DNA from: Sessilibacter corallicola
GTDB taxonomy: Bacteria; Pseudomonadota; Gammaproteobacteria; Pseudomonadales; Cellvibrionaceae
Length of the DNA stretch: 64,000 nucleotides
Assembly: GCF_021290925.1 (NCBI RefSeq)
Contig: NZ_JAJSLX010000001.1
Location: 1-64,000, forward strand
Direction: 5' to 3'
This document shows positions 1 through 64,000 of this stretch, piece by piece. Positions within the stretch are counted from its first letter, which is position 1; each line of letters begins with the position of its first letter. The position numbers and the translations under genes are program-made. The notes below the pieces were generated by a model that had not been told where the DNA came from, ran no database searches, and worked only from the letters and a program-made list of their open reading frames with translations.

Positions 1-3000
1 TAAATCGACACTGTCATTTGCACCACCGCCTGCTACCGAATTAACATCAGCGAATTCAATGCTGGCAACCGTGACTTCATTCGCGTCTGTTTGAACAAAG
101 CTGTCATCACCCGCCGTGCCAGTCAGCACATCGGTGTTGGTGGCGTTATTAACGTTGGCGTATTGAATACCGTTACTGGTGAAATCTGACGCAGCATTAA
201 TCGCTGCATCATCATTATTTAAATCGACGCTGTCATTCCCGCCATTACCTTCCACTGAACTCACATCGGCGAATTCAATGCTTGCAACCGTTACTTCATT
301 CGCGTCTGTTTGAACAAAGCTGTCATCACCCGCCGTGCCAGTCAGCACATCGGTGTTGGTGGCGTTATTAACGTTGGCGTATTGAATACCGTTACTGGTG
401 AAATCTGACGCAGCATTAATCGCTGCATCATCATTATTTAAATCGACGCTGTCATTCCCGCCATTACCTTCCACTGAACTCACATCGGCGAATTCAATGC
501 TTGCAACCGTTACTTCATTCGCGTCTGTTTGAACAAAGCTGTCATCACCAGCCGTGCCAGTCAGCACATCGGTGTTGGTGGCGTTATTAACGTTGATGTA
601 TTGAATGCTGTTACTGGTGAAATCTGACGCAGCATTAATCGTTGCGTCGTCATTATTTAAATCGACGCTGTCATTCCCACCATTACCTTCCACCGAATTG
701 ACGCCGGAGAATAACGTTCCATTAAAGGTTACTTGGTTTGTGCCAGACTGGGAGAAACTGTCACTCGATGAAGAAGCAGTAAGAGTATCAGTGTTAGTTA
801 CTGTTTCCACATTAACAAAGGTTATATTTTCTAAATTAATACCTTCGCCATTGGCATCAAGAGAATCAGAGCTATCAGAGAGATCTACATTCAATAAAGT
901 ATTGCTTAAGCTTAGAATGTCCCCACTTAGACTTACCGAATCAGCCGAATCTCCGGTCGTGATATTAACAACATCGTTCATCTGGCTAGTAAATGAAGAA
1001 GCTACGGTAACATCCGCCGAAACATCGTCTGAACCACCGACATTTCCATCAATACCTACACCAGCGTTAATATCTATTAAATCCGCGTCAAAAACAGCAT
1101 CAGCTTGAAAATCGATAACAGCCGTTGAGTCTCCTTCCAGGGTAAAGCGAATAGTATCGTTGGTATCAGCAACGCCCGAATTATCAACGCCAGTGGAACC
1201 TGTTCGAGATTGAATTCTAGAATTCCTAACCGTAATACTGGTTCGGGAATTGATGGCAATTAATCCCCCAAACCCGGCATCATCTCCGCCGCCAAAGCCA
1301 CTGCCGCCGAGAGACGAAATATTATTCATGGCAACCAACATTGAATCGCCACCAATGGTTACAGAAGAGTTTTCGGAAGTGATGGTGATATCACCGCCAT
1401 TACTTCCTACCTCTCCCATTGCGGCAGCGTCTAGGCCATCTGCAATAATATTCCCTTGAATATCAACCGCTCCTGACGCTACCAACGAAACACTTCCACC
1501 ACGGGAGTTTATTGTCACGCCATCAGCTATAGAAATACTTCCTCCGGATGCAGATAGAGCTCGAAGAAAAATAGATAGGGATCCTATATCTGAGCCATTC
1601 GCAGAAATATTTGCGTTGATATTTATATCTCTATCGGCAGTTAGTGTGAGACTAGCATCTGACTCTGGATCAACTGTAATTGCCGCAGCCACGGTAATAT
1701 CACCATTGCCAGCCGCAGTACTGTTTGTCGTAATCGAGACATTCGTTCCGCCGTCTACCGTATCCTGAATATCACTTACGCTGATAGTAGCACTGTCATT
1801 CGAGCCATTATCGCCCGAATCCCAATTACCATCACCCGGAGACAAATTTCCAGAACCAGATGTAGGATCATTTGAAATCGTAATATCAGTCGGATCAATC
1901 AACCACTCACCAGCGTTACCATTTTCAGCACTTGCCGAAACACTTCCTTGAAGCTCAACAAATTCTTTACCTGAAGTTTCTACAAAGCCACCGTCACCCG
2001 ACTCTGAACCTCCTTCGGCCTTAATGTCACCATAAAATCTCGTTGTATCATCTGACCAAACAATAACTCGGCCGCCATCTCCATTTTCAATGGCACTGGC
2101 GTCAATACTTACATCACCTCCAATGTAAGTTACATCAGCATTGCGGATTTCTGGATTTTGCCCCTGAAAATCACCACCTATGAGAATTTCACCACCACCA
2201 GAGCTTCCAGACGCATCAATTTGAGCATCTCCAAACAAGCCAACAGCGTCACCTAAAATGCGAATTTCACCACCAGAGGCTTCGACTGAGCTCACATCAA
2301 TGACGCCTTCAATAATGGCTCTATCACCTTCAACATGAATGGAACCGCCATCACCTGAGACCGATGCTGCATTTAATTGGCCGGAATTAATGACATCACT
2401 ACCGATTCCAGTAAGCCGAATCGTTCCGCCATTGTTTTCGATAGATCCTGCCTTAATAACACCAGAATTATTAACTGCACTGGAAAATAAATCAGAAGAA
2501 ACACGACCATCTAATACGACCGAACCAGCTTCAATCTGACCACTATTTAAAACGGCAGCATCAACGCCAAGTTCGTTCGTCAATACTTCTTCATTAATTT
2601 TAAGCCCGATAACACCACCTTCATCGAAGGTTAAAATAGCGTCGTTAGCTGCCGACAAATTTACTAAACCCGCACTAACTAAAGTCCCGGTGTTTTGTAC
2701 ACTTTCACCAAGCAGAACAATACCGTTAGAAGCATTAATAACACCGCTAGTGATTACATAACCGTCTCCGTTTGAATCCGCTTCAAATTGTAAGTCACCA
2801 TTTAAAAAAGCATCTGTATTGACTGCGAGTCCACTTACAACCAAGCCACCAACATTTACCGTAGAAGAGCCAGTAAATACCACGCCTGAAGAGTTAACCA
2901 AAACAACGTAGCCATTGGCCTCAATATTTCCAGATATTGTGCTAACTTGGTTATTTAAAACATTATTAACGGCTACTGACTGAGAATTTGGCTGTACGAA

Positions 3001-3309
3001 TACAACACTCTCATTGGAATTAACATCAAAACTTGCCCAGTCGATAACAAGTGAATTTGTATTTTGATTAATTTGAGTCGTATTAATACTTTGATCAATA
3101 CTACCTTGACCACTGACAATATTCCCACCGGTTGGTCCGGCCATAGCAACAGGAACAATAGCATTCGCCAAAAAAACCCCAGCCGCAATTTTCGAGGGAA
3201 AACGTTTTCGCCAAAACCAATTATTGATACGAAAAGTAAACAAACCTTTCGTGGAATTATTGGTATTCACTTGAGTAGAAGTGTTATTTAACGAATCCAT
3301 GTGAGCCAT
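1..3309 (-). CDS. tpsA: TpsA-type filamentous haemagglutinin-like exoprotein, C-terminus outside window
   Basis: Secreted partner of a two-partner secretion (type Vb) pair. The frame is open from 3309 to the window edge (1103 codons), so the C-terminus is not seen. The start at 3309 (M-A-H-M) is preferred to the in-frame ATG at 3300 because AGAG lies 9 bases upstream. Residues 1-57 are an extended signal peptide: a charged stretch (WFWRKRFPSK) and then a hydrophobic run ending A-M-A. Residues about 60-175 match the TPS/haemagglutination-activity domain, with NNQVSTISGNIEANGYVVL and NSSGVVF where the family usually has NPNGI. Gly/Ser/Asn-rich beta-helix sequence follows, including EWLIDPTDITI, common in this family. 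The last visible 270 residues are 73-residue repeats. It lies 126 bp after tpsB on the same strand. The TpsA class is secure; ligand and size are unknown. Confidence 0.92.
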   Translation of the reverse strand, partial: MAHMDSLNNTSTQVNTNNSTKGLFTFRINNWFWRKRFPSKIAAGVFLANAIVPVAMAGPTGGNIVSGQGSIDQSINTTQINQNTNSLVIDWASFDVNSNESVVFVQPNSQSVAVNNVLNNQVSTISGNIEANGYVVLVNSSGVVFTGSSTVNVGGLVVSGLAVNTDAFLNGDLQFEADSNGDGYVITSGVINASNGIVLLGESVQNTGTLVSAGLVNLSAANDAILTFDEGGVIGLKINEEVLTNELGVDAAVLNSGQIEAGSVVLDGRVSSDLFSSAVNNSGVIKAGSIENNGGTIRLTGIGSDVINSGQLNAASVSGDGGSIHVEGDRAIIEGVIDVSSVEASGGEIRILGDAVGLFGDAQIDASGSSGGGEILIGGDFQGQNPEIRNADVTYIGGDVSIDASAIENGDGGRVIVWSDDTTRFYGDIKAEGGSESGDGGFVETSGKEFVELQGSVSASAENGNAGEWLIDPTDITISNDPTSGSGNLSPGDGNWDSGDNGSNDSATISVSDIQDTVDGGTNVSITTNSTAAGNGDITVAAAITVDPESDASLTLTADRDININANISANGSDIGSLSIFLRALSASGGSISIADGVTINSRGGSVSLVASGAVDIQGNIIADGLDAAAMGEVGSNGGDITITSENSSVTIGGDSMLVAMNNISSLGGSGFGGGDDAGFGGLIAINSRTSITVRNSRIQSRTGSTGVDNSGVADTNDTIRFTLEGDSTAVIDFQADAVFDADLIDINAGVGIDGNVGGSDDVSADVTVASSFTSQMNDVVNITTGDSADSVSLSGDILSLSNTLLNVDLSDSSDSLDANGEGINLENITFVNVETVTNTDTLTASSSSDSFSQSGTNQVTFNGTLFSGVNSVEGNGGNDSVDLNNDDATINAASDFTSNSIQYINVNNATNTDVLTGTAGDDSFVQTDANEVTVASIEFADVSSVEGNGGNDSVDLNNDDAAINAASDFTSNGIQYANVNNATNTDVLTGTAGDDSFVQTDANEVTVASIEFADVSSVEGNGGNDSVDLNNDDAAINAASDFTSNGIQYANVNNATNTDVLTGTAGDDSFVQTDANEVTVASIEFADVNSVAGGGANDSVDL
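2..816 (-). repeat. 219-bp in-frame tandem repeats in tpsA
   Basis: Three consecutive, nearly identical 219-bp units (2-220, 221-439, 440-658) encode a 73-residue module. A diverged fourth unit runs from 659 to about 816. Each unit contains the motifs TNTDVLTGTAGDDSFVQ and EGNGGNDSVDLNNDD. 219 is divisible by three, so copy-number change keeps the frame. The array runs off the left edge, so the copy number is unknown. The near identity of units suggests recent duplication or gene conversion, typical of surface adhesin stalks. Confidence 0.93.
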
Positions 3310-3435
3310 CAATATTTTCTCTGATTTTCCAATGATAAGAGTTTGTTATAAATTGAGTAACGAAACGCTCATCAACGTATAATTTTAAATAGAAACTGCG
3401 TTATAAAAACAAGCAAACAATTATTTGCGCTATTT

Positions 3436-5394
3436 TTAAAAGAAATAAGTAAAGTCAGCGAACACCTTAAGATTACGAGGTGAATCCAATAGCGACTCAT
3501 CAGATTCACGTTGACCGATAGGCTTAGCAATACTAAGTTGTGTGCTAAACTGGTCAGCGTAATTAAACTTAATTAAGAACCCAGCCGAGGATAGGCCAAC
3601 AAAGTTATTTTTATCACCATCTTCAAAAGTATTTTGAATGCCTGCCGCGGCGTCATAAAAAATTGCGGTTTGAAGGAAGTCAGTTAACCTACCGCCGCCA
3701 GGAAAGTCGAAATCAATCGAACTAGGGAGATTCCAATACCACTCAGCACCTAAATAAAAGGCAGAATCTGCAGAGAAGTCTCTAACGGTGTAACCTCTGA
3801 CCCCTTGAGCGCCACCTAAAACTTGTTGTTCATAAGACGGCAAACTGAAATCAGAATATTGCCAACTGGTTTTAAGTAATAACCGGCTGGATATTTCTGT
3901 GTAGGGAATAGGCACAAATATAAATGATGTTGAATTACCTTCTAGTTTAAAATACTCACTGCCTCTACCTGATTCAATATCACTAATTAACTTACCGTAC
4001 TGAAAGTTAATATCAAACGCATTCAACGCACGTATTTTTGAACTCAACCGATCACCAACTAAACCGAAGTTAAATCCCACAGCATGGTCATCTTGCAAAA
4101 ATGAATCGTCCACTGCATCCAGCTCAGTTAATTTGTCGGTGATAGTGAATCGACCAAGCAAATTCTTTGAACGACTTCGAATAAACTTATGATCTAAACC
4201 TGCAGAGATAATCCTATTTGACCCCTCAATATTGAGAAATGAAAGCGCAGGATCATCTTCATCAACAACATTAAACTCAGTTTGATCAATCGCAAGCCTA
4301 GCTCTTGTCCGAACGTCAATTACAGGGAAATCATAGGACAATTGGAATAATTCGGATTCTTCAGGCTCGAAAGATTTCATGAGAGCGACATTTAAATGAT
4401 CTCCGAAACCCAAAGGATTGTATAAGTCGGTAATCGCAAAAAGGCGGTTTTCACCGGTAAATGTTGAACCGTAATTGTCACTTCTCAATGCATATCGTGA
4501 ACTCGCTTCTCGACGCACATCGATATGCAACGTTGTTTCTCCTACTTCTTCCCCACTAGAAAAAGAACCATAAACTTCTAAACCAGGGTAATCATTTAAT
4601 AAATAAATACCCTCTTCTATTCGAGCTTGATTTACGATCTTGCCATTATCTTTAACAAAAGGACTGGCAAGCAATGCATGAGAATATCGTTTGCCCCCTT
4701 CTGTTTGAACATCCCCTTGAACACCCTCAAGAACAGCTAACTTAACAATACCGTCGTTAACATCTTGGGCTGGCACATAAACTTGAGCCAGAAATAATCC
4801 ATGAGATCGATAATAACGCTGTAAGCGACGGGCAATTTCATTCAATCCAGTAATACTGATGCCTCGTCTGGATCGTTGCTGGAACAGCAAATCCACTAAA
4901 CCTTCGAGATTCTTTCCTCTTAAATTACCAGGTTTAGACAGTGCTTCTATTGATGCCAGATAGCTACCTAATCCGTCCAGTTCTTCAGCAGTAAAACCGT
5001 GCTCGCCACGCTCTTCTTCCTTCATTAACTCCGTACGCCACTGCTCAACTTGTTCGCGCACATCTTCTTCCGTAATTCCCAATTCCGGAAAAACTGGCAA
5101 GGACTCGAAATCAATCGATTTAACATTAATTCGAAGTTCTTCATCCCGTTCACGAACACTGGATATATTAGTGTCGTTTTTCGGAGCGGAACTTTCTGCA
5201 GTGCGATTACGGTATTCAGCCTCTAAATCTCGGTCGTTAATTATATGTAATCGACCATCGTTAGAAGAACCAAAACTTGGGCCGAAATCAGTTTGGGCCA
5301 ATGAATACTGAGGAAGGCAAACTGTAGCTGCACTCAGCAATACCGAAGAAATTTTTTTTAATTGCATGAAAAATCCTTTTCTTACACTTTTCAT
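3436..5394 (-). CDS. tpsB: TpsB-type outer-membrane transporter (ShlB/FhaC/HecB family)
   Basis: Omp85-superfamily pore that exports and folds the adjacent TpsA. It is 652 residues, somewhat longer than the usual 550-600 because of an acidic, charged N-terminal insert (about 50-140). Signal peptide at residues 10-34, ending S-L-A-Q. POTRA-type sequence lies around 150-225 (RRLQRYYRSHGLFLAQVYVP, then a G-I-V-K-L-A-V-L-E-G strand). The barrel follows from about 295 to the terminal Phe, with the VRGY motif at 532-535 that forms the lid-loop lock in FhaC. Two starts are possible. The ATG at 5394 begins 2 bases after the kinase stop and would be translationally coupled. The ATG at 5367 (M-Q-L-K-K) has a better ribosome site (AAGGA, 6 bases away) and gives a more classical signal peptide. 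Operon with the kinase upstream and tpsA downstream. Confidence 0.93.
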   Translation of the reverse strand: MKSVRKGFFMQLKKISSVLLSAATVCLPQYSLAQTDFGPSFGSSNDGRLHIINDRDLEAEYRNRTAESSAPKNDTNISSVRERDEELRINVKSIDFESLPVFPELGITEEDVREQVEQWRTELMKEEERGEHGFTAEELDGLGSYLASIEALSKPGNLRGKNLEGLVDLLFQQRSRRGISITGLNEIARRLQRYYRSHGLFLAQVYVPAQDVNDGIVKLAVLEGVQGDVQTEGGKRYSHALLASPFVKDNGKIVNQARIEEGIYLLNDYPGLEVYGSFSSGEEVGETTLHIDVRREASSRYALRSDNYGSTFTGENRLFAITDLYNPLGFGDHLNVALMKSFEPEESELFQLSYDFPVIDVRTRARLAIDQTEFNVVDEDDPALSFLNIEGSNRIISAGLDHKFIRSRSKNLLGRFTITDKLTELDAVDDSFLQDDHAVGFNFGLVGDRLSSKIRALNAFDINFQYGKLISDIESGRGSEYFKLEGNSTSFIFVPIPYTEISSRLLLKTSWQYSDFSLPSYEQQVLGGAQGVRGYTVRDFSADSAFYLGAEWYWNLPSSIDFDFPGGGRLTDFLQTAIFYDAAAGIQNTFEDGDKNNFVGLSSAGFLIKFNYADQFSTQLSIAKPIGQRESDESLLDSPRNLKVFADFTYFF

Positions 5395-5396
5395 GA

Positions 5397-8234
5397 TTAA
5401 TTTACTAAACGTACGACTCGGAAACCGGTCAGCGAATCCACAGTCCCTTTATAATCTTTAACTGTGTCAACCGTGCACCGAGACATAGGATCCTTGATGC
5501 TTCCGCCCACAATTTTATAATCTGATCCCGATTTAACGATCTCTTGGGCATTTCCGGAATAATTCACAAGGCCGTAGTCGTTTCCGGTTCCCGTATCTAC
5601 AGTAACTAAACTTTCACCTTTAACGATTCCGTTAAATCGCAAATAACAATTACGGTTAGGATCTTCAACCTCATCTCTACCACGAGCAGCGGCTTGCCAC
5701 TCTTCAATAGATGGAAGTCGGTATTGAAATCCGGTAATTTGTGACAACCAGTTAATGTAGGAGGCAATTAGATCTAGGTTCAGACCAGTGACTGGCAACG
5801 CATTTTCATCAACATTACACTTACCCGTAGAATTACAGAAATAAGAAAAATCCTTATTGCTGACTTCATAACGAGAAACAGCAAGCTTCACATCGATGTC
5901 ATTTGCAGAAGGAACAACCACCATTAATGGAGGACGACCGTTGGCAGAACTTGGATCTCGGCAAGGTCGGCCAGACCCAGTTCTCACATGTCCACAGTAG
6001 TCGATGACAATCTTATTTAAATCATTTGCGTAAGCAGGAAAAACAATACTTGAAGCAGTTAATATTCTATTAGCTTTAATTGGGTTTCTCTTTGCTACTT
6101 GCTGGACACAAAAAGAAGAACGGTTAACCAAAGTTTCTTCAACGGACGAAACTTCCTTTGGGTATTTGCTACGAAAAGCATTTAACGTTGACGCGGGCAC
6201 ACCAGCTACATCTAAGTCTTGATGGCACTCAAATTCCTTAAACAAATTTGTTCTATCGACCGTTAACTGACGCTGATATTCCCTTGCAGCAGCTTCACGC
6301 TGAATCCTCTCCTCTCGCCGTTTTATCGCGAGCAAACGCTGCTCCTCGGCTTGTTGACGAGAGAAACCTTCATTTGATATACGTTGCTCAACAATTGCTT
6401 TTTGACCAACGACCGAATCTATATTCGTGTTGGAAATCGACCAATATCGAGATTCTGCAATGTAGACCCCGGCTAGGTCGACACTTTCAGATGCTATAAT
6501 TAGATCAGCATCCGATAAATCTCCAACCTTAAGTTTTTCCTCGGCTAAAGATAAAAATTTATCAGAAGCAGCGCTACGGTAACTTTCAATTAATAAAGGG
6601 TCATGATTATTAAATGCTGCGTATTCTGCAAACAGAAGCTCCGATTCTTCTTTCCAATCATCACGCAAAATACTTCTATCAAGTTCTTGCTGTGTAAATC
6701 GCCGTTCTAATTGCTGTTGAATACTTTCAAACTTTTGTTTCTCAACAGCAGCTTGTTCTCTAATTCTGGCAGATTCAACTAATTCAGCTTCTCTTTTTTG
6801 AACTTGATAATAAACTCCACCGCCAAGCAAACCAATGACTGTAGCAGCAGCAAAATAAACCAGAGGATTAGTGCGTTTTTTAAAAAACTGAGCAACAAAC
6901 TCATCGACTGTTGCGGTTCTTTCTGCACGACGAATTTTTAATGCTTTTTCCAGCGCTTGCCACTGATCTCGTGTTAAGAATTTAATGCGCTGAGGTACAG
7001 GAAGATTTTTCTTGTTTGCAGGCTTTCTATCGTAGGGGTGGCGGCCTGTGAGCATCTCATAAGCGACACACGCTAGCGCGTATACATCGTCACTCGGGTC
7101 TGGAGCTTGGCGCTCAAACATCTCGTAGCTAGCGTATGCCGGGGTTAAAGCTGACAGGGTTCCAGCGTCGTAAGTATCTTGAGTTCTATTTGTCGTAGTT
7201 ACTTTTGAAGTATCATCGCCATCGAACTTGTCAGAAATTGGCTTAGTCGGTTCTGACGTTGAGCCAGCGCTTTCTGCCGCTACCCTAGCAATACCAAAAT
7301 CAAGTACTTTCGCAAGGCCAGAATCAGAGACAAATATATTCCCAGGTTTAAAGTCCGAGTGAATAATTCCATGAGAATGTGCGTAAATCAAAGCACTGGA
7401 AATATCTTTGATAATCCCAATTGCTTGTTCATGCTCAAGACCAGTTCCCGATGTATCTCTTAGCAACTTATCCAATGGCGCACCTTGTAAGTACTCCATA
7501 GTCATAAATACTGTTTCACCGTCACGATCGAAATCGTATACCGTAACAATATTGGGGTGAGCCAGTGTTTGAGACTTTTGGGTTTCTCGTTGTAACGAGA
7601 TAAATGCATCAGGGTGCTTTTTAAAATCGTCATTTAATAATTTAACGGCTACGTAAGGATTTAAATCATTAGCTTCAATTTTACGTCGATCAACTGCTCG
7701 CCAGACGGAACCCATACCGCCTTCGCCAAGCAAGTTTTTTAATTCAAAACGATTTCTAATGACACGCGAAGATTTTCCGCCAGATGTAGAATCTTTAGGC
7801 GTTGAACCTAACGGTTTACGCTCATACGTTTTTGGTGGCTGAGCCGATTCGGAAATAATGGTTTTATTTGAATCCGGCAATACATTACTGTTTTTATTAA
7901 CGACAACAGTAGCGTCTGAATTCACAAGAGACGACTGATTTTTGGCAACAAAATTAGAATTCGATCTTGAAGGAGACCGTGAGCTAACTGCTTGATTTTC
8001 GATTTTCCTAGAAGGGGCAGTTTTATTTTTTTTTATCGGAGACGATGATTTTGAACTGGTAGAATGTACAACTTCAGAAGTTAAAACAACAGTATTATCA
8101 TCGTCCTCATTAGCACTAACCCTTTTTTCCAAAACTGTAGTCTGGCTTTCAGACAAACTGATTTCCTCACCCACTTTTTTATCGTTTGAGGCAGTACTAT
8201 CATTTTTGAGATTGTTTTTGGTGCCTTTTAACAT
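5397..8234 (-). CDS. ppkA: Membrane Ser/Thr protein kinase with C-terminal FGE/PvdO-like domain (PpkA-like)
   Basis: 945 residues. Residues 1-155 are a Ser/Thr/Asn-rich disordered region. A Hanks-type kinase domain spans about 160-450: G-rich loop LGEGGMGSVW (169-178), VAVK with Lys198, catalytic loop IIHSDFKPGN (290-299, Asp294) and DFG (312-314). The usual HRD arginine is Ser293, so it is a non-RD kinase, and the APE motif is altered (ASYE). One membrane helix at about 457-476 is followed by a long charged coiled-coil stretch (about 478-660). An FGE-sulfatase/PvdO-like domain ends the protein (about 795-945; RLPSIEEWQAAARG, a GNAQEIV strand, GGS, GFRVVR), placed in the periplasm by topology. 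This architecture occurs in T6SS PpkA-like kinases, and a complete T6SS lies nearby. Here, however, the gene is the first of an operon with tpsB (2-base gap) and tpsA. Substrate not determined; TagH is one candidate. Confidence 0.85.
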   Translation of the reverse strand: MLKGTKNNLKNDSTASNDKKVGEEISLSESQTTVLEKRVSANEDDDNTVVLTSEVVHSTSSKSSSPIKKNKTAPSRKIENQAVSSRSPSRSNSNFVAKNQSSLVNSDATVVVNKNSNVLPDSNKTIISESAQPPKTYERKPLGSTPKDSTSGGKSSRVIRNRFELKNLLGEGGMGSVWRAVDRRKIEANDLNPYVAVKLLNDDFKKHPDAFISLQRETQKSQTLAHPNIVTVYDFDRDGETVFMTMEYLQGAPLDKLLRDTSGTGLEHEQAIGIIKDISSALIYAHSHGIIHSDFKPGNIFVSDSGLAKVLDFGIARVAAESAGSTSEPTKPISDKFDGDDTSKVTTTNRTQDTYDAGTLSALTPAYASYEMFERQAPDPSDDVYALACVAYEMLTGRHPYDRKPANKKNLPVPQRIKFLTRDQWQALEKALKIRRAERTATVDEFVAQFFKKRTNPLVYFAAATVIGLLGGGVYYQVQKREAELVESARIREQAAVEKQKFESIQQQLERRFTQQELDRSILRDDWKEESELLFAEYAAFNNHDPLLIESYRSAASDKFLSLAEEKLKVGDLSDADLIIASESVDLAGVYIAESRYWSISNTNIDSVVGQKAIVEQRISNEGFSRQQAEEQRLLAIKRREERIQREAAAREYQRQLTVDRTNLFKEFECHQDLDVAGVPASTLNAFRSKYPKEVSSVEETLVNRSSFCVQQVAKRNPIKANRILTASSIVFPAYANDLNKIVIDYCGHVRTGSGRPCRDPSSANGRPPLMVVVPSANDIDVKLAVSRYEVSNKDFSYFCNSTGKCNVDENALPVTGLNLDLIASYINWLSQITGFQYRLPSIEEWQAAARGRDEVEDPNRNCYLRFNGIVKGESLVTVDTGTGNDYGLVNYSGNAQEIVKSGSDYKIVGGSIKDPMSRCTVDTVKDYKGTVDSLTGFRVVRLVN

Positions 8235-8884
8235 CCCATTTCCCAGCTATAAAAATTAATTTAAATTATGCTTCCGTTCACATCAGAACAACCGATCAAC
8301 AAACAATCTGTATCAATAAATGTTGGTACAATCCAAAATTTGTTTTAACTCTAAAATAGAAAACCCTGTAGACTTCTAATTTATTATTTCTTATAGAATT
8401 ATCAGTGTCCGTTTTTTATAAAAATCCCACAAAGACTAAAGATAAGTAAAGAACCACTAATAGCTGCACTTAAATCCAATAACAGTTCAGCCCATAAAAC
8501 CAAAAACACCTAAAAGTGCTCTAGCATCAGGTGCTTTGAGCCAGAAGAACAGATTCAATAAGCGACAACTAAAAACAACACAGACTACTAATCCTACCAC
8601 GCTAAAGTCGATATGGAAAAGTTATTACTGATGGAAACAGTGAGGATCAAAAATCAAAGAAGGGAGTAATCTAAAAACAGTCGAAAGTGGTCTGAAAGAA
8701 GCTTGGCAAGCGGAATTTTATATCAAATGGATTGTTAGAAAAGTTTTGATATCAAATAAAGCAATATAAGAGTCTTTTAGCGTAAGCTTAATTACAGTAA
8801 CCATCAGTGAAACAAAACACTAAACTTAGCACTTAACAATCAATTCAAAAGCACAACCAATACAAAAGTTTACTTCTAACCCAA
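8235..8884. other. Intergenic, no gene seen (650 bp)
   Basis: AT-rich spacer between the kinase start and the 190-residue T6SS-linked gene. No coding frame with family resemblance, RNA gene or clear terminator was found on either strand. The promoter for the kinase-tpsB-tpsA operon should lie in the first 200 bases, but I see no convincing -35/-10 pair. Confidence 0.5.
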
Positions 8885-9457
8885 CTAAAGCACCCCATCT
8901 CCACCTGCAGCGAGATCAGCTCCTTGACGAAGTGCAAATGCCATTTGCTCACTGGGTGCATCCGGATTGATAAATGCCGCTGCAAGTGAAACTGAGCCAG
9001 CCACAGCATGAGCGTATAGATACTTGGGAGGCAAAATCTCAGGCTCACCTTCTTTCGCCATACTACCGGTGCACCAACTGGCAGCCATTGCGGCCCAACT
9101 TGACGGGGTTTTGGATTTAGTCACCTCAGCGAGCTTTTTACACCACAAACGATTTTCTTCAGTGGGCTTTAAAGCCCAAGCTTCAGCGGCAATAAGTGCA
9201 TCTATGTTAGGTTGATCAGCATCAGGCTTTTGAGCTTGGCGCGAGGCCAGGCACGACCACCACACAGCTTCACGTTTTGGCAAGGCGTGAGCAAGCAGCT
9301 TAATAGCATCATAATAAAGACCAGCTTTCTCTAGAGCTTCGACATTAGCTTTAGTAGTTGCATCGGGGACAACGATCTCCGAGGCTTCATCACTAACCTC
9401 AAATTCCGCAAGCAACGGCGCCGCTGAAATTTCGTTAACTCTAGTCCATTCTGTCAT
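8885..9457 (-). CDS. T6SS-associated hypothetical protein, downstream of vgrG (DUF6931-like)
   Basis: 190 residues, acidic, without signal peptide or membrane segment. It is mostly alpha-helical by composition: Ala-rich helices with Trp (REAVWWSCLA, SSWAAMAASW) and a Gly/Ala-rich end (RQGADLAAGGDGVL). It lies 165 bp downstream of vgrG on the same strand. I associate this pattern with the small family annotated as DUF6931 in marine T6SS loci, but that is from memory and should be confirmed by profile search. Position suggests a VgrG/Hcp accessory, adaptor or effector-loading protein; no toxin motif is visible. Confidence 0.6.
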   Translation of the reverse strand: MTEWTRVNEISAAPLLAEFEVSDEASEIVVPDATTKANVEALEKAGLYYDAIKLLAHALPKREAVWWSCLASRQAQKPDADQPNIDALIAAEAWALKPTEENRLWCKKLAEVTKSKTPSSWAAMAASWCTGSMAKEGEPEILPPKYLYAHAVAGSVSLAAAFINPDAPSEQMAFALRQGADLAAGGDGVL

Positions 9458-9622
9458 ATTAAAACAACTCTAAATCAATTGAGATCGTACAAATAAATTG
9501 GATAACATGCGCTAAAAAGATGCCAAATCAAGCGCCTGCACATTTTCATAAATCAAATATCAATCTATGTAAAGCACAACTTCGAACAACACAGCTTTTT
9601 CACTAGACCGTGTTAGTAATAG

Positions 9623-11506
9623 TTAATTGATAAGTGTGACCCCACCTTTCAAGGTTAGGGTTCCACCACCTTTTACTGTGGTCGAAGCACTGCCGTTAGC
9701 CTCGATTTGTATTCCTTTAATCGTAATCCCCGAAGGAGTCATCTCAATACTACTCCCGCCACAAACTAATTTTATAGATGTGTTCGAGGTTATTTTGATA
9801 GCACCCTTTACTGTCGTTGTTTGGGTGCCTTTTGATACTTTGAGTTCATGATTACCCGAATCAACTTTATAGGTTTGATTACCCTTGCTAACCGTGGTGG
9901 CTTCATTACCCTCAAGTATGGTGATAGTACGATTATTTTTTACTTCCAACGATTGATCATTTTCAATCTTAGTAGATTCATCATTGTGAATAAGGATATT
10001 TCGATCTTTACCGGCTTCTAAATAAATTTCTTCTTCACCGGGCTTATCATCAAACCGCAACTCATTGAAAGCACTATCTTCATAAATAGATTTCCAACCG
10101 CTTTGTGTTGCTGTGTAATTGGGACCAACATTTGTACCATTATACAAAGCGCCCGTAACGATAGGCCTATCAACATCACCGTCAATATAAGTCACAATGA
10201 CTTCTTGACCGATACGAGGGACAAAATTAGCTCCCCAATTTTTGCCTGCATAAGACTGAGCAACTCGTACCCAACACGAATTTTGAGCAGAATTCCACGG
10301 AAAAATGACTTTAACCTGAGTGTATTCATCTTTTGAGGAAGCGGCAGCCGTAGCCCTTACTTCTTTGATAGTGGCTGTCTGCGGGTGATAAATCTTAACT
10401 TTGTGAGCCGGAGCCATCGGGCGTGGCATGACCTTTTCGGGAACACAAATAAATTCATTGGTGTAACTTGAGTCTGTTTTATTGGAATCTGTAACGGTGA
10501 GATTTACAGAAACGAGGAGATATTTACCATTTTCAGATTTTAGAGCACTGTGCTCAAAACCAAACTTTCCACCCGCAGAAAAGACAGAGCAATCACTGAT
10601 CCCATTTGCTGTATCGAATACCTGCTCATTTGCTTCCAGTAGCTTAGCAAGCAGATCTTTATTGTAGGACTCGTCAAATTTATGCGTAGTTTCCTTGTCC
10701 TTTTGAAACTTGTACATTCCATGATGACGCATAACAAACTTATTTACGTCGTTTAGTTGAGAATCTGTTTTATCCGTTTGCTTGTTGTCGACCGCTGGGG
10801 CGTATTCGTTATAATCCGTAAATTCAACACCGCCAATATGATATTCTGTGTTTCTACGCCAAGTAACAACGCTATTTTGCATTGGATCTGAACCACCACC
10901 ACTGTAGGGAATGGTTGCTGTCTCACAGTCGTAGAACCCACTAACTTCATCCACCAAAACCAGTTCATGGCCTGACTCTGAGTGTTTAAAATAAAACGCT
11001 ATACCCTCTTCAGCCAACAATCGCATAATGAAGGCATAATCGGTTTCTTCATACTGGACACAATATTCTTTTGTTAAATACTTTCCAGACAGTTTTTTAC
11101 TTAATTTAACAAAAGAAGAATATTCACCGAGAACTTCTTCTATGATTTTTACGGAATCTTTCTCGTGAAACACTCGATTGTTTGACGATAATGAAGTGAA
11201 CCACAAACCAGGGACTAAGGTTAAACTGTAAGCACGTAAACCTGCAGGATCGACATCTGCCTTACTAAAACCATTTACATAAGCGTGAATAATCCGGTCT
11301 TTAGAGGCACCTTCGTAGTGTATTTTGAGAGATAGAGCCTTTCCGACTAAATCTTTTTGCTCAATCTCATGATTGTCAGAAAGGATGGAAACTGAGAACT
11401 GGAATAAATCAGAGATTCGCTCATTACCAGATAAATGGGTGACGATAAAAGCATCTGCACCTAGCGGGCTTTGCGCCTGTATTAAACGGCGATCCTGATT
11501 AAGCAT
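9623..11506 (-). CDS. tssI: VgrG (TssI) spike protein
   Basis: Trimeric cell-puncturing spike at the tip of the T6SS tube. 627 residues. An N-terminal gp27-like base (FIVTHLSGNERISDLFQFSV near the start; Y-A-F-I-M-R-L-L-A-E-E-G-I about 155-170) is followed by a gp5-like OB fold (about 370-460; WVRVAQSYAG, then G-Q-E-V-I-V-T-Y-I-D-G-D-V-D-R-P). A beta-prism needle of V-rich/K-G repeats ends in L-T-L-K-G-G-V-T-L-I-N. Length is that of a plain VgrG; there is no extra C-terminal effector domain. It lies 345 bp downstream of hcp and 165 bp upstream of the small associated gene. Start is the ATG followed by L-N-Q-D-R-R. The partner PAAR tip is encoded at 27379-27675. Confidence 0.95.
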   Translation of the reverse strand: MLNQDRRLIQAQSPLGADAFIVTHLSGNERISDLFQFSVSILSDNHEIEQKDLVGKALSLKIHYEGASKDRIIHAYVNGFSKADVDPAGLRAYSLTLVPGLWFTSLSSNNRVFHEKDSVKIIEEVLGEYSSFVKLSKKLSGKYLTKEYCVQYEETDYAFIMRLLAEEGIAFYFKHSESGHELVLVDEVSGFYDCETATIPYSGGGSDPMQNSVVTWRRNTEYHIGGVEFTDYNEYAPAVDNKQTDKTDSQLNDVNKFVMRHHGMYKFQKDKETTHKFDESYNKDLLAKLLEANEQVFDTANGISDCSVFSAGGKFGFEHSALKSENGKYLLVSVNLTVTDSNKTDSSYTNEFICVPEKVMPRPMAPAHKVKIYHPQTATIKEVRATAAASSKDEYTQVKVIFPWNSAQNSCWVRVAQSYAGKNWGANFVPRIGQEVIVTYIDGDVDRPIVTGALYNGTNVGPNYTATQSGWKSIYEDSAFNELRFDDKPGEEEIYLEAGKDRNILIHNDESTKIENDQSLEVKNNRTITILEGNEATTVSKGNQTYKVDSGNHELKVSKGTQTTTVKGAIKITSNTSIKLVCGGSSIEMTPSGITIKGIQIEANGSASTTVKGGGTLTLKGGVTLIN

Positions 11507-11802
11507 ATTATATCCCTACACAACGAATTGTACCTTTGCAGCTTACAAACACTAATCTTAAGTTTGAACTGCACAAGGAAGACCCTAAATACTATGACAA
11601 TCAAAGAATTGAAGTGAACAGTTTTTTAGGAATTTCTCCAAAATATTGAGCTTTAAAAGTAAAAGCCACCAGATACTTGACGAAATTCACAAAAATTTGG
11701 GCACTATAAATTTAAATCTTAGAAGTTAAAACAATACAGCGACAATAACCAAATAAAAGTAAAACTATATCATCCAGATTAATTATCGAACTTGTTTAAC
11801 GC

Positions 11803-11831
11803 AAAAGCGGCAGTTTTAACTGCCGCTTTTT
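11803..11831 (-). terminator. Rho-independent terminator after hcp
   Basis: A perfect inverted repeat, AAAAGCGGCAGTT / AACTGCCGCTTTT, with U-rich flanks on both sides begins about 20 bases past the hcp stop. The A/T arms make it potentially bidirectional. It would limit read-through from the highly expressed hcp into vgrG. Confidence 0.85.
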
Positions 11832-11851
11832 CTCCAACTTTACCAAAAAAC

Positions 11852-12340
11852 TTAAAGTGGAGTTGCAGTGGTAAGGTCGTAACCAACACGCATATTGGTA
11901 GTATTTTTGTGTGTTTTATCAGCGTGAGTCAAGTCAGCTTCGATACGAGAGAAAGCAAGAGAAACGCTCTCTTGTGGAGCACCGCCAGCTGCTGCAGTGA
12001 TGGAGTAAGATGAGATAATAACATCTTGCATAGTGTAGGTAGCGTATTTCTCTACAGAGCTAGCGCCAGTTTGAACCACGTGAATCTCAACAACAACACC
12101 TTCATCACCGGTTACAGACTGCTTGAATAGACCGCCAGAAGCAGCGTCTAGGTTTTTGCTTACAGTAACCTCACTGATGCTTGGGCGAGTTGCTTCACGG
12201 TTAGCCATTGCACCAGGCTCCATGTTAATGCCACGACCTACACCGAAAGAAAAATGATCAACTTCAATCCAATCTTCGTAACCTTGAGCAGTTACATTAC
12301 CTTTAGGAGAGTTAGAGTTAAAGTTCATGTAAATAGCCAT
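11852..12340 (-). CDS. tssD: Hcp (TssD) T6SS inner-tube protein
   Basis: Hexameric ring protein that stacks into the secreted tube. 162 residues, the normal Hcp1 size. Visible family features: MAIYMNF start, the strand WIEVDHFSFGVGRGI, the central E-V-T-V-S-K-N-L-D-A-A-S-G motif preceding G-L-F-K-Q-S-V, and V-E-I-H-V-V-Q-T-G. Start supported by AAGGGA about 7 bases upstream. It is transcribed alone: a strong terminator follows, and two inverted repeats lie upstream (12369-12388 and 12412-12435). Confidence 0.96.
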   Translation of the reverse strand: MAIYMNFNSNSPKGNVTAQGYEDWIEVDHFSFGVGRGINMEPGAMANREATRPSISEVTVSKNLDAASGGLFKQSVTGDEGVVVEIHVVQTGASSVEKYATYTMQDVIISSYSITAAAGGAPQESVSLAFSRIEADLTHADKTHKNTTNMRVGYDLTTATPL

Positions 12341-12368
12341 GATAATTCCCTTACATTACGTTAGTTAG

Positions 12369-12388
12369 GTCTAACAACAGTGTTAGAC
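12369..12388 (-). promoter_or_regulatory. Inverted repeat in the hcp leader
   Basis: Perfect 8-bp palindrome GTCTAACA-N4-TGTTAGAC, 29-48 bases upstream of the hcp start codon. It could be a leader-RNA hairpin just before the ribosome site or a dimeric-regulator operator; sequence alone does not distinguish these. Confidence 0.5.
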
Positions 12389-12411
12389 GATAATAATAGA
12401 AACTGGTATTT

Positions 12412-12435
12412 CACTTTGAGTACTGACTCACAGTG
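12412..12435 (-). promoter_or_regulatory. Second inverted repeat upstream of hcp
   Basis: Arms CACTTTGAGT and ACTCACAGTG around ACTG, 10 bp each with one mismatch, 72-95 bases upstream of hcp. Spacing and dyad symmetry suggest an operator at or just above the promoter. No regulator is assigned. Confidence 0.45.
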
Positions 12436-12780
12436 AATATCAAAGCGATCAATATCGCGTTGTCGAGTTAAATTAAAACACCAGATTACGTAAAAAAAAA
12501 CCGTGATTTTTAATTTTTAAATCCACTCTGACACTATTAAATTCAGCACCCACTCAATACAAACACCAACAAACGAAAGCATGTGATCGAGCCTAAGAGA
12601 ATCAAAAATAGAGATTAAGAAGAGGATTAATAGAAAGGCAAAGCTCGAGCAGACTTTTTCCAATAAATTTTAATACGAAAGTTTAAAAAGACTATTTTTT
12701 AAGCAGCGCATATAAAAGTAAGCGTATTTACAAGAATCCAAACCACGTAATTAGTTAGATTTGAAAATACTTCTAATACC
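12436..12780. other. Intergenic, no gene seen
   Basis: Remaining AT-rich part of the spacer between hcp and the transposase relative. Apart from the hcp upstream repeats and the hairpin at 12781-12810 I see no gene, RNA or convincing promoter. Confidence 0.4.
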
Positions 12781-12810
12781 AAAAGGGATAAATTGACTCT
12801 GACCCCTTTT
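12781..12810 (-). repeat. Hairpin with GGGGTCAGAGTC motif at the 3' side of the transposase gene
   Basis: Arms AAAAGGG and CCCTTTT enclose TAAATTGACTCTGACC. Read on the minus strand it gives GGGGTCAGAGTCAATTT, a motif I recall next to REP-type Y1 transposases in proteobacteria. It starts about 30 bases past the gene end. I did not find a matching copy at the other end, so this is not a complete mobile-element boundary. Confidence 0.45.
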
Positions 12811-12838
12811 AACCGCCCCGAAAATTAGAAAGATGACA

Positions 12839-13528
12839 CTATTCACACTTTTTAGGCCGACCTCGGCGTAAAGGCCGCACTCTCTGATTGGTAATTCGCT
12901 CGATTTGATCTTTGAACTGGTCACCACCTAATACTTGCCCAAGCTTTATGGTTTCTGCAATAAAGTCAAATAACCGCTTATCAAAACGATACTTAAACAA
13001 TGCTCGGTAATTTTCCGCTCTCTCCGGACGAGATTCACCAAGCTCAATATACAACTTATGATCCACCACCAAGTGGCTCTCCATTTCATTGATATGATAA
13101 TTAAAGCTTGACCATGGGTACTCTTCAGGAGAGTGCACCAAACCTGAAAACATCGGTTTAAGTTCCACGTATTGATAGCAACTTAATAGATAAGCATGAG
13201 AATCTATAAGGCTTGACTTGTATCTACCTCCCCAGATAGTTCCAGATCTCTTGTATCTGTGATTGACATACTGAACATATCGACGCCCCAATGATTGCAT
13301 CATCGATGAAATACTCGACCCCAGATTAGGCGTAGCAATGATCTGGATCATACCGGGCAGAAGGCAGTACGCGTGAACCTGAACTTCATATTGATCCGCA
13401 GCAATTTTCAAACTTTGGAGATAAAACTCATAATCCTCCTCGTCGTAAAAACACGGGAGATTATTGTGCCCAATCTGAACGATGTGTTGAGGAATTCCGG
13501 GTACGTTAAGGCGCAATGGGCGAGGCAT
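12839..13528 (-). CDS. REP-associated Y1 transposase relative, HUH motif degenerate
   Basis: 229 residues, the usual length of the TnpA_REP/RAYT branch of IS200-like proteins. The N-terminus MPRPLRLNVPGIPQHIVQIG and the EDYEFYLQSLKIAADQY helix match the family. The tyrosine region is kept (SCYQYVELKPMFSGLV; candidate Tyr118 or Tyr120), as is W-S-S-F-N-Y-H. The HUH metal site, normally M-P-N-H-V-H-L-L, reads L-P-G-M-I-Q-I-I at residues 57-64, so both histidines are gone. The frame is otherwise intact and full length. The protein is therefore probably catalytically dead or repurposed. Such genes are common single-copy passengers; this one lies between hcp and the main T6SS operon. Confidence 0.85.
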   Translation of the reverse strand: MPRPLRLNVPGIPQHIVQIGHNNLPCFYDEEDYEFYLQSLKIAADQYEVQVHAYCLLPGMIQIIATPNLGSSISSMMQSLGRRYVQYVNHRYKRSGTIWGGRYKSSLIDSHAYLLSCYQYVELKPMFSGLVHSPEEYPWSSFNYHINEMESHLVVDHKLYIELGESRPERAENYRALFKYRFDKRLFDFIAETIKLGQVLGGDQFKDQIERITNQRVRPLRRGRPKKCE

Positions 13529-14511
13529 GATACTTTTTAATAATCCATTAATTTATTCTATTTTTGACTAGAGTTAGATAAAAATTCAACCCTACCCTCA
13601 AATCAAGCAAAGAAGCATGCTGATCAAAATTCAAACACAGCTCACACAAACAATTTTATAGTTAAAACAAATAAAAAAAAATTTTTAATAGGCATTGGTA
13701 CTAACTACCAAACTTATACTGTCCAGGTGAACCAGTTACAATCTAAACAAATAATGACAAGTCGATTTTAATTTTCAGATCAAGCAACAGCATGATATTA
13801 ATAAATCATGATCGGTAACGTTGCAATGAGTGGTTTTCACGAACACAAAAACTTAAACGATCATTCAAAAATTAATGTTTCAAGTGCGACTAATTTGTCA
13901 TTACTCTCACTACCGATAACAAACATAAGAACAGTCGGATGAAAAAACCAAATGGAATTACAAGCACTATTTCAGCAATAGTTGACGTTAAACTTAATAA
14001 AATAAAATTCACAATCGAAGTATGCTATCAACCTCTCTGATTAAAGGTACTCACAAAGCTTTACGATAATTTATAATTATCAAACTCATGTTAACAGACA
14101 GATGATTTGCCAACAGGAAGGATTACCAAACAACTTCGTTAAATGAAATCATGTTAGATTTTAATTTATTAAGAAAGTAAGTAAACCAGTCTTCTATGGA
14201 TAAGATTCGATCATTATGCCAATGCCGCACCTAAAATCAGCAAAGCACAGCTGCAAATATCCCAGATTTAATTTATTCCGATCAAGAAACCGTTTTGTAA
14301 GATCATCTATTTACCTCTGTTGTTTCATTCATGTTAGTCTAGGTTCTTGATTTACTTTGGAATTCTACAACTTATGTATTGAAATTCTCTACATTTCAAT
14401 AAATATTTGAAACATCTACGAAAACCGATTCCAACTTTTTCGCCGAGATGTTAAAACATTGTACTTAACATATACGCATGCTGTTTCACTGGTAAACTAT
14501 AGGTCACACCG
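13529..14511. other. Long intergenic region upstream of the T6SS operon (983 bp)
   Basis: No gene or RNA recognised on either strand; AT-rich. It must hold the promoter of the plus-strand T6SS operon. An inverted repeat TTGGTA-N5-TACCAA lies at 13695-13711, and a weak ACTG...CAGT dyad follows at about 13719-13737. A TTGATT hexamer at 14347 has only a poor -10 partner. I found no sigma-54-type GG/GC pair. Confidence 0.4.
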
Positions 14512-16554
14512 ATGAAGTTAACGCTAATTGTGGTTGAAGCCCCGGAACAGTCAAACATGGCTAACCACACAAAAGTTTTCGAAAAAAATGGCACAATCGG
14601 GCGCTCAGAAAAAAGTACGTGGGTATTACCAGATACCAAAAGGGTTTTGTCCTCAAATCATTTACACATTTCCGTTGATGGCGATCAATGCACCGTCACA
14701 GACACGAGCACCAATGGCACCTCTCTCAATGAAGCCAATAATCTATTAAGCAAACAAACACCACACCCCCTTAATAATGGCGACGTTATTATTGTCGGAG
14801 AGTACAAGTTAAAAGCCGTCATTGATCAGCCTCAACAATCTGCCGCTGCACCGTCGAACGGGTCCGTGCTCGACAACTACGACAAAACAACGTTCGCAAC
14901 GAGTGAATCTGCAAGCCGGTCTCAATTGGAAAAAAATGCGGAAGGGTTAGATAAGTATTTAGATTCATCTCAACCCTCTCAACCATTAAAAGACGAACAA
15001 GGCGGATGGGCGCAAGACTTTGGAGCGTCCAACTTTGGCTCTCCAGATTTAGGGGATCAAGCCAATCTTGATCCACTCGCATCGCCTTCATCGCCGCAAC
15101 AAACGCCTAATTTTGGATTCGAATCTTCAAATTCTGACTCTTTGGGACTTAATGATCAAAGAAGTGGTTTCAGTCAAGATCCATCACCACAATGGAATCA
15201 AAATGACGATTGGTGGAAAGACGGATCCTCATCGGATCAATCCCCATTAATCAACGAAAGAGTCAACAAATTTAAAGTTGAAGAGGATCCATTTGCTCGC
15301 AATCAAAGCGATCAGCAAAACCAGTTATTCGCCCCAAACACAGATAATCACGCTTTTACCGCAAATACACCTCAAGACAGTCGGAGCAACCAGCAACCGG
15401 CAGACTACTGGGGCAATAACTCAAATCAAAATCCGGCACTTGCTCCGGCAGAATCAGGTTTGGGAATCGATGACGACCAACCAGGTTTTGTTCCCAAAGC
15501 AGAATCAAGCACTACTGCTAATCCAAATGAATCGTTTGGCTTTAATTCGCCGCCCAATATTAATCAAGCGCCTGAAGCAGCACCACAATTCGATATTCCC
15601 CAACAGACCGCCTCCATAGATTCAGCACCGTCTAACGCCGAACAACAATGGTATGGCTCCGAAACAAATCAAGCCTCTTCGCCACCATTCGGACAAAATA
15701 ATGCGCAGGCTCCATTTGGCGCAAACGCACAACCGGAAGCACCTCAGAATTTTTACGGCAACGACAACCCTCACGTAAATTCGCATCCGCCTCAAACATC
15801 CAGTGCGCCCTATGAAAGTTACGGCCAAAATCCGCACCCTGGAAGCGGTTATGGCAACACACCTCATCCAAACGCCAGACAGCAACACCCAGGTGCACAG
15901 TTTTCACAACAAGGAATGCCAACCCATTCAACGCACTCCCAGCAGCAAGCCCCTCAAGACAGTGCCAAAGAATTGGCCAAGTTGCTAACACTAGAATGGT
16001 CAAACGTTACCCGACCTGAAGATTTACTCTCTGACAGCGCCGCAATGATCACTGAAACCATTAGACGTTTAATGGATTTATTGCGAGCCAGAAGTGCGGT
16101 AAAAAATGAGCTTCGGGTAGAACGAACCATGATTGAGACCGTCAATAACAATCCGCTCAAATTTACCACCGACACCTCAGACGCCCTCAATATTATTTTT
16201 GAGAAGCAAGGCCGGTCTTACATGTCTCCCAAAGAAACTATTGAAGACAGTTTTGACGATCTTTCTGATCATCAAATCGCGGTGTTAGCGGGAATGCAAT
16301 CGGCTTACGATGCAATGTTCCGATACTTCCACCCCAGCAATTTGGAGAGAATATTTAAGAACAAAAACAACTTGTTCTCGAATAAGAACGCTATGAACTG
16401 GGAATCATTTGTTACTCACTATGAAGAACTCGCCAATGAAAAAGAGCAGACATACGCGCGTATCTTCGGAGAACATTTTGCAGTCGCCTACGAAAAACAG
16501 CTTTCTGAACTTAAAAGCGCCCGCTCATTTACCAACCAAAATAGAAATACCTGA
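14512..16554 (+). CDS. tagH: TagH/Fha: FHA-domain T6SS regulatory scaffold
   Basis: 680 residues. The FHA domain at about 5-102 carries the phosphothreonine-binding signature: G30-R31-S32, SSNHLHIS (47-54) and STNGTSL. A low-complexity linker rich in Gln, Asn, Pro and Ser spans about 105-480. The TagH C-terminal domain (about 485-670) contains LLTLEWSNVTRPEDLL and LMDLLRARSAVKNELRVERT. In studied systems Fha is phosphorylated by PpkA, dephosphorylated by PppA, and licenses assembly; the presence of all three types here fits that circuit. First gene of the operon, 9 bases before tssJ. Start supported by AGGT 7-8 bases upstream. The length of the linker is the odd feature. Confidence 0.9.
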   Translation: MKLTLIVVEAPEQSNMANHTKVFEKNGTIGRSEKSTWVLPDTKRVLSSNHLHISVDGDQCTVTDTSTNGTSLNEANNLLSKQTPHPLNNGDVIIVGEYKLKAVIDQPQQSAAAPSNGSVLDNYDKTTFATSESASRSQLEKNAEGLDKYLDSSQPSQPLKDEQGGWAQDFGASNFGSPDLGDQANLDPLASPSSPQQTPNFGFESSNSDSLGLNDQRSGFSQDPSPQWNQNDDWWKDGSSSDQSPLINERVNKFKVEEDPFARNQSDQQNQLFAPNTDNHAFTANTPQDSRSNQQPADYWGNNSNQNPALAPAESGLGIDDDQPGFVPKAESSTTANPNESFGFNSPPNINQAPEAAPQFDIPQQTASIDSAPSNAEQQWYGSETNQASSPPFGQNNAQAPFGANAQPEAPQNFYGNDNPHVNSHPPQTSSAPYESYGQNPHPGSGYGNTPHPNARQQHPGAQFSQQGMPTHSTHSQQQAPQDSAKELAKLLTLEWSNVTRPEDLLSDSAAMITETIRRLMDLLRARSAVKNELRVERTMIETVNNNPLKFTTDTSDALNIIFEKQGRSYMSPKETIEDSFDDLSDHQIAVLAGMQSAYDAMFRYFHPSNLERIFKNKNNLFSNKNAMNWESFVTHYEELANEKEQTYARIFGEHFAVAYEKQLSELKSARSFTNQNRNT

Positions 16555-16563
16555 GGTTAACTC

Positions 16564-17028
16564 ATGCTTTTATCGCGCACATTTTTTATTGCAGTTTTAG
16601 TACTTTTCCTCTCTGGTTGCCAAACAACACGAGAAGTACTCAATTTTGATACAGAGGCAAAGCTTAAATTCAGTGTCTCGCCTGATGTTAATCCCGATCG
16701 CGACAAAAGAGCATCACCAATTGTTTTGCGGTTATTTTTACTGACAGATCGCCGTCAATTCGATCGAGAAGACTTTTTAAATCTATTTGAAAATGCCAGC
16801 AGTCGACTCGGCAGTGATTTAGTCCGAGAAATCACCTTGAAAGAATTTGCACCTAGCGAAGAACGAATCGAAAGAATCGAGCTCACCGAAGACATCAAAT
16901 ACATCGGTATTATCGCAGAATTCGTCAATTACGAAGATTCAGACCCAATTGATATTGTGGAAATAAAAGAGCACAACACAAACACTTACGATATTCAAAT
17001 CAATCGCTTATCAATCACTCATCGATAG
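16564..17028 (+). CDS. tssJ: TssJ (VasD/SciN) outer-membrane lipoprotein
   Basis: 154 residues. It begins with a lipoprotein signal peptide whose lipobox L-S-G-C places the lipidated Cys at residue 19. The mature part is the small transthyretin-like beta-sandwich of the T6SS membrane complex (SPIVLRLFLLTDRRQFDREDF, with conserved F-D near the middle; I-G-I-I-A-E-F). It anchors TssM to the outer membrane. TGAGGT upstream of the ATG supports the start. Between tagH and tssK in the operon, the usual order. Confidence 0.93.
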   Translation: MLLSRTFFIAVLVLFLSGCQTTREVLNFDTEAKLKFSVSPDVNPDRDKRASPIVLRLFLLTDRRQFDREDFLNLFENASSRLGSDLVREITLKEFAPSEERIERIELTEDIKYIGIIAEFVNYEDSDPIDIVEIKEHNTNTYDIQINRLSITHR

Positions 17029-17070
17029 ATATTGATTTAAATAAACAAGGGCTTAAGGATTACCCCGTCT

Positions 17071-18405
17071 ATGTCAGTTTCCAATAAAGTAATTTGGACT
17101 GAGGGCATGTTTTTGCGTCCTCAGCATTTTCAACAACAGGATCGTTATTTTGAAAAGTTCATCCAAGGCAAAACAGGTTCAATAGAGAACTTTCCTTGGG
17201 GGTTCACCGAACTCACTTTTGAAAATGACGCACTTGCTCAAGGGAAACTCGCGATTAGCAGCATGAGCGGGCTCTTCCCGGATGGCACGCCATTTTCCGC
17301 CCCGGAAAACGACCCACTCCCACCACCAATAGAAATTCCGGATCAAATATCCGATGCTACGGTTTTTCTTTGTATTCCCCTGAAAAGAGATGGATTTCTT
17401 GAATCGGAGTGGAATGATCAAGAATCCAGTTTAGCGAGATACAAATCGCATAATTTTGATGCTCGCAACAATACGACGGAAGCTGGCGAAACTGCTCGAA
17501 TTCAAGTGGGCCGATTAAAAGCCCAAGTAAAACTCAGTACCGAAGATTTAAGTGGTTATAGCGTCCTGCCTATCGCATATATTGTTGAATCCTCGCCAGA
17601 AAAACCCGTCTTATTGGAGCGGTCTTTTATTCCGCCCGTTTTATCAACGTCCGTTTCATCAAAATTAACGTCTTTCATAGAAGAAGTTAAAGGTTTGCTA
17701 AGCAAACGTGCAGAAGCGTTAAGTCACCGCTTAGCCGATAGCGGTCGATCTGGTTCAGCGGAAATTGCCGATTATTTGCTATTACAAATAATTAACCGAG
17801 TTGAACCTTTAATAGATTGCCTCAGCCATTTACCAAGACTTCATCCGTACGAGCTTTATAAAACATTAGTGCAACTTTCTGGCGAATTAGCCACGTTTAC
17901 AACCTCCAGTAAACGCCCAGAAACTTTACCACAATACAAACATAATGATTTGAAAAGCTCTTTCGACAACGTCATGGCCCCGTTAAGACAGTCTCTGAGC
18001 ACCGTATTGGAACAATCTGCGATTGCATTAGAACTAGTCGAAAGAAAATTTGGTATTCATGTGGCACCGTTAACAGATCGGTCCTTAATCAGCTCGGCAT
18101 TTTTTGTCATTGCAGTGAAAGCCGATATGCCAGCGGAAATTTTACGGGCTCGTTTCCCCACTCAGGCCAAAATCGCCCCAGTGGAAGTCATACGAGATTT
18201 AATAGCAACTCAGCTACCTGGTATTGCTATGCGCCCATTACCTGTTGCTCCTAGACAAATCCCTTTCCACACCGGGTACACATACTTCGAGTTACAGCGC
18301 GGCACAGAAATTTGGGAATCAATGTCTAAATCCGGTGGTTTCGCAGTCCATATCGGTGCTGATTTCCCAGGCTTAACAATGGAACTTTGGGCAGTAAGGA
18401 ATTAA
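17071..18405 (+). CDS. tssK: TssK (ImpJ/VasE) baseplate-membrane adaptor
   Basis: 444 residues, the family length. N-terminal signature KVIWTEGMFLRPQHFQQQDR is diagnostic. Cytoplasmic trimer that joins the baseplate wedges (TssE/F/G) to the TssJLM membrane complex. C-terminal part (I-P-F-H-T-G-Y-T-Y-F-E-L) is the membrane-complex-binding head domain. Only 3 bases separate its stop from tssL, so the two are probably co-translated. Confidence 0.96.
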   Translation: MSVSNKVIWTEGMFLRPQHFQQQDRYFEKFIQGKTGSIENFPWGFTELTFENDALAQGKLAISSMSGLFPDGTPFSAPENDPLPPPIEIPDQISDATVFLCIPLKRDGFLESEWNDQESSLARYKSHNFDARNNTTEAGETARIQVGRLKAQVKLSTEDLSGYSVLPIAYIVESSPEKPVLLERSFIPPVLSTSVSSKLTSFIEEVKGLLSKRAEALSHRLADSGRSGSAEIADYLLLQIINRVEPLIDCLSHLPRLHPYELYKTLVQLSGELATFTTSSKRPETLPQYKHNDLKSSFDNVMAPLRQSLSTVLEQSAIALELVERKFGIHVAPLTDRSLISSAFFVIAVKADMPAEILRARFPTQAKIAPVEVIRDLIATQLPGIAMRPLPVAPRQIPFHTGYTYFELQRGTEIWESMSKSGGFAVHIGADFPGLTMELWAVRN

Positions 18406-18408
18406 TTT

Positions 18409-19248
18409 ATGTCTGATCAAACGGTTATCGTTCCTACACCTGGTGGTGTTCCCAATTCGCCGGGTCCAAACCCAGGCAATGCCGGGATGCATTCTGCGGA
18501 GGTGCCTTCATTTAATACAAACATTAAGGTACAAACTGCAATTAACCCTATCGTTCTTGCGGCCAGTAATCTGCTTAATGTAGTCGTAAAATTAAAAACT
18601 GAAATAAACCTTCAAGATGTGCAAGACCTGCACAGAAAACTGGGCCAAGAACTTCAGACATTCGACCAAACACTGCGCCAGAAAAATATCGACGAAGAAC
18701 AAATCATTCGCGCCAGATACCTTCTGTGTACCGTTATTGATGAAACCGTTCTTAACACACCTTGGGGAAGGAACAGCCCTTGGAGCAGCCATTCTCTGCT
18801 GAGTATTTTTCACAAAGAAACCTTCGGTGGCGAACGGTGTTTTATGGTGCTTCAAAAGTTACTAGAAAACCCCGGTAGAAACCTAGACCTACTCGAATTG
18901 AATTACCTTTGTTTAAGTTTAGGGTTCGAAGGTAAATTTCGTGTTGAGCAACGCGGATTGGAACAGCTCGAGTTAATCAGAGACAACCTCTATCACACCA
19001 TCGAAAAACACAAACCCGGCTTTAATGCGGATTTATCCGATAAATGGCAAGGTCTCAAAACCAAAGAAAAAAGCTTAACTCAATACATTCCTTTGTGGGT
19101 GATTTTAAGTTTTGCGTTAATGATATTGGTGTTTATTTATATCGGATTTAGAGTCTGGATATACAACGATACACAACCCATTACAGAGTTATTAAATAAC
19201 GAACTCACTGTAAATGCGGTTGAAGTACAAAACAATACAAACAATTAA
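18409..19248 (+). CDS. tssL: TssL (DotU/IcmH) inner-membrane protein
   Basis: 279 residues. A proline/glycine-rich N-terminal tail (1-45) is followed by the DotU cytoplasmic domain (about 45-210; ARYLLCTVIDETVLNTPWG and SLLSIFHKETFGGERCF are family hallmarks). A single C-terminal membrane helix spans about 224-246. There is no OmpA-type peptidoglycan-binding extension, so cell-wall anchoring must come from elsewhere. Partner of TssM in the inner-membrane complex, encoded next. Confidence 0.95.
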   Translation: MSDQTVIVPTPGGVPNSPGPNPGNAGMHSAEVPSFNTNIKVQTAINPIVLAASNLLNVVVKLKTEINLQDVQDLHRKLGQELQTFDQTLRQKNIDEEQIIRARYLLCTVIDETVLNTPWGRNSPWSSHSLLSIFHKETFGGERCFMVLQKLLENPGRNLDLLELNYLCLSLGFEGKFRVEQRGLEQLELIRDNLYHTIEKHKPGFNADLSDKWQGLKTKEKSLTQYIPLWVILSFALMILVFIYIGFRVWIYNDTQPITELLNNELTVNAVEVQNNTNN

Positions 19249-19292
19249 ACCTCACACTACTTTTTAAAGAGATTGCCAAGGAAGCGCTTTAT

Positions 19293-22200
19293 ATGAATCG
19301 TTTGCGTTCTCTCGTTGTTAACCGTTGGTTCATCGGACTCATCGGAATTACAGCCCTATCACTACTCATATGGTTTGGGCTGGGCTATATCAAATTTGGT
19401 AGCGAAAATACGGTTGTCAGCCCAACCGCTAGGCTGATTATCATTGCCTTAATTGTCGTACTTTGGATAGTAATCAACCTTACAATTACCATCGTCAATT
19501 TAAAACGCAATCAAGGTCTGGTTGAAGATATGGCTGAGGAAGAAGAACCTCCAGCCAATCCCGACGAAGAGCGAGCTTCCGAAGAAATCGCTGCAATCTC
19601 TTCCCGTTTTAACTCTGCTCTAAGCACGTTAAAAAAAGCAAAGTTCAAGGGAAAGAATGGTACAAAATCGCTCTACCAGTTGCCTTGGTACATCATTATT
19701 GGTCCTCCCGGTTCCGGTAAAACAACTGCGCTCATCAATTCAGGGCTTCACTTTCCTCTAGAACAAGAATACGGAAAAGAATCCATTGGTGGGGTCGGCG
19801 GAACACGAAATTGCGACTGGTGGTTTACCAATGAAGCCGTTCTCATAGACACTGCCGGACGTTACACAACCCAAGACAGTCACCGTGTTATTGATAACAC
19901 CGCGTGGAATAAATTCTTGGGTATGCTCAAACGTTACCGAAAACGCCGTCCTATCAACGGAGTTATGCTTGTTGTCAGTATGCTGGAGCTAATGTCTACC
20001 ACACCAGAACAACAACGTCACCAAGCTAAAACCATCCGAACTCGAATTGAAGAACTGCAACAGAATTTAGGCATTCGTTTTCCTATTTACATGACGTTCA
20101 CTAAAACGGACTTAGTTGCCGGTTTTAACGAATTTTTCAGCACACTTTCTCAAGCAGAACGCGAACAAGTGTGGGGAATGAGTTTCGATTCAGAACAAGC
20201 GCAATTTGCAAGCAAGAATTTAAGTGAATTCTCTTCTGAATACGCAAAACTTATCGAGCGCCTGAACGAAAGAGTACTTCTTAAAGTTCATCAAGAACGC
20301 AACGTGGATCGACGCAACTTAATACTTAACTTTCCACAACAAATGGAAAGTATGTCTTACGTATTAAACGACTTTTTAACTCAAGTCTTCGAACCCAACA
20401 ATTACGCCACAACGCCAATGTTGCGCGGCGTTTACTTTACTAGTGCGACACAAGAAGGCTCGCCCATCGACCGAATGATGTCGTCCGTTTCGGCATCATT
20501 TAATCTTGAGCGAAAACAATCAGTTGTCCAACAAAATACCGGTAAAAGCTACTTCTTAACACGCCTACTCAATGATGTTGTTTTCCCAGAGTCTGAATTA
20601 GTTGGCGTAAACAAAAAAGTTGAAAAAGCTACTCAGTGGTTCCGTCGTGGCACCTTTGCCACAATGGCTATTGCGTTGGTGGGTTCAACGGTAACCTGGG
20701 TGGGTACAGCAACATCGAGCCGATCGGCCATGTCGGAAGTTAGAGATAACTTAGGCACCTACCGATCAGCAGCCGTTGAAAATCCTGAGCCGAAAACACC
20801 TCAACAAGCGTTAAAAGTTATCGACCCGCTTTACCAAGCGTCTCTTATTTACGACAGCGACGAACACGGTTGGCTTAATAACTTAGGTATGTACGATACC
20901 AACGTAGATAACGCAGCAGACAATCTATTCGAAGACAAACTCGCTTCAGTTTATATGCCTGCCATCGCTCGCGATCTAGAAGTCAAACTTGAGAACACCA
21001 ATGCACAAGATGGAAACTTGGCAAAATACCTTGAGGTGTACCTCATGTTGTTTGATACCGAACGCCAAGATCGTGACTATATCAACGAATTCATGACCCG
21101 AATGTGGGATCAAGAATTTAAAAATGACGAAGAAACACGCGTAAATCTTGCGAGAAATCTAACACTTGCTCTCGAACAAGACACGATTATTACCGACAAA
21201 TCGCTCAACGAAAGAGTTGTTTCTCGAAGCCAAAATAAATTGAGAAACATACCTCTAGCAGAACGGTTGTACTCGGTTCTTAAAGTACGCCCAGACATGA
21301 ACCAATCATTTGATATCTACCGAGATATTGGCAGTGATTCCGCCAAAACATTTGGTTTGTCCGATCAAGATTCGGTGTTTTTCGTACCTAAGCTATTTAC
21401 GGCCCAAGGTTACAAAGATGTTGATGTAAGCCCAAATTCCAAACTTATTAAAGAATTAAAAGAGGACCTTTGGGTATACGGAACAGAAGAAGATGACAGT
21501 AATTCTTCTGTAGATTTAGAGCGAGTTAGCCAAGATTTAGAAAGGCTTTACACCTCTGAATACACTCTTTATTGGCAGGATTATTTAAACAAATTTAAAA
21601 TACAGAAGTTTTCATCCATCCGTGACGGCGTCGCAACATTGGGTAAACTCTCGGATCCGGTTTATTCACCACTATCAGCAATTGCCGATATTGCCGCTGA
21701 AAATACCGATATCGTGAAAAATGAACGCCGCAGAATTCCTTCTACTGGCAGTATTCGAATTCCCGTAAGCAATCAAGCTCGCGCGGTTGGCAATGCCGCG
21801 GCAGGTGCAATCAATGATGCCATTGAGAAACACAACCCGCCGACACCGATGGACATTCGCTTTGCTGAACTGCACAAAGTGTCATTCCCGCTCAACGACG
21901 CACCGCCTGTGGCTAAAGAGTACTTAACCTCAATTGCGGCCGTGCATCAGTTTTTTGTGGAACTCGACAGCTCGCCAAGCCCTACACAATCTTCCTTCGA
22001 TTACGCCAAAGCAAGATTCCAAGGCTCGTCAAACGACGCTATTCAAACACTTTACTACCAGTCAGAACGAGCGCCAGAGCCCTACAAAACTTGGTTGAAA
22101 GACATTGCAGATAACAGCTGGAGCGTCGTCGTTGCAAACGCACATCAACACTTAAACAATGTCTGGCAGGCGCAGGTTTATAACACCTACGACCGAACCT

Positions 22201-22835
22201 TGAGAAACAAATACCCATTGGTTTCAAACAGTTCTCGAGAATCCTCAATGCAGGATTTCAACGAGTACTTCGGCCCCGGTGGTCATTTACAGAACTTCAT
22301 CAACGATTCCGTAAAACCCTTTGTTAATACTAACAATTGGCGTCAGCGTAGCGTTAACGGCCGCTCGATTGGTTTAAGCAATGAAGCTATTCGACAATTC
22401 AGACAAGCAGAAACAATAAGAAAGGCATTTTTTGCAAGTGGCAACAATGCGTCGTTCAGTTTTAAAGTAAAAGCCGATCAGCTAGACCGTGGTGTTCGTT
22501 TATTTACTTTCGAAACCGGCAGTTTCTCTTACGAATATTCTCATGGACCGCGGGTTACCAAATCCATTGACTGGGTAGGCGGTGAAAGCTCCAGAGCTCG
22601 AATTATATTCGAAGATTTAAATCAAGAGTCCCACCAAGAAGCCTTTGAAGGCGACTGGGCTCTGTTTAAATTATTAGATGATTCTGAAATCAGTAATCGA
22701 GGCAACTCGTCAGAAAAAGTTGTCCGCTTCCTAACCTCAGGCAGAACTGCAGAATTTGTATTTACACCTGACGACAGCGTATCACCGTTGGATATTTCAA
22801 TTATAAGAAAATATCGAGCGCCGTCGTCACTCTAG
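19293..22835 (+). CDS. tssM: TssM (IcmF/VasK) inner-membrane ATPase-like protein
   Basis: 1180 residues, full length. Two N-terminal membrane helices (about 11-31 and 47-70) and a third near 450. The cytoplasmic domain between them carries an intact Walker A, GPPGSGKTT at 137-145, and LIDTAGRY as the B/switch region. The large periplasmic part ends in the TssJ-binding beta domain. It forms the trans-envelope channel with TssJ and TssL. AAGGAAG upstream of ATG 19293 supports the start. Some T6SS TssM proteins lack Walker A; this one keeps it. A strong hairpin follows the stop. Confidence 0.96.
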   Translation: MNRLRSLVVNRWFIGLIGITALSLLIWFGLGYIKFGSENTVVSPTARLIIIALIVVLWIVINLTITIVNLKRNQGLVEDMAEEEEPPANPDEERASEEIAAISSRFNSALSTLKKAKFKGKNGTKSLYQLPWYIIIGPPGSGKTTALINSGLHFPLEQEYGKESIGGVGGTRNCDWWFTNEAVLIDTAGRYTTQDSHRVIDNTAWNKFLGMLKRYRKRRPINGVMLVVSMLELMSTTPEQQRHQAKTIRTRIEELQQNLGIRFPIYMTFTKTDLVAGFNEFFSTLSQAEREQVWGMSFDSEQAQFASKNLSEFSSEYAKLIERLNERVLLKVHQERNVDRRNLILNFPQQMESMSYVLNDFLTQVFEPNNYATTPMLRGVYFTSATQEGSPIDRMMSSVSASFNLERKQSVVQQNTGKSYFLTRLLNDVVFPESELVGVNKKVEKATQWFRRGTFATMAIALVGSTVTWVGTATSSRSAMSEVRDNLGTYRSAAVENPEPKTPQQALKVIDPLYQASLIYDSDEHGWLNNLGMYDTNVDNAADNLFEDKLASVYMPAIARDLEVKLENTNAQDGNLAKYLEVYLMLFDTERQDRDYINEFMTRMWDQEFKNDEETRVNLARNLTLALEQDTIITDKSLNERVVSRSQNKLRNIPLAERLYSVLKVRPDMNQSFDIYRDIGSDSAKTFGLSDQDSVFFVPKLFTAQGYKDVDVSPNSKLIKELKEDLWVYGTEEDDSNSSVDLERVSQDLERLYTSEYTLYWQDYLNKFKIQKFSSIRDGVATLGKLSDPVYSPLSAIADIAAENTDIVKNERRRIPSTGSIRIPVSNQARAVGNAAAGAINDAIEKHNPPTPMDIRFAELHKVSFPLNDAPPVAKEYLTSIAAVHQFFVELDSSPSPTQSSFDYAKARFQGSSNDAIQTLYYQSERAPEPYKTWLKDIADNSWSVVVANAHQHLNNVWQAQVYNTYDRTLRNKYPLVSNSSRESSMQDFNEYFGPGGHLQNFINDSVKPFVNTNNWRQRSVNGRSIGLSNEAIRQFRQAETIRKAFFASGNNASFSFKVKADQLDRGVRLFTFETGSFSYEYSHGPRVTKSIDWVGGESSRARIIFEDLNQESHQEAFEGDWALFKLLDDSEISNRGNSSEKVVRFLTSGRTAEFVFTPDDSVSPLDISIIRKYRAPSSL

Positions 22836-22845
22836 AAATAAAGAC

Positions 22846-22885
22846 TGAGCCTACCGCCATCTGTTTTTAGTTGGCGGTAGGCTCA
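22846..22885 (+). terminator. Strong hairpin between tssM and tagF
   Basis: A 14-bp perfect stem, TGAGCCTACCGCCA / TGGCGGTAGGCTCA, with a 12-base loop starts 10 bases past the tssM stop. No U-tract follows on the plus strand, so it is a poor intrinsic terminator. It may protect or process the tssJKLM mRNA, or separate expression of the membrane complex from tagF and tssABC. Confidence 0.6.
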
Positions 22886-22936
22886 TAGATAAAAACACAT
22901 CAAGAACTATCAAATATAAAAGTCTGAGTATATTGC

Positions 22937-23602
22937 ATGCAACAATCGGTCGGAATTTTTGGAAAACTGCCAGCACACGGTGATTTTATTGACCGAGGTT
23001 TGCCATCGTCTTTTATCTCCATTTGGGATGAGTGGCTACAACGATGCATTTCCTCTAGCCAATCGAGGCTTGGCAATCAGTGGTTAGATTACTACCTTGT
23101 CGCCCCTATCTGGCGATTCGTATTGACGAATGGTGTCATCGACAACAATCAATATATCGGCATTGTTATGCCCAGCGTGGACAGCGTTGGTCGTTATTTT
23201 CCCCTTACCATTGCTCACAAAATACAAGCATCGGAAAATCCGTTTATCGCTTTATCCGAACCTTCATGGTTTCAGCATGCAGAAAATACAGCCATTAATG
23301 CACTCAATCATCGAGAAAACATTGACGACATGTTTCGTCAACTCCAAGGTGTAAAGCCCAACGCTCAAAACAACACTCAGGCAAACTTTCAGAATCAACG
23401 CGGGCAGTATGCTTTTCTTTCCATCAATGCATATACCTTTACAGATTTATACTCCGAGCTTTTATTCAAATCACGACTAAATGATATGCCGGCCTTCTCC
23501 CTTTGGCATCAGAATAACCAAAATGAAAGTCATAAATATTTTGAAAGTGCCGGTTTACCAAGCCCCGACGTATATACGATGATGATTTCTGGGTCTTGGT
23601 GA
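22937..23602 (+). CDS. tagF: TagF T6SS-associated regulatory protein
   Basis: 221 residues. N-terminal signature GIFGKLPAHGDFIDRGLP and Y-L-V-A-P-I-W-R-F are typical of the ImpM/TagF family (DUF2094). In Pseudomonas and Agrobacterium TagF represses T6SS post-translationally, acting with Fha and the PppA phosphatase. Here it is a stand-alone domain, not fused to PppA; the phosphatase is encoded at 38761. It sits after the tssM hairpin and 168 bp before tssA. Confidence 0.92.
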   Translation: MQQSVGIFGKLPAHGDFIDRGLPSSFISIWDEWLQRCISSSQSRLGNQWLDYYLVAPIWRFVLTNGVIDNNQYIGIVMPSVDSVGRYFPLTIAHKIQASENPFIALSEPSWFQHAENTAINALNHRENIDDMFRQLQGVKPNAQNNTQANFQNQRGQYAFLSINAYTFTDLYSELLFKSRLNDMPAFSLWHQNNQNESHKYFESAGLPSPDVYTMMISGSW

Positions 23603-23770
23603 GATGATTAATATTAAAAATTGCACTAAAACAATTAGTACGAAAGAGATTTAAGCAACGAAATGTTAAATCAGTGTATTTGTTATGTTCTAGGACTGAT
23701 TTTTTTCTTAAACTGCATACTATCGCTACGTTGAGAGAACCAATAAATAACGCACAAGGATTGCTTTTAG

Positions 23771-25063
23771 ATGTCACAATACAGTTTTAATTTGGAAGAA
23801 CTTCTGACGCCCATTGAAGGTGAAAAGCCAGAAGGTAACGACATCCGCTTGGACTCCTCTGTCCAATCAAGCTATTACACCATCAAAGATGCTCGTAATG
23901 GCGCACGTGCATTAGAAAGAGAGCATCAATTCGATGCCGACGTCGACCTCCTATCGCCTTGGTACACGGTCGCTGAACTTGCCGAACAGATACTTAAGAA
24001 CGAATCGAAAGATTTAGAAATCAGCGCATGGTTTGCAGAAGCATTGGTTCGAATTGACGGTATTCATGGCTTAAAAAACTCCATCGAACTGATCAATGGC
24101 GTCGTGGAAAACTTTTGGGAAGGACTCTACCCAGAACCCGATGAAGATGGACTGGAAACCAAGGTTGCACCTATTTCTGGATTAGGGGATGGCCCGAGAG
24201 GGACTCTATTAGCGCCCATGCGCTCCATGCCCGTAACCCAAGATTTAACCGGCGAGGAATTCACCTTTTGGCAGTACCAACAAGCTCGTGATGCCTCAAA
24301 AATTACTGACGAAAAAGAACGCCAATCCCGTTTTGAAACAATGGGATATTCCTTTGAAGACGTTGAAAATGCGATTAAAGCTTCGGGAGCCGAGTATTAT
24401 ATTTCTCTAGTAGACGCTTTAGAGACAACCGCAGAAACCTATAAAACGCTCAACAATACCTTAAGAACACACTGCGGTGCCGACGCTCCACCCAGCAGCC
24501 AAATCAGTAAATTACTAGAAGAGTTGGTTCGCACCACGCGCTTCTTAAGCCAAGATTTAATAGACGCCTACAATGCGCAACAAGCTGCCACAGCCGCTGT
24601 TGAAGATTCCCCAATCGAATCCAGCTCAGATGTTGCCGCTGTAAATTCTAACGCAACAGCTACGGTACAAATCAGCCAAGCACAAGTACCGGTAGGTGCA
24701 ATTACAAACAGAGAAGATGCCCTAAAACAGCTTTCTCTTATTGCCGATTATTTTCGTATGTACGAACCCCACACGCCCTTGGCCGCAACGCTCGATCGCG
24801 CAGTCCAGTGGGGACGTATGACACTACCAGAATTGATTATGGAATTAATTCCAGATCAAACAGCAAAAGCTCTCTACTCACAACTAACCGGAGTAATTAC
24901 CGATGGTTCTTCAACAGAAAAATATATACCTCCACCCCAGGTGACCCCTACAAGCTCAAGTAATCAAACCACTGAACCCGTTGCGGAAGCACCTGCGGCG
25001 CCGGAAACAAGCGCACCGCAAAGTCCTGAACCACAATCCTCAAACACTAATTTAGGTTGGTAG
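23771..25063 (+). CDS. tssA: TssA (ImpA) baseplate/sheath-priming protein
   Basis: 430 residues. The ImpA N-terminal domain covers about 10-130 (LLTPIEGEKPEGNDIRLD, then W-Y-T-V-A-E-L-A, then W-F-A-E-A-L-V-R and N-F-W-E-G-L-Y-P). A flexible middle is followed by a C-terminal helical domain (about 310-375; Y-F-R-M-Y-E-P-H-T-P) and a Pro/Ser/Thr-rich tail. TssA primes polymerisation of tube and sheath. The upstream spacer of 168 bp may hold its own promoter; tssB follows after 44 bp. Confidence 0.93.
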   Translation: MSQYSFNLEELLTPIEGEKPEGNDIRLDSSVQSSYYTIKDARNGARALEREHQFDADVDLLSPWYTVAELAEQILKNESKDLEISAWFAEALVRIDGIHGLKNSIELINGVVENFWEGLYPEPDEDGLETKVAPISGLGDGPRGTLLAPMRSMPVTQDLTGEEFTFWQYQQARDASKITDEKERQSRFETMGYSFEDVENAIKASGAEYYISLVDALETTAETYKTLNNTLRTHCGADAPPSSQISKLLEELVRTTRFLSQDLIDAYNAQQAATAAVEDSPIESSSDVAAVNSNATATVQISQAQVPVGAITNREDALKQLSLIADYFRMYEPHTPLAATLDRAVQWGRMTLPELIMELIPDQTAKALYSQLTGVITDGSSTEKYIPPPQVTPTSSSNQTTEPVAEAPAAPETSAPQSPEPQSSNTNLGW

Positions 25064-25107
25064 TAGAGAGCCAATTTTTTAACGAATTTTAATGGAAGGA
25101 TAAAACT

Positions 25108-25620
25108 ATGTCTGAAAGTATCCATAACAAACTCAAAAGAGTTCGTAAACCACGTGTACACATCACTTACGATGTCGAAACTAACGGTGCAGAAGTTAAA
25201 AAGGAATTGCCTTTTGTTGTCGGTGTAATGGGTGACTATTCAGGTGACAATACCGAAGCAAAGCGCCCTTTAAAAGAACGTAAATTTGTACAGATCGACC
25301 GCGACAACTTTAACGAAGCAATGGGCAAAGTTAATCCTAAGCTTGGACTTAAAGTTGAAAACACGCTCGCTGGCGACGGTTCTACTATGGGAATCGACCT
25401 AGAGTTCAATAAAATGGACGATTTCACACCTGAAGCTCTCGTTGATCAAGTAGAGCCACTGAAAAAACTTTTAGAAGCACGCAATAAACTGAAAGACCTC
25501 TTAAGCAAAGCAGACCGTTCGGAAGAATTGGAAACTGTGCTTGAAAAAATTCTACAAAATACAGACGAAATTGCTCAAATTTCCGGTCAGCTAACCCCTT
25601 CAGAAGATAAAGGAGAATAA
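25108..25620 (+). CDS. tssB: TssB (VipA/ImpB) contractile sheath small subunit
   Basis: 170 residues. Family motifs: [20 protein letters not shown], the conserved [13 protein letters not shown] and [10 protein letters not shown]. Heterodimerises with TssC to form the sheath that contracts to fire the tube. Good ribosome site (GGAAGGA). One base separates its stop from the GTG start of tssC. Confidence 0.97.
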
Positions 25621-25621
25621 C

Positions 25622-27109
25622 GTGACTACAGAAACTAGTGAAAATAGTGCTCTAGAGACGGAAGAACAGTCCGTTAGTCTGTTGGATCAAGCTATTGGCG
25701 CGACCAAACAAACAGAATCCAATGAAGTTAAAGACCTAATTGCCAACCTAACGGATAAAGCGTTAGACGGCACATTAACGTGGGATAAAAATTTAACTCA
25801 CACCATCAATAAAGCCGTAAGCGCAATTGACGAAGCAATGTCACGTCAATTGTCTGCAATTATGCACGATGAAAAGTTCCAAAAGTTAGAAGGTTCCTGG
25901 CGCGGACTGAACCATCTGATCATGAACAGCGAAACCGGCACCACGCTTAAAATCAGAATGTTGAACTTGTCTAAACGCGAACTTTTCCGCGACTTAGATA
26001 AAGCGGTTGAGTTTGACCAAAGCCAAACCTTTAAAAAGATCTACGAAGAAGAATTTGGTACTGCTGGTGGTGAACCTTACGGTGCAATGATTGGTGATTT
26101 TGAATTTACCAGTCACCCAGAAGACATCGAATTACTCTCAAAAATGTCTAACGTTGCAGCAGCGGGTTTCTGCCCATTCATCTCCGCTGCCGGCGCTGGC
26201 ATGTTCGGTTTTGACTCGTACACTGAGCTGTCTAAGCCTCGCGATCTAGGCGGTATTTTTGATACCCAAGAATACATCAAATGGCGCAGCTTCCGTGATT
26301 CAGACGATTCACGTTTCGTAACCTTGGTAATGCCTCGTACACTTTCGCGCTTACCGTACGGCGCAAATACCAAGCCTGTCGAATCATTCAATTTTGAAGA
26401 ATTTGAAACCGATGAATCAGGTTACTCAAAAGACACGGACCACGATAAGTACTGCTGGATGAATGCCGCTTATGTTATGGGTACAACCTTAACAAAAGCA
26501 TTCTCAGAATATTCATGGTGTACCGCCATTCGCGGTGCTGAAGGTGGCGGTAAAGTTGAGGGCTTACCTACTCATCTATTCAAAAGCGATGACGGTGACG
26601 TTGACCAAAAATGTCCAACCGAAATCGGTATTACCGACCGTCGTGAAGCTGAGTTAAGCGCTCAGGGTTTCTTGCCATTATGTCACTATAAAAATACCGA
26701 TTACTCTGTATTCTTTGGTGCGCAAACTTCTCAGAAACCAAAGCATTACGACAATCCAGATGCAACCTCCAACTCCGAAATTTCGGCTCGACTACCCTAC
26801 TTGATGGCAACTTCTCGTATCGCTCATTACTTAAAAGTAATGGCGCGCGACAAAGTAGGTTCGTTTATGGAAGCGAATGACTGTGAGCGTTGGTTAAACC
26901 AATGGATTAAGCAATACACTAACTCCAACCCTGAAGCGAGTGCTGAAATGAAAGCCAAATATCCTTTGGCTGAAGCGCGAGTGGAAGTTAAGGAAATTCC
27001 TGGTCAACCAGGTTCTTACAGTGCCGTTGCTTACTTGAAGCCTTGGTTACAAATGGAAGAATTAACCACTTCTATGCGTATGGTTGCTAATATTCCAAGC
27101 CCAGGTTAA
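25622..27109 (+). CDS. tssC: TssC (VipB/ImpC) contractile sheath large subunit
   Basis: 495 residues. Starts with GTG preceded by AAGGAG. Hallmarks: [38 protein letters not shown] and [12 protein letters not shown]. This is the canonical sheath subunit because it is paired with tssB. A diverged paralogue lies at 36829-38313. Last gene of the operon; a 12-bp-stem terminator follows. Confidence 0.97.
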
Positions 27110-27122
27110 TCCATACTCCCCC

Positions 27123-27150
27123 AATTACCACCTCTTCTGAGGTGGTAATT
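27123..27150 (+). terminator. Terminator after tssC
   Basis: Perfect 12-bp stem AATTACCACCTC / GAGGTGGTAATT with a TTCT tetraloop, 13 bases past the tssC stop, followed by a pyrimidine-rich stretch (CCTTCCCTCC). It ends the plus-strand T6SS operon. Confidence 0.85.
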
Positions 27151-27378
27151 CCTTCCCTCCAAGCGTTCTTTATTGTCTCTCAAGCTGTTTAATTACACGC
27201 ACAATTTTCCAAACAACTGATTAAAAGATAAAAACAACTTAATGGCTAATATAAGAACGGCTAAATCTCACAGCGTTAACTGCACAAGAACTACAAATTA
27301 ACAAAGGGAAAGAGAGCAAAAACAGGTAAGAGTGAAAAAGGACTCAGGAACAATAAAAATAGAAGGGAATCAGCGGTA

Positions 27379-27675
27379 TTAACCGCCGATCAATACTGTT
27401 GGAAAACCGACAACAATCTTACCGCCATGCGCCGTACTGTCGGTCATACGAGCCGCTGGCTTTCCGCAAATCATCACCGTACCACTTCCTGAGGCAACAG
27501 AATCTGGCGGTCCAACACAGACACAAGTGCTACCCACAGTTGCGGAAGGTAAGCCACCAATAATAACGGTAGGCCCCCCTGGTGTAACAATAGGACCGCC
27601 AACATGTGGAACTGGCCCAGGGTTGGTTGCGGGACATACGTGCATATCAGTAATTCGTGCAGCTGGCTTGCCCAT
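27379..27675 (-). CDS. PAAR-domain spike tip protein
   Basis: 98 residues, almost entirely a PAAR domain: MGKPAARITDMHVCP, repeated PAAR-like KPAARMTDSTAHGG, and Gly/Val/Pro beta turns. The zinc ligands characteristic of PAAR (His, Cys, His, Cys) are represented by H12 and C14, plus later Cys and His residues. It caps the VgrG trimer. No N-terminal or C-terminal toxin extension is present, so it is a structural tip or an adaptor-loaded one. It is separate from vgrG (9623-11506) and convergent with tssC. Confidence 0.92.
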   Translation of the reverse strand: MGKPAARITDMHVCPATNPGPVPHVGGPIVTPGGPTVIIGGLPSATVGSTCVCVGPPDSVASGSGTVMICGKPAARMTDSTAHGGKIVVGFPTVLIGG

Positions 27676-27808
27676 TCTAATCTCCGTTATCTGAATGATT
27701 CACAGCGCCTAAAATTGTATTGTTACAAGACTTACTAATATAGTGCAATCATTTAATCGGGAATCGCACGATATCCGTCAACTTAGCCGCATATTAGACT
27801 GAAATTAA

Positions 27809-28603
27809 TTACCGTCTTGGGGAAAGACTTTTCAACCAAAGCCAAACACCAGAAATCACCAAAACAGATAATAAAATAGCCGATAAATCCATAATCAGCA
27901 CACCGAAACTTCCCAATATACGCCCAGAGTGAATATCCAAAATAAAACGCTCAAGGCTGATTGCTTGGCCAATATAATTTTGCTGCCAAGACGTTAGCAG
28001 TTCATTGGGGGCCGAAGCTTGCTGAATAGGCTCATACAAGTCGGGTTTTGTTTGTTGCCAAGACAATTCATTAATATCAATTAAAAAGTGGCTATTTTCC
28101 GACACTAAACACGGAAGCTTGTCACAAGCTCCCGCGCCAGAAATAGGTGTAGGAAGCTGGTATAAATCACCGATTCTCTCCACTAACTCACCTTCACTGG
28201 AAACTAACAGCATCTCATTCTGGCAAACCAGTGCGAACAAATTCTCAGCAGTCAGTGTTACTACTCCCACCAGGGCCCCGTTACATCCGGGTAATGTACT
28301 TTCATTGAAATAAATTTGTTGATCGAGCTGACCAAACCAATGATTAGAAGTGCTAAAACTGGTAATTACGGGCTTTTCGATACCGTATAAAGACAATATT
28401 GCGGAGTTTTGGATATTGATGCCATCAAGATCCAGGGAATCAGTATGATTTAATAAGATACCGGTAATAGAGAGAAGAACAACAAAAACAGCAATAGCGA
28501 CCCCGAATCGTCTGTGCCATTGCCACACAAAACGACGAAGTCTAAATTGTTTTTTATTGCGAGAAGGAAGTTGAATCCGATTATTCACTAGCAAGTTGCG
28601 CAA
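27809..28603 (-). CDS. PepSY-associated membrane protein, putative reductase subunit
   Basis: 264 residues. One membrane helix near the N-terminus (FGVAIAVFVVLLSITGILLNH, with the W-Q-W-H-R-R-F-G entry seen in PepSY-TM proteins) and one at the end (about 233-255). A periplasmic beta-rich region lies between them. It overlaps the FMN-binding gene upstream. The start at 28603 is a TTG; a GTG at 28588, overlapping the previous stop by 8 bases, is an equally good choice. With the flavoprotein it probably passes electrons across the inner membrane, for example to ferric iron or siderophore; that role is inferred from context. Confidence 0.75.
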   Translation of the reverse strand: MRNLLVNNRIQLPSRNKKQFRLRRFVWQWHRRFGVAIAVFVVLLSITGILLNHTDSLDLDGINIQNSAILSLYGIEKPVITSFSTSNHWFGQLDQQIYFNESTLPGCNGALVGVVTLTAENLFALVCQNEMLLVSSEGELVERIGDLYQLPTPISGAGACDKLPCLVSENSHFLIDINELSWQQTKPDLYEPIQQASAPNELLTSWQQNYIGQAISLERFILDIHSGRILGSFGVLIMDLSAILLSVLVISGVWLWLKSLSPRR

Positions 28604-29123
28604 ATTCAGTGTGTTGATGACAATACAGAGCTAGTGTCGTGACCTTCTTTAAGGCTCGCACAGATAAGGTGGCGCCTGTGATTCCATCAATGTGTTTATC
28701 AAGCTGCCATTTAGATTTCTTTTGCTCCAAGCGAACATCACTGAACTGAGAGGTAAAAAACGGGTATCTCACTTCCCCACCCCGTGACTCGCGATACTCC
28801 ATTATCTGTACTTGTTCGATTGCACCGGCATTAACAACCACACCAACGGTAATCGGTAGCTCTTTACCAATTTCTTCGAACATCCACGCAGTTTTTGCAC
28901 CCTCTCCCCAATACCTAATTCTAAGATTAGGAAACTTACGGTGCATTATTTTTTCAATTTCCGCGCGCAGCTCTTTTCCTACCCACAGGGTTTGCCATTT
29001 TAATTCCTGGCCAGGAAAAGCCTTTTGATGGAATTCTTCCACACTCATGTAACTTCCCTTCTGTGCGGAAGCCGATGAGGAGAAAAATAATATCGTAGCA
29101 AAAATAAATACAAACGTTCTCAT
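28581..29123 (-). CDS. Exported FMN-binding domain protein
   Basis: 180 residues. Signal peptide at 1-20 (ends S-A-S-A). The FMN_bind domain near the C-terminus carries DGITGATLS, the motif in which the Thr receives a covalent FMN from the flavin transferase ApbE in the family (NqrC, RnfG). The protein is thus an extracytoplasmic electron carrier. Operon with the PepSY membrane gene (overlapping) and, upstream, the porin, from which it is separated by a hairpin at 29151-29173. No apbE gene is visible in this window. Confidence 0.88.
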   Translation of the reverse strand: MRTFVFIFATILFFSSSASAQKGSYMSVEEFHQKAFPGQELKWQTLWVGKELRAEIEKIMHRKFPNLRIRYWGEGAKTAWMFEEIGKELPITVGVVVNAGAIEQVQIMEYRESRGGEVRYPFFTSQFSDVRLEQKKSKWQLDKHIDGITGATLSVRALKKVTTLALYCHQHTEFAQLASE

Positions 29124-29150
29124 AGTAAATCAGGCAACTCTTTTAACGAG

Positions 29151-29173
29151 AAAAAGGCGCAGAGCGCCTTTTT
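29151..29173 (-). terminator. Terminator/attenuator between porin and FMN-binding gene
   Basis: Perfect 10-bp stem AAAAAGGCGC / GCGCCTTTTT with an AGA loop, giving a U-tract on either strand. Placed 22 bases past the porin stop and 28 bases before the FMN gene, it should terminate most transcripts and let a fraction continue. Confidence 0.85.
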
Positions 29174-29194
29174 CGATATTACCGCGTCTTCAAC

Positions 29195-30403
29195 TTAGAA
29201 AGACCAACCTACACCGAGGTTAAATGCGTCGGCTTCATCGCCTTCACCCACGGAGTCGGTGTAATCCGCTTTAAGAACAACAGTTGGGTATAACCAATAG
29301 TTTAAACCATAATCATAGGCTTCGAAATCACGGTCAGTTCGATTACCACGATCCCACTCACTGTAGCGTACGAAGAAACCAAGCTTGCTATTGATTTTGT
29401 AAGATGGCTCGATGTACCAACCTTCGAGTGAATCTGCATCAGCATCTTCGAAATCGTCACCGTCGATGTCCCAGCCAGCCCAAAGTGCACGGAAACCGAA
29501 GCCTTCAGATTGGTAAGCAACGTGTGCGGTGGTCAAGAATGCGCCCGCGTCATCCGCTGCTGCACCTTGAGTGATTTCTTGCTGGTATTGGAATGAAGTA
29601 GCCACTTCAAGACCTGGAACACCGGTGTATTTTAGGCGACCAGTGAATGCCAAATCTTCTGCGTTTGCCTCAGCACTCTTCTGACGACCGCTGCGGATAC
29701 GGAATGCGCTACCACCATCGACTGGCACTTCAAGACCACTGTGAATAGCAGCGTTATAGGTCAAGCCAGGAGCAACTTCACCAATCAACTGAATACCAGT
29801 TTCCCACCAAGTTGCAGGAAGAACTTCAGATTCAACACGGTTACGCTCAGTACCGTAGAAGGTATCTGGCTCGTGAGTTTCATTGATGATACCAACAGGA
29901 ATCAAGAATTGACCAAACTGAACACTGTGGTTTTTGTGGAAATCCCACTGAATATAAGCTTGCTCTAGTTCTACTTCACCCGGCTCACCTTCACCGGTAA
30001 CACCGTGTTCTAGTTCAAACTCAGAGAAGAAACGAATGTCGTCTGAGAATTGATGCGCGATGTACAACACGTAACGGTGTGCATCGATTTGATCATCACC
30101 ATCTTCAAAATGGTTGAAGTGGTGCTCAGCGTAGCCACCTAATGAAGTCTTTTGAGCCCACGCGGCCAAAGAATTGTCTGCGAATGCAGCGCCACTATCT
30201 ACTGCTTCTGCGGTTGCCTCAACTTTTACATCGAGTGATTCAACTTTAACAGAGGTAGTATTAAGTTGTTGTTTTAGCTTGGAAATTTCAGCTTGCTGAG
30301 CTTGAATTAGCTGCCACATTTCTTCAACGGAGGGTGCTTTATCCTGAGCGTTCGCTACAAAAGGCATTGCACCTATAACAGCGCTAAGAACAATTTTCTT
30401 CAT
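29195..30403 (-). CDS. Outer-membrane porin (OprO/OprP-like)
   Basis: 402 residues. Signal peptide ends V-A-N-A-Q-D. Residues about 24-60 form a short coiled coil (QLIQAQQAEISKLKQQLN), as in trimeric porins of this type. The rest is alternating beta strand ending in a terminal aromatic (G-V-G-W-S-F). Internal segments such as QFGQFLIPVGIINETHEPDTF and W-E-T-G-I-Q are typical of the phosphate-selective porin O/P superfamily. A Fur-box match 42 bases upstream suggests iron regulation, so the substrate may be an iron chelate rather than phosphate; substrate unproven. Confidence 0.8.
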   Translation of the reverse strand: MKKIVLSAVIGAMPFVANAQDKAPSVEEMWQLIQAQQAEISKLKQQLNTTSVKVESLDVKVEATAEAVDSGAAFADNSLAAWAQKTSLGGYAEHHFNHFEDGDDQIDAHRYVLYIAHQFSDDIRFFSEFELEHGVTGEGEPGEVELEQAYIQWDFHKNHSVQFGQFLIPVGIINETHEPDTFYGTERNRVESEVLPATWWETGIQLIGEVAPGLTYNAAIHSGLEVPVDGGSAFRIRSGRQKSAEANAEDLAFTGRLKYTGVPGLEVATSFQYQQEITQGAAADDAGAFLTTAHVAYQSEGFGFRALWAGWDIDGDDFEDADADSLEGWYIEPSYKINSKLGFFVRYSEWDRGNRTDRDFEAYDYGLNYWLYPTVVLKADYTDSVGEGDEADAFNLGVGWSF

Positions 30404-30444
30404 TATGAGAGCTTCTCTAAGGTGGTTTAAACATAATTTTTAAT

Positions 30445-30463
30445 AAGATTGATTATTATTATC
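30445..30463 (-). promoter_or_regulatory. Candidate Fur box upstream of the porin operon
   Basis: On the minus strand the site reads GATAATAATAATCAATCTT, matching 15 of 19 positions of the classical Fur consensus, 42-60 bases before the porin start codon. It predicts iron-repressed expression of the porin/FMN/PepSY module. Confidence 0.65.
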
Positions 30464-30644
30464 CATATTTTTCTTAATTGATAAAGCTTATTGTTATATT
30501 TTTTGTTCTAAAACAAACCCGCTGAATAAAATTAATACTCATCGAGCCAAAATCATCAAATTTTGATCAAATAAGGCTCAAAAAAGAATTAATATTCCAA
30601 AATTTACGGCAATAAACGGAGTATCGAGTAGAAAGCGGAGGCAA

Positions 30645-30678
30645 AAATAAAACGGGCCGATTGGTTAAATCAGCCCGT
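30645..30678 (-). terminator. Terminator after clpV
   Basis: Read on the minus strand: ACGGGCTGATT, a 5-base loop, AATCGGCCCGT (one T-G wobble), then TTTATTTTT. It lies about 50 bases past the clpV stop and ends the minus-strand T6SS operon. Confidence 0.8.
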
Positions 30679-30729
30679 CAAATTTAAGAAGAGAGATGTG
30701 TCAGAATAATTAAACAATAAGAATAAAAT

Positions 30730-33408
30730 TTAGGATAATTTATAAATAAATTCGCCCTCTTCATCCACCTCTATTCTCACATGATCAATTGGTTCTTCCG
30801 CTGCCATTTTATCCAAACAGTTAGAAGCCAATTCTGGTAACAATGTTTTATTGAGTATGTTTTCAATATTGCGAGCACCAATATCCGATTCTTGGCAGCG
30901 CGCAACAATGTGCAGTAAAACATCTTCGTGGTAGCTGAATTGCGCACCGTAATGATTGGACACACGCTTCTTGATTTTATTGAGATTAATCTCGGCGATT
31001 TTCATGAGATTCTCATCGTCCAGAGGATAATAAGCAATCACATTGGCGCGGCCCAAGAAAGCAGGTTTGAATGACTGAAGTAAATGCGGACGAATATTAT
31101 CCAGCAAAACATCAGGCTCAGGTTTTTCTTCAACCTGCTGCATGATTGCACGAATAGCGTCTTCACCCGCGTTAGAAGTCATAATAATTACGGTGTTTTT
31201 AAAGTCGATATCTCGGCCTTCACCGTCTTTTATCGTGCCTTTATCGAACAAATTATAGAAAACGTCTTGCACACCTGGGTGCGCCTTTTCCATTTCATCC
31301 AACAAAATTACCGAGTAAGGTTTTCGTCGAGCTGCTTCGGTTAGCACACCGCCTTCACCATAACCAACGTATCCTGGAGGCGAGCCAAGCAGCATGGAAA
31401 CTTTATGCTCTTCTTTAAATTCCGACATATTGATGGTTGTGATATTTTGCTCACCACCAAACAATTCATCAGCCAGTGCTAATGCCGTTTCCGTTTTACC
31501 AACACCACTGGTACCGCATAACAAAAACACACCAACCGGTTTTCTAGGATCGGTCAAACCAGCTCTAGACGTGCGAACTGCCTGTGCGATTGCGTCTAAG
31601 GCGTGTGGTTGACCAATCACGCGTTGTTGTAATTTTTCTGATAACGTCTGAATGGCCTGAATTTCATCAGAAACCATTTTTCCTACTGGAATACCGGTCC
31701 AATTTGCGATCACTTCCGCAATCGCTTGTTCATCCACGCATGGGTGAACCAGCGGAGAAGCACCTTGAATCGCTTTTAACTCTATTTGTAGATCGTTGAG
31801 TGAAGCAATTAACTCGTCTACGGATTTTTCTGGGGATTTTTCTGAATCTGAGTTATCCAACTCAGCTTCCGCATTTTCGTTATTTCTCAGCGCGTCGATC
31901 TCAGCGCGAATCTCATTGGTTTTATTAATGACTTCGTTTTCTTTCGCCCGCTGTGATTCCAACTGAGACAGAGTTGCTTGATCTTGTTCTATTTCAAGAC
32001 GCAACTCTTGGAGAGAATCTGTGTGTTGCTGAGTCTCAAACTGTTCTTTTTCAAGCGATGCAATTGCACGTTCAGCAGATTCAATTCGTCGTGTTGCCTG
32101 CTCGATTAACGCCGGAGTGGAAGACTGGCTCAAAGCCACGCGTGCGCACGCGGTATCGAGTAAGCTGACAGATTTATCCGGCAGTTGTCGGCCAGTAATG
32201 TAACGTTGCGACAACTTCACCGACGCGACAATCGCCTCGTTGAGAATTCTCACTTTGTGGTGATTGGCCAAAGACGTGCTGATGCCACGCATCATATCGA
32301 TAGCGGTATCGATATCCGGCTCTTCGACCTTAACCACCTGGAATCGACGCGTCAGCGCAGGATCGCGCTCGAAGTATTTTTTGTATTCCGCCCAAGTTGT
32401 CGCGGCAATCGTTCTTAATTCACCACGAGCCAGTGCAGGTTTAAGCAGATTGGCTGCGTCGCCCTGCCCTTCTTTACCACCGGCACCGATCATTGTGTGG
32501 GCTTCATCAATGAATAAAATAATGGGCACAACCGATGCTTTTACTTCTTCAATGACAGACTTAAGGCGATTTTCAAACTCACCTTTCACACTCGCGCCAG
32601 CTTGCAATAAACCCAAATCCAACGTTCGAACCACCACGCCTTGCAAGGCACTAGGAACATCTTTATTGGCAATACGTAACGCAAAACCCTCAACCACCGC
32701 TGTTTTACCAACGCCAGCTTCACCGGTCAAAATCGGGTTGTTTTGACGACGACGGGTTAAGATATCGATGCACTGACGAATTTCTTCATCGCGACCTAAG
32801 ACGGCATCAATTTCACCGTTTTGAGCTTTTTCAGTGAGGTTTACTGTGTATTTATCAAGCGCCGGTGCTTTTGACGCTTTCACTGCATCCAGAGCGCCAG
32901 GATCCGATACAGCTTCCGTGATGTTGGATGATTCCGTAGTCATGCCCACAACCACTCGCGCAGTTTCACGCAGTGATTCTGGAGCAATATCTTTTAGAGA
33001 TGGACAACTTTGTAGGATTTGCTGACGAGAAATTTCTTCGAGGAACAGCGCCGCAAATACATGAGCCGAGGTTAGAATCGGCTGGCCAAATTCAACCGAA
33101 GCCAACATCCAGGCATTTTTACAGCAATCCACAATCGTTGGAGAAAGCGCTGCTGGACGAGAACTTCCTGATTTAAACTTACCAATCGAATTAGCCAGCT
33201 GTTTCGCAAATTGAGATTTATCGATGTCGTATTTTTCTAACAAAAGACCGACATCATTATCGCCATCATCCAACAGTTTTAGCAGCCAGTGTTCCAGCTC
33301 AACGTTGTAATGAGTTAAATTAATGCAAAGACCTGCAGCACCTTCCAATGCGTCTCGCAATGCGGGCGACATTTTGTCGACCAAAGACTTTAAGTTTACG
33401 TTTATCAT
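30730..33408 (-). CDS. clpV: ClpV (TssH) AAA+ sheath-recycling ATPase
   Basis: Hexameric unfoldase that disassembles the contracted TssB/TssC sheath. A Clp N-terminal domain (about 1-150) is followed by two AAA+ modules. Counting from the GTG at 33414, Walker A lies at 231-238 (GEAGVGKT) and 634-641 (GTSGVGKT), and Walker B is IILFIDEAHT and VILLDEMEKA. The middle coiled-coil domain is at about 435-550. The ATG at 33408 is taken as the start because AGGA lies 7 bases upstream of it; the GTG two codons earlier is almost on top of that site. The linker at about 510-535 is acidic and longer than usual. Last gene of the impD-tssEFG-clpV operon. Confidence 0.96.
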   Translation of the reverse strand: MINVNLKSLVDKMSPALRDALEGAAGLCINLTHYNVELEHWLLKLLDDGDNDVGLLLEKYDIDKSQFAKQLANSIGKFKSGSSRPAALSPTIVDCCKNAWMLASVEFGQPILTSAHVFAALFLEEISRQQILQSCPSLKDIAPESLRETARVVVGMTTESSNITEAVSDPGALDAVKASKAPALDKYTVNLTEKAQNGEIDAVLGRDEEIRQCIDILTRRRQNNPILTGEAGVGKTAVVEGFALRIANKDVPSALQGVVVRTLDLGLLQAGASVKGEFENRLKSVIEEVKASVVPIILFIDEAHTMIGAGGKEGQGDAANLLKPALARGELRTIAATTWAEYKKYFERDPALTRRFQVVKVEEPDIDTAIDMMRGISTSLANHHKVRILNEAIVASVKLSQRYITGRQLPDKSVSLLDTACARVALSQSSTPALIEQATRRIESAERAIASLEKEQFETQQHTDSLQELRLEIEQDQATLSQLESQRAKENEVINKTNEIRAEIDALRNNENAEAELDNSDSEKSPEKSVDELIASLNDLQIELKAIQGASPLVHPCVDEQAIAEVIANWTGIPVGKMVSDEIQAIQTLSEKLQQRVIGQPHALDAIAQAVRTSRAGLTDPRKPVGVFLLCGTSGVGKTETALALADELFGGEQNITTINMSEFKEEHKVSMLLGSPPGYVGYGEGGVLTEAARRKPYSVILLDEMEKAHPGVQDVFYNLFDKGTIKDGEGRDIDFKNTVIIMTSNAGEDAIRAIMQQVEEKPEPDVLLDNIRPHLLQSFKPAFLGRANVIAYYPLDDENLMKIAEINLNKIKKRVSNHYGAQFSYHEDVLLHIVARCQESDIGARNIENILNKTLLPELASNCLDKMAAEEPIDHVRIEVDEEGEFIYKLS

Positions 33409-33445
33409 TTTCACATCCTGCTTGTGCGGAATTTTACGTTAATTG

Positions 33446-34543
33446 TTATTGCACGAGCGGCAAACTCTCGCTCGGCGAATGGATATCTTGAGAAAGCACA
33501 ACGCTTTCTCTTTCGTTGCTTGAGTAATCACTGGCTCGCAAGCGCGTATTCCAACCCAACAACGGTTCGGTACTTTCACTCAATTGTGTTTCGTAATAGG
33601 TATCTGTCGGCAAGATAATCTCAATGGCAAATTCAAACTCTGAACCACACACGAACTTCAGCATAGACTGCAATTCCATCAGGGTTTTAGAACCGGGCGC
33701 AAGGCGCTCGTAGTTTTTATTCTGATCGCCATCGATAACAACACTGAACTTGCCCTGAGTATTATAGCAACGTCGTCCCAACAAGGTATTTTGCCCGAGA
33801 ATATTGTTCTGCCCTTTTGGCACTTCAGCACCGGGTAATCGCGTTAACAAATCCTCGGGTAACTCTTGCCACTGACAAACAAACTGTTTTATTTCACTGT
33901 CAAAACCAAATTGATGCTTAATAATTTTAGCAATGCCTTCGGCGGTAACCGTAGGCCGCGAAATAAATCCAGCGCAACTAATTAATGTCTCGTCAGAAAA
34001 AATCTGGCGGTACATTAATTCTTCAGTTCCTAAACCCAGTAACGACAACAAACTGTGAGTGACTACGTCTCGCTTATGTTGATGCGTGCGTTTTGAACGC
34101 TCGTAATTTACCGGTAATTGATACTTTGCCCACGATTGATAAAACAGAGAAACCGCTCGGTGCTCAATAAAATTGATAAAATCAACCAAGTCGGTATTTT
34201 TTCGTCTCAATTCCAGTAACACAGACTCAGAAAAGTACTGTGGCATTACGCCTTGGCTACCGACCAACCCCAAAATCGAGACCGTCATCTTCCAGGCTGC
34301 GCGATCGTCTTCGGTTAACTGAGGATCAATAAATTCAAGCTTTTGTATGTCGCTGGCATTAAACGATAATTTAGGATTATTTTTAAAATACACCAGCTCA
34401 TCGTTATAGCGAGCCTTTAAACCCGGCGCAAGCTTGCCTTCTCCCAGGTTTTTTTCTGGACTGGTGGAAGACAATTCCAACAATCGTACCGCCTGAAAAA
34501 ACTCAAATAAGTACGGTTTTTCTCGAAGCAAATCCGAAATCAT
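33446..34543 (-). CDS. tssG: TssG (ImpH/VasB) baseplate protein
   Basis: Baseplate wedge component that binds TssF2 and TssK. The family opening ISDLLREKPYLFEFFQAVRLLE is clear, as are E-F-I-D-P-Q-L-T-like and F-Y-Q-S-W-A-K-Y motifs. I place the start at 34543, where ATG overlaps the tssF stop as ATGA, a typical coupled arrangement, giving 365 residues. An in-frame ATG at 34576 would add 11 residues (MAAQSGRQSAV) and overlap tssF by 37 bases, with no ribosome site. Followed by clpV... transcribed after it, 37 bp away. Confidence 0.93.
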   Translation of the reverse strand: MISDLLREKPYLFEFFQAVRLLELSSTSPEKNLGEGKLAPGLKARYNDELVYFKNNPKLSFNASDIQKLEFIDPQLTEDDRAAWKMTVSILGLVGSQGVMPQYFSESVLLELRRKNTDLVDFINFIEHRAVSLFYQSWAKYQLPVNYERSKRTHQHKRDVVTHSLLSLLGLGTEELMYRQIFSDETLISCAGFISRPTVTAEGIAKIIKHQFGFDSEIKQFVCQWQELPEDLLTRLPGAEVPKGQNNILGQNTLLGRRCYNTQGKFSVVIDGDQNKNYERLAPGSKTLMELQSMLKFVCGSEFEFAIEIILPTDTYYETQLSESTEPLLGWNTRLRASDYSSNERESVVLSQDIHSPSESLPLVQ

Positions 34544-36366
34544 AACAGCACTTTGTCTCCCGCTCTGGGCGGCCATTTTTTCAATATACCGTCTCGACCA
34601 CTCATACGAACCACAACACGGGTAAAGGAGTTAATGGATACGTACAAACCACAAAAACGCTCTAACACGCTCGAAAATATAACCGGGCTGGTACCTGACA
34701 GCAGTACAGGGTCCAGCAAAAATTCAACTTCAACACCGCGCGACATCACCGTTAAACCTTGCACCTGAATAGGCGCGGTTATCGCTTTGGTGTGCACTTG
34801 CAGTACAGAATCAATCAGCTTTCTTGTGCTCGCCGAATCTTTAAAATCGTACAAACGCAGAATTTCTTTTAAAGCAGACTCAGAGTCATCGATTCCACCC
34901 AACGATAAATGATTTAAATTTAGGTGCGAAATCAAGCGCCAATAAGCGCGTTCTTTTTTGGCCGGGCGAATAGCTTGCGTTGGTGGCACCACACAAGAAA
35001 TTCTTTCCACCGGAATTTCTCCGTCCACGTCCGAAAGATACGGCTGATTATTCCCTGTCGGAAGCTTACGTGGCATGTTACGGTTTGTACACGTTAACGA
35101 AATGTTAAGGGTTTGATCCTGTTGTTGTATTGGACTGAAATCCAAATCCACCAATGACAACTCAACGTCTGAGGCAATTTCATTTAAGTGATCGCCTTCG
35201 AGATTATCCGTTCGACTGGCAAACCAAAACGCATTGCCTTGCCCGCGCGTATGATTGGGCCCGTAAAAAGGCAGGTATTGAGTTTTGATGTTGTCCGAGG
35301 TGAGCCCAATAACATCATCCACGCTATAAACTTCAAAACCTTTTTTGTAGCGCGCATCCGGCACTAACGGGTATTTATATTTCTTTTGCGTCAACGCAAT
35401 GGGATCGGCGGTGTGTTTAAACAAATTAACCGCCGGAGAACAATGTAAGGAAAATGAATTGGCATCGGTTTGATGCTCAAGCTCAGAATTAGTGTCGGAT
35501 AAATAAATGTATATATCGAGATTATCGGAATAGCGATCGCCCAAATACTGACCGATGTCTTTTAAATCCAAAAAGCCAAACTTTTCAGGGAAACAGAAAA
35601 ATTCCGTCAACAATCGATAAGCAGAGGATGAATTCGACGGAAAATCCAGTAATCGATGTTCTTCGTCAAAACCCACTTGTTGGATTAAATCGGGACCGAT
35701 AAACAGTGGATTAGTATCGTCATCGCCAGTAGCAAGGACAATTTTCAGGGATTTTTGGAGAATAAGATCGTACAACGGGTACGAAAACTGCGGCAAACCT
35801 TTCAAATAAAACCGTAAATTCTGAATACCCAACTCAGAAATATTGAGTTTTTCGCTCAACGGTTTGATTTGTAATTTAAGAATGGCCGCCGCACCTGGCA
35901 CCGAGTTTGAACCAGGAGCAATAAAAGGCCGGGCCATTAATTCGGCTTCAGAAATCTTGATGGGGTACAATTCTGTGTCGTAACACGTCGTGAATCGGCA
36001 GGTATTGCCGTCAAATTTTTCACTTTCTAAAATTCTACCACGCGGCACAAACGCGGCTTTATCGAGTGCTAACGACGGCTCGAAATTAACCATACACAGC
36101 GATGGAATCGGCCGTAAATAATGCGGATACAGGGTTTCTAAAACGGCGTCGGTAAGCTCTGGAAAATCATCACTGAGTTTTTGTTGCACTCGCGCATTTA
36201 AGAACGCAACGCCACTCAATAATCGCTCAACCAGCGGGTCTTCAACGGTATCTTCGTTTAGCTGCAATCGAGAAGCAGCAGCTGGGTGCTTTTTGGCAAA
36301 ATCCGCAGCGGCTTGGTGCAGAAACGCTAATTCGGATTCATAATGGGTGAGTAAACTGTCAGTCAT
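34540..36366 (-). CDS. tssF: TssF (ImpG/VasA) baseplate protein
   Basis: 608 residues. Family features: LLTHYESELAFLHQAAADFA at the N-terminus, D-P-L-V-E-R-L-L-S-G-V-A-F-L-N-A-R-V, then Y-P-H-Y-L-R-P-I-P-S, and C-terminal G-L-Y-V-S-I-N-S-F. It forms the wedge with TssE and TssG. One base overlaps the tssE stop (TAATG) and four bases overlap tssG, so the three baseplate genes are translationally coupled. Confidence 0.96.
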   Translation of the reverse strand: MTDSLLTHYESELAFLHQAAADFAKKHPAAASRLQLNEDTVEDPLVERLLSGVAFLNARVQQKLSDDFPELTDAVLETLYPHYLRPIPSLCMVNFEPSLALDKAAFVPRGRILESEKFDGNTCRFTTCYDTELYPIKISEAELMARPFIAPGSNSVPGAAAILKLQIKPLSEKLNISELGIQNLRFYLKGLPQFSYPLYDLILQKSLKIVLATGDDDTNPLFIGPDLIQQVGFDEEHRLLDFPSNSSSAYRLLTEFFCFPEKFGFLDLKDIGQYLGDRYSDNLDIYIYLSDTNSELEHQTDANSFSLHCSPAVNLFKHTADPIALTQKKYKYPLVPDARYKKGFEVYSVDDVIGLTSDNIKTQYLPFYGPNHTRGQGNAFWFASRTDNLEGDHLNEIASDVELSLVDLDFSPIQQQDQTLNISLTCTNRNMPRKLPTGNNQPYLSDVDGEIPVERISCVVPPTQAIRPAKKERAYWRLISHLNLNHLSLGGIDDSESALKEILRLYDFKDSASTRKLIDSVLQVHTKAITAPIQVQGLTVMSRGVEVEFLLDPVLLSGTSPVIFSSVLERFCGLYVSINSFTRVVVRMSGRDGILKKWPPRAGDKVLL

Positions 36367-36827
36367 TAACCAACCTCAGCGACGTTAACGGTTTGCGTAA
36401 TGGGGTTGAGCGAAGAATCAAAAACAATAATTTCAGGCGCTGGGCTTGAATGGATTTCGGCCTCAATTTGGAAACGAATATTGGGTTCTTCTGGATCGAG
36501 CTTGCCAACCGTTGATACTTTCACGGATTTAATTCGCTTTTCATACGTAAGAATGCATTGCCGAATTTGTGCGCAAAAACGTTTGCGGTTTTCAATTGAC
36601 ATTAAATTTACCGAAGAAATATCCGGCAACCCCAAATTCAGCAACGAGCTTTGCAAATGCTCAAATTCTTCCGGCGGCGCAAGACAGCAAAATCGAGTAT
36701 TAAGTAAATTCTCCAAATCGCGGCGAACACTCTCGCGCATCTGTGTATTCATTAAATAGTGTTGATCACTGTCGTCATCGGCAATGAGGCGATCAAACAA
36801 CGGAGTGAGTAATTTTTTGTCAGCCAT
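36366..36827 (-). CDS. tssE: TssE (gp25-like) baseplate protein
   Basis: 153 residues with the gp25/lysozyme-like wedge fold: LLTPLFDRLIADD at the start, V-R-R-D-L-E-N-L-L-N-T-R in the middle (the EPR-like sheath-contact region is R-R-D-L-E-N-L-L-N-T-R here) and F-Q-I-E-A-E-I-H toward the end. Start ATG follows the impD stop by one base and has GAGAGG upstream. Confidence 0.94.
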   Translation of the reverse strand: MADKKLLTPLFDRLIADDDSDQHYLMNTQMRESVRRDLENLLNTRFCCLAPPEEFEHLQSSLLNLGLPDISSVNLMSIENRKRFCAQIRQCILTYEKRIKSVKVSTVGKLDPEEPNIRFQIEAEIHSSPAPEIIVFDSSLNPITQTVNVAEVG

Positions 36828-36828
36828 C

Positions 36829-38313
36829 TTACAAAGCCTCTCGCGATCCGCCGATATTCAAGGTCGTGGTGAGTTTGAGTTCTGAAACCAAATGGTCCAC
36901 CGTGTAGTGGGTTTTTAAATGGATGATACTTTGGTAATTTCCCGGCGATCTGGGATCATCCATGACCGAAACCCGCGCTTCTCGCAATGGGTATCTGGCC
37001 AACGACTCCCACGGTAAATCCTCGCGGCCGGTGGAATAACCATTGAGCCATTGCTGTAAATGTCGCTCACAGTCTTTGGCGCTTTTATAAGAACCAATTT
37101 TGTCTCTGATAATGATTTTGATGTACTGAGCAAAACGCGAGGCACACAACATTTGTTGCAATAACGAACTGATGCGAGCGTTAGCGGTGGCGGACTTTTT
37201 GGTGTAAATCTTCGGCTTTTGAATTGAAGGAATGCTGTGAAAGGAGCTGAAACCGGTATGCATGCAGTGGCACAAAGGAATTAAACCCAGCTCACTTAAT
37301 TCGTGCTCTAAGGTATCGGTGATCAAGGTTGACGTTGTCATCAACGGCATATGATCACCCGAGTCGGTACGTTGGTATTGCTTTGGAAAATCAATCACCA
37401 AACCACCCGATAAACTGTCTCTCGGTGCACCGCGAATGTGCGCAAACCAACCAACGTCAATAAATTCTCGAATTAAAACAACCCCAAGCGCAAATACCGC
37501 ATTGCCCCACAGGTATTTACTGCTGTCTGGGCCATCGACACATTCGTTGTAGTGAAGTTTAGCTTTGGGAAATTGATAATCTTCGTGGGGCGTGCGCATT
37601 AAAATACGCGGCAGAGCCAAGCCAATAAAGCGAGAATCTTCCATATCGCGAAGGCTTTGCCAGCGAGTGTATTCTTTCTCTAAAAACAATTCTGAAAGGC
37701 GAATATGAGCGCCAAGTTCGTCGTAGCTGTCTAAGCCAAACAGCTCAGGTTTAACACTGCAAATAAACGGACAGAACGCAGCCGCAGCCACTTGGGCAAT
37801 GCCTTTTAAAGTGTTGATGTCGTCGTGGGGGTGATCTGCGGTGGGGCGGTGAGTAACGTCGTAATTGCCGAGCAAAATACCAATAGGTTCGCCACCTGCG
37901 ATACCAAATTCTCGGTTATACACCAACTCGAACAGCGCCGATTGATCGAAATCTGGTGAGCGCTCAATGTCGCGGGTAACTTCACGCCAGCTGATATCCA
38001 AAAAGCGAACTTTAACTTTTTTGCTGTTCGCACTGGCTTCGGTCAAACGCTGCAAACCGTACCACGCAGCTTCTAACTTTTGGAATTTATCGCTGTGCAA
38101 TACTTCATCAAGCTGTTCTGAAATTAAACGGTCTATCTGGGCAATCCACCGAGATATGCGTGTCACAACGTCGCTTTTGCACTTAGCTTCAGTAATTCGA
38201 ACAATATCTGAAAAGTCGAAATAACCGTCGTAATCAGGGCTATTAAATATAGCACTGAGAAAATCGTCGTAGTCATTCGAACTGACGTGTGAATCTTGAT
38301 TGAGTGAACTCAA
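36829..38313 (-). CDS. impD: Second TssC-family protein (ImpD-like sheath paralogue)
   Basis: 494 residues, a diverged VipB/TssC homologue: HSDKFQKLEAAWYGLQRLTE, NREFGIAGGEPIGILLGNYD, W-F-A-H-I-R-G-A-P-R-D. It has its own N-terminal extension (about 1-50, acidic/aromatic) and no tssB partner next to it. In Rhizobium imp loci the order impC-impD-(impE)-tssE-tssF-tssG is known, and impD is such a paralogue; the same gene order applies here, without impE/tagJ. The start is a TTG with AAGGA 8 bases upstream; no ATG is available. Likely role: an alternative sheath or sheath-cap component. Not the main sheath gene, which is at 25622-27109. Confidence 0.9.
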   Translation of the reverse strand: MSSLNQDSHVSSNDYDDFLSAIFNSPDYDGYFDFSDIVRITEAKCKSDVVTRISRWIAQIDRLISEQLDEVLHSDKFQKLEAAWYGLQRLTEASANSKKVKVRFLDISWREVTRDIERSPDFDQSALFELVYNREFGIAGGEPIGILLGNYDVTHRPTADHPHDDINTLKGIAQVAAAAFCPFICSVKPELFGLDSYDELGAHIRLSELFLEKEYTRWQSLRDMEDSRFIGLALPRILMRTPHEDYQFPKAKLHYNECVDGPDSSKYLWGNAVFALGVVLIREFIDVGWFAHIRGAPRDSLSGGLVIDFPKQYQRTDSGDHMPLMTTSTLITDTLEHELSELGLIPLCHCMHTGFSSFHSIPSIQKPKIYTKKSATANARISSLLQQMLCASRFAQYIKIIIRDKIGSYKSAKDCERHLQQWLNGYSTGREDLPWESLARYPLREARVSVMDDPRSPGNYQSIIHLKTHYTVDHLVSELKLTTTLNIGGSREAL

Positions 38314-38760
38314 ATTTAGTAATCCTTACCGAAGAATCTATTTTGAATACTTATAAAAAGACTCGTTTCCACATTATTTTGGCATTTATAAGCTTAGACC
38401 CTAAATCAATCCAACCACTTACTAGTGCACTGAAATAACAAAAATACACACTCGAGCGTAAAATAATATTTCAAATAGCTATCTAAAAGCTGTGATCCAG
38501 AGCCTATTGACGCTAATTTAATTCCTTGAAACTTCTATATTTTTATTGATTTAATAGGCAACAAGCGCTGTTATATAAATCAAGGCAAAATTTTTGACAA
38601 ACGTAAATAACGGCGACGCCTAATACCTAATATGGTAAGTTTCACAGTGTAACAATGATGTAAGCTTAACTTCTACAAAGAAACGTTAGGCTTTGAGTTT
38701 TCACACTTAATAATGATACGAATCCAAGTAGAAAGCTCTCGCTATAGGTGATAACAAAAA
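38314..38760. other. Divergent promoter region impD / pppA (447 bp)
   Basis: AT-rich, no gene seen. It must contain back-to-back promoters for the minus-strand T6SS operon and the phosphatase gene. A perfect TTGACA occurs on the plus strand at 38594-38599, but the nearest -10-like hexamer (TAATAC at 38621) is 21 bases away, too far for a standard promoter. Confidence 0.4.
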
Positions 38761-39633
38761 ATGGATGGACACACAATAAGTATCAATATCAATGGCAAAA
38801 CCGATGTTGGTAGAGTTCGGCAAGCTAATGAAGATGATATACGTTGGTATCGATCAACTCGCCAACCCTTTGCGTACCTTGTTATCGCCGACGGCATGGG
38901 CGGCTATCGTGGAGGCGCCATGGCAAGCCGACTCGCGGTTGCAGCCATTGGCGGAAAATTAGAGCAACTTGAAAACCCTACTTTTCTTGCCTGCACCCCA
39001 CTTCAGCAAGATTTAATGCTCAAATCAACCATCATTGAAGCGCTTAACGACGCCAACCGAGATATTCTTTTAGAGAAAAAAGCCAACCCTGAACTCGACA
39101 ACATGGGCACAACCGTTGTTATGGCAGTTTTCTGGAGAAACCAGTGCTTTATTGCGCATTTGGGCGATTCACGCGCCTACCTTTGGGACGACCAACATTT
39201 CATCCAGCTCACCAAGGATCACTCCCTGGTGCAAGAAATGATTGATAATGGTCAAATCACAGAAGAAGAAGCCAGAACCAGTAATATTCGCAACCAAATT
39301 ACTCGCGCCCTCGGTGTTGGTCAGCACATTACTCCAACTCTCAACAGCTACTATTTAAATCAAAGCGCGTTGATTGTATTGTGCTCAGACGGTTTGACCG
39401 AATACATCGATAACAGCCAACTGGATTACGTTTTATCGACTCACCGCCCTGCTCTGGATTGTTGCTACCGCCTTGTGGCCGACGCCAATAACATGGGTGG
39501 TAAAGACAATATCAGTGTTGGCATTGTCGAATTCGCCATTAGCCTTCACCACACGCATCACCCCGACAATAAAACCGAAGAATACGGTCACGATGAAAGA
39601 GACGAAGACGACATCACCCAAAAAATAAATTAG
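38761..39633 (+). CDS. pppA: PP2C-type Ser/Thr phosphatase, PppA-like
   Basis: 290 residues. All PP2C metal-site motifs are present: V-R-Q-A-N-E-D near residue 24, ADGMGG (43-48), H-L-G-D-S-R-A-Y, the K-D-H-S-L loop, C-S-D-G-L-T and G-G-K-D-N-I-S. In T6SS loci such a phosphatase reverses PpkA phosphorylation of Fha. It is divergent from the impD operon. A His/Asp-rich C-terminal tail of about 30 residues is unusual. A second ATG lies 3 bases inside the first. Confidence 0.93.
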   Translation: MDGHTISININGKTDVGRVRQANEDDIRWYRSTRQPFAYLVIADGMGGYRGGAMASRLAVAAIGGKLEQLENPTFLACTPLQQDLMLKSTIIEALNDANRDILLEKKANPELDNMGTTVVMAVFWRNQCFIAHLGDSRAYLWDDQHFIQLTKDHSLVQEMIDNGQITEEEARTSNIRNQITRALGVGQHITPTLNSYYLNQSALIVLCSDGLTEYIDNSQLDYVLSTHRPALDCCYRLVADANNMGGKDNISVGIVEFAISLHHTHHPDNKTEEYGHDERDEDDITQKIN

Positions 39634-39638
39634 TTCTT

Positions 39639-40259
39639 TTAATTCGCTGATTCTCGCTCAATTAAAATTACCGATAGATCGTCATTTAATTTTCCGCCAA
39701 ATCGCTCTACGCATTTGGCGACTGATTCTGCCTTTACTTTTTTATTCGCTAAAACCGCACGCAATGTTTTTTGTTGGCAATAATTAAAAAGTCCATCCGA
39801 ACCAATCAACAAATAACGTTGTAATTCTAAAGGACCAAAACCCACAGCCACACAACGGCCACTACCCAGCAATGGTCTTCTGTATTGTAACGATGTCAAT
39901 TGGTAAGTGTAATTTGATGCGTAAAACCAAGCTTGAGAATCGCCAACACTTGCACCCATAACAACATTATTTTCTATCTTTCCGACTATTACGGTTGCCT
40001 CAGAAGCTAAATTACTTTGAAATAATGCTTTATCTATTTTTCTAAGAAAGGTTTCGAAATTATCAGGGCTTTTAAATTCATCAGAACTCATTACTGCTTT
40101 AAACGAATCAACAATAAATCGACTGGCAACAGAACCGTTACCCGTTCCGCCAGCGCCGTCGGACAAGCAAAACCAGATCACTTGATTTTTCTCGACAACC
40201 AATAATTCGTCATCACCTTTGCGATCTGCGGACTCCAAATAATCACTGAAAAATATCAT
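39639..40259 (-). CDS. Short PP2C-type phosphatase, second copy
   Basis: 206 residues, shorter than pppA. It keeps the core metal-binding motifs: SDGAGG (33-38), GDS (106-108), G-S-D-G-L-F and N-D-D-L-S-V. The N-terminal strand carrying the usual R-x-x-N-E-D is replaced by S-A-D-R-K-G-D-D. It faces pppA tail to tail with 5 bases between stops. Could serve the kinase at 5397-8234 or a different substrate; the sequence does not say. No membrane segment. Confidence 0.85.
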   Translation of the reverse strand: MIFFSDYLESADRKGDDELLVVEKNQVIWFCLSDGAGGTGNGSVASRFIVDSFKAVMSSDEFKSPDNFETFLRKIDKALFQSNLASEATVIVGKIENNVVMGASVGDSQAWFYASNYTYQLTSLQYRRPLLGSGRCVAVGFGPLELQRYLLIGSDGLFNYCQQKTLRAVLANKKVKAESVAKCVERFGGKLNDDLSVILIERESAN

Positions 40260-40569
40260 ACAATCATCAATACCTAGTTCAGTATAAATTCCTTTTTTTC
40301 ATTCATTTTTTAAACGGTGTTTATATCAAGTTTAATTCTCCGATTTATTTGAGAATTATTAAGCTTCTATTTACTTACTGCTTGGCGACAGAGAATAGTT
40401 CGACCATGAATTCGAAGAAAACTCTCCATCCTTTTGAATCATAAATCAAGTTGGCGACCTAAAAACAGCGTATTTCCCCCTCACTTTTACACCCTGCTTT
40501 TACACTCTACTTTTGCACCCCTGCTTTCGCCTGATGGTTATCGATTAAAGCCAATTCACATTTACAAAT
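40260..40569. other. Intergenic between phosphatase and TonB receptor
   Basis: No gene seen. Holds a short tandem repeat array (40484-40533) and the upstream part of the TonB-receptor promoter region. Confidence 0.4.
40484..40533 (+). repeat. Short tandem repeats, period about 13 bp
   Basis: Successive units CTTTTACACCCTG, CTTTTACACTCTA, CTTTTGCACCCCTG and a truncated CTTTCGCCTG. The units are phased at 13, 13 and 14 bp, 90-140 bases upstream of the TonB receptor start. Could be binding iterons or simply slipped-strand expansion. Confidence 0.6.
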
Positions 40570-40588
40570 GATAAGTGTTATTATTAGC
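40570..40588 (+). promoter_or_regulatory. Possible Fur box upstream of the TonB receptor
   Basis: GATAAGTGTTATTATTAGC matches 13 of 19 positions of the Fur consensus, 35-53 bases before the receptor start. Weaker than the site at 30445 but in the expected place for an iron-uptake operon. Confidence 0.4.
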
Positions 40589-40623
40589 AATAGCGTAAAC
40601 ACCTAATATAACTTGGAATCATA

Positions 40624-42876
40624 ATGACTAACTACCTCCCCTTTGAGCGCACCTTGCTCTGTTCGATCTTGGCTCTTTCAGCCTCAAGCCAGGCCATTGC
40701 CCAAGGTCAGGAAATTGAAGAAATCGTCGTCAAAGGGGAGAAAGTTTCACGATCTTTGCAAAAAACCATCTCCAGTGTGGGTGTGTTAACGTCGGAGCAA
40801 ATTCAAGAATCGTCTATTTACGATATACAAGAAGCCTTCGATCGCATTGCCAACGTCAACGGCGCACAAGGCAACGAAGGCTTTACCATTCGCGGTATCA
40901 ACAGCCGTGCAGTCGGCGCTGCGGGAACCAGTGGTCTAGCAAGCTTAAACATTGATGGTGCGTTTATTTCTGCTCGCGGTATTCGCGTTGGCCAAAAAGA
41001 TCTTTGGGATTTTGATCAAGTAGAAGTCTTCCGAGGGCCACAATCCACCAACCAAGGCCGAAATTCCCTTGCCGGCGCCATCATCTTAAGAAGTAGCGAT
41101 CCAACCTATACACCTGAAAGCACCTACCGCCTATCTTATGGCACAGACAATACTCAAATTGTTTCTTTTGCTCACAGCAACGCGTTAATCGAAGACGAGC
41201 TTGCCTACCGAATTTCTATTGATGATCAAGAAACTGACGGTTTTATTAACAACAGAACCCTCAACGACGACGAATACGGTGGCAGCAGCAACACCACGAT
41301 TCGCACAAAACTGTTATACGAGCCAAGTGCTGTTGAAGGTCTCTCCGTTTTAGCAACACTGAGTTACTCCGAGAACGAATCAGGCGATGCGTTTTCTTCA
41401 TTAATTGACGAAAACGGAGCTTCGATTAGCCCATTTGACGGGGATGTCTTTGCCAACATTGAAGGCTTCGAAAATTTCGACCAAACCATCGCCGTGATTG
41501 AAATCAATTACGACATTAACGATTTTTGGTCAGTCACTTCAATCACCTCCTGGAACGAAGGTGAATACCGTCGCCAAGACGATTCCGATCGCCAAGCCGG
41601 AGCGGGCCCGGCGTTTCGATCACGTAGCGACGATATCACCACCTTCACGCAAGAAATTCGCTTTAGTTACAACACCGATTCATTGCAAGGTAACATCGGC
41701 TTTTATTATTTCGATCAAGAAGATGATCGCGATATTAATGACCTAATTGACCAAGATGTGCGTCAACAAATCCTGCAAATTATCCCTGTGAACTTCCCGC
41801 AACTTAGTCCTTTTGCCACAACCATCGCAGGGCTGTACCCAGAGCTTGTATTTGTTGATCGCGACGGAGAGGTAGAGCGTGATATTGAAAACTACGCGGT
41901 TTTCGCAAATATTAATTACGACGTAAATAATTTTGTAACCTTATTTGCAGGTTTACGATACGACACCGAAGAAGTACGTAACGCTTCCAATGAAGTTCGT
42001 ACTATTGTCACGGAATTGCCAAATCCAGCATTACTGACCGCACCTTTGGATCAAGCAGTTCTTGGTGTTAATGGCTTAATCGCAAGCCTGGCCGACTTCG
42101 AAGAATTGGAAAACGAATCCGACTATTCGGCATTCCTGCCAAAAGTTGGCATTACCCTCAACTGGAGTGACGATTTAAGCACCAGCTTTACCGTACAACG
42201 TGCGTATCGCGCAGGTGGTGCCGGCACAACGATCAACAGAAATTTCGAATTTGATCCAGAATTTACCACCAACTACGATCTCGCATTGCGATCGCAATGG
42301 TTTGACCGGCGCCTAACCGTGAATGCCAATGCGTTTTACGTTGACTGGACCGATCAACAAGTTCAAATTTCCGAACCCATTTCTCAACTGGAATTTATTA
42401 CCGTAAACGCGGGTGAGTCTGAACTGAAAGGTGCCGAAATTGAAATTTCTGCCATCGCCAACGATCAGTTAGATTTCTACGCTAACGTCGGTTATGTAGA
42501 AACAGAATTCACTGAATTCCCAATAGACGAGAATTTAAATAATCAGGATTTCACCAGTAATGAATTTCCAAATGCACCAACACTCACTGCATCGTCCGGT
42601 TTTGTGTACCGATTTAACGACGCTTTAAGAGTGCAAATGGACATCAACTATCAAGAAGCGAGTTTTGATAACGCCAATAATGATCTTAAAAACGATTCAC
42701 GCACCATTACCAACGCCAAAGTTACCTATCACGTTACGCCTAATATCGAATTAGCAGTCGTGGCAAGAAATTTGTTTGATAAAGAATACATTATTCAAAA
42801 TGACGTGCCACGTGACGACGTCGTTAATATCGGCCAACCTAGAAACCTGCTGTTCCAAATTCAAGGCAGTTTCTAA
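40624..42876 (+). CDS. TonB-dependent outer-membrane receptor, probably siderophore
   Basis: 750 residues. Signal peptide ends at A-I-A-Q (about 27). EEIVVKG at 32-38 serves as TonB box. The plug domain covers about 45-155 (FTIRGIN; V-F-R-G-P-Q-S-T-N-Q-G-R-N-S-L-A-G-A-I, the usual plug end) and a 22-strand barrel ends in a terminal Phe. First gene of a four-gene operon with two small membrane proteins and a PepSY membrane protein, the arrangement of ferric-siderophore uptake modules. The ligand is unknown. Confidence 0.92.
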   Translation: MTNYLPFERTLLCSILALSASSQAIAQGQEIEEIVVKGEKVSRSLQKTISSVGVLTSEQIQESSIYDIQEAFDRIANVNGAQGNEGFTIRGINSRAVGAAGTSGLASLNIDGAFISARGIRVGQKDLWDFDQVEVFRGPQSTNQGRNSLAGAIILRSSDPTYTPESTYRLSYGTDNTQIVSFAHSNALIEDELAYRISIDDQETDGFINNRTLNDDEYGGSSNTTIRTKLLYEPSAVEGLSVLATLSYSENESGDAFSSLIDENGASISPFDGDVFANIEGFENFDQTIAVIEINYDINDFWSVTSITSWNEGEYRRQDDSDRQAGAGPAFRSRSDDITTFTQEIRFSYNTDSLQGNIGFYYFDQEDDRDINDLIDQDVRQQILQIIPVNFPQLSPFATTIAGLYPELVFVDRDGEVERDIENYAVFANINYDVNNFVTLFAGLRYDTEEVRNASNEVRTIVTELPNPALLTAPLDQAVLGVNGLIASLADFEELENESDYSAFLPKVGITLNWSDDLSTSFTVQRAYRAGGAGTTINRNFEFDPEFTTNYDLALRSQWFDRRLTVNANAFYVDWTDQQVQISEPISQLEFITVNAGESELKGAEIEISAIANDQLDFYANVGYVETEFTEFPIDENLNNQDFTSNEFPNAPTLTASSGFVYRFNDALRVQMDINYQEASFDNANNDLKNDSRTITNAKVTYHVTPNIELAVVARNLFDKEYIIQNDVPRDDVVNIGQPRNLLFQIQGSF

Positions 42877-42902
42877 ATTAAACTCTCGAAAAGGCAGAAA
42901 CC

Positions 42903-43232
42903 GTGTTAACCGCAACCGCTTTCTCGATACTGTATTTATCGATGGTGCTTTTTTATCATTCCAATAAAAAACGCACCTCAATTCATAAGATAAAGCAAAC
43001 TCAAGGCGCCGATAAATTTCTGCGCCTGCTGGCGTGGTTAACACTGATTTGCTCTACGTGCTTGTTGGTTATTGCCAATGGTGCCGAAATAGGCATCACG
43101 CTGTGGCTGGCATTGATTACACTCGCAGCAATCGTCAATATGATGGTTGCTACGTTTACCCAAAAAAACCACCTAGGTTCCGTTATTTTAATTGCACTAA
43201 CGAGTTATGCCACTGCGTTGGTGATGAGTTAA
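42903..43232 (+). CDS. Small three-helix membrane protein (DUF3325-like), iron-uptake linked
   Basis: 109 residues; GTG start with AAAAGG upstream. Three or four hydrophobic helices: FSILYLSMVLFY, LAWLTLICSTCLLVIA, and a last pair around 75-108. The K-F-L-R-L-L-A-W linker before helix two resembles the DUF3325 family found between TonB receptors and PepSY proteins. Family name is from pattern memory. 26 bp downstream of the receptor. Confidence 0.65.
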   Translation: MLTATAFSILYLSMVLFYHSNKKRTSIHKIKQTQGADKFLRLLAWLTLICSTCLLVIANGAEIGITLWLALITLAAIVNMMVATFTQKNHLGSVILIALTSYATALVMS

Positions 43233-43263
43233 TTCGTGAAGAGTTAATTGGCATTGAATTAAA

Positions 43264-43581
43264 ATGAAGATCACACTTGTCGCCATCGCCGTATTCTTAG
43301 CATTATTTATTGCCTATGGAACCTATAAAGCACCACGGCTTACTGGAATTATTTGGTGGGCACTAGTTGCCTCAGTAACCTCTACTGCTGCATTAATCAT
43401 AATAACACCCGGCCCAGTGAGAGATCGTCTGTTGTGGTTTGGTTTTTTCATGCCCATTTTATGGGTACTGCTGCAAATGTGGTGCTATTGGGAAACCAAA
43501 CATTGGCGAATTAATACCGTATTAATTTCATTAAGTCTTTTTAGTGGAGCCATCATAACCTTAGCCGACCCCGTGATTTAG
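43264..43581 (+). CDS. Small membrane protein, iron-uptake linked (DUF3649-like position)
   Basis: 105 residues with four hydrophobic segments and aromatic-rich centre (LLWFGFFMPILWVLLQMWCY). It lies between the DUF3325-like gene (31 bp) and the PepSY protein (18 bp). In comparable operons this slot is filled by a DUF3649-type protein; sequence likeness here is only general. Probably an accessory of the PepSY membrane protein. Confidence 0.55.
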   Translation: MKITLVAIAVFLALFIAYGTYKAPRLTGIIWWALVASVTSTAALIIITPGPVRDRLLWFGFFMPILWVLLQMWCYWETKHWRINTVLISLSLFSGAIITLADPVI

Positions 43582-43599
43582 CAAAAAACAGTTGTAACT

Positions 43600-45189
43600 A
43601 TGAATAGAGATAGACGCGTCAGAATTTATGACCTACACGCTTGGGCCGGTATCTCTCTCGGCTTGTTCGTTTTTGTAGTTTCATTCACCGGGTGCCTTGC
43701 CCTGTTTGATCATGAACTGAAAACCTGGGAAGACCCCGCAAAACGCTTACCACTGCCAGAATCCATAGCCCCCATTCATGATCAATTCACTGACTGGGTA
43801 AACAACAAATCCAATCAGCAAGAAATTCGATTCGTTTCACTGCAATACCCGAGTCATTACGAGCCCTATTACCTCGGCAGGCTTTTTGTTAAAAATGAAT
43901 CTGGTAAATCAGAAAACTATCACCAACGCTGGCGCGCAGACAACGCAGAAACCATTCCCGAACGAGGCGAAGGCTTAACAACCTGGCTGTTGGATTTTCA
44001 CCGAGATTTAATGTGGCCGACCACTTTAGGTGGGCGCACAGCAGGACGCACCATTGTCGGCGTGGCGGGAATTATTTTATTACTGTCGATTATTTCCGGT
44101 GTAATCACACACCGAAAAATGCTGCAAGAGCTGTTCACGTTACGAGTAAATCGCTCAGTACGTTTAAAATGGAAAGACGCCCACAATATTTTGGGATTGT
44201 GGGGCATTCCCTTCTACACCATGATTGCGTTCACCGGAGCCTTTTTAGGGGTTGTTGCGATTTTAGTTCCGCTGACCGGCGCACTGATCGCCAAAGGCGA
44301 TACAGAAAAGCTCAGAGCCGTTATCGTGCCACCGAGTATTGAAGCAGCACACGTTAAAGCACCTTCATTTTCGTTGGATGAGCTCTACCAACTTAAAGTA
44401 ACCGATACAGATGCGCGACCTAAACGAGTTTCAATCGTTAATTGGAATGACCAAAACGCCATCTATTCTGTAAATTACCCCGCCGACAACAAACTGCAAC
44501 GCACCCATGTGGTAGAAATAAACGGCGTCACCGGAGACATTCTGCCTACTCCAGAGCATTTACAAGCCACGGCGGTCAATAGAACACTGGGAGCCATTAC
44601 TCCCCTGCATTACGGCACCTTTGGCGGAATCGCGGTCAAATTCTTGTATTTAATGCTAGGGCTCTCGCTGTGTGTGATGATCGTTTTGGGCATCATGGTA
44701 TGGGTAGAAAGACGACTGAACAGCCCTGTAGGTACGAAAGAGAAAAAACATTACCTTCGCATTGGCCAACTCACCACAGGCATTGTGTTTGGCAATGTTC
44801 TCGCCAGTATTGCTATATTTTATTTTGATAAACTGTACTTTGGCAGCGAAGAAAATAGATTATTCTATACAGGAATCACCTATTTTTTAACTTGGTTGCT
44901 CACAATTGTGTACGCCTTTAGCCAGTTTAATAGCTATAAAACCACAAGAATTCTCACAATAAACCTAAGCCTTGGTTTATTTTTATTACCGGTAATAAAT
45001 TATTTTTCTACCGGAAATTTATTTATCAACCAGTTATTTGATAAGCCGATCTCGGCCGATTGGGTAGATCTAACCTTTATCGTTAGTGCAATTATACTGT
45101 TCTTGCTTTACAAGAAATTACCCAACCAACGAGCAGAAGAAAAACGCAAAAGCAACAAAGAAGTCGGTACAAAACTGCAAACACAATAG
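43600..45189 (+). CDS. PepSY-associated membrane protein (PiuB/FoxB-like)
   Basis: 529 residues. The opening YDLHAWAGISLGLFVFVVSF with the helix-borne His is the PepSY-TM signature. Further His-bearing helices lie at about 150-175, 200-230 and 345-370, and an extra three-helix C-terminal bundle covers about 385-510. PepSY-TM proteins next to TonB receptors are thought to reduce ferric siderophores at the inner membrane. Last gene of the iron module. A smaller relative is encoded at 27809-28603. Confidence 0.85.
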   Translation: MNRDRRVRIYDLHAWAGISLGLFVFVVSFTGCLALFDHELKTWEDPAKRLPLPESIAPIHDQFTDWVNNKSNQQEIRFVSLQYPSHYEPYYLGRLFVKNESGKSENYHQRWRADNAETIPERGEGLTTWLLDFHRDLMWPTTLGGRTAGRTIVGVAGIILLLSIISGVITHRKMLQELFTLRVNRSVRLKWKDAHNILGLWGIPFYTMIAFTGAFLGVVAILVPLTGALIAKGDTEKLRAVIVPPSIEAAHVKAPSFSLDELYQLKVTDTDARPKRVSIVNWNDQNAIYSVNYPADNKLQRTHVVEINGVTGDILPTPEHLQATAVNRTLGAITPLHYGTFGGIAVKFLYLMLGLSLCVMIVLGIMVWVERRLNSPVGTKEKKHYLRIGQLTTGIVFGNVLASIAIFYFDKLYFGSEENRLFYTGITYFLTWLLTIVYAFSQFNSYKTTRILTINLSLGLFLLPVINYFSTGNLFINQLFDKPISADWVDLTFIVSAIILFLLYKKLPNQRAEEKRKSNKEVGTKLQTQ

Positions 45190-45450
45190 CAAACTGTAAC
45201 AACCGCCATTCATTAAACGCTAGAGCTATACTGCACTATCAATAATTTAATTTTAATGATTGAAGATAATCGACTGAACCAAAAAATTAATCAATTAACT
45301 AAAAGCTCTATTATTCAATAACCAAATTTTATAAGCACGCATTTGCGTAATGCATATATCGTTTGTACCGGCAAGTGTTTTACCTTTATTAACCTGAAAT
45401 AAAGCAATATAGTAATTACTTAAAATCTCAGTTTTCTAAAGGATACGTTT

Positions 45451-45738
45451 ATGTACGTCGTACTGTTAAAGTTTGCAGAGAACAAATCAAAGGCGCCAGA
45501 ATTTATGGCCGAGCACAAAGAGTGGATTAAAAAAGGTATTGACGACAACCTAATTTTCTTAGTCGGTAGTTTAACCCCCAATTTGGGAGGCACTGTCTTT
45601 TTTGGCAACCTACCCCGTGAAAACGTTGAAGAATACGTTTCTAAAGATCCCTTTGTTCAGCAAAATATCGTTAAAACTGAAATCATCGAAATTGCTGTTA
45701 ATAAAACAATCAAAGAACTCGAATTTCTACAATCTTAA
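45451..45738 (+). CDS. YciI-like domain protein
   Basis: 95 residues, the length of the YCII family: MYVVLLKFAENKSKAPEFMA, H-K-E-W-I-K-K-G-I-D, G-G-T-V-F-F, then D-P-F-V-Q-Q-N-I-V. The His-Asp pair seen in some catalytic members is represented by His21 and a nearby Asp. AAAGGA upstream of the ATG. It precedes the formamidase-like hydrolase by 55 bp and may share its operon. Substrate unknown. Confidence 0.8.
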   Translation: MYVVLLKFAENKSKAPEFMAEHKEWIKKGIDDNLIFLVGSLTPNLGGTVFFGNLPRENVEEYVSKDPFVQQNIVKTEIIEIAVNKTIKELEFLQS

Positions 45739-45747
45739 GTTTTCGGC

Positions 45748-45778
45748 GCGGTTTATAATGCCATAAATTATAAACCGC
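45748..45778 (+). promoter_or_regulatory. Hairpin containing a TATAAT box before the hydrolase gene
   Basis: Perfect 12-bp inverted repeat GCGGTTTATAAT / ATTATAAACCGC with a 7-base loop. The left arm includes a consensus TATAAT at 45754-45759, but there is no good -35 at the right distance. It may be a weak terminator for the YciI-like gene or a regulated promoter. Confidence 0.45.
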
Positions 45779-45793
45779 AACTTTGGTGAACAC

Positions 45794-46621
45794 ATGCCAA
45801 ATGCATACATTCCGTTGTTTTCCACACCACCTCCCCCGTCCGATTTTATCTACCCATACGGAGACCAACAAAGCCAGTTTGGTCAGTTGCGAATTCCAAA
45901 GGGCCCTCAAAAGCACCCTGTCATTATTAACTTTCACGGCGGCTGGTGGCGGGCAAAGCACGACTTAAATACACAATCGTACTTCTGCCAAGCATTAACC
46001 CAACAAGGCTTTGCAACCTGGAATGTAGAGTACACACGAATTGGCGAAAACCAAGCATGCTGGCCAAACACATTTCAAGACGTAGCCAACGCAGTTGATT
46101 TCCTTCGAAGCATCGAAGAAAAACACAACCTTGACCTCAACAGAGTCATAACTTTAGGTTTTTCAGCCGGAGCCTCTTTGGCGTTGTGGGCAGCGTCACG
46201 CCCGGTCATAAAACCGACTTCGCCACTCTATACAAAAAACCCTTTAGCCGTTGCGGGAGCGGTCTCGTTGGCAGGTGCTATCGATTTACAGGAATGCTCT
46301 ACACGTCAGCTGAGTGATTCTGTAGTTGATCAGTTTATGGGAGGGAATTATTTTGAAAAACAGGAACGGTATCAGTTGGTCAGTCCGGCAGAATTTACGT
46401 TAGCAGCTATTCCACACCTAATAATCCACGGCAAAGAAGATACCTCTGTTCCCTATTCAATCAGTGAGTCTTTTCACCAAAAAGCCCGCGAGAACACTTC
46501 GGCGACCATAGACTTATGCCTTTTTGATAACTGCGAACATTTCGACTTAATAGATCCCGGCTCTGTATTTTGGCCACAGATCTTAAAAAAGATAACCACG
46601 TTATATCAAAAAATCGCGTAG
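45794..46621 (+). CDS. Alpha/beta hydrolase, candidate kynurenine formamidase
   Basis: 275 residues. Oxyanion-loop motif HGGWW at 48-52, nucleophile elbow GFSAG with Ser124, likely acid Asp216 (HGKEDTSVP) and catalytic His249 (CEHFDLI). The HGG-x-W loop plus H-F-D-L-I is the arrangement of the animal/fungal arylformamidase (AFMID/Bna7) group of the alpha/beta fold, which hydrolyses N-formylkynurenine to kynurenine. The neighbouring minus-strand operon encodes the step before (dioxygenase, 57759) and the step after (3-monooxygenase, 54169). Its stop is 3 bases from the end of that operon, on the opposite strand. Alternatives: a carboxylesterase of the BD-FAE type. No signal peptide. Confidence 0.75.
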   Translation: MPNAYIPLFSTPPPPSDFIYPYGDQQSQFGQLRIPKGPQKHPVIINFHGGWWRAKHDLNTQSYFCQALTQQGFATWNVEYTRIGENQACWPNTFQDVANAVDFLRSIEEKHNLDLNRVITLGFSAGASLALWAASRPVIKPTSPLYTKNPLAVAGAVSLAGAIDLQECSTRQLSDSVVDQFMGGNYFEKQERYQLVSPAEFTLAAIPHLIIHGKEDTSVPYSISESFHQKARENTSATIDLCLFDNCEHFDLIDPGSVFWPQILKKITTLYQKIA

Positions 46622-46624
46622 TTA

Positions 46625-47626
46625 TTAGTTAGCGTTTTGTAGCCTATTGCCCTGAGACACCAAACGTATTGTTTCGAAAAATACAGCAACAATAAATACC
46701 GTGCATAACGTCGCTAAAACGCCTCCGAAACCCAGATAACTAAACTCGTTTGAACATGTCCAAAACAATTGAAAAACACACAATATAGAGACAAAACTTA
46801 ACGTTTTCTTCCTACCTAAAATATTCACCAAAAATGCGCCCAACGGAGCCCCAACAACAACAATCGGAGCGGCCGCCAACCAGTTCTCGAATACATCTTC
46901 ATGAAAACCCACAGTAACCGATTTGATCAAAACCGAATACAACGAGGTCAATGCCATGGCAATAACCGACGTTGGTATCGCAACCCTGAGATCAGATTTA
47001 AAGACCAGTACCAAAATACAGTACAGCACCATATCAACACCAACACCGGTTATTGATACAATACCACTGCTGGCAATAAAGCCTATCAAGCCACCAATAA
47101 TCAGCTCTATGCGCATTGAAAATTTCAAAATACCAGAATAGGTTGAAAACTCGTCCAGTCTAACCATGTGTAAAATGCCGAAACTTGCGCACAACACAGC
47201 AAAAATTAATTTTACCAAAAGCTCAGAAATATTAGGCTCCACCCAAAACAGACCCAATGGAATTCCTAAGCCAACACCGAGCATAACGCCGATTAACACG
47301 TTAACCGCAATTTTTTGCCGCGACACTAAAATAAAAATAGAAGCGCTGGTCATTCCCAAAGACTGAATCAACAGACTAAAATCACGGCCCAGAGATACCG
47401 GCATGTCTAGGCCAAGCACCAATACCGGAAACCCAACCGCCCCACCGCCCATCGGCGTTGAACCAGCAACATAACTGCCAAACGCCATGGTTAACGATAT
47501 TTGCCAGTAATTTCCTAGCTCTTGATAATACCCGCTGTAGAGGACATAAAAAATCCAGATAACATAAAAACACAATACAAAGCCGATCCATACAGAATAA
47601 TGACTACTGAGTAATCGAGACAACAT
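46625..47626 (-). CDS. TauE/SafE-family membrane permease
   Basis: 333 residues, about eight membrane helices. The Gly-rich G-G-G-A-V-G-F-P-V-L near residue 60 and P-L-G-A-F-L-V near 260 are characteristic of the sulphite exporter TauE/SafE family. Last gene of the tryptophan-derived metabolite operon, 30 bp after the barrel protein. In that setting it may move an organic anion rather than sulphite; substrate not known. Confidence 0.85.
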   Translation of the reverse strand: MLSRLLSSHYSVWIGFVLCFYVIWIFYVLYSGYYQELGNYWQISLTMAFGSYVAGSTPMGGGAVGFPVLVLGLDMPVSLGRDFSLLIQSLGMTSASIFILVSRQKIAVNVLIGVMLGVGLGIPLGLFWVEPNISELLVKLIFAVLCASFGILHMVRLDEFSTYSGILKFSMRIELIIGGLIGFIASSGIVSITGVGVDMVLYCILVLVFKSDLRVAIPTSVIAMALTSLYSVLIKSVTVGFHEDVFENWLAAAPIVVVGAPLGAFLVNILGRKKTLSFVSILCVFQLFWTCSNEFSYLGFGGVLATLCTVFIVAVFFETIRLVSQGNRLQNAN

Positions 47627-47656
47627 TGTCGTTATGTCCAGAAATTTTAAAAGAAA

Positions 47657-48832
47657 TTAGAAGTGATAAGCAATTGTGGCTCGAATTAAGCTATCTTCCG
47701 ACAATGACATTAATGTGTCTTGCGTATCGGAAAATACCGTACCTTTAAGTTCGATATTCCATGAATTTTTAATTCTGGTATTAAATTCAAATTGAACAAT
47801 TTTCTCTCGCGTGGGCTGATCAACGATTACGCCTATTAAAATATCGGAATCACCAACATCATTAAAACCAATTCGTACCGCGGTAAAAAAATCGTCTTCG
47901 AACAAATCTGCAGAAACATCCCTACGATCGCTGTACAAATATTCAGCCAACAAACCAACATCTAAATTAGAGTCAAACACCTGATAAAAGGTGTACTCTA
48001 GTCCCAATACCGAAGAAAAATAATTATCGATGTTATTTCTACTGAAACTTACTTCCGATTTAACCAATAGATTGTCACCGGTATACTGAGACTCTAGGTT
48101 AAAACGATTGGTAAGAAGATACACCGCTTGCAAACTGTCATCCGTTGAACGGGATAATAACCAAGGTTCTCGATCTAACCCTCGAAAATACGATGCGCCT
48201 ATGTCCCAAAGGCCAAACGAACTGGAGTACTTAACGGCAATATCTTTCACGCCGGAAGAAGACGTGCCTTCAAATGAACTGTTACCTTTTGCAACCGGCG
48301 GCGAAAGTAAAAATCGTTGCGTTTGATCGGGAAAATCTCGCTTTCTAAAATACGGAAGCCAATAAACCGAAAACTCACCTGAAGTACCAATATAGGAGTA
48401 ATTAACCGTAAATTGCCCTAATTTGTCTTTTTGGTCGAAGTCTTCAATAAGATTGACTTGGTTAAATAAATTAACAACATTACGAGATTCAGTAACACCC
48501 CAAAATTCTTTGACAAACCCGAACCTAAAAGCGGAATTTCTCCCGCTTTTAGACCAGTACAACTCTCCTACATCAAAGTAATCGCGGTACCCAGATTGTC
48601 GCCCCTTTCTTAACACTGGCTCAAAAACAAACGAAGTATCGCCTTGTTTAATTCGCAACCTGGGCTTTAAGTAATACTCAAAGCCCGATAAATCAAGTTG
48701 CTCTGAGAACTGAGCGTCGTCTGGGAAATACCGGTAATCAACGCCCAATTCACCGCCAAGTTCATACGCCTGGGACTCCGACAACACACCACACATGACT
48801 AAGACAGAGGCAAATATCGGCAATCTAAACAC
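47657..48832 (-). CDS. Outer-membrane beta-barrel protein linked to the MMPL exporter
   Basis: 391 residues. GTG start overlapping the exporter stop by one base (TAGTG). Signal peptide ends S-Q-A-Y. The rest is alternating beta strand ending in a terminal aromatic (A-Y-H-F). V-K-E-F-W-G-V-T-E-S-R and V-N-L-F-N-Q resemble the DUF1302-like outer-membrane proteins that accompany MMPL/LolA-like export systems, though I cannot confirm the family. Tight coupling suggests it works with the exporter at 48832-52023. Confidence 0.75.
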   Translation of the reverse strand: MFRLPIFASVLVMCGVLSESQAYELGGELGVDYRYFPDDAQFSEQLDLSGFEYYLKPRLRIKQGDTSFVFEPVLRKGRQSGYRDYFDVGELYWSKSGRNSAFRFGFVKEFWGVTESRNVVNLFNQVNLIEDFDQKDKLGQFTVNYSYIGTSGEFSVYWLPYFRKRDFPDQTQRFLLSPPVAKGNSSFEGTSSSGVKDIAVKYSSSFGLWDIGASYFRGLDREPWLLSRSTDDSLQAVYLLTNRFNLESQYTGDNLLVKSEVSFSRNNIDNYFSSVLGLEYTFYQVFDSNLDVGLLAEYLYSDRRDVSADLFEDDFFTAVRIGFNDVGDSDILIGVIVDQPTREKIVQFEFNTRIKNSWNIELKGTVFSDTQDTLMSLSEDSLIRATIAYHF

Positions 48833-51800
48833 TAATTCAAATACCTCAATCGAGCTTTGACAAAGTCAGAATCGTTCAGACCAATATTGAACTGGTAAGG
48901 GCCGTAGATTAAATCGGTTATTTTTTTGGTTTGATGATTCGTCATACTCCACAGATGCGATCGCCAAACACCGTCGGTATTCTGATAATCTTTAAGCTCC
49001 AAAGTTTTTAATAAATCCGATTTGCGATCGTAGAAGTCAATCTTTCTAATTTGAAGAATATCTTGATCAATCCAAACGTGAAGATACGAATAACCAGAAT
49101 ACTTATACTTTGGTGTCCGTTTGATCAAATCACACTGAAGCTCGCCACACGCCTCCACAGACAACCATTCATGATCGTATTTATTCAGCTCCTGAGACGT
49201 AAAGTCTTCGAAAGCAAATTCAGACCCCATGAACGGACCAGATTTATTGCGTGACGAAATTCGCTTGATTCTTTCAATGGAATTAAGAAACAACCATTGG
49301 TTGTCAGGAGATAAGATTTGCGCGTGAGAAAGTAAAGCCGTGCCTAAAATATCAGAAGGTTCTCTGAACACGACCAAACTTTTATCACCGTAATCTTCAT
49401 CAGCCACCTCAAACGTTTTAACATTGAGAACACGTTTAGACTCGGCACCGCTGGCGTTTTTGAGAATCATAGTGACTTCAACTTCACTGTCGTGAAAACC
49501 ACGATCCGTTCGATCTGAGGCCGCAGAAATTTCATAGCCTTTAGCAAAACTGTCTTGGGCCTCAACGTCGGTTGACATCATTGCCCCAGCACCAATACCA
49601 AGCGCTGAAATCCAAATCACCGATACTTTCGAAGCAGAAGAAACTGCCGCCGACAAGGATGGAGCCGCAGCCGGTGAATCCGAACCCACACTGCTGGTTC
49701 TGTGGAACAGCTTGTGCGACAAGAACAAGATTGCCGGTAACAACAATAAATCATAAACCAAGGCAAATACGATGATTAGAATAGTCAGTAGCCCCAAATC
49801 TTCGCTCATCTTAAACGTTGATCCGGCCATGACGATTAATCCCGAAACCAAAACAACGGTACTGCCAATAATAGCTGGAGCTACATTTTCATAGGTGTAG
49901 CTTATTGCATCAACTGGATTCAATTTTAATACCCGGTTTGCGTAATTGTATTTCGATAGGAAATGCACCGTATCATCAACAACAATACCAAGAGAAATCG
50001 CAGCAACAGAAGCAATTGAGAATCCAACTTGACCAATCAATAATGCCCAAACTCCAAACCCAGCTAATATCGGTAAGAAATTCGAAACTAAACTGACCGC
50101 ACCCAAATAAGTGCTTCTTAAACACACAGCTAAAATAACGCCAATAATTAGGATAGCAACCACAGTACCCTGAATCATACTGGCCACGTTTCTATCGGTA
50201 ATATAAGTAAACATCACGTGGGCACTGGTCGGTTGCGAATCGCGCATGTACTCAGGAAAATTTTCGTTAATCCAGTTTTGCGTACTGTCTAAGAAAAACT
50301 TGGTTTCTTGAGTCGAGACTTTATTAAGCAGTACTGTAATACGGCTGGCCGATTTATCAATGTTTATTCGGTCATTGAGATCAAGACCATAAGGTAACGA
50401 CAATTCATAGATAAGCAGGTAATCAGAGACAACGTCTTTTTCTGCTGGAACTTCATAAAAATCTTGTTGATCTTCATTAATGTTGTAATTCAGGCGCTTA
50501 ATAATATCGGTGATTGAGTAAACATGATGCACTGCGTCTTGCGTCAATAAGAACTGCTTGAATTCATCCAAGTACTCTAAATATTCTGGATCTGAAACGC
50601 CCTGCGGCCCCAACGCTGGCACAGAATATTCGATAGGATACAAACCGAAATACTCGGTTGCAGAATCAGTATCTCGTCGAAATTGAATAGATTCATCAAA
50701 ATATTCAACCCATTGATCATCAAATTTTATCGTCGGGATCATGTATATCAAAAAGCCACTGCCTATAATCGAGATCAAAACCACCGCTGGTGCATATCGA
50801 GTCACTATTTTTGCTGTAGACTCACTCGCTCTGGATAGAAACGAAAACTCTGGAAAAATCTTGAATCGTTTTTGAGGAATAATCGCCAAAAACGCTGGAA
50901 ACAGGATTAGCGATAACACCCACGCAGAAGCAATACCCACCGCGGCCATATTGCCTAAATGCCAGTACGGAGGCGAATCTGAAAAATTTAACGACAAGAA
51001 GCCAACCACGGTTGTTAAAGAGGTTACCGTAATAGGCAATATATTCTGTCGCATTGCCAAGCGAATAGAGGCAAATCGGTCACCAGAATTTTTAAACTCT
51101 TTTTTATAAGTCAGGAAAAAGTGAATAGAATCGGCAATAGCGAGCGTAATAATCAAAATAGGAGCACTATTGGATACTGGCGTTAAATAAATACCAGAAT
51201 AACCACCAACGCCCATACCGACGCCCATCGACAAATAGGCAACTACCACCGTAATAAACGTACCAATAAATGACCTGAGCACCAAAAATGATACGATAAT
51301 TAAGGTCAAATACATCATGGGAACTAAATTAACAGAATCCAAATACCCAGATTCGCCAAAGGCATTATTGAGCATACCGAACCCGGTCAGATGAACCTTT
51401 AAACCCGGATAGGAAGCCTCAATATTCGCCTTAATCTCACGGGCTTTGGCCGCGGCAGTAGGAACTTCAAACACGGTTTTTCGCGGTAACTGCAACACCA
51501 CATTAACCGCAGCGGCATTACCTGTTTCAGTGACAAACAAACCAGAGAGCAAAGGCTCGTTCAGAGCCACCTCTTTTATTTCGCTTATTTTACTCTCAGT
51601 TAAATTTTCCTCGTCCAGTAATAGATCTTTAACAACCAAACCATCTTCATCAGAAAATGTATGCTGAAAGTTAACAACAGAATCAACACGATTGGTATAA
51701 GGAATTGACCATGCAGATTCGGTGAGTTCTCTCAAAGCGGAGATTGTACTTTGGTTAAACACCGTACCTTCACTAGGGACCACCACAAAATAGAAATTAT

Positions 51801-52023
51801 CATTTTTGGTGTAGGTGTTCTGAAAGTTAACAAACGTTTGTAATTCAGGATTCTCGCCGGAGAAAAAGATTCTATAATCTGGGGAAAATGTCAGGTTTTT
51901 TGCTCCTTGTGAGACCATAAACGCAACACCCACAAACAACAAAACCACAATATATTTGTACTTAATTATAAAACTCGACAGCGATTCGGAAATTTTATCG
52001 GTAAAACTTTTGATATTGGTCAC
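48832..52023 (-). CDS. MMPL/RND-family exporter fused to a LolA-like periplasmic domain
   Basis: 1063 residues. Residues 1-790 are a complete MMPL-type RND transporter: a first helix at about 25-41, periplasmic loop, helix cluster at about 225-385 (ILIITLAIADSIHFFLTYKK), second loop, and a second cluster at about 620-780 (LGIVVDDTVHFLSKYNYA, the conserved D-D). A signal-like hydrophobic segment (about 798-818, followed by E-A-Q) introduces residues 823-1063. These form a LolA-like/outer-membrane lipoprotein-sorting domain (R-I-K-R-I, W-L-F-L-N, F-A-F-E-D-F). Elsewhere these are two separate genes. Operon: 50 bp after trpG, 1-base overlap with the barrel protein. Probably exports a lipophilic product of the cluster. 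Confidence 0.87.
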   Translation of the reverse strand: MTNIKSFTDKISESLSSFIIKYKYIVVLLFVGVAFMVSQGAKNLTFSPDYRIFFSGENPELQTFVNFQNTYTKNDNFYFVVVPSEGTVFNQSTISALRELTESAWSIPYTNRVDSVVNFQHTFSDEDGLVVKDLLLDEENLTESKISEIKEVALNEPLLSGLFVTETGNAAAVNVVLQLPRKTVFEVPTAAAKAREIKANIEASYPGLKVHLTGFGMLNNAFGESGYLDSVNLVPMMYLTLIIVSFLVLRSFIGTFITVVVAYLSMGVGMGVGGYSGIYLTPVSNSAPILIITLAIADSIHFFLTYKKEFKNSGDRFASIRLAMRQNILPITVTSLTTVVGFLSLNFSDSPPYWHLGNMAAVGIASAWVLSLILFPAFLAIIPQKRFKIFPEFSFLSRASESTAKIVTRYAPAVVLISIIGSGFLIYMIPTIKFDDQWVEYFDESIQFRRDTDSATEYFGLYPIEYSVPALGPQGVSDPEYLEYLDEFKQFLLTQDAVHHVYSITDIIKRLNYNINEDQQDFYEVPAEKDVVSDYLLIYELSLPYGLDLNDRINIDKSASRITVLLNKVSTQETKFFLDSTQNWINENFPEYMRDSQPTSAHVMFTYITDRNVASMIQGTVVAILIIGVILAVCLRSTYLGAVSLVSNFLPILAGFGVWALLIGQVGFSIASVAAISLGIVVDDTVHFLSKYNYANRVLKLNPVDAISYTYENVAPAIIGSTVVLVSGLIVMAGSTFKMSEDLGLLTILIIVFALVYDLLLLPAILFLSHKLFHRTSSVGSDSPAAAPSLSAAVSSASKVSVIWISALGIGAGAMMSTDVEAQDSFAKGYEISAASDRTDRGFHDSEVEVTMILKNASGAESKRVLNVKTFEVADEDYGDKSLVVFREPSDILGTALLSHAQILSPDNQWLFLNSIERIKRISSRNKSGPFMGSEFAFEDFTSQELNKYDHEWLSVEACGELQCDLIKRTPKYKYSGYSYLHVWIDQDILQIRKIDFYDRKSDLLKTLELKDYQNTDGVWRSHLWSMTNHQTKKITDLIYGPYQFNIGLNDSDFVKARLRYLN

Positions 52024-52073
52024 GAATATCTCCTAACAATGTAATAGGGAATTACGTCGAAACAAAAAACACA

Positions 52074-52676
52074 TTATTTACTTAAAAAATTACTGATGAT
52101 CTTATCTGAAAAATCGGTTGCAAAAGATTCAGGATGAAATTGAAGCCCTTCCAAAAGGCCATTTTCATGACGTAACGCCATTATCACCTCTTGGCCCTCG
52201 TCATGGCAGACCGCAGTGACTTCAAAACAATTCGGCAATGTATTTCTGTCAACCACCAACGAGTGATACCGCATGGTCTCAAATCGATGCGGCAAACCTT
52301 TTAAAATGCCTGAGTTTGTGTGTTGAACAATGGATGTTTTGCCGTGACAGGGGTTTTCAGACTCAACAATCTTAGCTCCGTAAACATTGGCCAAACCCTG
52401 CATACCCAGACAAATACCCAACATAGGAATTAAATCGGAAAACTGCTCAATGATTTCTGAGCACGCCCCAAAGTATTCAATATTGTCAGGTGAACCTGGT
52501 CCCGGAGAAATAACAATGTGCGTTGGCTTAAACGATTCTATAAAAGAGACATCTACCTCGTTATTGCGTTTAACGACAACCTCACTCTGAGAATCCACCT
52601 CCAACACACATCGCGAAATAAGCTGAAATAAATTATAAGTAAAGGAATCAAAATTATCGATTATAAGAATTTTCAT
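52074..52676 (-). CDS. trpG: TrpG-type glutamine amidotransferase of anthranilate synthase
   Basis: 200 residues. Class I amidotransferase triad: Cys89 in GICLGMQG, His181 and Glu183 in L-Q-F-H-P-E-S. The N-terminal LIIDNFDSFTYNL and V-I-S-P-G-P-G-S-P are standard. Supplies ammonia to the TrpE partner, whose stop codon directly abuts this start. Two insertions (around 25-35) make it slightly longer than typical TrpG. PabA-type function is possible in principle, but the partner has the anthranilate-type active-site residue. Confidence 0.9.
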   Translation of the reverse strand: MKILIIDNFDSFTYNLFQLISRCVLEVDSQSEVVVKRNNEVDVSFIESFKPTHIVISPGPGSPDNIEYFGACSEIIEQFSDLIPMLGICLGMQGLANVYGAKIVESENPCHGKTSIVQHTNSGILKGLPHRFETMRYHSLVVDRNTLPNCFEVTAVCHDEGQEVIMALRHENGLLEGLQFHPESFATDFSDKIISNFLSK

Positions 52677-54128
52677 CTAATTAACCATGTATCGACGTAG
52701 AGTGGTTTTAGTAGCTTCTAACTTTCTTTGTATTTCCTCGTACTCCAATTCCAGAACAGAATCGCATACTATTCCGCCACTGGTTTGCACAAACGCTTTT
52801 TTGTCACTGATAAAAACAGATCGAATTGGAATTGCGAACTTACAATCACCACTGAAAGAAAAATATCCAACGGCTCCTCCGTAAGGGCCTCTACCGCTAA
52901 CTTCCAGCGAATTCGATATTTTAATGGCTTCAATTTTAGGGGCACCAGAAAGCGTACCCGCAGGAAAACAAGCCGCCAACCCAGAAAATGCATCTTCGTG
53001 ATTGGCGATCAAACCAACAATTTGAGAAGAAATATGCTGAACGTGAGAGAACTTTTTAATATCTTTTAAGTTTTTAATAAACACGCTGCCAACTCTCGCC
53101 ACCTTACCCAAATCATTGCGATGCAGGTCAATCAGCATATTGTGTTCGGCATTCTCTTTGGGATTATTGATAAGTTCTCTGGCGTATTTAGTGTCTTCAA
53201 ACTCTGAATTACCGCGTGTTGTGGTACCGGCAAGAGGATAGGTTTCTACCTCAACCCCACTTAATTTAAACAGTAACTCAGGAGAAGCGCCGGTAATTAC
53301 ATTTACGCCAAACTTAAAATAGTACATATGTGGAGAAGGATTTATTTTGCGCAGCTGTTCATAAATCAAAATGGAATCGCCATCGATTTCATAGTTTGAC
53401 CGAATCCCCACTTCGCACTGAAAAATAAACCCTTTTTTGATCAGCGACTTCACGTACTCAACTTGATAAAAATACTCTTCTTTGCTTACAGAGTCTCCAA
53501 CGTATTCAACCTTTAATGAGTTTTTAAAGATAATATCACCAAAGATTAGATTTTTTATTTGCTGGAATCGACTTTCGTCATAGAAAAAATAAAAAACTTC
53601 GCCAGTCACCTGATCATACACAAGCCCATCAAAATACACGCCAAACTTAAAAGCGTAGAAATTTTCATCCTGCTTGATATTAAGACTTGGTTCTAGATAA
53701 TTGATAGCGTCGTAACCAACGTAACCAACCAAACCACCAACATAACGCGTATCCGATACCTTTTGTGGAATAAATTCTCTGAGCGCGTAGTAGGCGTTGT
53801 CGCATTTCAGCTCACTGGTAACGAATTCTTTGCAGTCTTCAATATGCAACGTATTAACGTCTTTAGACTTTAAAATATAACGAGGATCAAAACCAATAAC
53901 ACCATACCGAGATGTCAAGCTTTTATCGCCCAAAGATTCCAGTAAAAAACAGACATCAAACCGCTTTTCTATCTTTTTAAACGCTTTATAAAAATCGATA
54001 TCTTCAGCAATTTTAACAAACTTAGGGCCCTTGCTCAGGGTATATGCTATGCGCTTTCTAACCGCATTAACATCGGCGTGGTACGCTTTATTTTCAACAG
54101 AACCATTGATATCTACATTCTCCATCAA
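52677..54128 (-). CDS. trpE: TrpE-type anthranilate synthase component I
   Basis: 483 residues. Chorismate-binding domain with NPSPHMYYFKFG, ITGASPELL, PLAGTTTRG (298-306), the E-N-A-E-H-N-M-L-I-D-L metal site, S-H-V-Q-H-I-S-S, and FPAGTLSGAPK. The Ala in P-L-A-G-T is the TrpE-type residue (PabB has Lys), favouring anthranilate over aminodeoxychorismate. The N-terminal FLLES at 61-65 is the tryptophan-feedback motif of TrpE, so inhibition by Trp may be kept. Unusually, the region normally Q-V-V-L-S-Q-R reads Q-C-E-V-G-I-R. 40 bp after the 3-monooxygenase gene. Probably a dedicated copy, since the rest of the trp genes are absent. Confidence 0.9.
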   Translation of the reverse strand: MMENVDINGSVENKAYHADVNAVRKRIAYTLSKGPKFVKIAEDIDFYKAFKKIEKRFDVCFLLESLGDKSLTSRYGVIGFDPRYILKSKDVNTLHIEDCKEFVTSELKCDNAYYALREFIPQKVSDTRYVGGLVGYVGYDAINYLEPSLNIKQDENFYAFKFGVYFDGLVYDQVTGEVFYFFYDESRFQQIKNLIFGDIIFKNSLKVEYVGDSVSKEEYFYQVEYVKSLIKKGFIFQCEVGIRSNYEIDGDSILIYEQLRKINPSPHMYYFKFGVNVITGASPELLFKLSGVEVETYPLAGTTTRGNSEFEDTKYARELINNPKENAEHNMLIDLHRNDLGKVARVGSVFIKNLKDIKKFSHVQHISSQIVGLIANHEDAFSGLAACFPAGTLSGAPKIEAIKISNSLEVSGRGPYGGAVGYFSFSGDCKFAIPIRSVFISDKKAFVQTSGGIVCDSVLELEYEEIQRKLEATKTTLRRYMVN

Positions 54129-54168
54129 GCTAAACCCCTCAAATTCAAGTTAATGACAATAGGTGCTT

Positions 54169-55482
54169 TTAAGCTTCGCTAAGAACTTTACCTAGATTGT
54201 TCACTATATCGGAATCGGAATAATCGGTTCGAAACCCGTTACTTTCACAAAATTCTCTGACAACTTTGTTCTGAAAATTAATTTTGGTTTTAACGTCGGA
54301 ATAGGGCATACACGAAAAGGCTATCATTCTGTACGCTTCTTGAAATTCGTTAGGAAAAAGCGTAGAGCATCTTTTTTCGATGTTTTTCATTGCGATGTAT
54401 TCTGGAGAACTTAAATCACAGGTTAACTCTGTAAACATGTCTCTAGACATCATGGTAACAGCATCCAGATCACGCTTTCTTGCTTTCGTAAATTGCTCAA
54501 CCGCACCTTTAATACCAAATCTGTTCACCTTATCGATAAAAACAGAACAGTCTTCCAGGCCAGAATTCATACCCTGGCCCAAAAACGGCAGCATGCTGTG
54601 CCCAGCATCGCCCATTAACAGAACCTTTCCGTCATAATCGTATCGGCTACAAATAATGGAGCGCAGCGTGCTGACCTTCGACGACAAAACTTTGGTGAAG
54701 AAGCTTTCATTAAATTCCTTGAGAAATTCAAGCTTATCGAAATAGGTCACTTGAGATTGCAAATTTTTTCTCAGACTTTCAAAATCACGAGTAGATGAAA
54801 TGAGCGTTCCGGTGTGGCTTCCATCCATATTAGGAAAGGAAAAAAACGAATTTCCGCCGTAGGGCCACGCGTGCATGGATTCAGAATCAAGCCCCTGTGC
54901 TTCCATACGACTGATAGGAATTTCTTTGTATGAAAAAGGCTCTACAATTTCTTCGGTTTGTACCTTACCAAATTCAACCAACAGATTTCTGACAACAGAA
55001 TTAGAACCATCGGCACCAATAATAAGATCAAACTTTTTTTGATCTCCGGTATCAAAATAAACCACGTTATCGTAAAAGTCGATGTCGTGTACGCCCTTAC
55101 CGAAATAAACAGAGATGTTAGCTTGGCGCTTGATTAAATTTAATAAAATCTCATTCAGCTTAGTTCTGTGTATGGCCGAAAGACACTCACCCGTACTGGA
55201 ATAATCTTGCAGAAAACTCGAACCGTCTTTTTTATGAATGTAGCGGCCTTTAAGTTTTATTGCGTTACTTTCTACTACTGACTCTATACCAAGAGATTTA
55301 AACACTTTCCAGCCACGTTCCGATACCACAAGGTGGGTCGACCTTCCGTTAGACATGCCTGAGTTTGTGCTATAGCCTCTTTTTTCATACACCGAGACCC
55401 GATAACCCAAATCAGACAACAGCCTAGCAATCACACAACCCACCAAACCCGCACCGGCAACGCATATTTCAAGGTTCTTCAT
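54169..55482 (-). CDS. kmo: Kynurenine 3-monooxygenase homologue
   Basis: 437 residues, FAD-dependent hydroxylase that would convert kynurenine to 3-hydroxykynurenine with NADPH and O2. Rossmann GAGLVG at 10-15. KMO-specific motifs: GRSTHLVVSERG (46-57), the R-x-x-L-N-x-x-L-L region at 106-115, YKEIPI (185-190), HAWPYGG (204-210), and the FAD-binding G-D-A-G-H-S-M-L-P-F (291-300) followed by GQGMNSGLEDC (302-312). The GQGMN-x-G-x-EDC string separates KMO from most UbiH-like hydroxylases. No C-terminal membrane helix, as in other bacterial KMOs. Between the cupin (60 bp with a hairpin) and trpE (40 bp). AGGA upstream of the ATG. Confidence 0.88.
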   Translation of the reverse strand: MKNLEICVAGAGLVGCVIARLLSDLGYRVSVYEKRGYSTNSGMSNGRSTHLVVSERGWKVFKSLGIESVVESNAIKLKGRYIHKKDGSSFLQDYSSTGECLSAIHRTKLNEILLNLIKRQANISVYFGKGVHDIDFYDNVVYFDTGDQKKFDLIIGADGSNSVVRNLLVEFGKVQTEEIVEPFSYKEIPISRMEAQGLDSESMHAWPYGGNSFFSFPNMDGSHTGTLISSTRDFESLRKNLQSQVTYFDKLEFLKEFNESFFTKVLSSKVSTLRSIICSRYDYDGKVLLMGDAGHSMLPFLGQGMNSGLEDCSVFIDKVNRFGIKGAVEQFTKARKRDLDAVTMMSRDMFTELTCDLSSPEYIAMKNIEKRCSTLFPNEFQEAYRMIAFSCMPYSDVKTKINFQNKVVREFCESNGFRTDYSDSDIVNNLGKVLSEA

Positions 55483-55500
55483 AACTGAATCCTAGAATGA

Positions 55501-55533
55501 TTTGGGGGTTTAGTTATTGCCTAAACCCCCAAA
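55501..55533 (-). terminator. Hairpin between cupin and kmo genes
   Basis: Perfect 13-bp stem TTTGGGGGTTTAG / CTAAACCCCCAAA with a 7-base loop, inside the operon 9 bases past the cupin stop. A short A/T-rich end but no U-tract. Likely an attenuating or mRNA-stabilising element that sets different levels for the first three and the later genes. Confidence 0.65.
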
Positions 55534-55542
55534 CGAAAATAC

Positions 55543-56073
55543 CTAAGAAGCAACCGCTTTACGACGAGACAAACGTAATTTTTCCATTTCTGGTAAAATG
55601 ACGGCCGTGGTATTGGTTTCGCTTACATAGCGAGTCAACAACACCGCGCACGGTTCAGTATCACTGGGATTATCGATAAAGTGCGGAACGTTTGGCGGTA
55701 CAAAAACAAAACTTCCCGCCTCGGCCACTTCATAATTTTCAAGAGCATCGCCCCACAACAAAGCCAATCTACCCGATAAAACGTAGCCGCTGGTTTCATG
55801 TTCGTGGATATGAACCGGACCGTCTTCATCTTTGGGCGCAATCTCGTACAGCGCAAAGTGAATTTCTCTTGCGCCAACCGTATCAGGGGTAATGCCATCA
55901 ATAATTTTTCCACCCGTTCCCATCACGTGAGGAACCTGGGTTTTTGTGACACCCATTTCATAGACACCGGCGTGAATAATACCGCAGTCAAGGCGCGGTA
56001 GTTGGTACATGGTTTTACCAGACGTTGGATGAGTCAAGGTAATTTCTGGCGACAACTGAGTTTCGTTTTCCAT
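55543..56073 (-). CDS. Cupin-domain protein of the tryptophan cluster
   Basis: 176 residues, single cupin. Motif 1 is GPVHIHEHETSGYVLSG (two metal His, then Glu or nearby acid), and motif 2 is P-P-N-V-P-H-F-I-D-N (third His). The 3-His metal site is therefore available, so an Fe or Mn enzyme is plausible. A 70-residue N-terminal part is outside the cupin core. It does not match 3-hydroxyanthranilate dioxygenase beyond the fold. Ribosome site AGAGGAAG. Role in the pathway unknown; a dioxygenase, isomerase or cyclase step are options. Confidence 0.85.
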   Translation of the reverse strand: MENETQLSPEITLTHPTSGKTMYQLPRLDCGIIHAGVYEMGVTKTQVPHVMGTGGKIIDGITPDTVGAREIHFALYEIAPKDEDGPVHIHEHETSGYVLSGRLALLWGDALENYEVAEAGSFVFVPPNVPHFIDNPSDTEPCAVLLTRYVSETNTTAVILPEMEKLRLSRRKAVAS

Positions 56074-56140
56074 ATCTTCCTCTTTATTTCATCAGACAAA
56101 CTATCTACGATAAAAATGATTAACTGTTATGAAGCAGTAT

Positions 56141-57733
56141 TTATGAAGCTACAATGCTTTCTGCATCGTTGTTTTCTACCACCTTGTGGTCGAATTTTTG
56201 ATTAAGGTATTGCACTAACGGATTGAAATGAACATCGTCTTCTGTCCATTCAGGAATAATATCTTCAAGCACATGATGCTCAGACACTAAATTGCCGCGT
56301 AAAAATGTTCGAATAATTGGGTGAATACCGGTGCTGAGATGTGCACCATCGACGTCATCTTTGTGTATTCGATCTACGGCTAACGGATCAGGGCTGGCGT
56401 AGATAATATCTAGCCCAAATTCCAACGTAACAATGTGATAAAATTCAAATTCAGAAAACTCCTCTTCGACTAAATTTGTCGGTACATCAACAAAGTATTC
56501 AAACGATTCGGAGTCATTTTTTTTTGCAATTACATCGCACAAAAAACCCGTCTGCTGCCATAAGCCTGGGCTCATGTTCGAACGCTCTAAAACGAGCTTA
56601 GCGATATCTTCGGCAGATTTTTTAACAGCAAGAGAAGGCCAAGAAACACCGTGGTATTTCTTCTCTAAAAAATTCGAGAGCGACTCAATATTGTGCCTAA
56701 ACCCGTGAATAAAACCCGATTGTTTTTTACGATAATCACGCTCTTGCATTAGGGTTCCAGCAAAATACATGTCGTCAACATTCTTTGATTCAAAATTATT
56801 TTTGAGCGCTGGGAAGCGATTATTCAATCTTAAATCAGGGCGCGCAGATTGCTGGAAAATACTTTTATCCAACTGAAACCCGGTACAAAGCAGAACTTTA
56901 TCGAACTCCATTTCTTCAATTTCATCGTCGGCATGAACGTAGTGAAACGTCGTTTTCAGAGCATCGCCACTTTTCTCGATCTTGGTCAAATTCGCATCGA
57001 GCATCACGTTTTGCAACTTCAATTGATAGGTATCGATAAAGTTATTATTAATGGCCCTCAAATGGCCAACGAACTTGCTTTTCCACGACAGTGTAATCGG
57101 CGTTGGACTGCACACGTAAATTCGCGAAGCCGTTGAAATCAAGTTATCTGCGGTCTCAAACGCCGAATTGCCTTTACCAACAATCAGTACTTTTTTGTCG
57201 ACAAAATCATTAGGATCAACCGACATTTCGGTGTAAAGCTCAGCCAATTCAATACCGGGAATATTGGGCACATAAGGCTTGCTCACACCTGTAGCCACCA
57301 CCAAAACCTTACACGTAACTTCTTTTGCTCCATCCAATTCAACAGTAAATAAGCCATCTTTAGAGACAGAGGTAACCTTGCAATTAAATTCAATATTAAG
57401 CTTGTTGACCTTGGCAAAATCGGACAGATAATCAGTCATTACATCGGCTGGAGGAAAGTACTCTTTGCTGTATTCCTTGAATAATACATCGTGATCGTAA
57501 TCTATGAGAGAGTTCCAATCCCAACGGAGGTTTCTTATTTTATCATCGTAGCCTGTATAGACTTTATTGGCAGATATTAAGGTTCTATGACGAGGAAAGC
57601 GCTTAAAAAACGTTCCCACACTCGGACCAGATTCAACGATACAATAGTCTCTTTTGTTTCTCTCTAGAAAATAACCAAGCTGAAGTCCGGCCGGCCCCGC
57701 ACCAATAACAAGATACTCATAATATTTTTTCAC
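56141..57733 (-). CDS. FOXRED2-like FAD-dependent oxidoreductase
   Basis: 530 residues; GTG start with AAGGT upstream. N-terminal FAD site VIGAGPAGLQLGYFL, then the R-F-P-R-H-R-T-L-I-S-x-N-K segment and D-W-N-S-L, which I recognise from the FOXRED2/ERFAD group rather than ordinary flavin monooxygenases. Second Rossmann motif VLIVGKGNSAFETA (NADPH) and V-L-L-C-T-G-F. The C-terminal 150 residues have the group's H-P-I-I-R...H-V-L-E-D-I-I-P-E-W-T pattern. 25 bp after the dioxygenase gene, so co-transcribed. Likely N- or C-oxidation of a kynurenine-type intermediate or a reduction partner; reaction unknown. Confidence 0.82.
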   Translation of the reverse strand: MKKYYEYLVIGAGPAGLQLGYFLERNKRDYCIVESGPSVGTFFKRFPRHRTLISANKVYTGYDDKIRNLRWDWNSLIDYDHDVLFKEYSKEYFPPADVMTDYLSDFAKVNKLNIEFNCKVTSVSKDGLFTVELDGAKEVTCKVLVVATGVSKPYVPNIPGIELAELYTEMSVDPNDFVDKKVLIVGKGNSAFETADNLISTASRIYVCSPTPITLSWKSKFVGHLRAINNNFIDTYQLKLQNVMLDANLTKIEKSGDALKTTFHYVHADDEIEEMEFDKVLLCTGFQLDKSIFQQSARPDLRLNNRFPALKNNFESKNVDDMYFAGTLMQERDYRKKQSGFIHGFRHNIESLSNFLEKKYHGVSWPSLAVKKSAEDIAKLVLERSNMSPGLWQQTGFLCDVIAKKNDSESFEYFVDVPTNLVEEEFSEFEFYHIVTLEFGLDIIYASPDPLAVDRIHKDDVDGAHLSTGIHPIIRTFLRGNLVSEHHVLEDIIPEWTEDDVHFNPLVQYLNQKFDHKVVENNDAESIVAS

Positions 57734-57758
57734 GATATATTTACCTTGAAATTTTTGT

Positions 57759-58928
57759 TTAAGTAATTAAATGATTTAACGTCTCTTCTCGATGTTTTTT
57801 TAAGTACTTCATAAATGGTGAACCGCCTGTACCTATTTCCCCCCTCTCTCTAGATTGACTGTATTTGGATGCTGGTTTATGAATGTAATCAACGGTAATT
57901 TTTAAATGTTCACTTCTAAACTCAGCCAGCTCATAGATACAATTATTATAAGAATCGGTAATTGCCTTATCGTCAGAAGTTAATACAAGCGATCTCAGCT
58001 TGTTTTTCGATAGAAGAACACTCAGAAAATTTTGATGTTCAATAGGCATGTACGCACGTAGATGAATCAAATACGATAACAACTCATCTTCTGCGTGCTG
58101 AATACCGAGCAGTGCATCGATTAAAGGAAGAATTAAACTCTGTGCTCCACTGCCACCTGGATGAGAAATTGGCTGGTTGTTAAATTTAGCAACGCCTTCA
58201 AACCGTACTCGGTTCATACCTCGCATAAACGGCTGAATTCTATTAAAAAAGATATCTGGATCACAATTAGAGCGTACGTTGGCTAATACATTCTTGATGT
58301 CATGTAAGGTACGACTGACAACATTTAACTCCCTGACAACTTCGCTGGAATCTAAGTAGTACCCGTCTAGATTCATCAAGGTATTTGCCGCTTTTACCAG
58401 CACTTCGGCTTTCTTTTCAATATCAATATGAGTCCGAATAAACCAACTTTCGTCCAAACCACCGTAAAAACGGCAAATAATCGCTAAATTATTAATTTCG
58501 ACGTCGCCATCAGAATCTAATTTTTTCCAATTATTTAAACCGTGGGAATAGTAACTTAAAACTGGTTTTCTATTTAACGTATCGGCAATTTCTGACAACG
58601 GGACAGCAATTGCCGGACAAATAGAACCTCTTGTTTCTTTCTTCCAGTTTTCATGTATGGAAGCGTGGGCAAAGACTGACAACATTAACAGCGCAAGCTC
58701 CTGCTCGCCTTTACTTATCAAGGACGACACATCTTTTACGTCTTGCTTCTTTATTACTGAATTAAATTTTTTAGCTGCCAACAAGTCAGGAAGTTCTGTA
58801 ACCAGATGATTCCATTCTTTAAATTCATCAGGCAATTTCTGTATAGGTTGGACTTCTGGCAAAAAACTGTTGATTGTGAATTGAGAGACACTACTACGTA
58901 AATAGTCATTCGCAACGGTGCTTGACAT
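57759..58928 (-). CDS. Indoleamine 2,3-dioxygenase (IDO) family haem enzyme
   Basis: 389 residues, IDO length. Expected reaction: L-tryptophan plus O2 to N-formylkynurenine. Motifs colinear with animal IDO: ICPAIAVPLSEIADTL followed by K-P-V-L-S-Y-Y, C-D-P-D-I-F-F-N-R-I-Q-P-F, G-G-S-G-A-Q-S, RAYMPIEHQNFL, the proximal-haem region FRSEHLKITVDYI with His341, and the substrate-loop GTGG (366-369) before F-M-K-Y-L-K. These set it apart from tryptophan 2,3-dioxygenase and from the PrnB branch, though PrnB-like chemistry cannot be excluded. First gene of the operon; GAGGG upstream of the ATG; promoter candidate at 59057-59085. IDO is uncommon in bacteria. Confidence 0.88.
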   Translation of the reverse strand: MSSTVANDYLRSSVSQFTINSFLPEVQPIQKLPDEFKEWNHLVTELPDLLAAKKFNSVIKKQDVKDVSSLISKGEQELALLMLSVFAHASIHENWKKETRGSICPAIAVPLSEIADTLNRKPVLSYYSHGLNNWKKLDSDGDVEINNLAIICRFYGGLDESWFIRTHIDIEKKAEVLVKAANTLMNLDGYYLDSSEVVRELNVVSRTLHDIKNVLANVRSNCDPDIFFNRIQPFMRGMNRVRFEGVAKFNNQPISHPGGSGAQSLILPLIDALLGIQHAEDELLSYLIHLRAYMPIEHQNFLSVLLSKNKLRSLVLTSDDKAITDSYNNCIYELAEFRSEHLKITVDYIHKPASKYSQSRERGEIGTGGSPFMKYLKKHREETLNHLIT

Positions 58929-59056
58929 GCAAAACCCTCAGTGCTGTTACGGACCGCAAGATCCTCAACTACATCGGTTTAAATTAGTCTTTATAAAATG
59001 GTACTTATGAAAGAAGGTAGTATGTTCTGAAGAGAGCGCTAATTAGAGCATATTCG

Positions 59057-59085
59057 ATTACATTAATGCTACTAAATTAGATCAA
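59057..59085 (-). promoter_or_regulatory. Candidate promoter of the IDO operon
   Basis: On the minus strand TTGATC, 17-base spacer, TGTAAT (5 of 6 at -10), about 120 bases before the IDO start. Two related palindromes bracket the -10: CTAAATTAG at 59072-59080 and CTAATTAG at 59039-59046, centred about 33 bp apart (three helical turns), which could be an operator pair. Confidence 0.45.
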
Positions 59086-59194
59086 ACTGATATATTTTTT
59101 TTTCAAATATCAACCTAATATCCATATATCTCATCAATATTTAATCTGCTCTTTAAAATCAATAGAATAACGTCTCCCCAATTAAATCAATAAA

Positions 59195-60523
59195 ATGAGA
59201 CCGATTACCATGTCTGTTCACAACATCTTTCTACCTTCTTCGGAACAAAAAGTAGGCATGTTAAATAAAAGAGTGGTTAAAAATTTGGACTTTCTTACAG
59301 ACTCTACCGCATCTTTTGACAACGATATTCGGCATTTCTTTTCGCACACAAACTTTTTTATTTCAGAAACAGCGCACAAAAATATTGTAGAAGCCATCGA
59401 TTTAATCGAATCAGTCGTGCGAAACAAACGCTACATTCAATCGATCACCGCTTCATATCCATACCCGCCAACCAAATCAGAACTAAAAGGCATCTTAAAT
59501 TGCTACGATTTTCACCTTCAAGACGATACTCCAAAACTGATAGAAATTAATACCAATGCAGGCGGCGCTCTATTAAATGTCGATTTTATTCAAAAATACG
59601 AATCCAAATATCCAAGTTACTTGAATAATTCACACACAAGCTCTTCTGAGCAAATCAAAGCAAAAATCATCGACATGTTTTTGACTGAGTGGAAGCTAAC
59701 GAATAATACTAGACCGTTAAAAACGGTCGCCATTGTCGATAAAGATCCCAAAGCGCAATTTTTATATCCAGAATTTTTCCGTTTTAAGAACCTGTTATCA
59801 CGTCAGGGGATTGTTTCCTATATAGTTGCGCCAGAAGAATTAACCTGTATTGGCGACAATCTGTATTACCAGTCCACAAGAATTGATATGATATATAATC
59901 GCATGACAGATTTTTTACTGGAGGAAAAATACAACGAACACATTAAGCAATCTTACGCGTCGGGCGCAGTGGCGCTATCACCAAACCCATACCTCTATAC
60001 CATTTACGCTGACAAAAGAAATTTAGTGACGCTATCGGATAAATCCCGCTTATCGCAATTGGGTATTTGCGATAAATCAATCGCACGGTTAAGCCAATAC
60101 ATACCAAACGCAGTTCTTGTCACTCATGAGAACGAACAAAATTTGTGGAAAAATAAATCTCGTTATTTCTTCAAACCAATTCACGGATTTGGAAGTAAAG
60201 CCGCCTATAAAGGAAGCAAACTTACAAAAAAAACCTGGCAAGCCATCATTCACTCTAATTACATCGCTCAAAACTATGTAGAGCCATCCGTTAGAATTGT
60301 CCAACTGGACGACAAATTTATAAATTTAAAAGCCGACTTACGCGCCTACGTTTACGATGGCAAACTTCTGTTTTTGGCAGCACGATTATTTCGCGGCCAG
60401 ACAACTAATTTTCGTACCTTTGGCGGTGGGTTTTCGGTCGTTCACCCAATATTAGATAAGAATTCCTACATATCTAACTCACTGCACAAAGGTTATATTA
60501 ACTTTAATAATTCTAAGACGTAG
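59195..60523 (+). CDS. Conserved protein with ATP-grasp-like features
   Basis: 442 residues, no signal peptide. Features: PKLIEINTNAGGALLN (about 111-126), IDMIYNRMTDFLLEEK, then SPNPYLYTIYADKRNLVTLS, the FFKPIHGFGSKAAYKGSKLT loop (a phosphate-binding Gly-rich turn after K), A-Q-N-Y-V-E-P-S, D-L-R-A-Y-V-Y-D-G and Q-T-T-N-F-R-T-F-G-G-G-F. The Lys-Pro, E-I-N and D-L-R/T-N elements suggest an ATP-grasp amide ligase, possibly with permuted order. I recall the family only as uncharacterised. The second ATG at 59210 has a better-placed GAG and may be the real start. Divergent from the IDO operon, 24 bp before tag. Confidence 0.7.
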   Translation: MRPITMSVHNIFLPSSEQKVGMLNKRVVKNLDFLTDSTASFDNDIRHFFSHTNFFISETAHKNIVEAIDLIESVVRNKRYIQSITASYPYPPTKSELKGILNCYDFHLQDDTPKLIEINTNAGGALLNVDFIQKYESKYPSYLNNSHTSSSEQIKAKIIDMFLTEWKLTNNTRPLKTVAIVDKDPKAQFLYPEFFRFKNLLSRQGIVSYIVAPEELTCIGDNLYYQSTRIDMIYNRMTDFLLEEKYNEHIKQSYASGAVALSPNPYLYTIYADKRNLVTLSDKSRLSQLGICDKSIARLSQYIPNAVLVTHENEQNLWKNKSRYFFKPIHGFGSKAAYKGSKLTKKTWQAIIHSNYIAQNYVEPSVRIVQLDDKFINLKADLRAYVYDGKLLFLAARLFRGQTTNFRTFGGGFSVVHPILDKNSYISNSLHKGYINFNNSKT

Positions 60524-60546
60524 ATAATTATTTAATTTATTTTTAG

Positions 60547-61161
60547 GTGTTAACTATGAGTTCGTCAGCCGTGTGTCCAGACGGAAAGCCAAGATGCAAA
60601 TGGAGCCTTTCTGCTCCTGATTTTATTGACTATCACGACAAGGAATGGGGATTCCCAGTTTCTGATGATCGAATTTTATTTGAGAAAATTTGTTTGGAAG
60701 GATTTCAATCTGGCTTAAGCTGGAGAACAATTTTGGCTAAAAGAGAAGATTTCAGAATAGCGTTTAAAAATTTTGAAATTGAAAAAGTAGCGCGATACAA
60801 CACTCGCAGTGTTGAAAAACTTCTTACCAACGAAGGAATCGTACGTCACCGAGGAAAAATTGAAGCTACTATTAATAACGCCAAAAAAGCCATTGATTTA
60901 ATCGAAGAAAAAGGCTCACTTGCCGCGTTTTTTTGGCATTACGAGCCCGACCCATCCGACGTCGACCCACCGCAAACGGTATCGGTTTCAAAAGAATCAA
61001 CCGCCATTTCTAAAGAGTTAAAAAAACGCGGCTGGAAATTTGTAGGCCCAACCACCGTTTTTGCGTTTATGCAGGCCATGGGACTCATCAACGATCACGT
61101 CCACGGCTGCTGCGTTCGCGAAAAAGTGGAAGAAGCGAGAAATAAATTTAAACGACCTTAG
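60547..61161 (+). CDS. tag: DNA-3-methyladenine glycosylase I
   Basis: 204 residues. Base-excision repair enzyme removing 3-methyladenine. Family landmarks: C-K-W opening, DYHDKEWGFPVSDDRILFEK, EGFQSGLSWRTIL, VGPTTVFAFMQAMGLINDHV and the paired His/Cys zinc ligands (C near 13, H near 28, H-G-C-C near the end). The length is normal. It appears to be co-transcribed with the ATP-grasp-like gene and is followed by a good terminator. Probably housekeeping and unrelated to the tryptophan cluster. Confidence 0.95.
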   Translation: MLTMSSSAVCPDGKPRCKWSLSAPDFIDYHDKEWGFPVSDDRILFEKICLEGFQSGLSWRTILAKREDFRIAFKNFEIEKVARYNTRSVEKLLTNEGIVRHRGKIEATINNAKKAIDLIEEKGSLAAFFWHYEPDPSDVDPPQTVSVSKESTAISKELKKRGWKFVGPTTVFAFMQAMGLINDHVHGCCVREKVEEARNKFKRP

Positions 61162-61175
61162 TTTTTACTGGCAGG

Positions 61176-61230
61176 CAAGAGAGCTAATTTGGAGTTAGTG
61201 ATTTTTTGAAAGTTAGCTCTCTTGTTTTTT
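61176..61230 (+). terminator. Terminator after tag
   Basis: Perfect 12-bp stem CAAGAGAGCTAA / TTAGCTCTCTTG around a 25-base loop, followed by TTTTTT, 15 bases past the stop. Confidence 0.85.
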
Positions 61231-61580
61231 ATTGAAAGAAAATCCACAAACAGCGAGTAAAAATAAATTGGCATTGTAATTCGGTGAAAATCATTATTAA
61301 TGGGATCTTTTTATTAACTCAAATAACGTCGTAAATTTTCAAGAAATATATTTTTATTTATCTGCAACAAGGTTTACCCTCTACTCTGAAACACATCAAT
61401 AACTGCTATCGCATCAACTCGGGTTTTTAAGTTGACATACCACAATCCAAAATGAAAATTTCTTAGCCAAATTGTCGTAATACGAGTCAAACCCGCTAAA
61501 TCCAACAGGGTCCACAGAGAGAATTAACATTCCGTTTTATTTATGATCCAAGTATCGCCAATGTCAAAAAAGGAAAAGAT
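61231..61580. other. Intergenic upstream of the small secreted protein
   Basis: 350 bp, AT-rich, no gene seen. Contains the promoter candidate at 61432-61459. Confidence 0.4.
61432..61459 (+). promoter_or_regulatory. Candidate promoter of the small secreted protein
   Basis: Perfect TTGACA at 61432-61437, 16-base spacer, GAAAAT (4 of 6), leaving a leader of about 115 bases before the start at 61581. Confidence 0.4.
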
Positions 61581-61940
61581 ATGTTTTCAAAATTAAAAAT
61601 TATTTTAGCAATCGCATTATTGTTTACCTCAAGCTTCGCCTTCTCTCAAGCAATTACTGCGACCGATAACGCAAAAGTACTTCATGTAGGAGCCTTTGGA
61701 AATCAAACTGTTCAGGGATTTCCTCCAGGTCAAATTGCAATGACTTTAGACCGAGCAGTATCCAACTCAGGGTGTTCAAGAGCTTCAGCAGCGCAAGTTA
61801 GATGGGATGGCTCAACTGTCTCAGGACAAAATGCGTTAAAAGTAGCACTAGAAGCCCAACGCAGTGGCAGGCTTATATACGTTCAAACACTGGGATGTGT
61901 GAACACATACCCGCATTTATGGTATTTGGTTATTTATTGA
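61581..61940 (+). CDS. Small secreted hypothetical protein
   Basis: 119 residues. A clear signal peptide (MFSKLKIILAIALLFTSSFA, cleavage after F-S-Q-A or nearby), leaving about 95 mature residues. The mature part has two cysteines (N-S-G-C-S and L-G-C-V-N) that could pair, and an aromatic C-terminus (H-L-W-Y-L-V-I-Y). Ribosome site AAGGA. Single transcription unit bounded by terminators on both sides. No family recognised, no toxin or enzyme motif seen. Confidence 0.75.
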   Translation: MFSKLKIILAIALLFTSSFAFSQAITATDNAKVLHVGAFGNQTVQGFPPGQIAMTLDRAVSNSGCSRASAAQVRWDGSTVSGQNALKVALEAQRSGRLIYVQTLGCVNTYPHLWYLVIY

Positions 61941-62003
61941 TTTATTACAACTAAAACTTAGACCGCCAATAATTATGGCGTTAATTAAATATCATTAAGC
62001 ACA

Positions 62004-62032
62004 AAAAAGCCCGCTATTTAAGCGGGCTTTTT
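62004..62032. terminator. Bidirectional terminator between the secreted-protein gene and tRNA-Ala
   Basis: Perfect 12-bp stem AAAAAGCCCGCT / AGCGGGCTTTTT, 5-base loop, U-tract in both directions. It serves the plus-strand gene ending at 61940 and the minus-strand tRNA ending at 62057. Confidence 0.9.
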
Positions 62033-62056
62033 AAGTCGTTGTTTTACAACGTAATT

Positions 62057-62132
62057 TGGTGGAGCCTAGCGGGATCGAACCGCTGACCTCAACACTGCCA
62101 GTGTTGCGCTCTCCCAGCTGAGCTAAGGCCCC
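62057..62132 (-). tRNA. tRNA-Ala (anticodon GGC)
   Basis: 76 nt including an encoded CCA. Acceptor arm GGGGCCT / AGGCTCC, D-arm GCTC/GAGC, anticodon arm CAACA-CTGGCAG-TGTTG with GGC, and T-arm GCGGTTCGATCCCGC all fold in the standard cloverleaf. Very close to the E. coli tRNA-Ala(GGC) in the D and T arms. Confidence 0.97.
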
Positions 62133-62192
62133 AAATAAGGATGAATCGGTTGATTCAAGCGCTTCAGAGTAGAATCTCTCAAAGCGGGGCGC

Positions 62193-62220
62193 ATTCTAAC
62201 ATGAGGGCTGATCTTGTCAA
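62193..62220 (-). promoter_or_regulatory. Promoter of tRNA-Ala
   Basis: Minus strand: TTGACA (62215-62220), 16-base spacer, TAGAAT (62193-62198), followed by a GC-rich discriminator (GCGCCCCGC), the signature of stringently controlled stable-RNA promoters. About 54 bases separate the expected start from the mature 5' end. Confidence 0.85.
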
Positions 62221-62409
62221 TATTTTTTTTATGAGTAACTTATTGATTTTATTGGCTTTCTTCAATGCATCAGCAATTGTTGATGTATTGATCAGTTAAC
62301 AAGGCTCAACCGAGCTGTGGTTGGTTAAATTTTGTACACACCGATTAAATCAAGGGTCTTAAAATCAAAGCTCTTAAATCAGTATTCTACTAGTTAATCG
62401 CCAAATCTA

Positions 62410-64000
62410 TTAGTGATGAGATTTCTTTTCGCAACGCGCTTTCAATGCTTCAATTTCCGGTCCGTCGTATTCTTCGCTCAATTGAATAATAAGTCGACGT
62501 GCCATTTCAACTTGCTGCATGTCTAAATAAAATTCGATTTCTTTGATTAGCACATCGGTGGTTTGGGTTTCATCACCTATGTCTGGATTTTGGTTGATTA
62601 AATCCAGTTCGTAAATCGGCAAGTCTTCGTATTGTGCGGTTTCTTCGGGCTGTTCGTTTTCGGCTTCGCTTTCCAAAAATTCCATTAAATCCTTGTCGTC
62701 GAATTCTTTTAATGCTTCTTCATCCAACGTAATACCAAACACCTTGTTATCCTCTGTTTCTGTCTCTATTTTTGTATCGTCTAAACTTGAGTCGTACTGA
62801 TAGGGTTCCAACTCTTCGGGAAGCTCTATGTCTAATTCAAAACTGGGCTCGTCATTTAACGAGGAATTGTCTTGTTCAAAAAACTTTTCGAACTCGGCGT
62901 CTTCTTCGCTGGTGCCACTGAGGGGCGTTAGCAATGAGGTATCGAGGTCGATGTCTTGCTCGTTTTCTTGCTCAGCAGTATTGAGTGAATCAGAACTTTC
63001 GAATGGAATGAGTTTATCTTCAGCCGTTGCTACCACGGCGACGGATTCTATCTTCTTACTTTTTGTATTTTTGGGACTTTGATCAACTGCTCGGTCTGAT
63101 TTTGAATCTTTTGTTGGCTGATTTGATTTAGGTTCTTCATCGAGCTGGGATTTATATGTTTGAGTCTTATCATCAAGGTCATCTAATGGCTCTAAGCCAA
63201 GATCATCGATCACAGAATTTGAATTAGGCGTATCGGAATTATGATCAACCGCTGGCGCTTCTTGCTGATTGCGCCGGAACATCAAAAAAACCAAGCCAAA
63301 TAAAAGAATGGCTCCGGCGGCAGTTGAGAGTATATAAACGCCTTTTAACGGCAGTGCTTGCGGACCGGTTGCCTCACCTGAAGTGACGCTATCGGCACGT
63401 TGTAATTCAGGAAAATCGGCGCCTTCCCCACCCACTACCGAAGCTTCTATGATGCTGATATTTTCCGAAGGCGCGGTTTGATTGGCGACAAAATCGATTG
63501 GCTGTCGGTCGTTTGAACGCAACCGGCTGATTTGTTGTTCTTGCAGACTCAATATTTGTTCTAATAATTGCGCAACTTTGCCATTTTCGATGGCTTCTAT
63601 GCGTTGTCGATAATAATCATTTTCTCGGTTGAGGCGATCAATTTCTTCTCTCGCCATATCAATGGCCAGAGTTAACGACTGAACCTGTGTGTATAAATCA
63701 GAGTCGTCATTGGCACCGGTATTTGTTGGATCAAACTCTGAATCGATATTGGTTGTAAGCATTAATTGCCCGGATGCGGGCAAACTGGAAGCTTGATATG
63801 TCGTTCCTTCATTAATTCTGTTGCTACCGGTATTGTTAACATTAGCGCTATTAGTAATACCATTATTAGCAATACTGGCACCGTCTAGATTTAAACGTCC
63901 TTGGGAATTTAATAATGTTGGCGACGGTAATTTTATTTGCGAACCCACAATTAAAGAACCAACGTCGTTATTTTCAAATGCGTGTGGATTGTGTTTAAAA
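62410..64000 (-). CDS. fimV: FimV-like membrane protein, N-terminus outside window
   Basis: The frame is open to the right edge. Before the GTG at 63948 it encodes F-K-H-N-P-H-A-F-E-N-N-D-V-G-S-L-I, which matches the FimV sequence beside its LysM region, so the gene begins beyond the window. Visible parts in order: LysM-proximal segment (V-G-S-Q-I-K-L-P), a coiled coil (about 90-145 of the visible part), one membrane helix (VYILSTAAGAILLFGLVFLM), a very acidic cytoplasmic stretch, and the conserved FimV C-terminal domain (L-D-L-I-N-Q-N-P-D-I; I-E-F-Y-L-D-M-Q-Q-V-E-M-A-R). FimV organises polar type IV pilus and secretion proteins by binding peptidoglycan. Complete at the C-terminus. Confidence 0.88.
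   Translation of the reverse strand, partial: FKHNPHAFENNDVGSLIVGSQIKLPSPTLLNSQGRLNLDGASIANNGITNSANVNNTGSNRINEGTTYQASSLPASGQLMLTTNIDSEFDPTNTGANDDSDLYTQVQSLTLAIDMAREEIDRLNRENDYYRQRIEAIENGKVAQLLEQILSLQEQQISRLRSNDRQPIDFVANQTAPSENISIIEASVVGGEGADFPELQRADSVTSGEATGPQALPLKGVYILSTAAGAILLFGLVFLMFRRNQQEAPAVDHNSDTPNSNSVIDDLGLEPLDDLDDKTQTYKSQLDEEPKSNQPTKDSKSDRAVDQSPKNTKSKKIESVAVVATAEDKLIPFESSDSLNTAEQENEQDIDLDTSLLTPLSGTSEEDAEFEKFFEQDNSSLNDEPSFELDIELPEELEPYQYDSSLDDTKIETETEDNKVFGITLDEEALKEFDDKDLMEFLESEAENEQPEETAQYEDLPIYELDLINQNPDIGDETQTTDVLIKEIEFYLDMQQVEMARRLIIQLSEEYDGPEIEALKARCEKKSHH

Follow-up and report, generated by a model that had tools for sequence, protein, structure and literature searches.

An orphan gene cluster with putatively repurposed IDO and KMO-like enzymes in Sessilibacter corallicola

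What is made by a bacterial operon that places relatives of IDO and KMO, two drug targets central to human tryptophan metabolism, next to an anthranilate synthase and export genes? Such a locus was analysed in a stretch of 64,000 nucleotides of Sessilibacter corallicola DNA (the window). Our best explanation, to which we assign a probability of roughly 60%, is an orphan biosynthetic cluster, horizontally scattered, for an indole-derived, probably reactive and exported small molecule, with IDO and KMO being repurposed. The ORF list confirmed nine ORFs between 46625 and 58928, all on the minus strand, and the gaps of -1 to 67 bp given in a preliminary description of the operon were reproduced (30, -1, 50, 0, 40, 60, 67, and 25 bp). 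Its edges had to be corrected: The gene set runs past this range on both sides, where a hydrolase gene and a glycosylase gene had been overlooked. The features are as follows.

45794..46621, plus strand: core; alpha/beta hydrolase, candidate deformylase (Pfam BD-FAE 6.5e-33; HGGWW and GFSAG motifs)
46625..47626, minus strand: accessory; TauE/SafE-type permease (Pfam TauE 4e-15), absent from the Duganella loci
47657..48832, minus strand: accessory; putative outer-membrane barrel (signal-like start, C-terminal end ...IAYHF)
48832..52023, minus strand: accessory; fusion of an MMPL (RND HAE3-type) transporter and a LolA-like domain (Pfam MMPL 3.4e-24, LolA_like 4.3e-53)
52074..52676, minus strand: accessory; TrpG-type glutamine amidotransferase (GATase 8.9e-47; trpG_papA above the NCBIfam cut-off)
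52677..54128, minus strand: accessory; TrpE-type anthranilate synthase component I (Anth_synt_I_N and Chorismate_bind)
54169..55482, minus strand: core; KMO-like FAD hydroxylase (profile FAD_binding_3; best PDB match KMO)
55543..56073, minus strand: core; cupin (Cupin_2 2.4e-13)
56141..57733, minus strand: core; FOX, a two-dinucleotide-binding flavoprotein (Pyr_redox_3 7e-44)
57759..58928, minus strand: core; IDO (Pfam IDO 3.1e-82, residues 19-384)
59195..60523, plus strand: uncertain membership; protein encoded divergently to the operon, with a likeness to ATP-grasp seen by eye only
60547..61161, plus strand: likely member; DNA-3-methyladenine glycosylase I, Tag (Adenine_glyco 1.1e-68)

Pfam and NCBIfam profiles together with PDB matches agree with the families proposed earlier for IDO, KMO, TrpE/TrpG, cupin, flavoprotein, MMPL-LolA, and TauE; a likeness of FOX to human FOXRED2 may exist as well. 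Scans for promoters and terminators gave matches no commoner than in shuffled sequence.

Two more copies of the cluster were found, one in Duganella guangzhouensis and one in another genome of the genus Duganella. Common to all three copies is a core of five genes, encoding the HGGWW hydrolase, IDO, FOX, cupin, and KMO. In the window these lie within 13.1 kb; in both Duganella-genus copies they are contiguous, with gaps of 10-105 bp in one and 7-78 bp in the other. The identity between window and Duganella proteins is 62-64% for FOX, 68-71% for the cupin, 44-46% for IDO, 43-48% for the hydrolase, and 32-37% for KMO. The hydrolase gene, which is convergent with the window operon and ends 3 bp from TauE, corresponds at this identity to the first gene of the Duganella operons. 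For the three copies compared, TrpE/G, MMPL, barrel, and TauE occur in the window only and not in the fetched Duganella loci, which have an RND pump and a GST in their place. The conserved unit is consequently not the nine-gene operon as a whole: of the genes whose co-occurrence had been proposed as a check, IDO, FOX, cupin, and KMO stay together in three genomes, whereas TrpE/G and MMPL do not. Retained from the preliminary interpretation is a dedicated cluster for biosynthesis and export, as the core is kept in three genomes, export genes adjoin it in each of them, and relatives of FOX lie beside genes for NRPS, P450, and O-methyltransferase.

The gene set is rare and appears horizontally scattered, being seen in three genomes of two distant groups (three cluster copies, two of them from a single genus). 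Viral contigs scanned with KMO, and likewise with the IDO pair, gave no match, and a tblastn search of plasmids with IDO, FOX, KMO, cupin, and MMPL did not find a second cluster. Homologues of KMO in Eleftheria and Serratia, which lie near NRPS or PKS-type genes, were set aside due to their different gene context. The preliminary description knew of no system with this gene set; likewise, our literature search found no report of it.

Judged by its sequence, the cluster enzyme is an IDO by fold and heme site, an assignment which does not extend to tryptophan dioxygenase activity. The profile match and the PDB matches of the window protein, which are to IDO1/IDO2 only, place it inside the family as proposed earlier. 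The proximal heme histidine and the GTGG substrate loop are kept in the window and the D. guangzhouensis enzymes, and GTGG is also found in the third cluster IDO. In a tree, the cluster IDOs form a single clade with a support of 100/100. Arg231 anchors the carboxylate of L-Trp, and the substrate cannot bind properly without Thr379 (PMC5758539). At the position of hIDO1 Arg231, all three cluster IDOs have a glutamine (Gln232 in the window enzyme), whereas an arginine is found in 19/19 others compared, mammalian IDO2 included. In addition, Cys129 is replaced by histidine in both cluster IDOs tested (His129 in the window). When IDOs were searched for in relatives, at the levels of order, class, and phylum, and in the Duganella family, the full-length matches examined were all Arg-type except that of D. 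guangzhouensis. The R231Q exchange need not exclude tryptophan, since either Gln or the newly acquired His129 might take over binding of the carboxylate.

Among solved flavin hydroxylases, the 54169 protein fits KMO best, as had been proposed: The Pseudomonas enzyme is matched at 1.6e-50 and the next family at 1.6e-12, and the GDAxH...PFxGQGMN motif is present. The best NCBIfam match is VioC, a relative of KMO, far under the cut-off (97 and 186 bits vs 760). In KMO, R84, Y98, Y404, and N369 constitute the carboxylate site, and L213, L226, I224, F238, and M373 are near the ring (PMC6376250). With reference to Pf KMO numbering, the clamp R84/Y98/Y404 is kept in all three cluster proteins, a point which counts against repurposing. 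The exchanges L213M, M222S, I224F, L226F, F238I/L, H320L, and N369M/T/A are found in each of the three, so that most contacts to the kynurenine ring as well as N369 are changed. The positions N369, L213, I224, L226, F238, and M373 all differ in 3/3 cluster KMOs; of 4 reference KMOs, which is a small comparison set, 3-4 have the original residue or a conservative replacement there. On these sequence grounds the protein is classed as KMO-like rather than KMO: KMO is its nearest solved relative, yet the ring pocket of KMO is replaced in all cluster copies. Because of R231Q in the cluster IDOs and the changed ring contacts in the cluster KMOs, the product of the cluster IDO is unlikely to be kynurenine. 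The conversion of tryptophan to 3-hydroxykynurenine, as previously envisaged, needs normal specificity of both enzymes and is at odds with these exchanges.

In every copy, the hydrolase carries HGGWW, a form of the HGGXW motif of kynurenine formamidases. Its solved relatives are esterases, which are closer than any solved formamidase; this counts against our best explanation. The fold of FOX resembles both YpdA and class-B monooxygenases (class-B FMO). A role as disulfide reductase (YpdA/TrxR) was rejected, as 34 FOX sequences have no cysteine at invariant or near-invariant columns. Similarly, the formation of N-N bonds by the FOX-cupin pair, as in some cupin systems, was considered and dropped; the sequences show no specific sign of it.

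Among the window-specific genes, the operon TrpE has the anthranilate-type PLAGT motif, keeps LLES, and has its partner TrpG 0 bp away; it scores below the NCBIfam TrpE equivalog cut-off. Motif and profiles bear out the assignment to anthranilate synthase made beforehand. It is an extra copy: elsewhere, the genome encodes two further members of the TrpE/PabB family, one of them a TrpE of only 32% identity and the other of PabB type, with the motif PIKGT. The MMPL and LolA_like domains are united in a single protein of 1063 aa. For the adjacent protein, the proposed outer-membrane barrel found no family match among Pfam and NCBIfam profiles; its signal-peptide-like start, its C-terminal end, and homologues (27-29% identity) adjoining MMPL-LolA at two other loci speak for it.

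From gene content, conservation, clade, and residue exchanges, a route can be proposed with regard to steps, order, and product. In the first step, the cluster IDO, a heme enzyme from a clade of its own, would cleave a tryptophan-derived indole between C2 and C3 to an N-formyl aryl ketone; the carboxylate of this indole would be absent, masked, or differently bound. The HGGWW hydrolase would then take off the formyl (or ester) group, and the KMO-like enzyme would act on an acid-bearing intermediate other than kynurenine itself, adding a hydroxyl group to its aromatic ring. FOX, with its class-B flavoprotein fold, and the cupin could contribute further oxidation, N-oxygenation, or rearrangement. 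The product would be exported by MMPL-LolA and the barrel in the window and by the RND pump in Duganella; leftover damage would be dealt with by Tag (plus GST in Duganella), and the window TrpE/TrpG may boost precursor supply.

The most serious competitor, which we nevertheless consider doubtful, takes the enzymes literally: Free L-tryptophan, fed by TrpE/G, is converted by IDO, deformylation by the hydrolase, and KMO to 3-hydroxykynurenine, from which FOX and cupin make an exported pigment, chelator, or signal. The families are the correct ones, the HGGWW hydrolase occurs in every copy, KMO keeps R84/Y98/Y404, and the operon has its own TrpE/G; opposed to this are the exchange of Arg231 in 3/3 IDOs and those of N369 and the ring pocket in 3/3 KMOs. 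An ordinary kynurenine pathway, serving NAD synthesis or the breakdown of tryptophan, can also claim IDO and KMO as members of its enzyme families; it is the least probable of all the explanations considered. None of kynureninase, aminotransferase, and 3-hydroxyanthranilate dioxygenase was recognised in the operons, the first two in line with the preliminary description, which had argued against this pathway; a NadA-like quinolinate synthase near the housekeeping Tag, identified by eye rather than by profile, suggests the aspartate route, neither the export genes nor FOX fit well, and the distribution is very sporadic.

Anthranilate from TrpE/TrpG might alternatively be a building block that is coupled, in the manner of fungal terreazepine, to a kynurenine-type unit; the unassigned 59195-60523 protein next door is a conceivable catalyst. 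TrpE/G lie within the operon, and an IDO belonging to a cluster has a precedent in fungi (PMC7448278), but TrpE/G are missing from the fetched Duganella loci, no copy has an NRPS, and the 59195 protein belongs to no recognised ligase family; we regard this proposal as improbable. Slightly more improbable still is that the core detoxifies or degrades an indole compound from outside, efflux, GST, and Tag then being stress genes. These genes could guard against an outside toxin, and an assembly-line enzyme is absent; in contrast, the window operon supplies precursor by an anthranilate synthase of its own, and FOX relatives are located in biosynthetic clusters.

As a biosynthetic cluster, the locus can be compared with known systems. 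Bacterial clusters on the kynurenine route, namely those of quinolobactin, actinomycin, and sibiromycin, employ TDO together with either a kynureninase or an aminotransferase. Like the route proposed here, they combine opening of the ring, removal of the formyl group, and a KMO-type hydroxylation within secondary metabolism; unlike there, kynureninase and aminotransferase were not seen in our operons, which have a FOX-cupin pair not known from those clusters. Fungal clusters with a repurposed IDO, such as that of nanangelenin, have NRPS and make kynurenine. Another one is the terreazepine cluster of Aspergillus terreus, where IDO was repurposed for secondary metabolism (PMC7448278). The present IDO would similarly be dedicated to a secondary-metabolite cluster; in contrast to the fungal ones, it has no equivalent of Arg231 and is accompanied by FOX, a cupin, and a KMO-like enzyme. 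As no copy contains an NRPS, PKS, or other assembly-line gene, the cluster may escape ordinary genome mining. With IDO rewritten at its anchoring arginine and KMO at its ring pocket, in one and the same operon, this natural clade offers a direct route to learn how substrates change in these folds.

The Tag gene adjoins the cluster in all three copies, 443-471 bp after the operon in Duganella, and may hint at a chemically reactive product; the link could be chance. The window Tag is an extra copy, another full-length Tag being encoded elsewhere in the genome, and starts 23 bp after the 59195-60523 gene. The product of the latter matched nothing in Pfam, NCBIfam, and PDB, its single-sequence fold gave no usable model (pLDDT 33), and it is sporadic in relatives (12/88 genomes, own included); in the fetched flanks of its homologues, Tag was seen nowhere except in the window itself. 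Glycosylases confer self-resistance in genotoxin clusters, examples being AlkZ, YtkR2, and TxnU/LldU (PMC9040887, PMC8626424, PMC8934636). As in these clusters, a base-excision glycosylase lies beside biosynthetic genes; Tag, which belongs to a different family, is a candidate for such a protective role. Quite tentatively, an indole without free alpha-carboxylate could be opened by the IDO-clade enzyme and oxidised by the KMO-like, FOX-type, and cupin proteins to a DNA-modifying metabolite with Tag-family self-resistance, a new class of bacterial natural products. If real, such self-resistance would be the first case known to us; the product would then represent a novel compound that reacts with DNA, and Tag could serve as a new marker in finding clusters of this kind. 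The idea that Tag travels with the core was dropped: in the tree the Tags of the clusters do not group as a single clade and were therefore probably recruited at least twice. In favour of the link, the Tag type of the cluster is rare in the genus Duganella (7/75 genomes); against it count the distance from the Duganella operons and the occurrence of this type alone or after a TetR gene.

An IDO and a hydroxylase resembling kynurenine 3-monooxygenase (KMO) belong to the core of the cluster. The nine minus-strand ORFs which the preliminary description had joined into one operon indeed form such a unit, and its family assignments were right: family searches and matches to solved structures gave TauE, an MMPL-LolA fusion, TrpG, TrpE, an FAD hydroxylase, a cupin, FOX (a two-dinucleotide-binding flavoprotein) and IDO. 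The best solved relatives of the FAD hydroxylase are KMOs (1.6e-50; next family 1.6e-12); human IDO1 (hIDO1) and mammalian IDO2 are the nearest solved structures of the dioxygenase. Besides the operon copy, the genome encodes two more TrpE/PabB-family members, a TrpE with 32% identity to the operon TrpE and a protein with the PabB-type PIKGT motif. The features are:

58928 to 46625, minus strand: nine-ORF operon, gaps between -1 and 67 bp
45794-46621, strand opposite to TauE, 3 bp from the TauE end: hydrolase, counterpart of the Duganella core hydrolase
59195-60523: 442-aa protein that apparently forms a two-gene operon with Tag
60547-61161, beside the operon: DNA-3-methyladenine glycosylase I (Tag)

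The borders of the cluster had to be redrawn, as the conserved unit differs from the nine genes reported. A FOX-alignment scan of 84,980 species genomes, whose recall is limited because only two peptide patterns were used, gave 231 confirmed relatives; among the best 80, which were kept, one (Duganella guangzhouensis) has IDO, cupin and KMO beside FOX. A second Duganella-genus genome with the cluster was found by a genus-wide IDO search. The gene order in both is hydrolase, IDO, FOX, cupin, KMO, GST and, 443-471 bp beyond this operon, Tag; MFP and RND efflux-pump genes are divergent from the operon and are followed in D. guangzhouensis by an OMP gene. TrpE, TrpG, MMPL, the putative outer-membrane barrel protein and TauE have no counterpart within the fetched Duganella loci, and the most plausible view is that they were added locally, in the window, to serve supply and export. 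Roughly 2% of the genomes searched carry any IDO homologue at all (3/146 relatives, 7/392 in the order, 8/369 in the class, 8/399 in the phylum), and 295 genomes of the Duganella family yielded D. guangzhouensis as the single match. A same-genus relative of the window genome lacks IDO, and the cluster context was not found around any other IDO with fetched flanks. This very sparse distribution of the core suggests horizontal spread.

The IDOs of the three cluster genomes form one clade (support 100/100) and retain the proximal His and the GTGG loop. All three have Gln at the position of hIDO1 Arg231, a residue whose role has been confirmed by experiment and which is equivalent to hTDO Arg144, the partner of the carboxylate of tryptophan (PMC5758539); a comparison set of 18 further bacterial IDOs and one mammalian IDO2 has Arg there. 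Both cluster IDOs tested have His129 at the Cys129 position of hIDO1. The carboxylate site of KMO comprises R84, Y98, Y404 and N369, and L213, I224, L226, F238 and M373 lie near the ring (PMC6376250). All three cluster KMOs retain R84, Y98 and Y404, have lost N369, and share replacements of L213, M222, I224, L226, F238 and H320. Read from residues and not from measured specificity, these exchanges point to altered substrates: both enzymes look repurposed, the IDO substrate would be bound unlike free L-tryptophan, and that of KMO would be an acid other than kynurenine. Gln232 or His129 of the cluster IDO could still bind a carboxylate. The plain kynurenine chemistry proposed before is probably wrong; the claim of biosynthesis was judged correct, and the locus is classed as an orphan biosynthetic cluster built on a repurposed IDO. 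Clusters containing an IDO have precedents in fungi (PMC7448278); a limited literature search found no bacterial one.

FOX fits a candidate tailoring oxygenase. Its AlphaFold2 model (pLDDT 85) matches YpdA and class-B flavin monooxygenases, with N-hydroxylases further down the ranking; relatives adjoin NRPS genes in Aliikangiella and Fulvivirga, P450s in Calothrix, Tamaricihabitans and Paraburkholderia, and also O-methyltransferase genes. The absence of a conserved cysteine across 34 FOX sequences argues against a disulfide reductase. As a family, FOX-type flavoproteins are widespread and have been little studied; their genes lie next to those for NRPSs, P450s and methyltransferases (L030, L036, L041, L055, L072, L085, L097). 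In Paraburkholderia locus L072, FOX has an FMN dehydrogenase, a P450 and a CPA2-like antiporter as consecutive neighbours; similar families occur in Microbulbifer and many actinomycetes. In Calothrix brevissima (L035:9202-12601), an unassigned protein of about 257 aa, whose family recurs across the cyanobacterial FOX loci, stands in a row with FOX and an HGGYW hydrolase; the FOX-hydrolase pair hence exists without IDO.

The most suggestive neighbour is Tag. Only 7 of 75 Duganella-genus genomes have this type of Tag. Both cluster genomes are among the seven, with their Tag beside the cluster; the chance that two random genomes both have it is 0.008. As the cluster Tags fall into more than one clade, Tag was probably recruited at least twice beside the same core, judging from the tree. 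The window genome has another full-length Tag elsewhere, and DNA glycosylases of non-Tag families confer self-resistance in genotoxin clusters (PMC9040887, PMC8626424, PMC8934636). Against the link, however, two of the three cluster copies belong to one genus, and the same type of Tag is also found by itself or following a TetR gene. The latter arrangement, frequent in Duganella relatives and the window's family (L206, L207, L210, L216) and joined in three loci by a short YciI-like gene, suggests an inducible alkylation response. The protein at 59195-60523 has no family match, is sporadic in relatives (12 of 88 genomes, the window's own included) and looks ATP-grasp-like by eye.

The MMPL-LolA and barrel pair is not confined to the window: genes for MMPL, LolA-like and barrel proteins occur together as a recurrent module (L025:7610-13108, L026:7962-13902). 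Examples are a Pseudoalteromonas plasmid, where the module adjoins gamma-mobile-trio recombinase genes, and Sulfitobacter, where a PKS is its neighbour. Elsewhere in the window, the type VI secretion genes TssF and TssC (contractile sheath; 34540-38313, minus strand) apparently belong to a larger T6SS locus.
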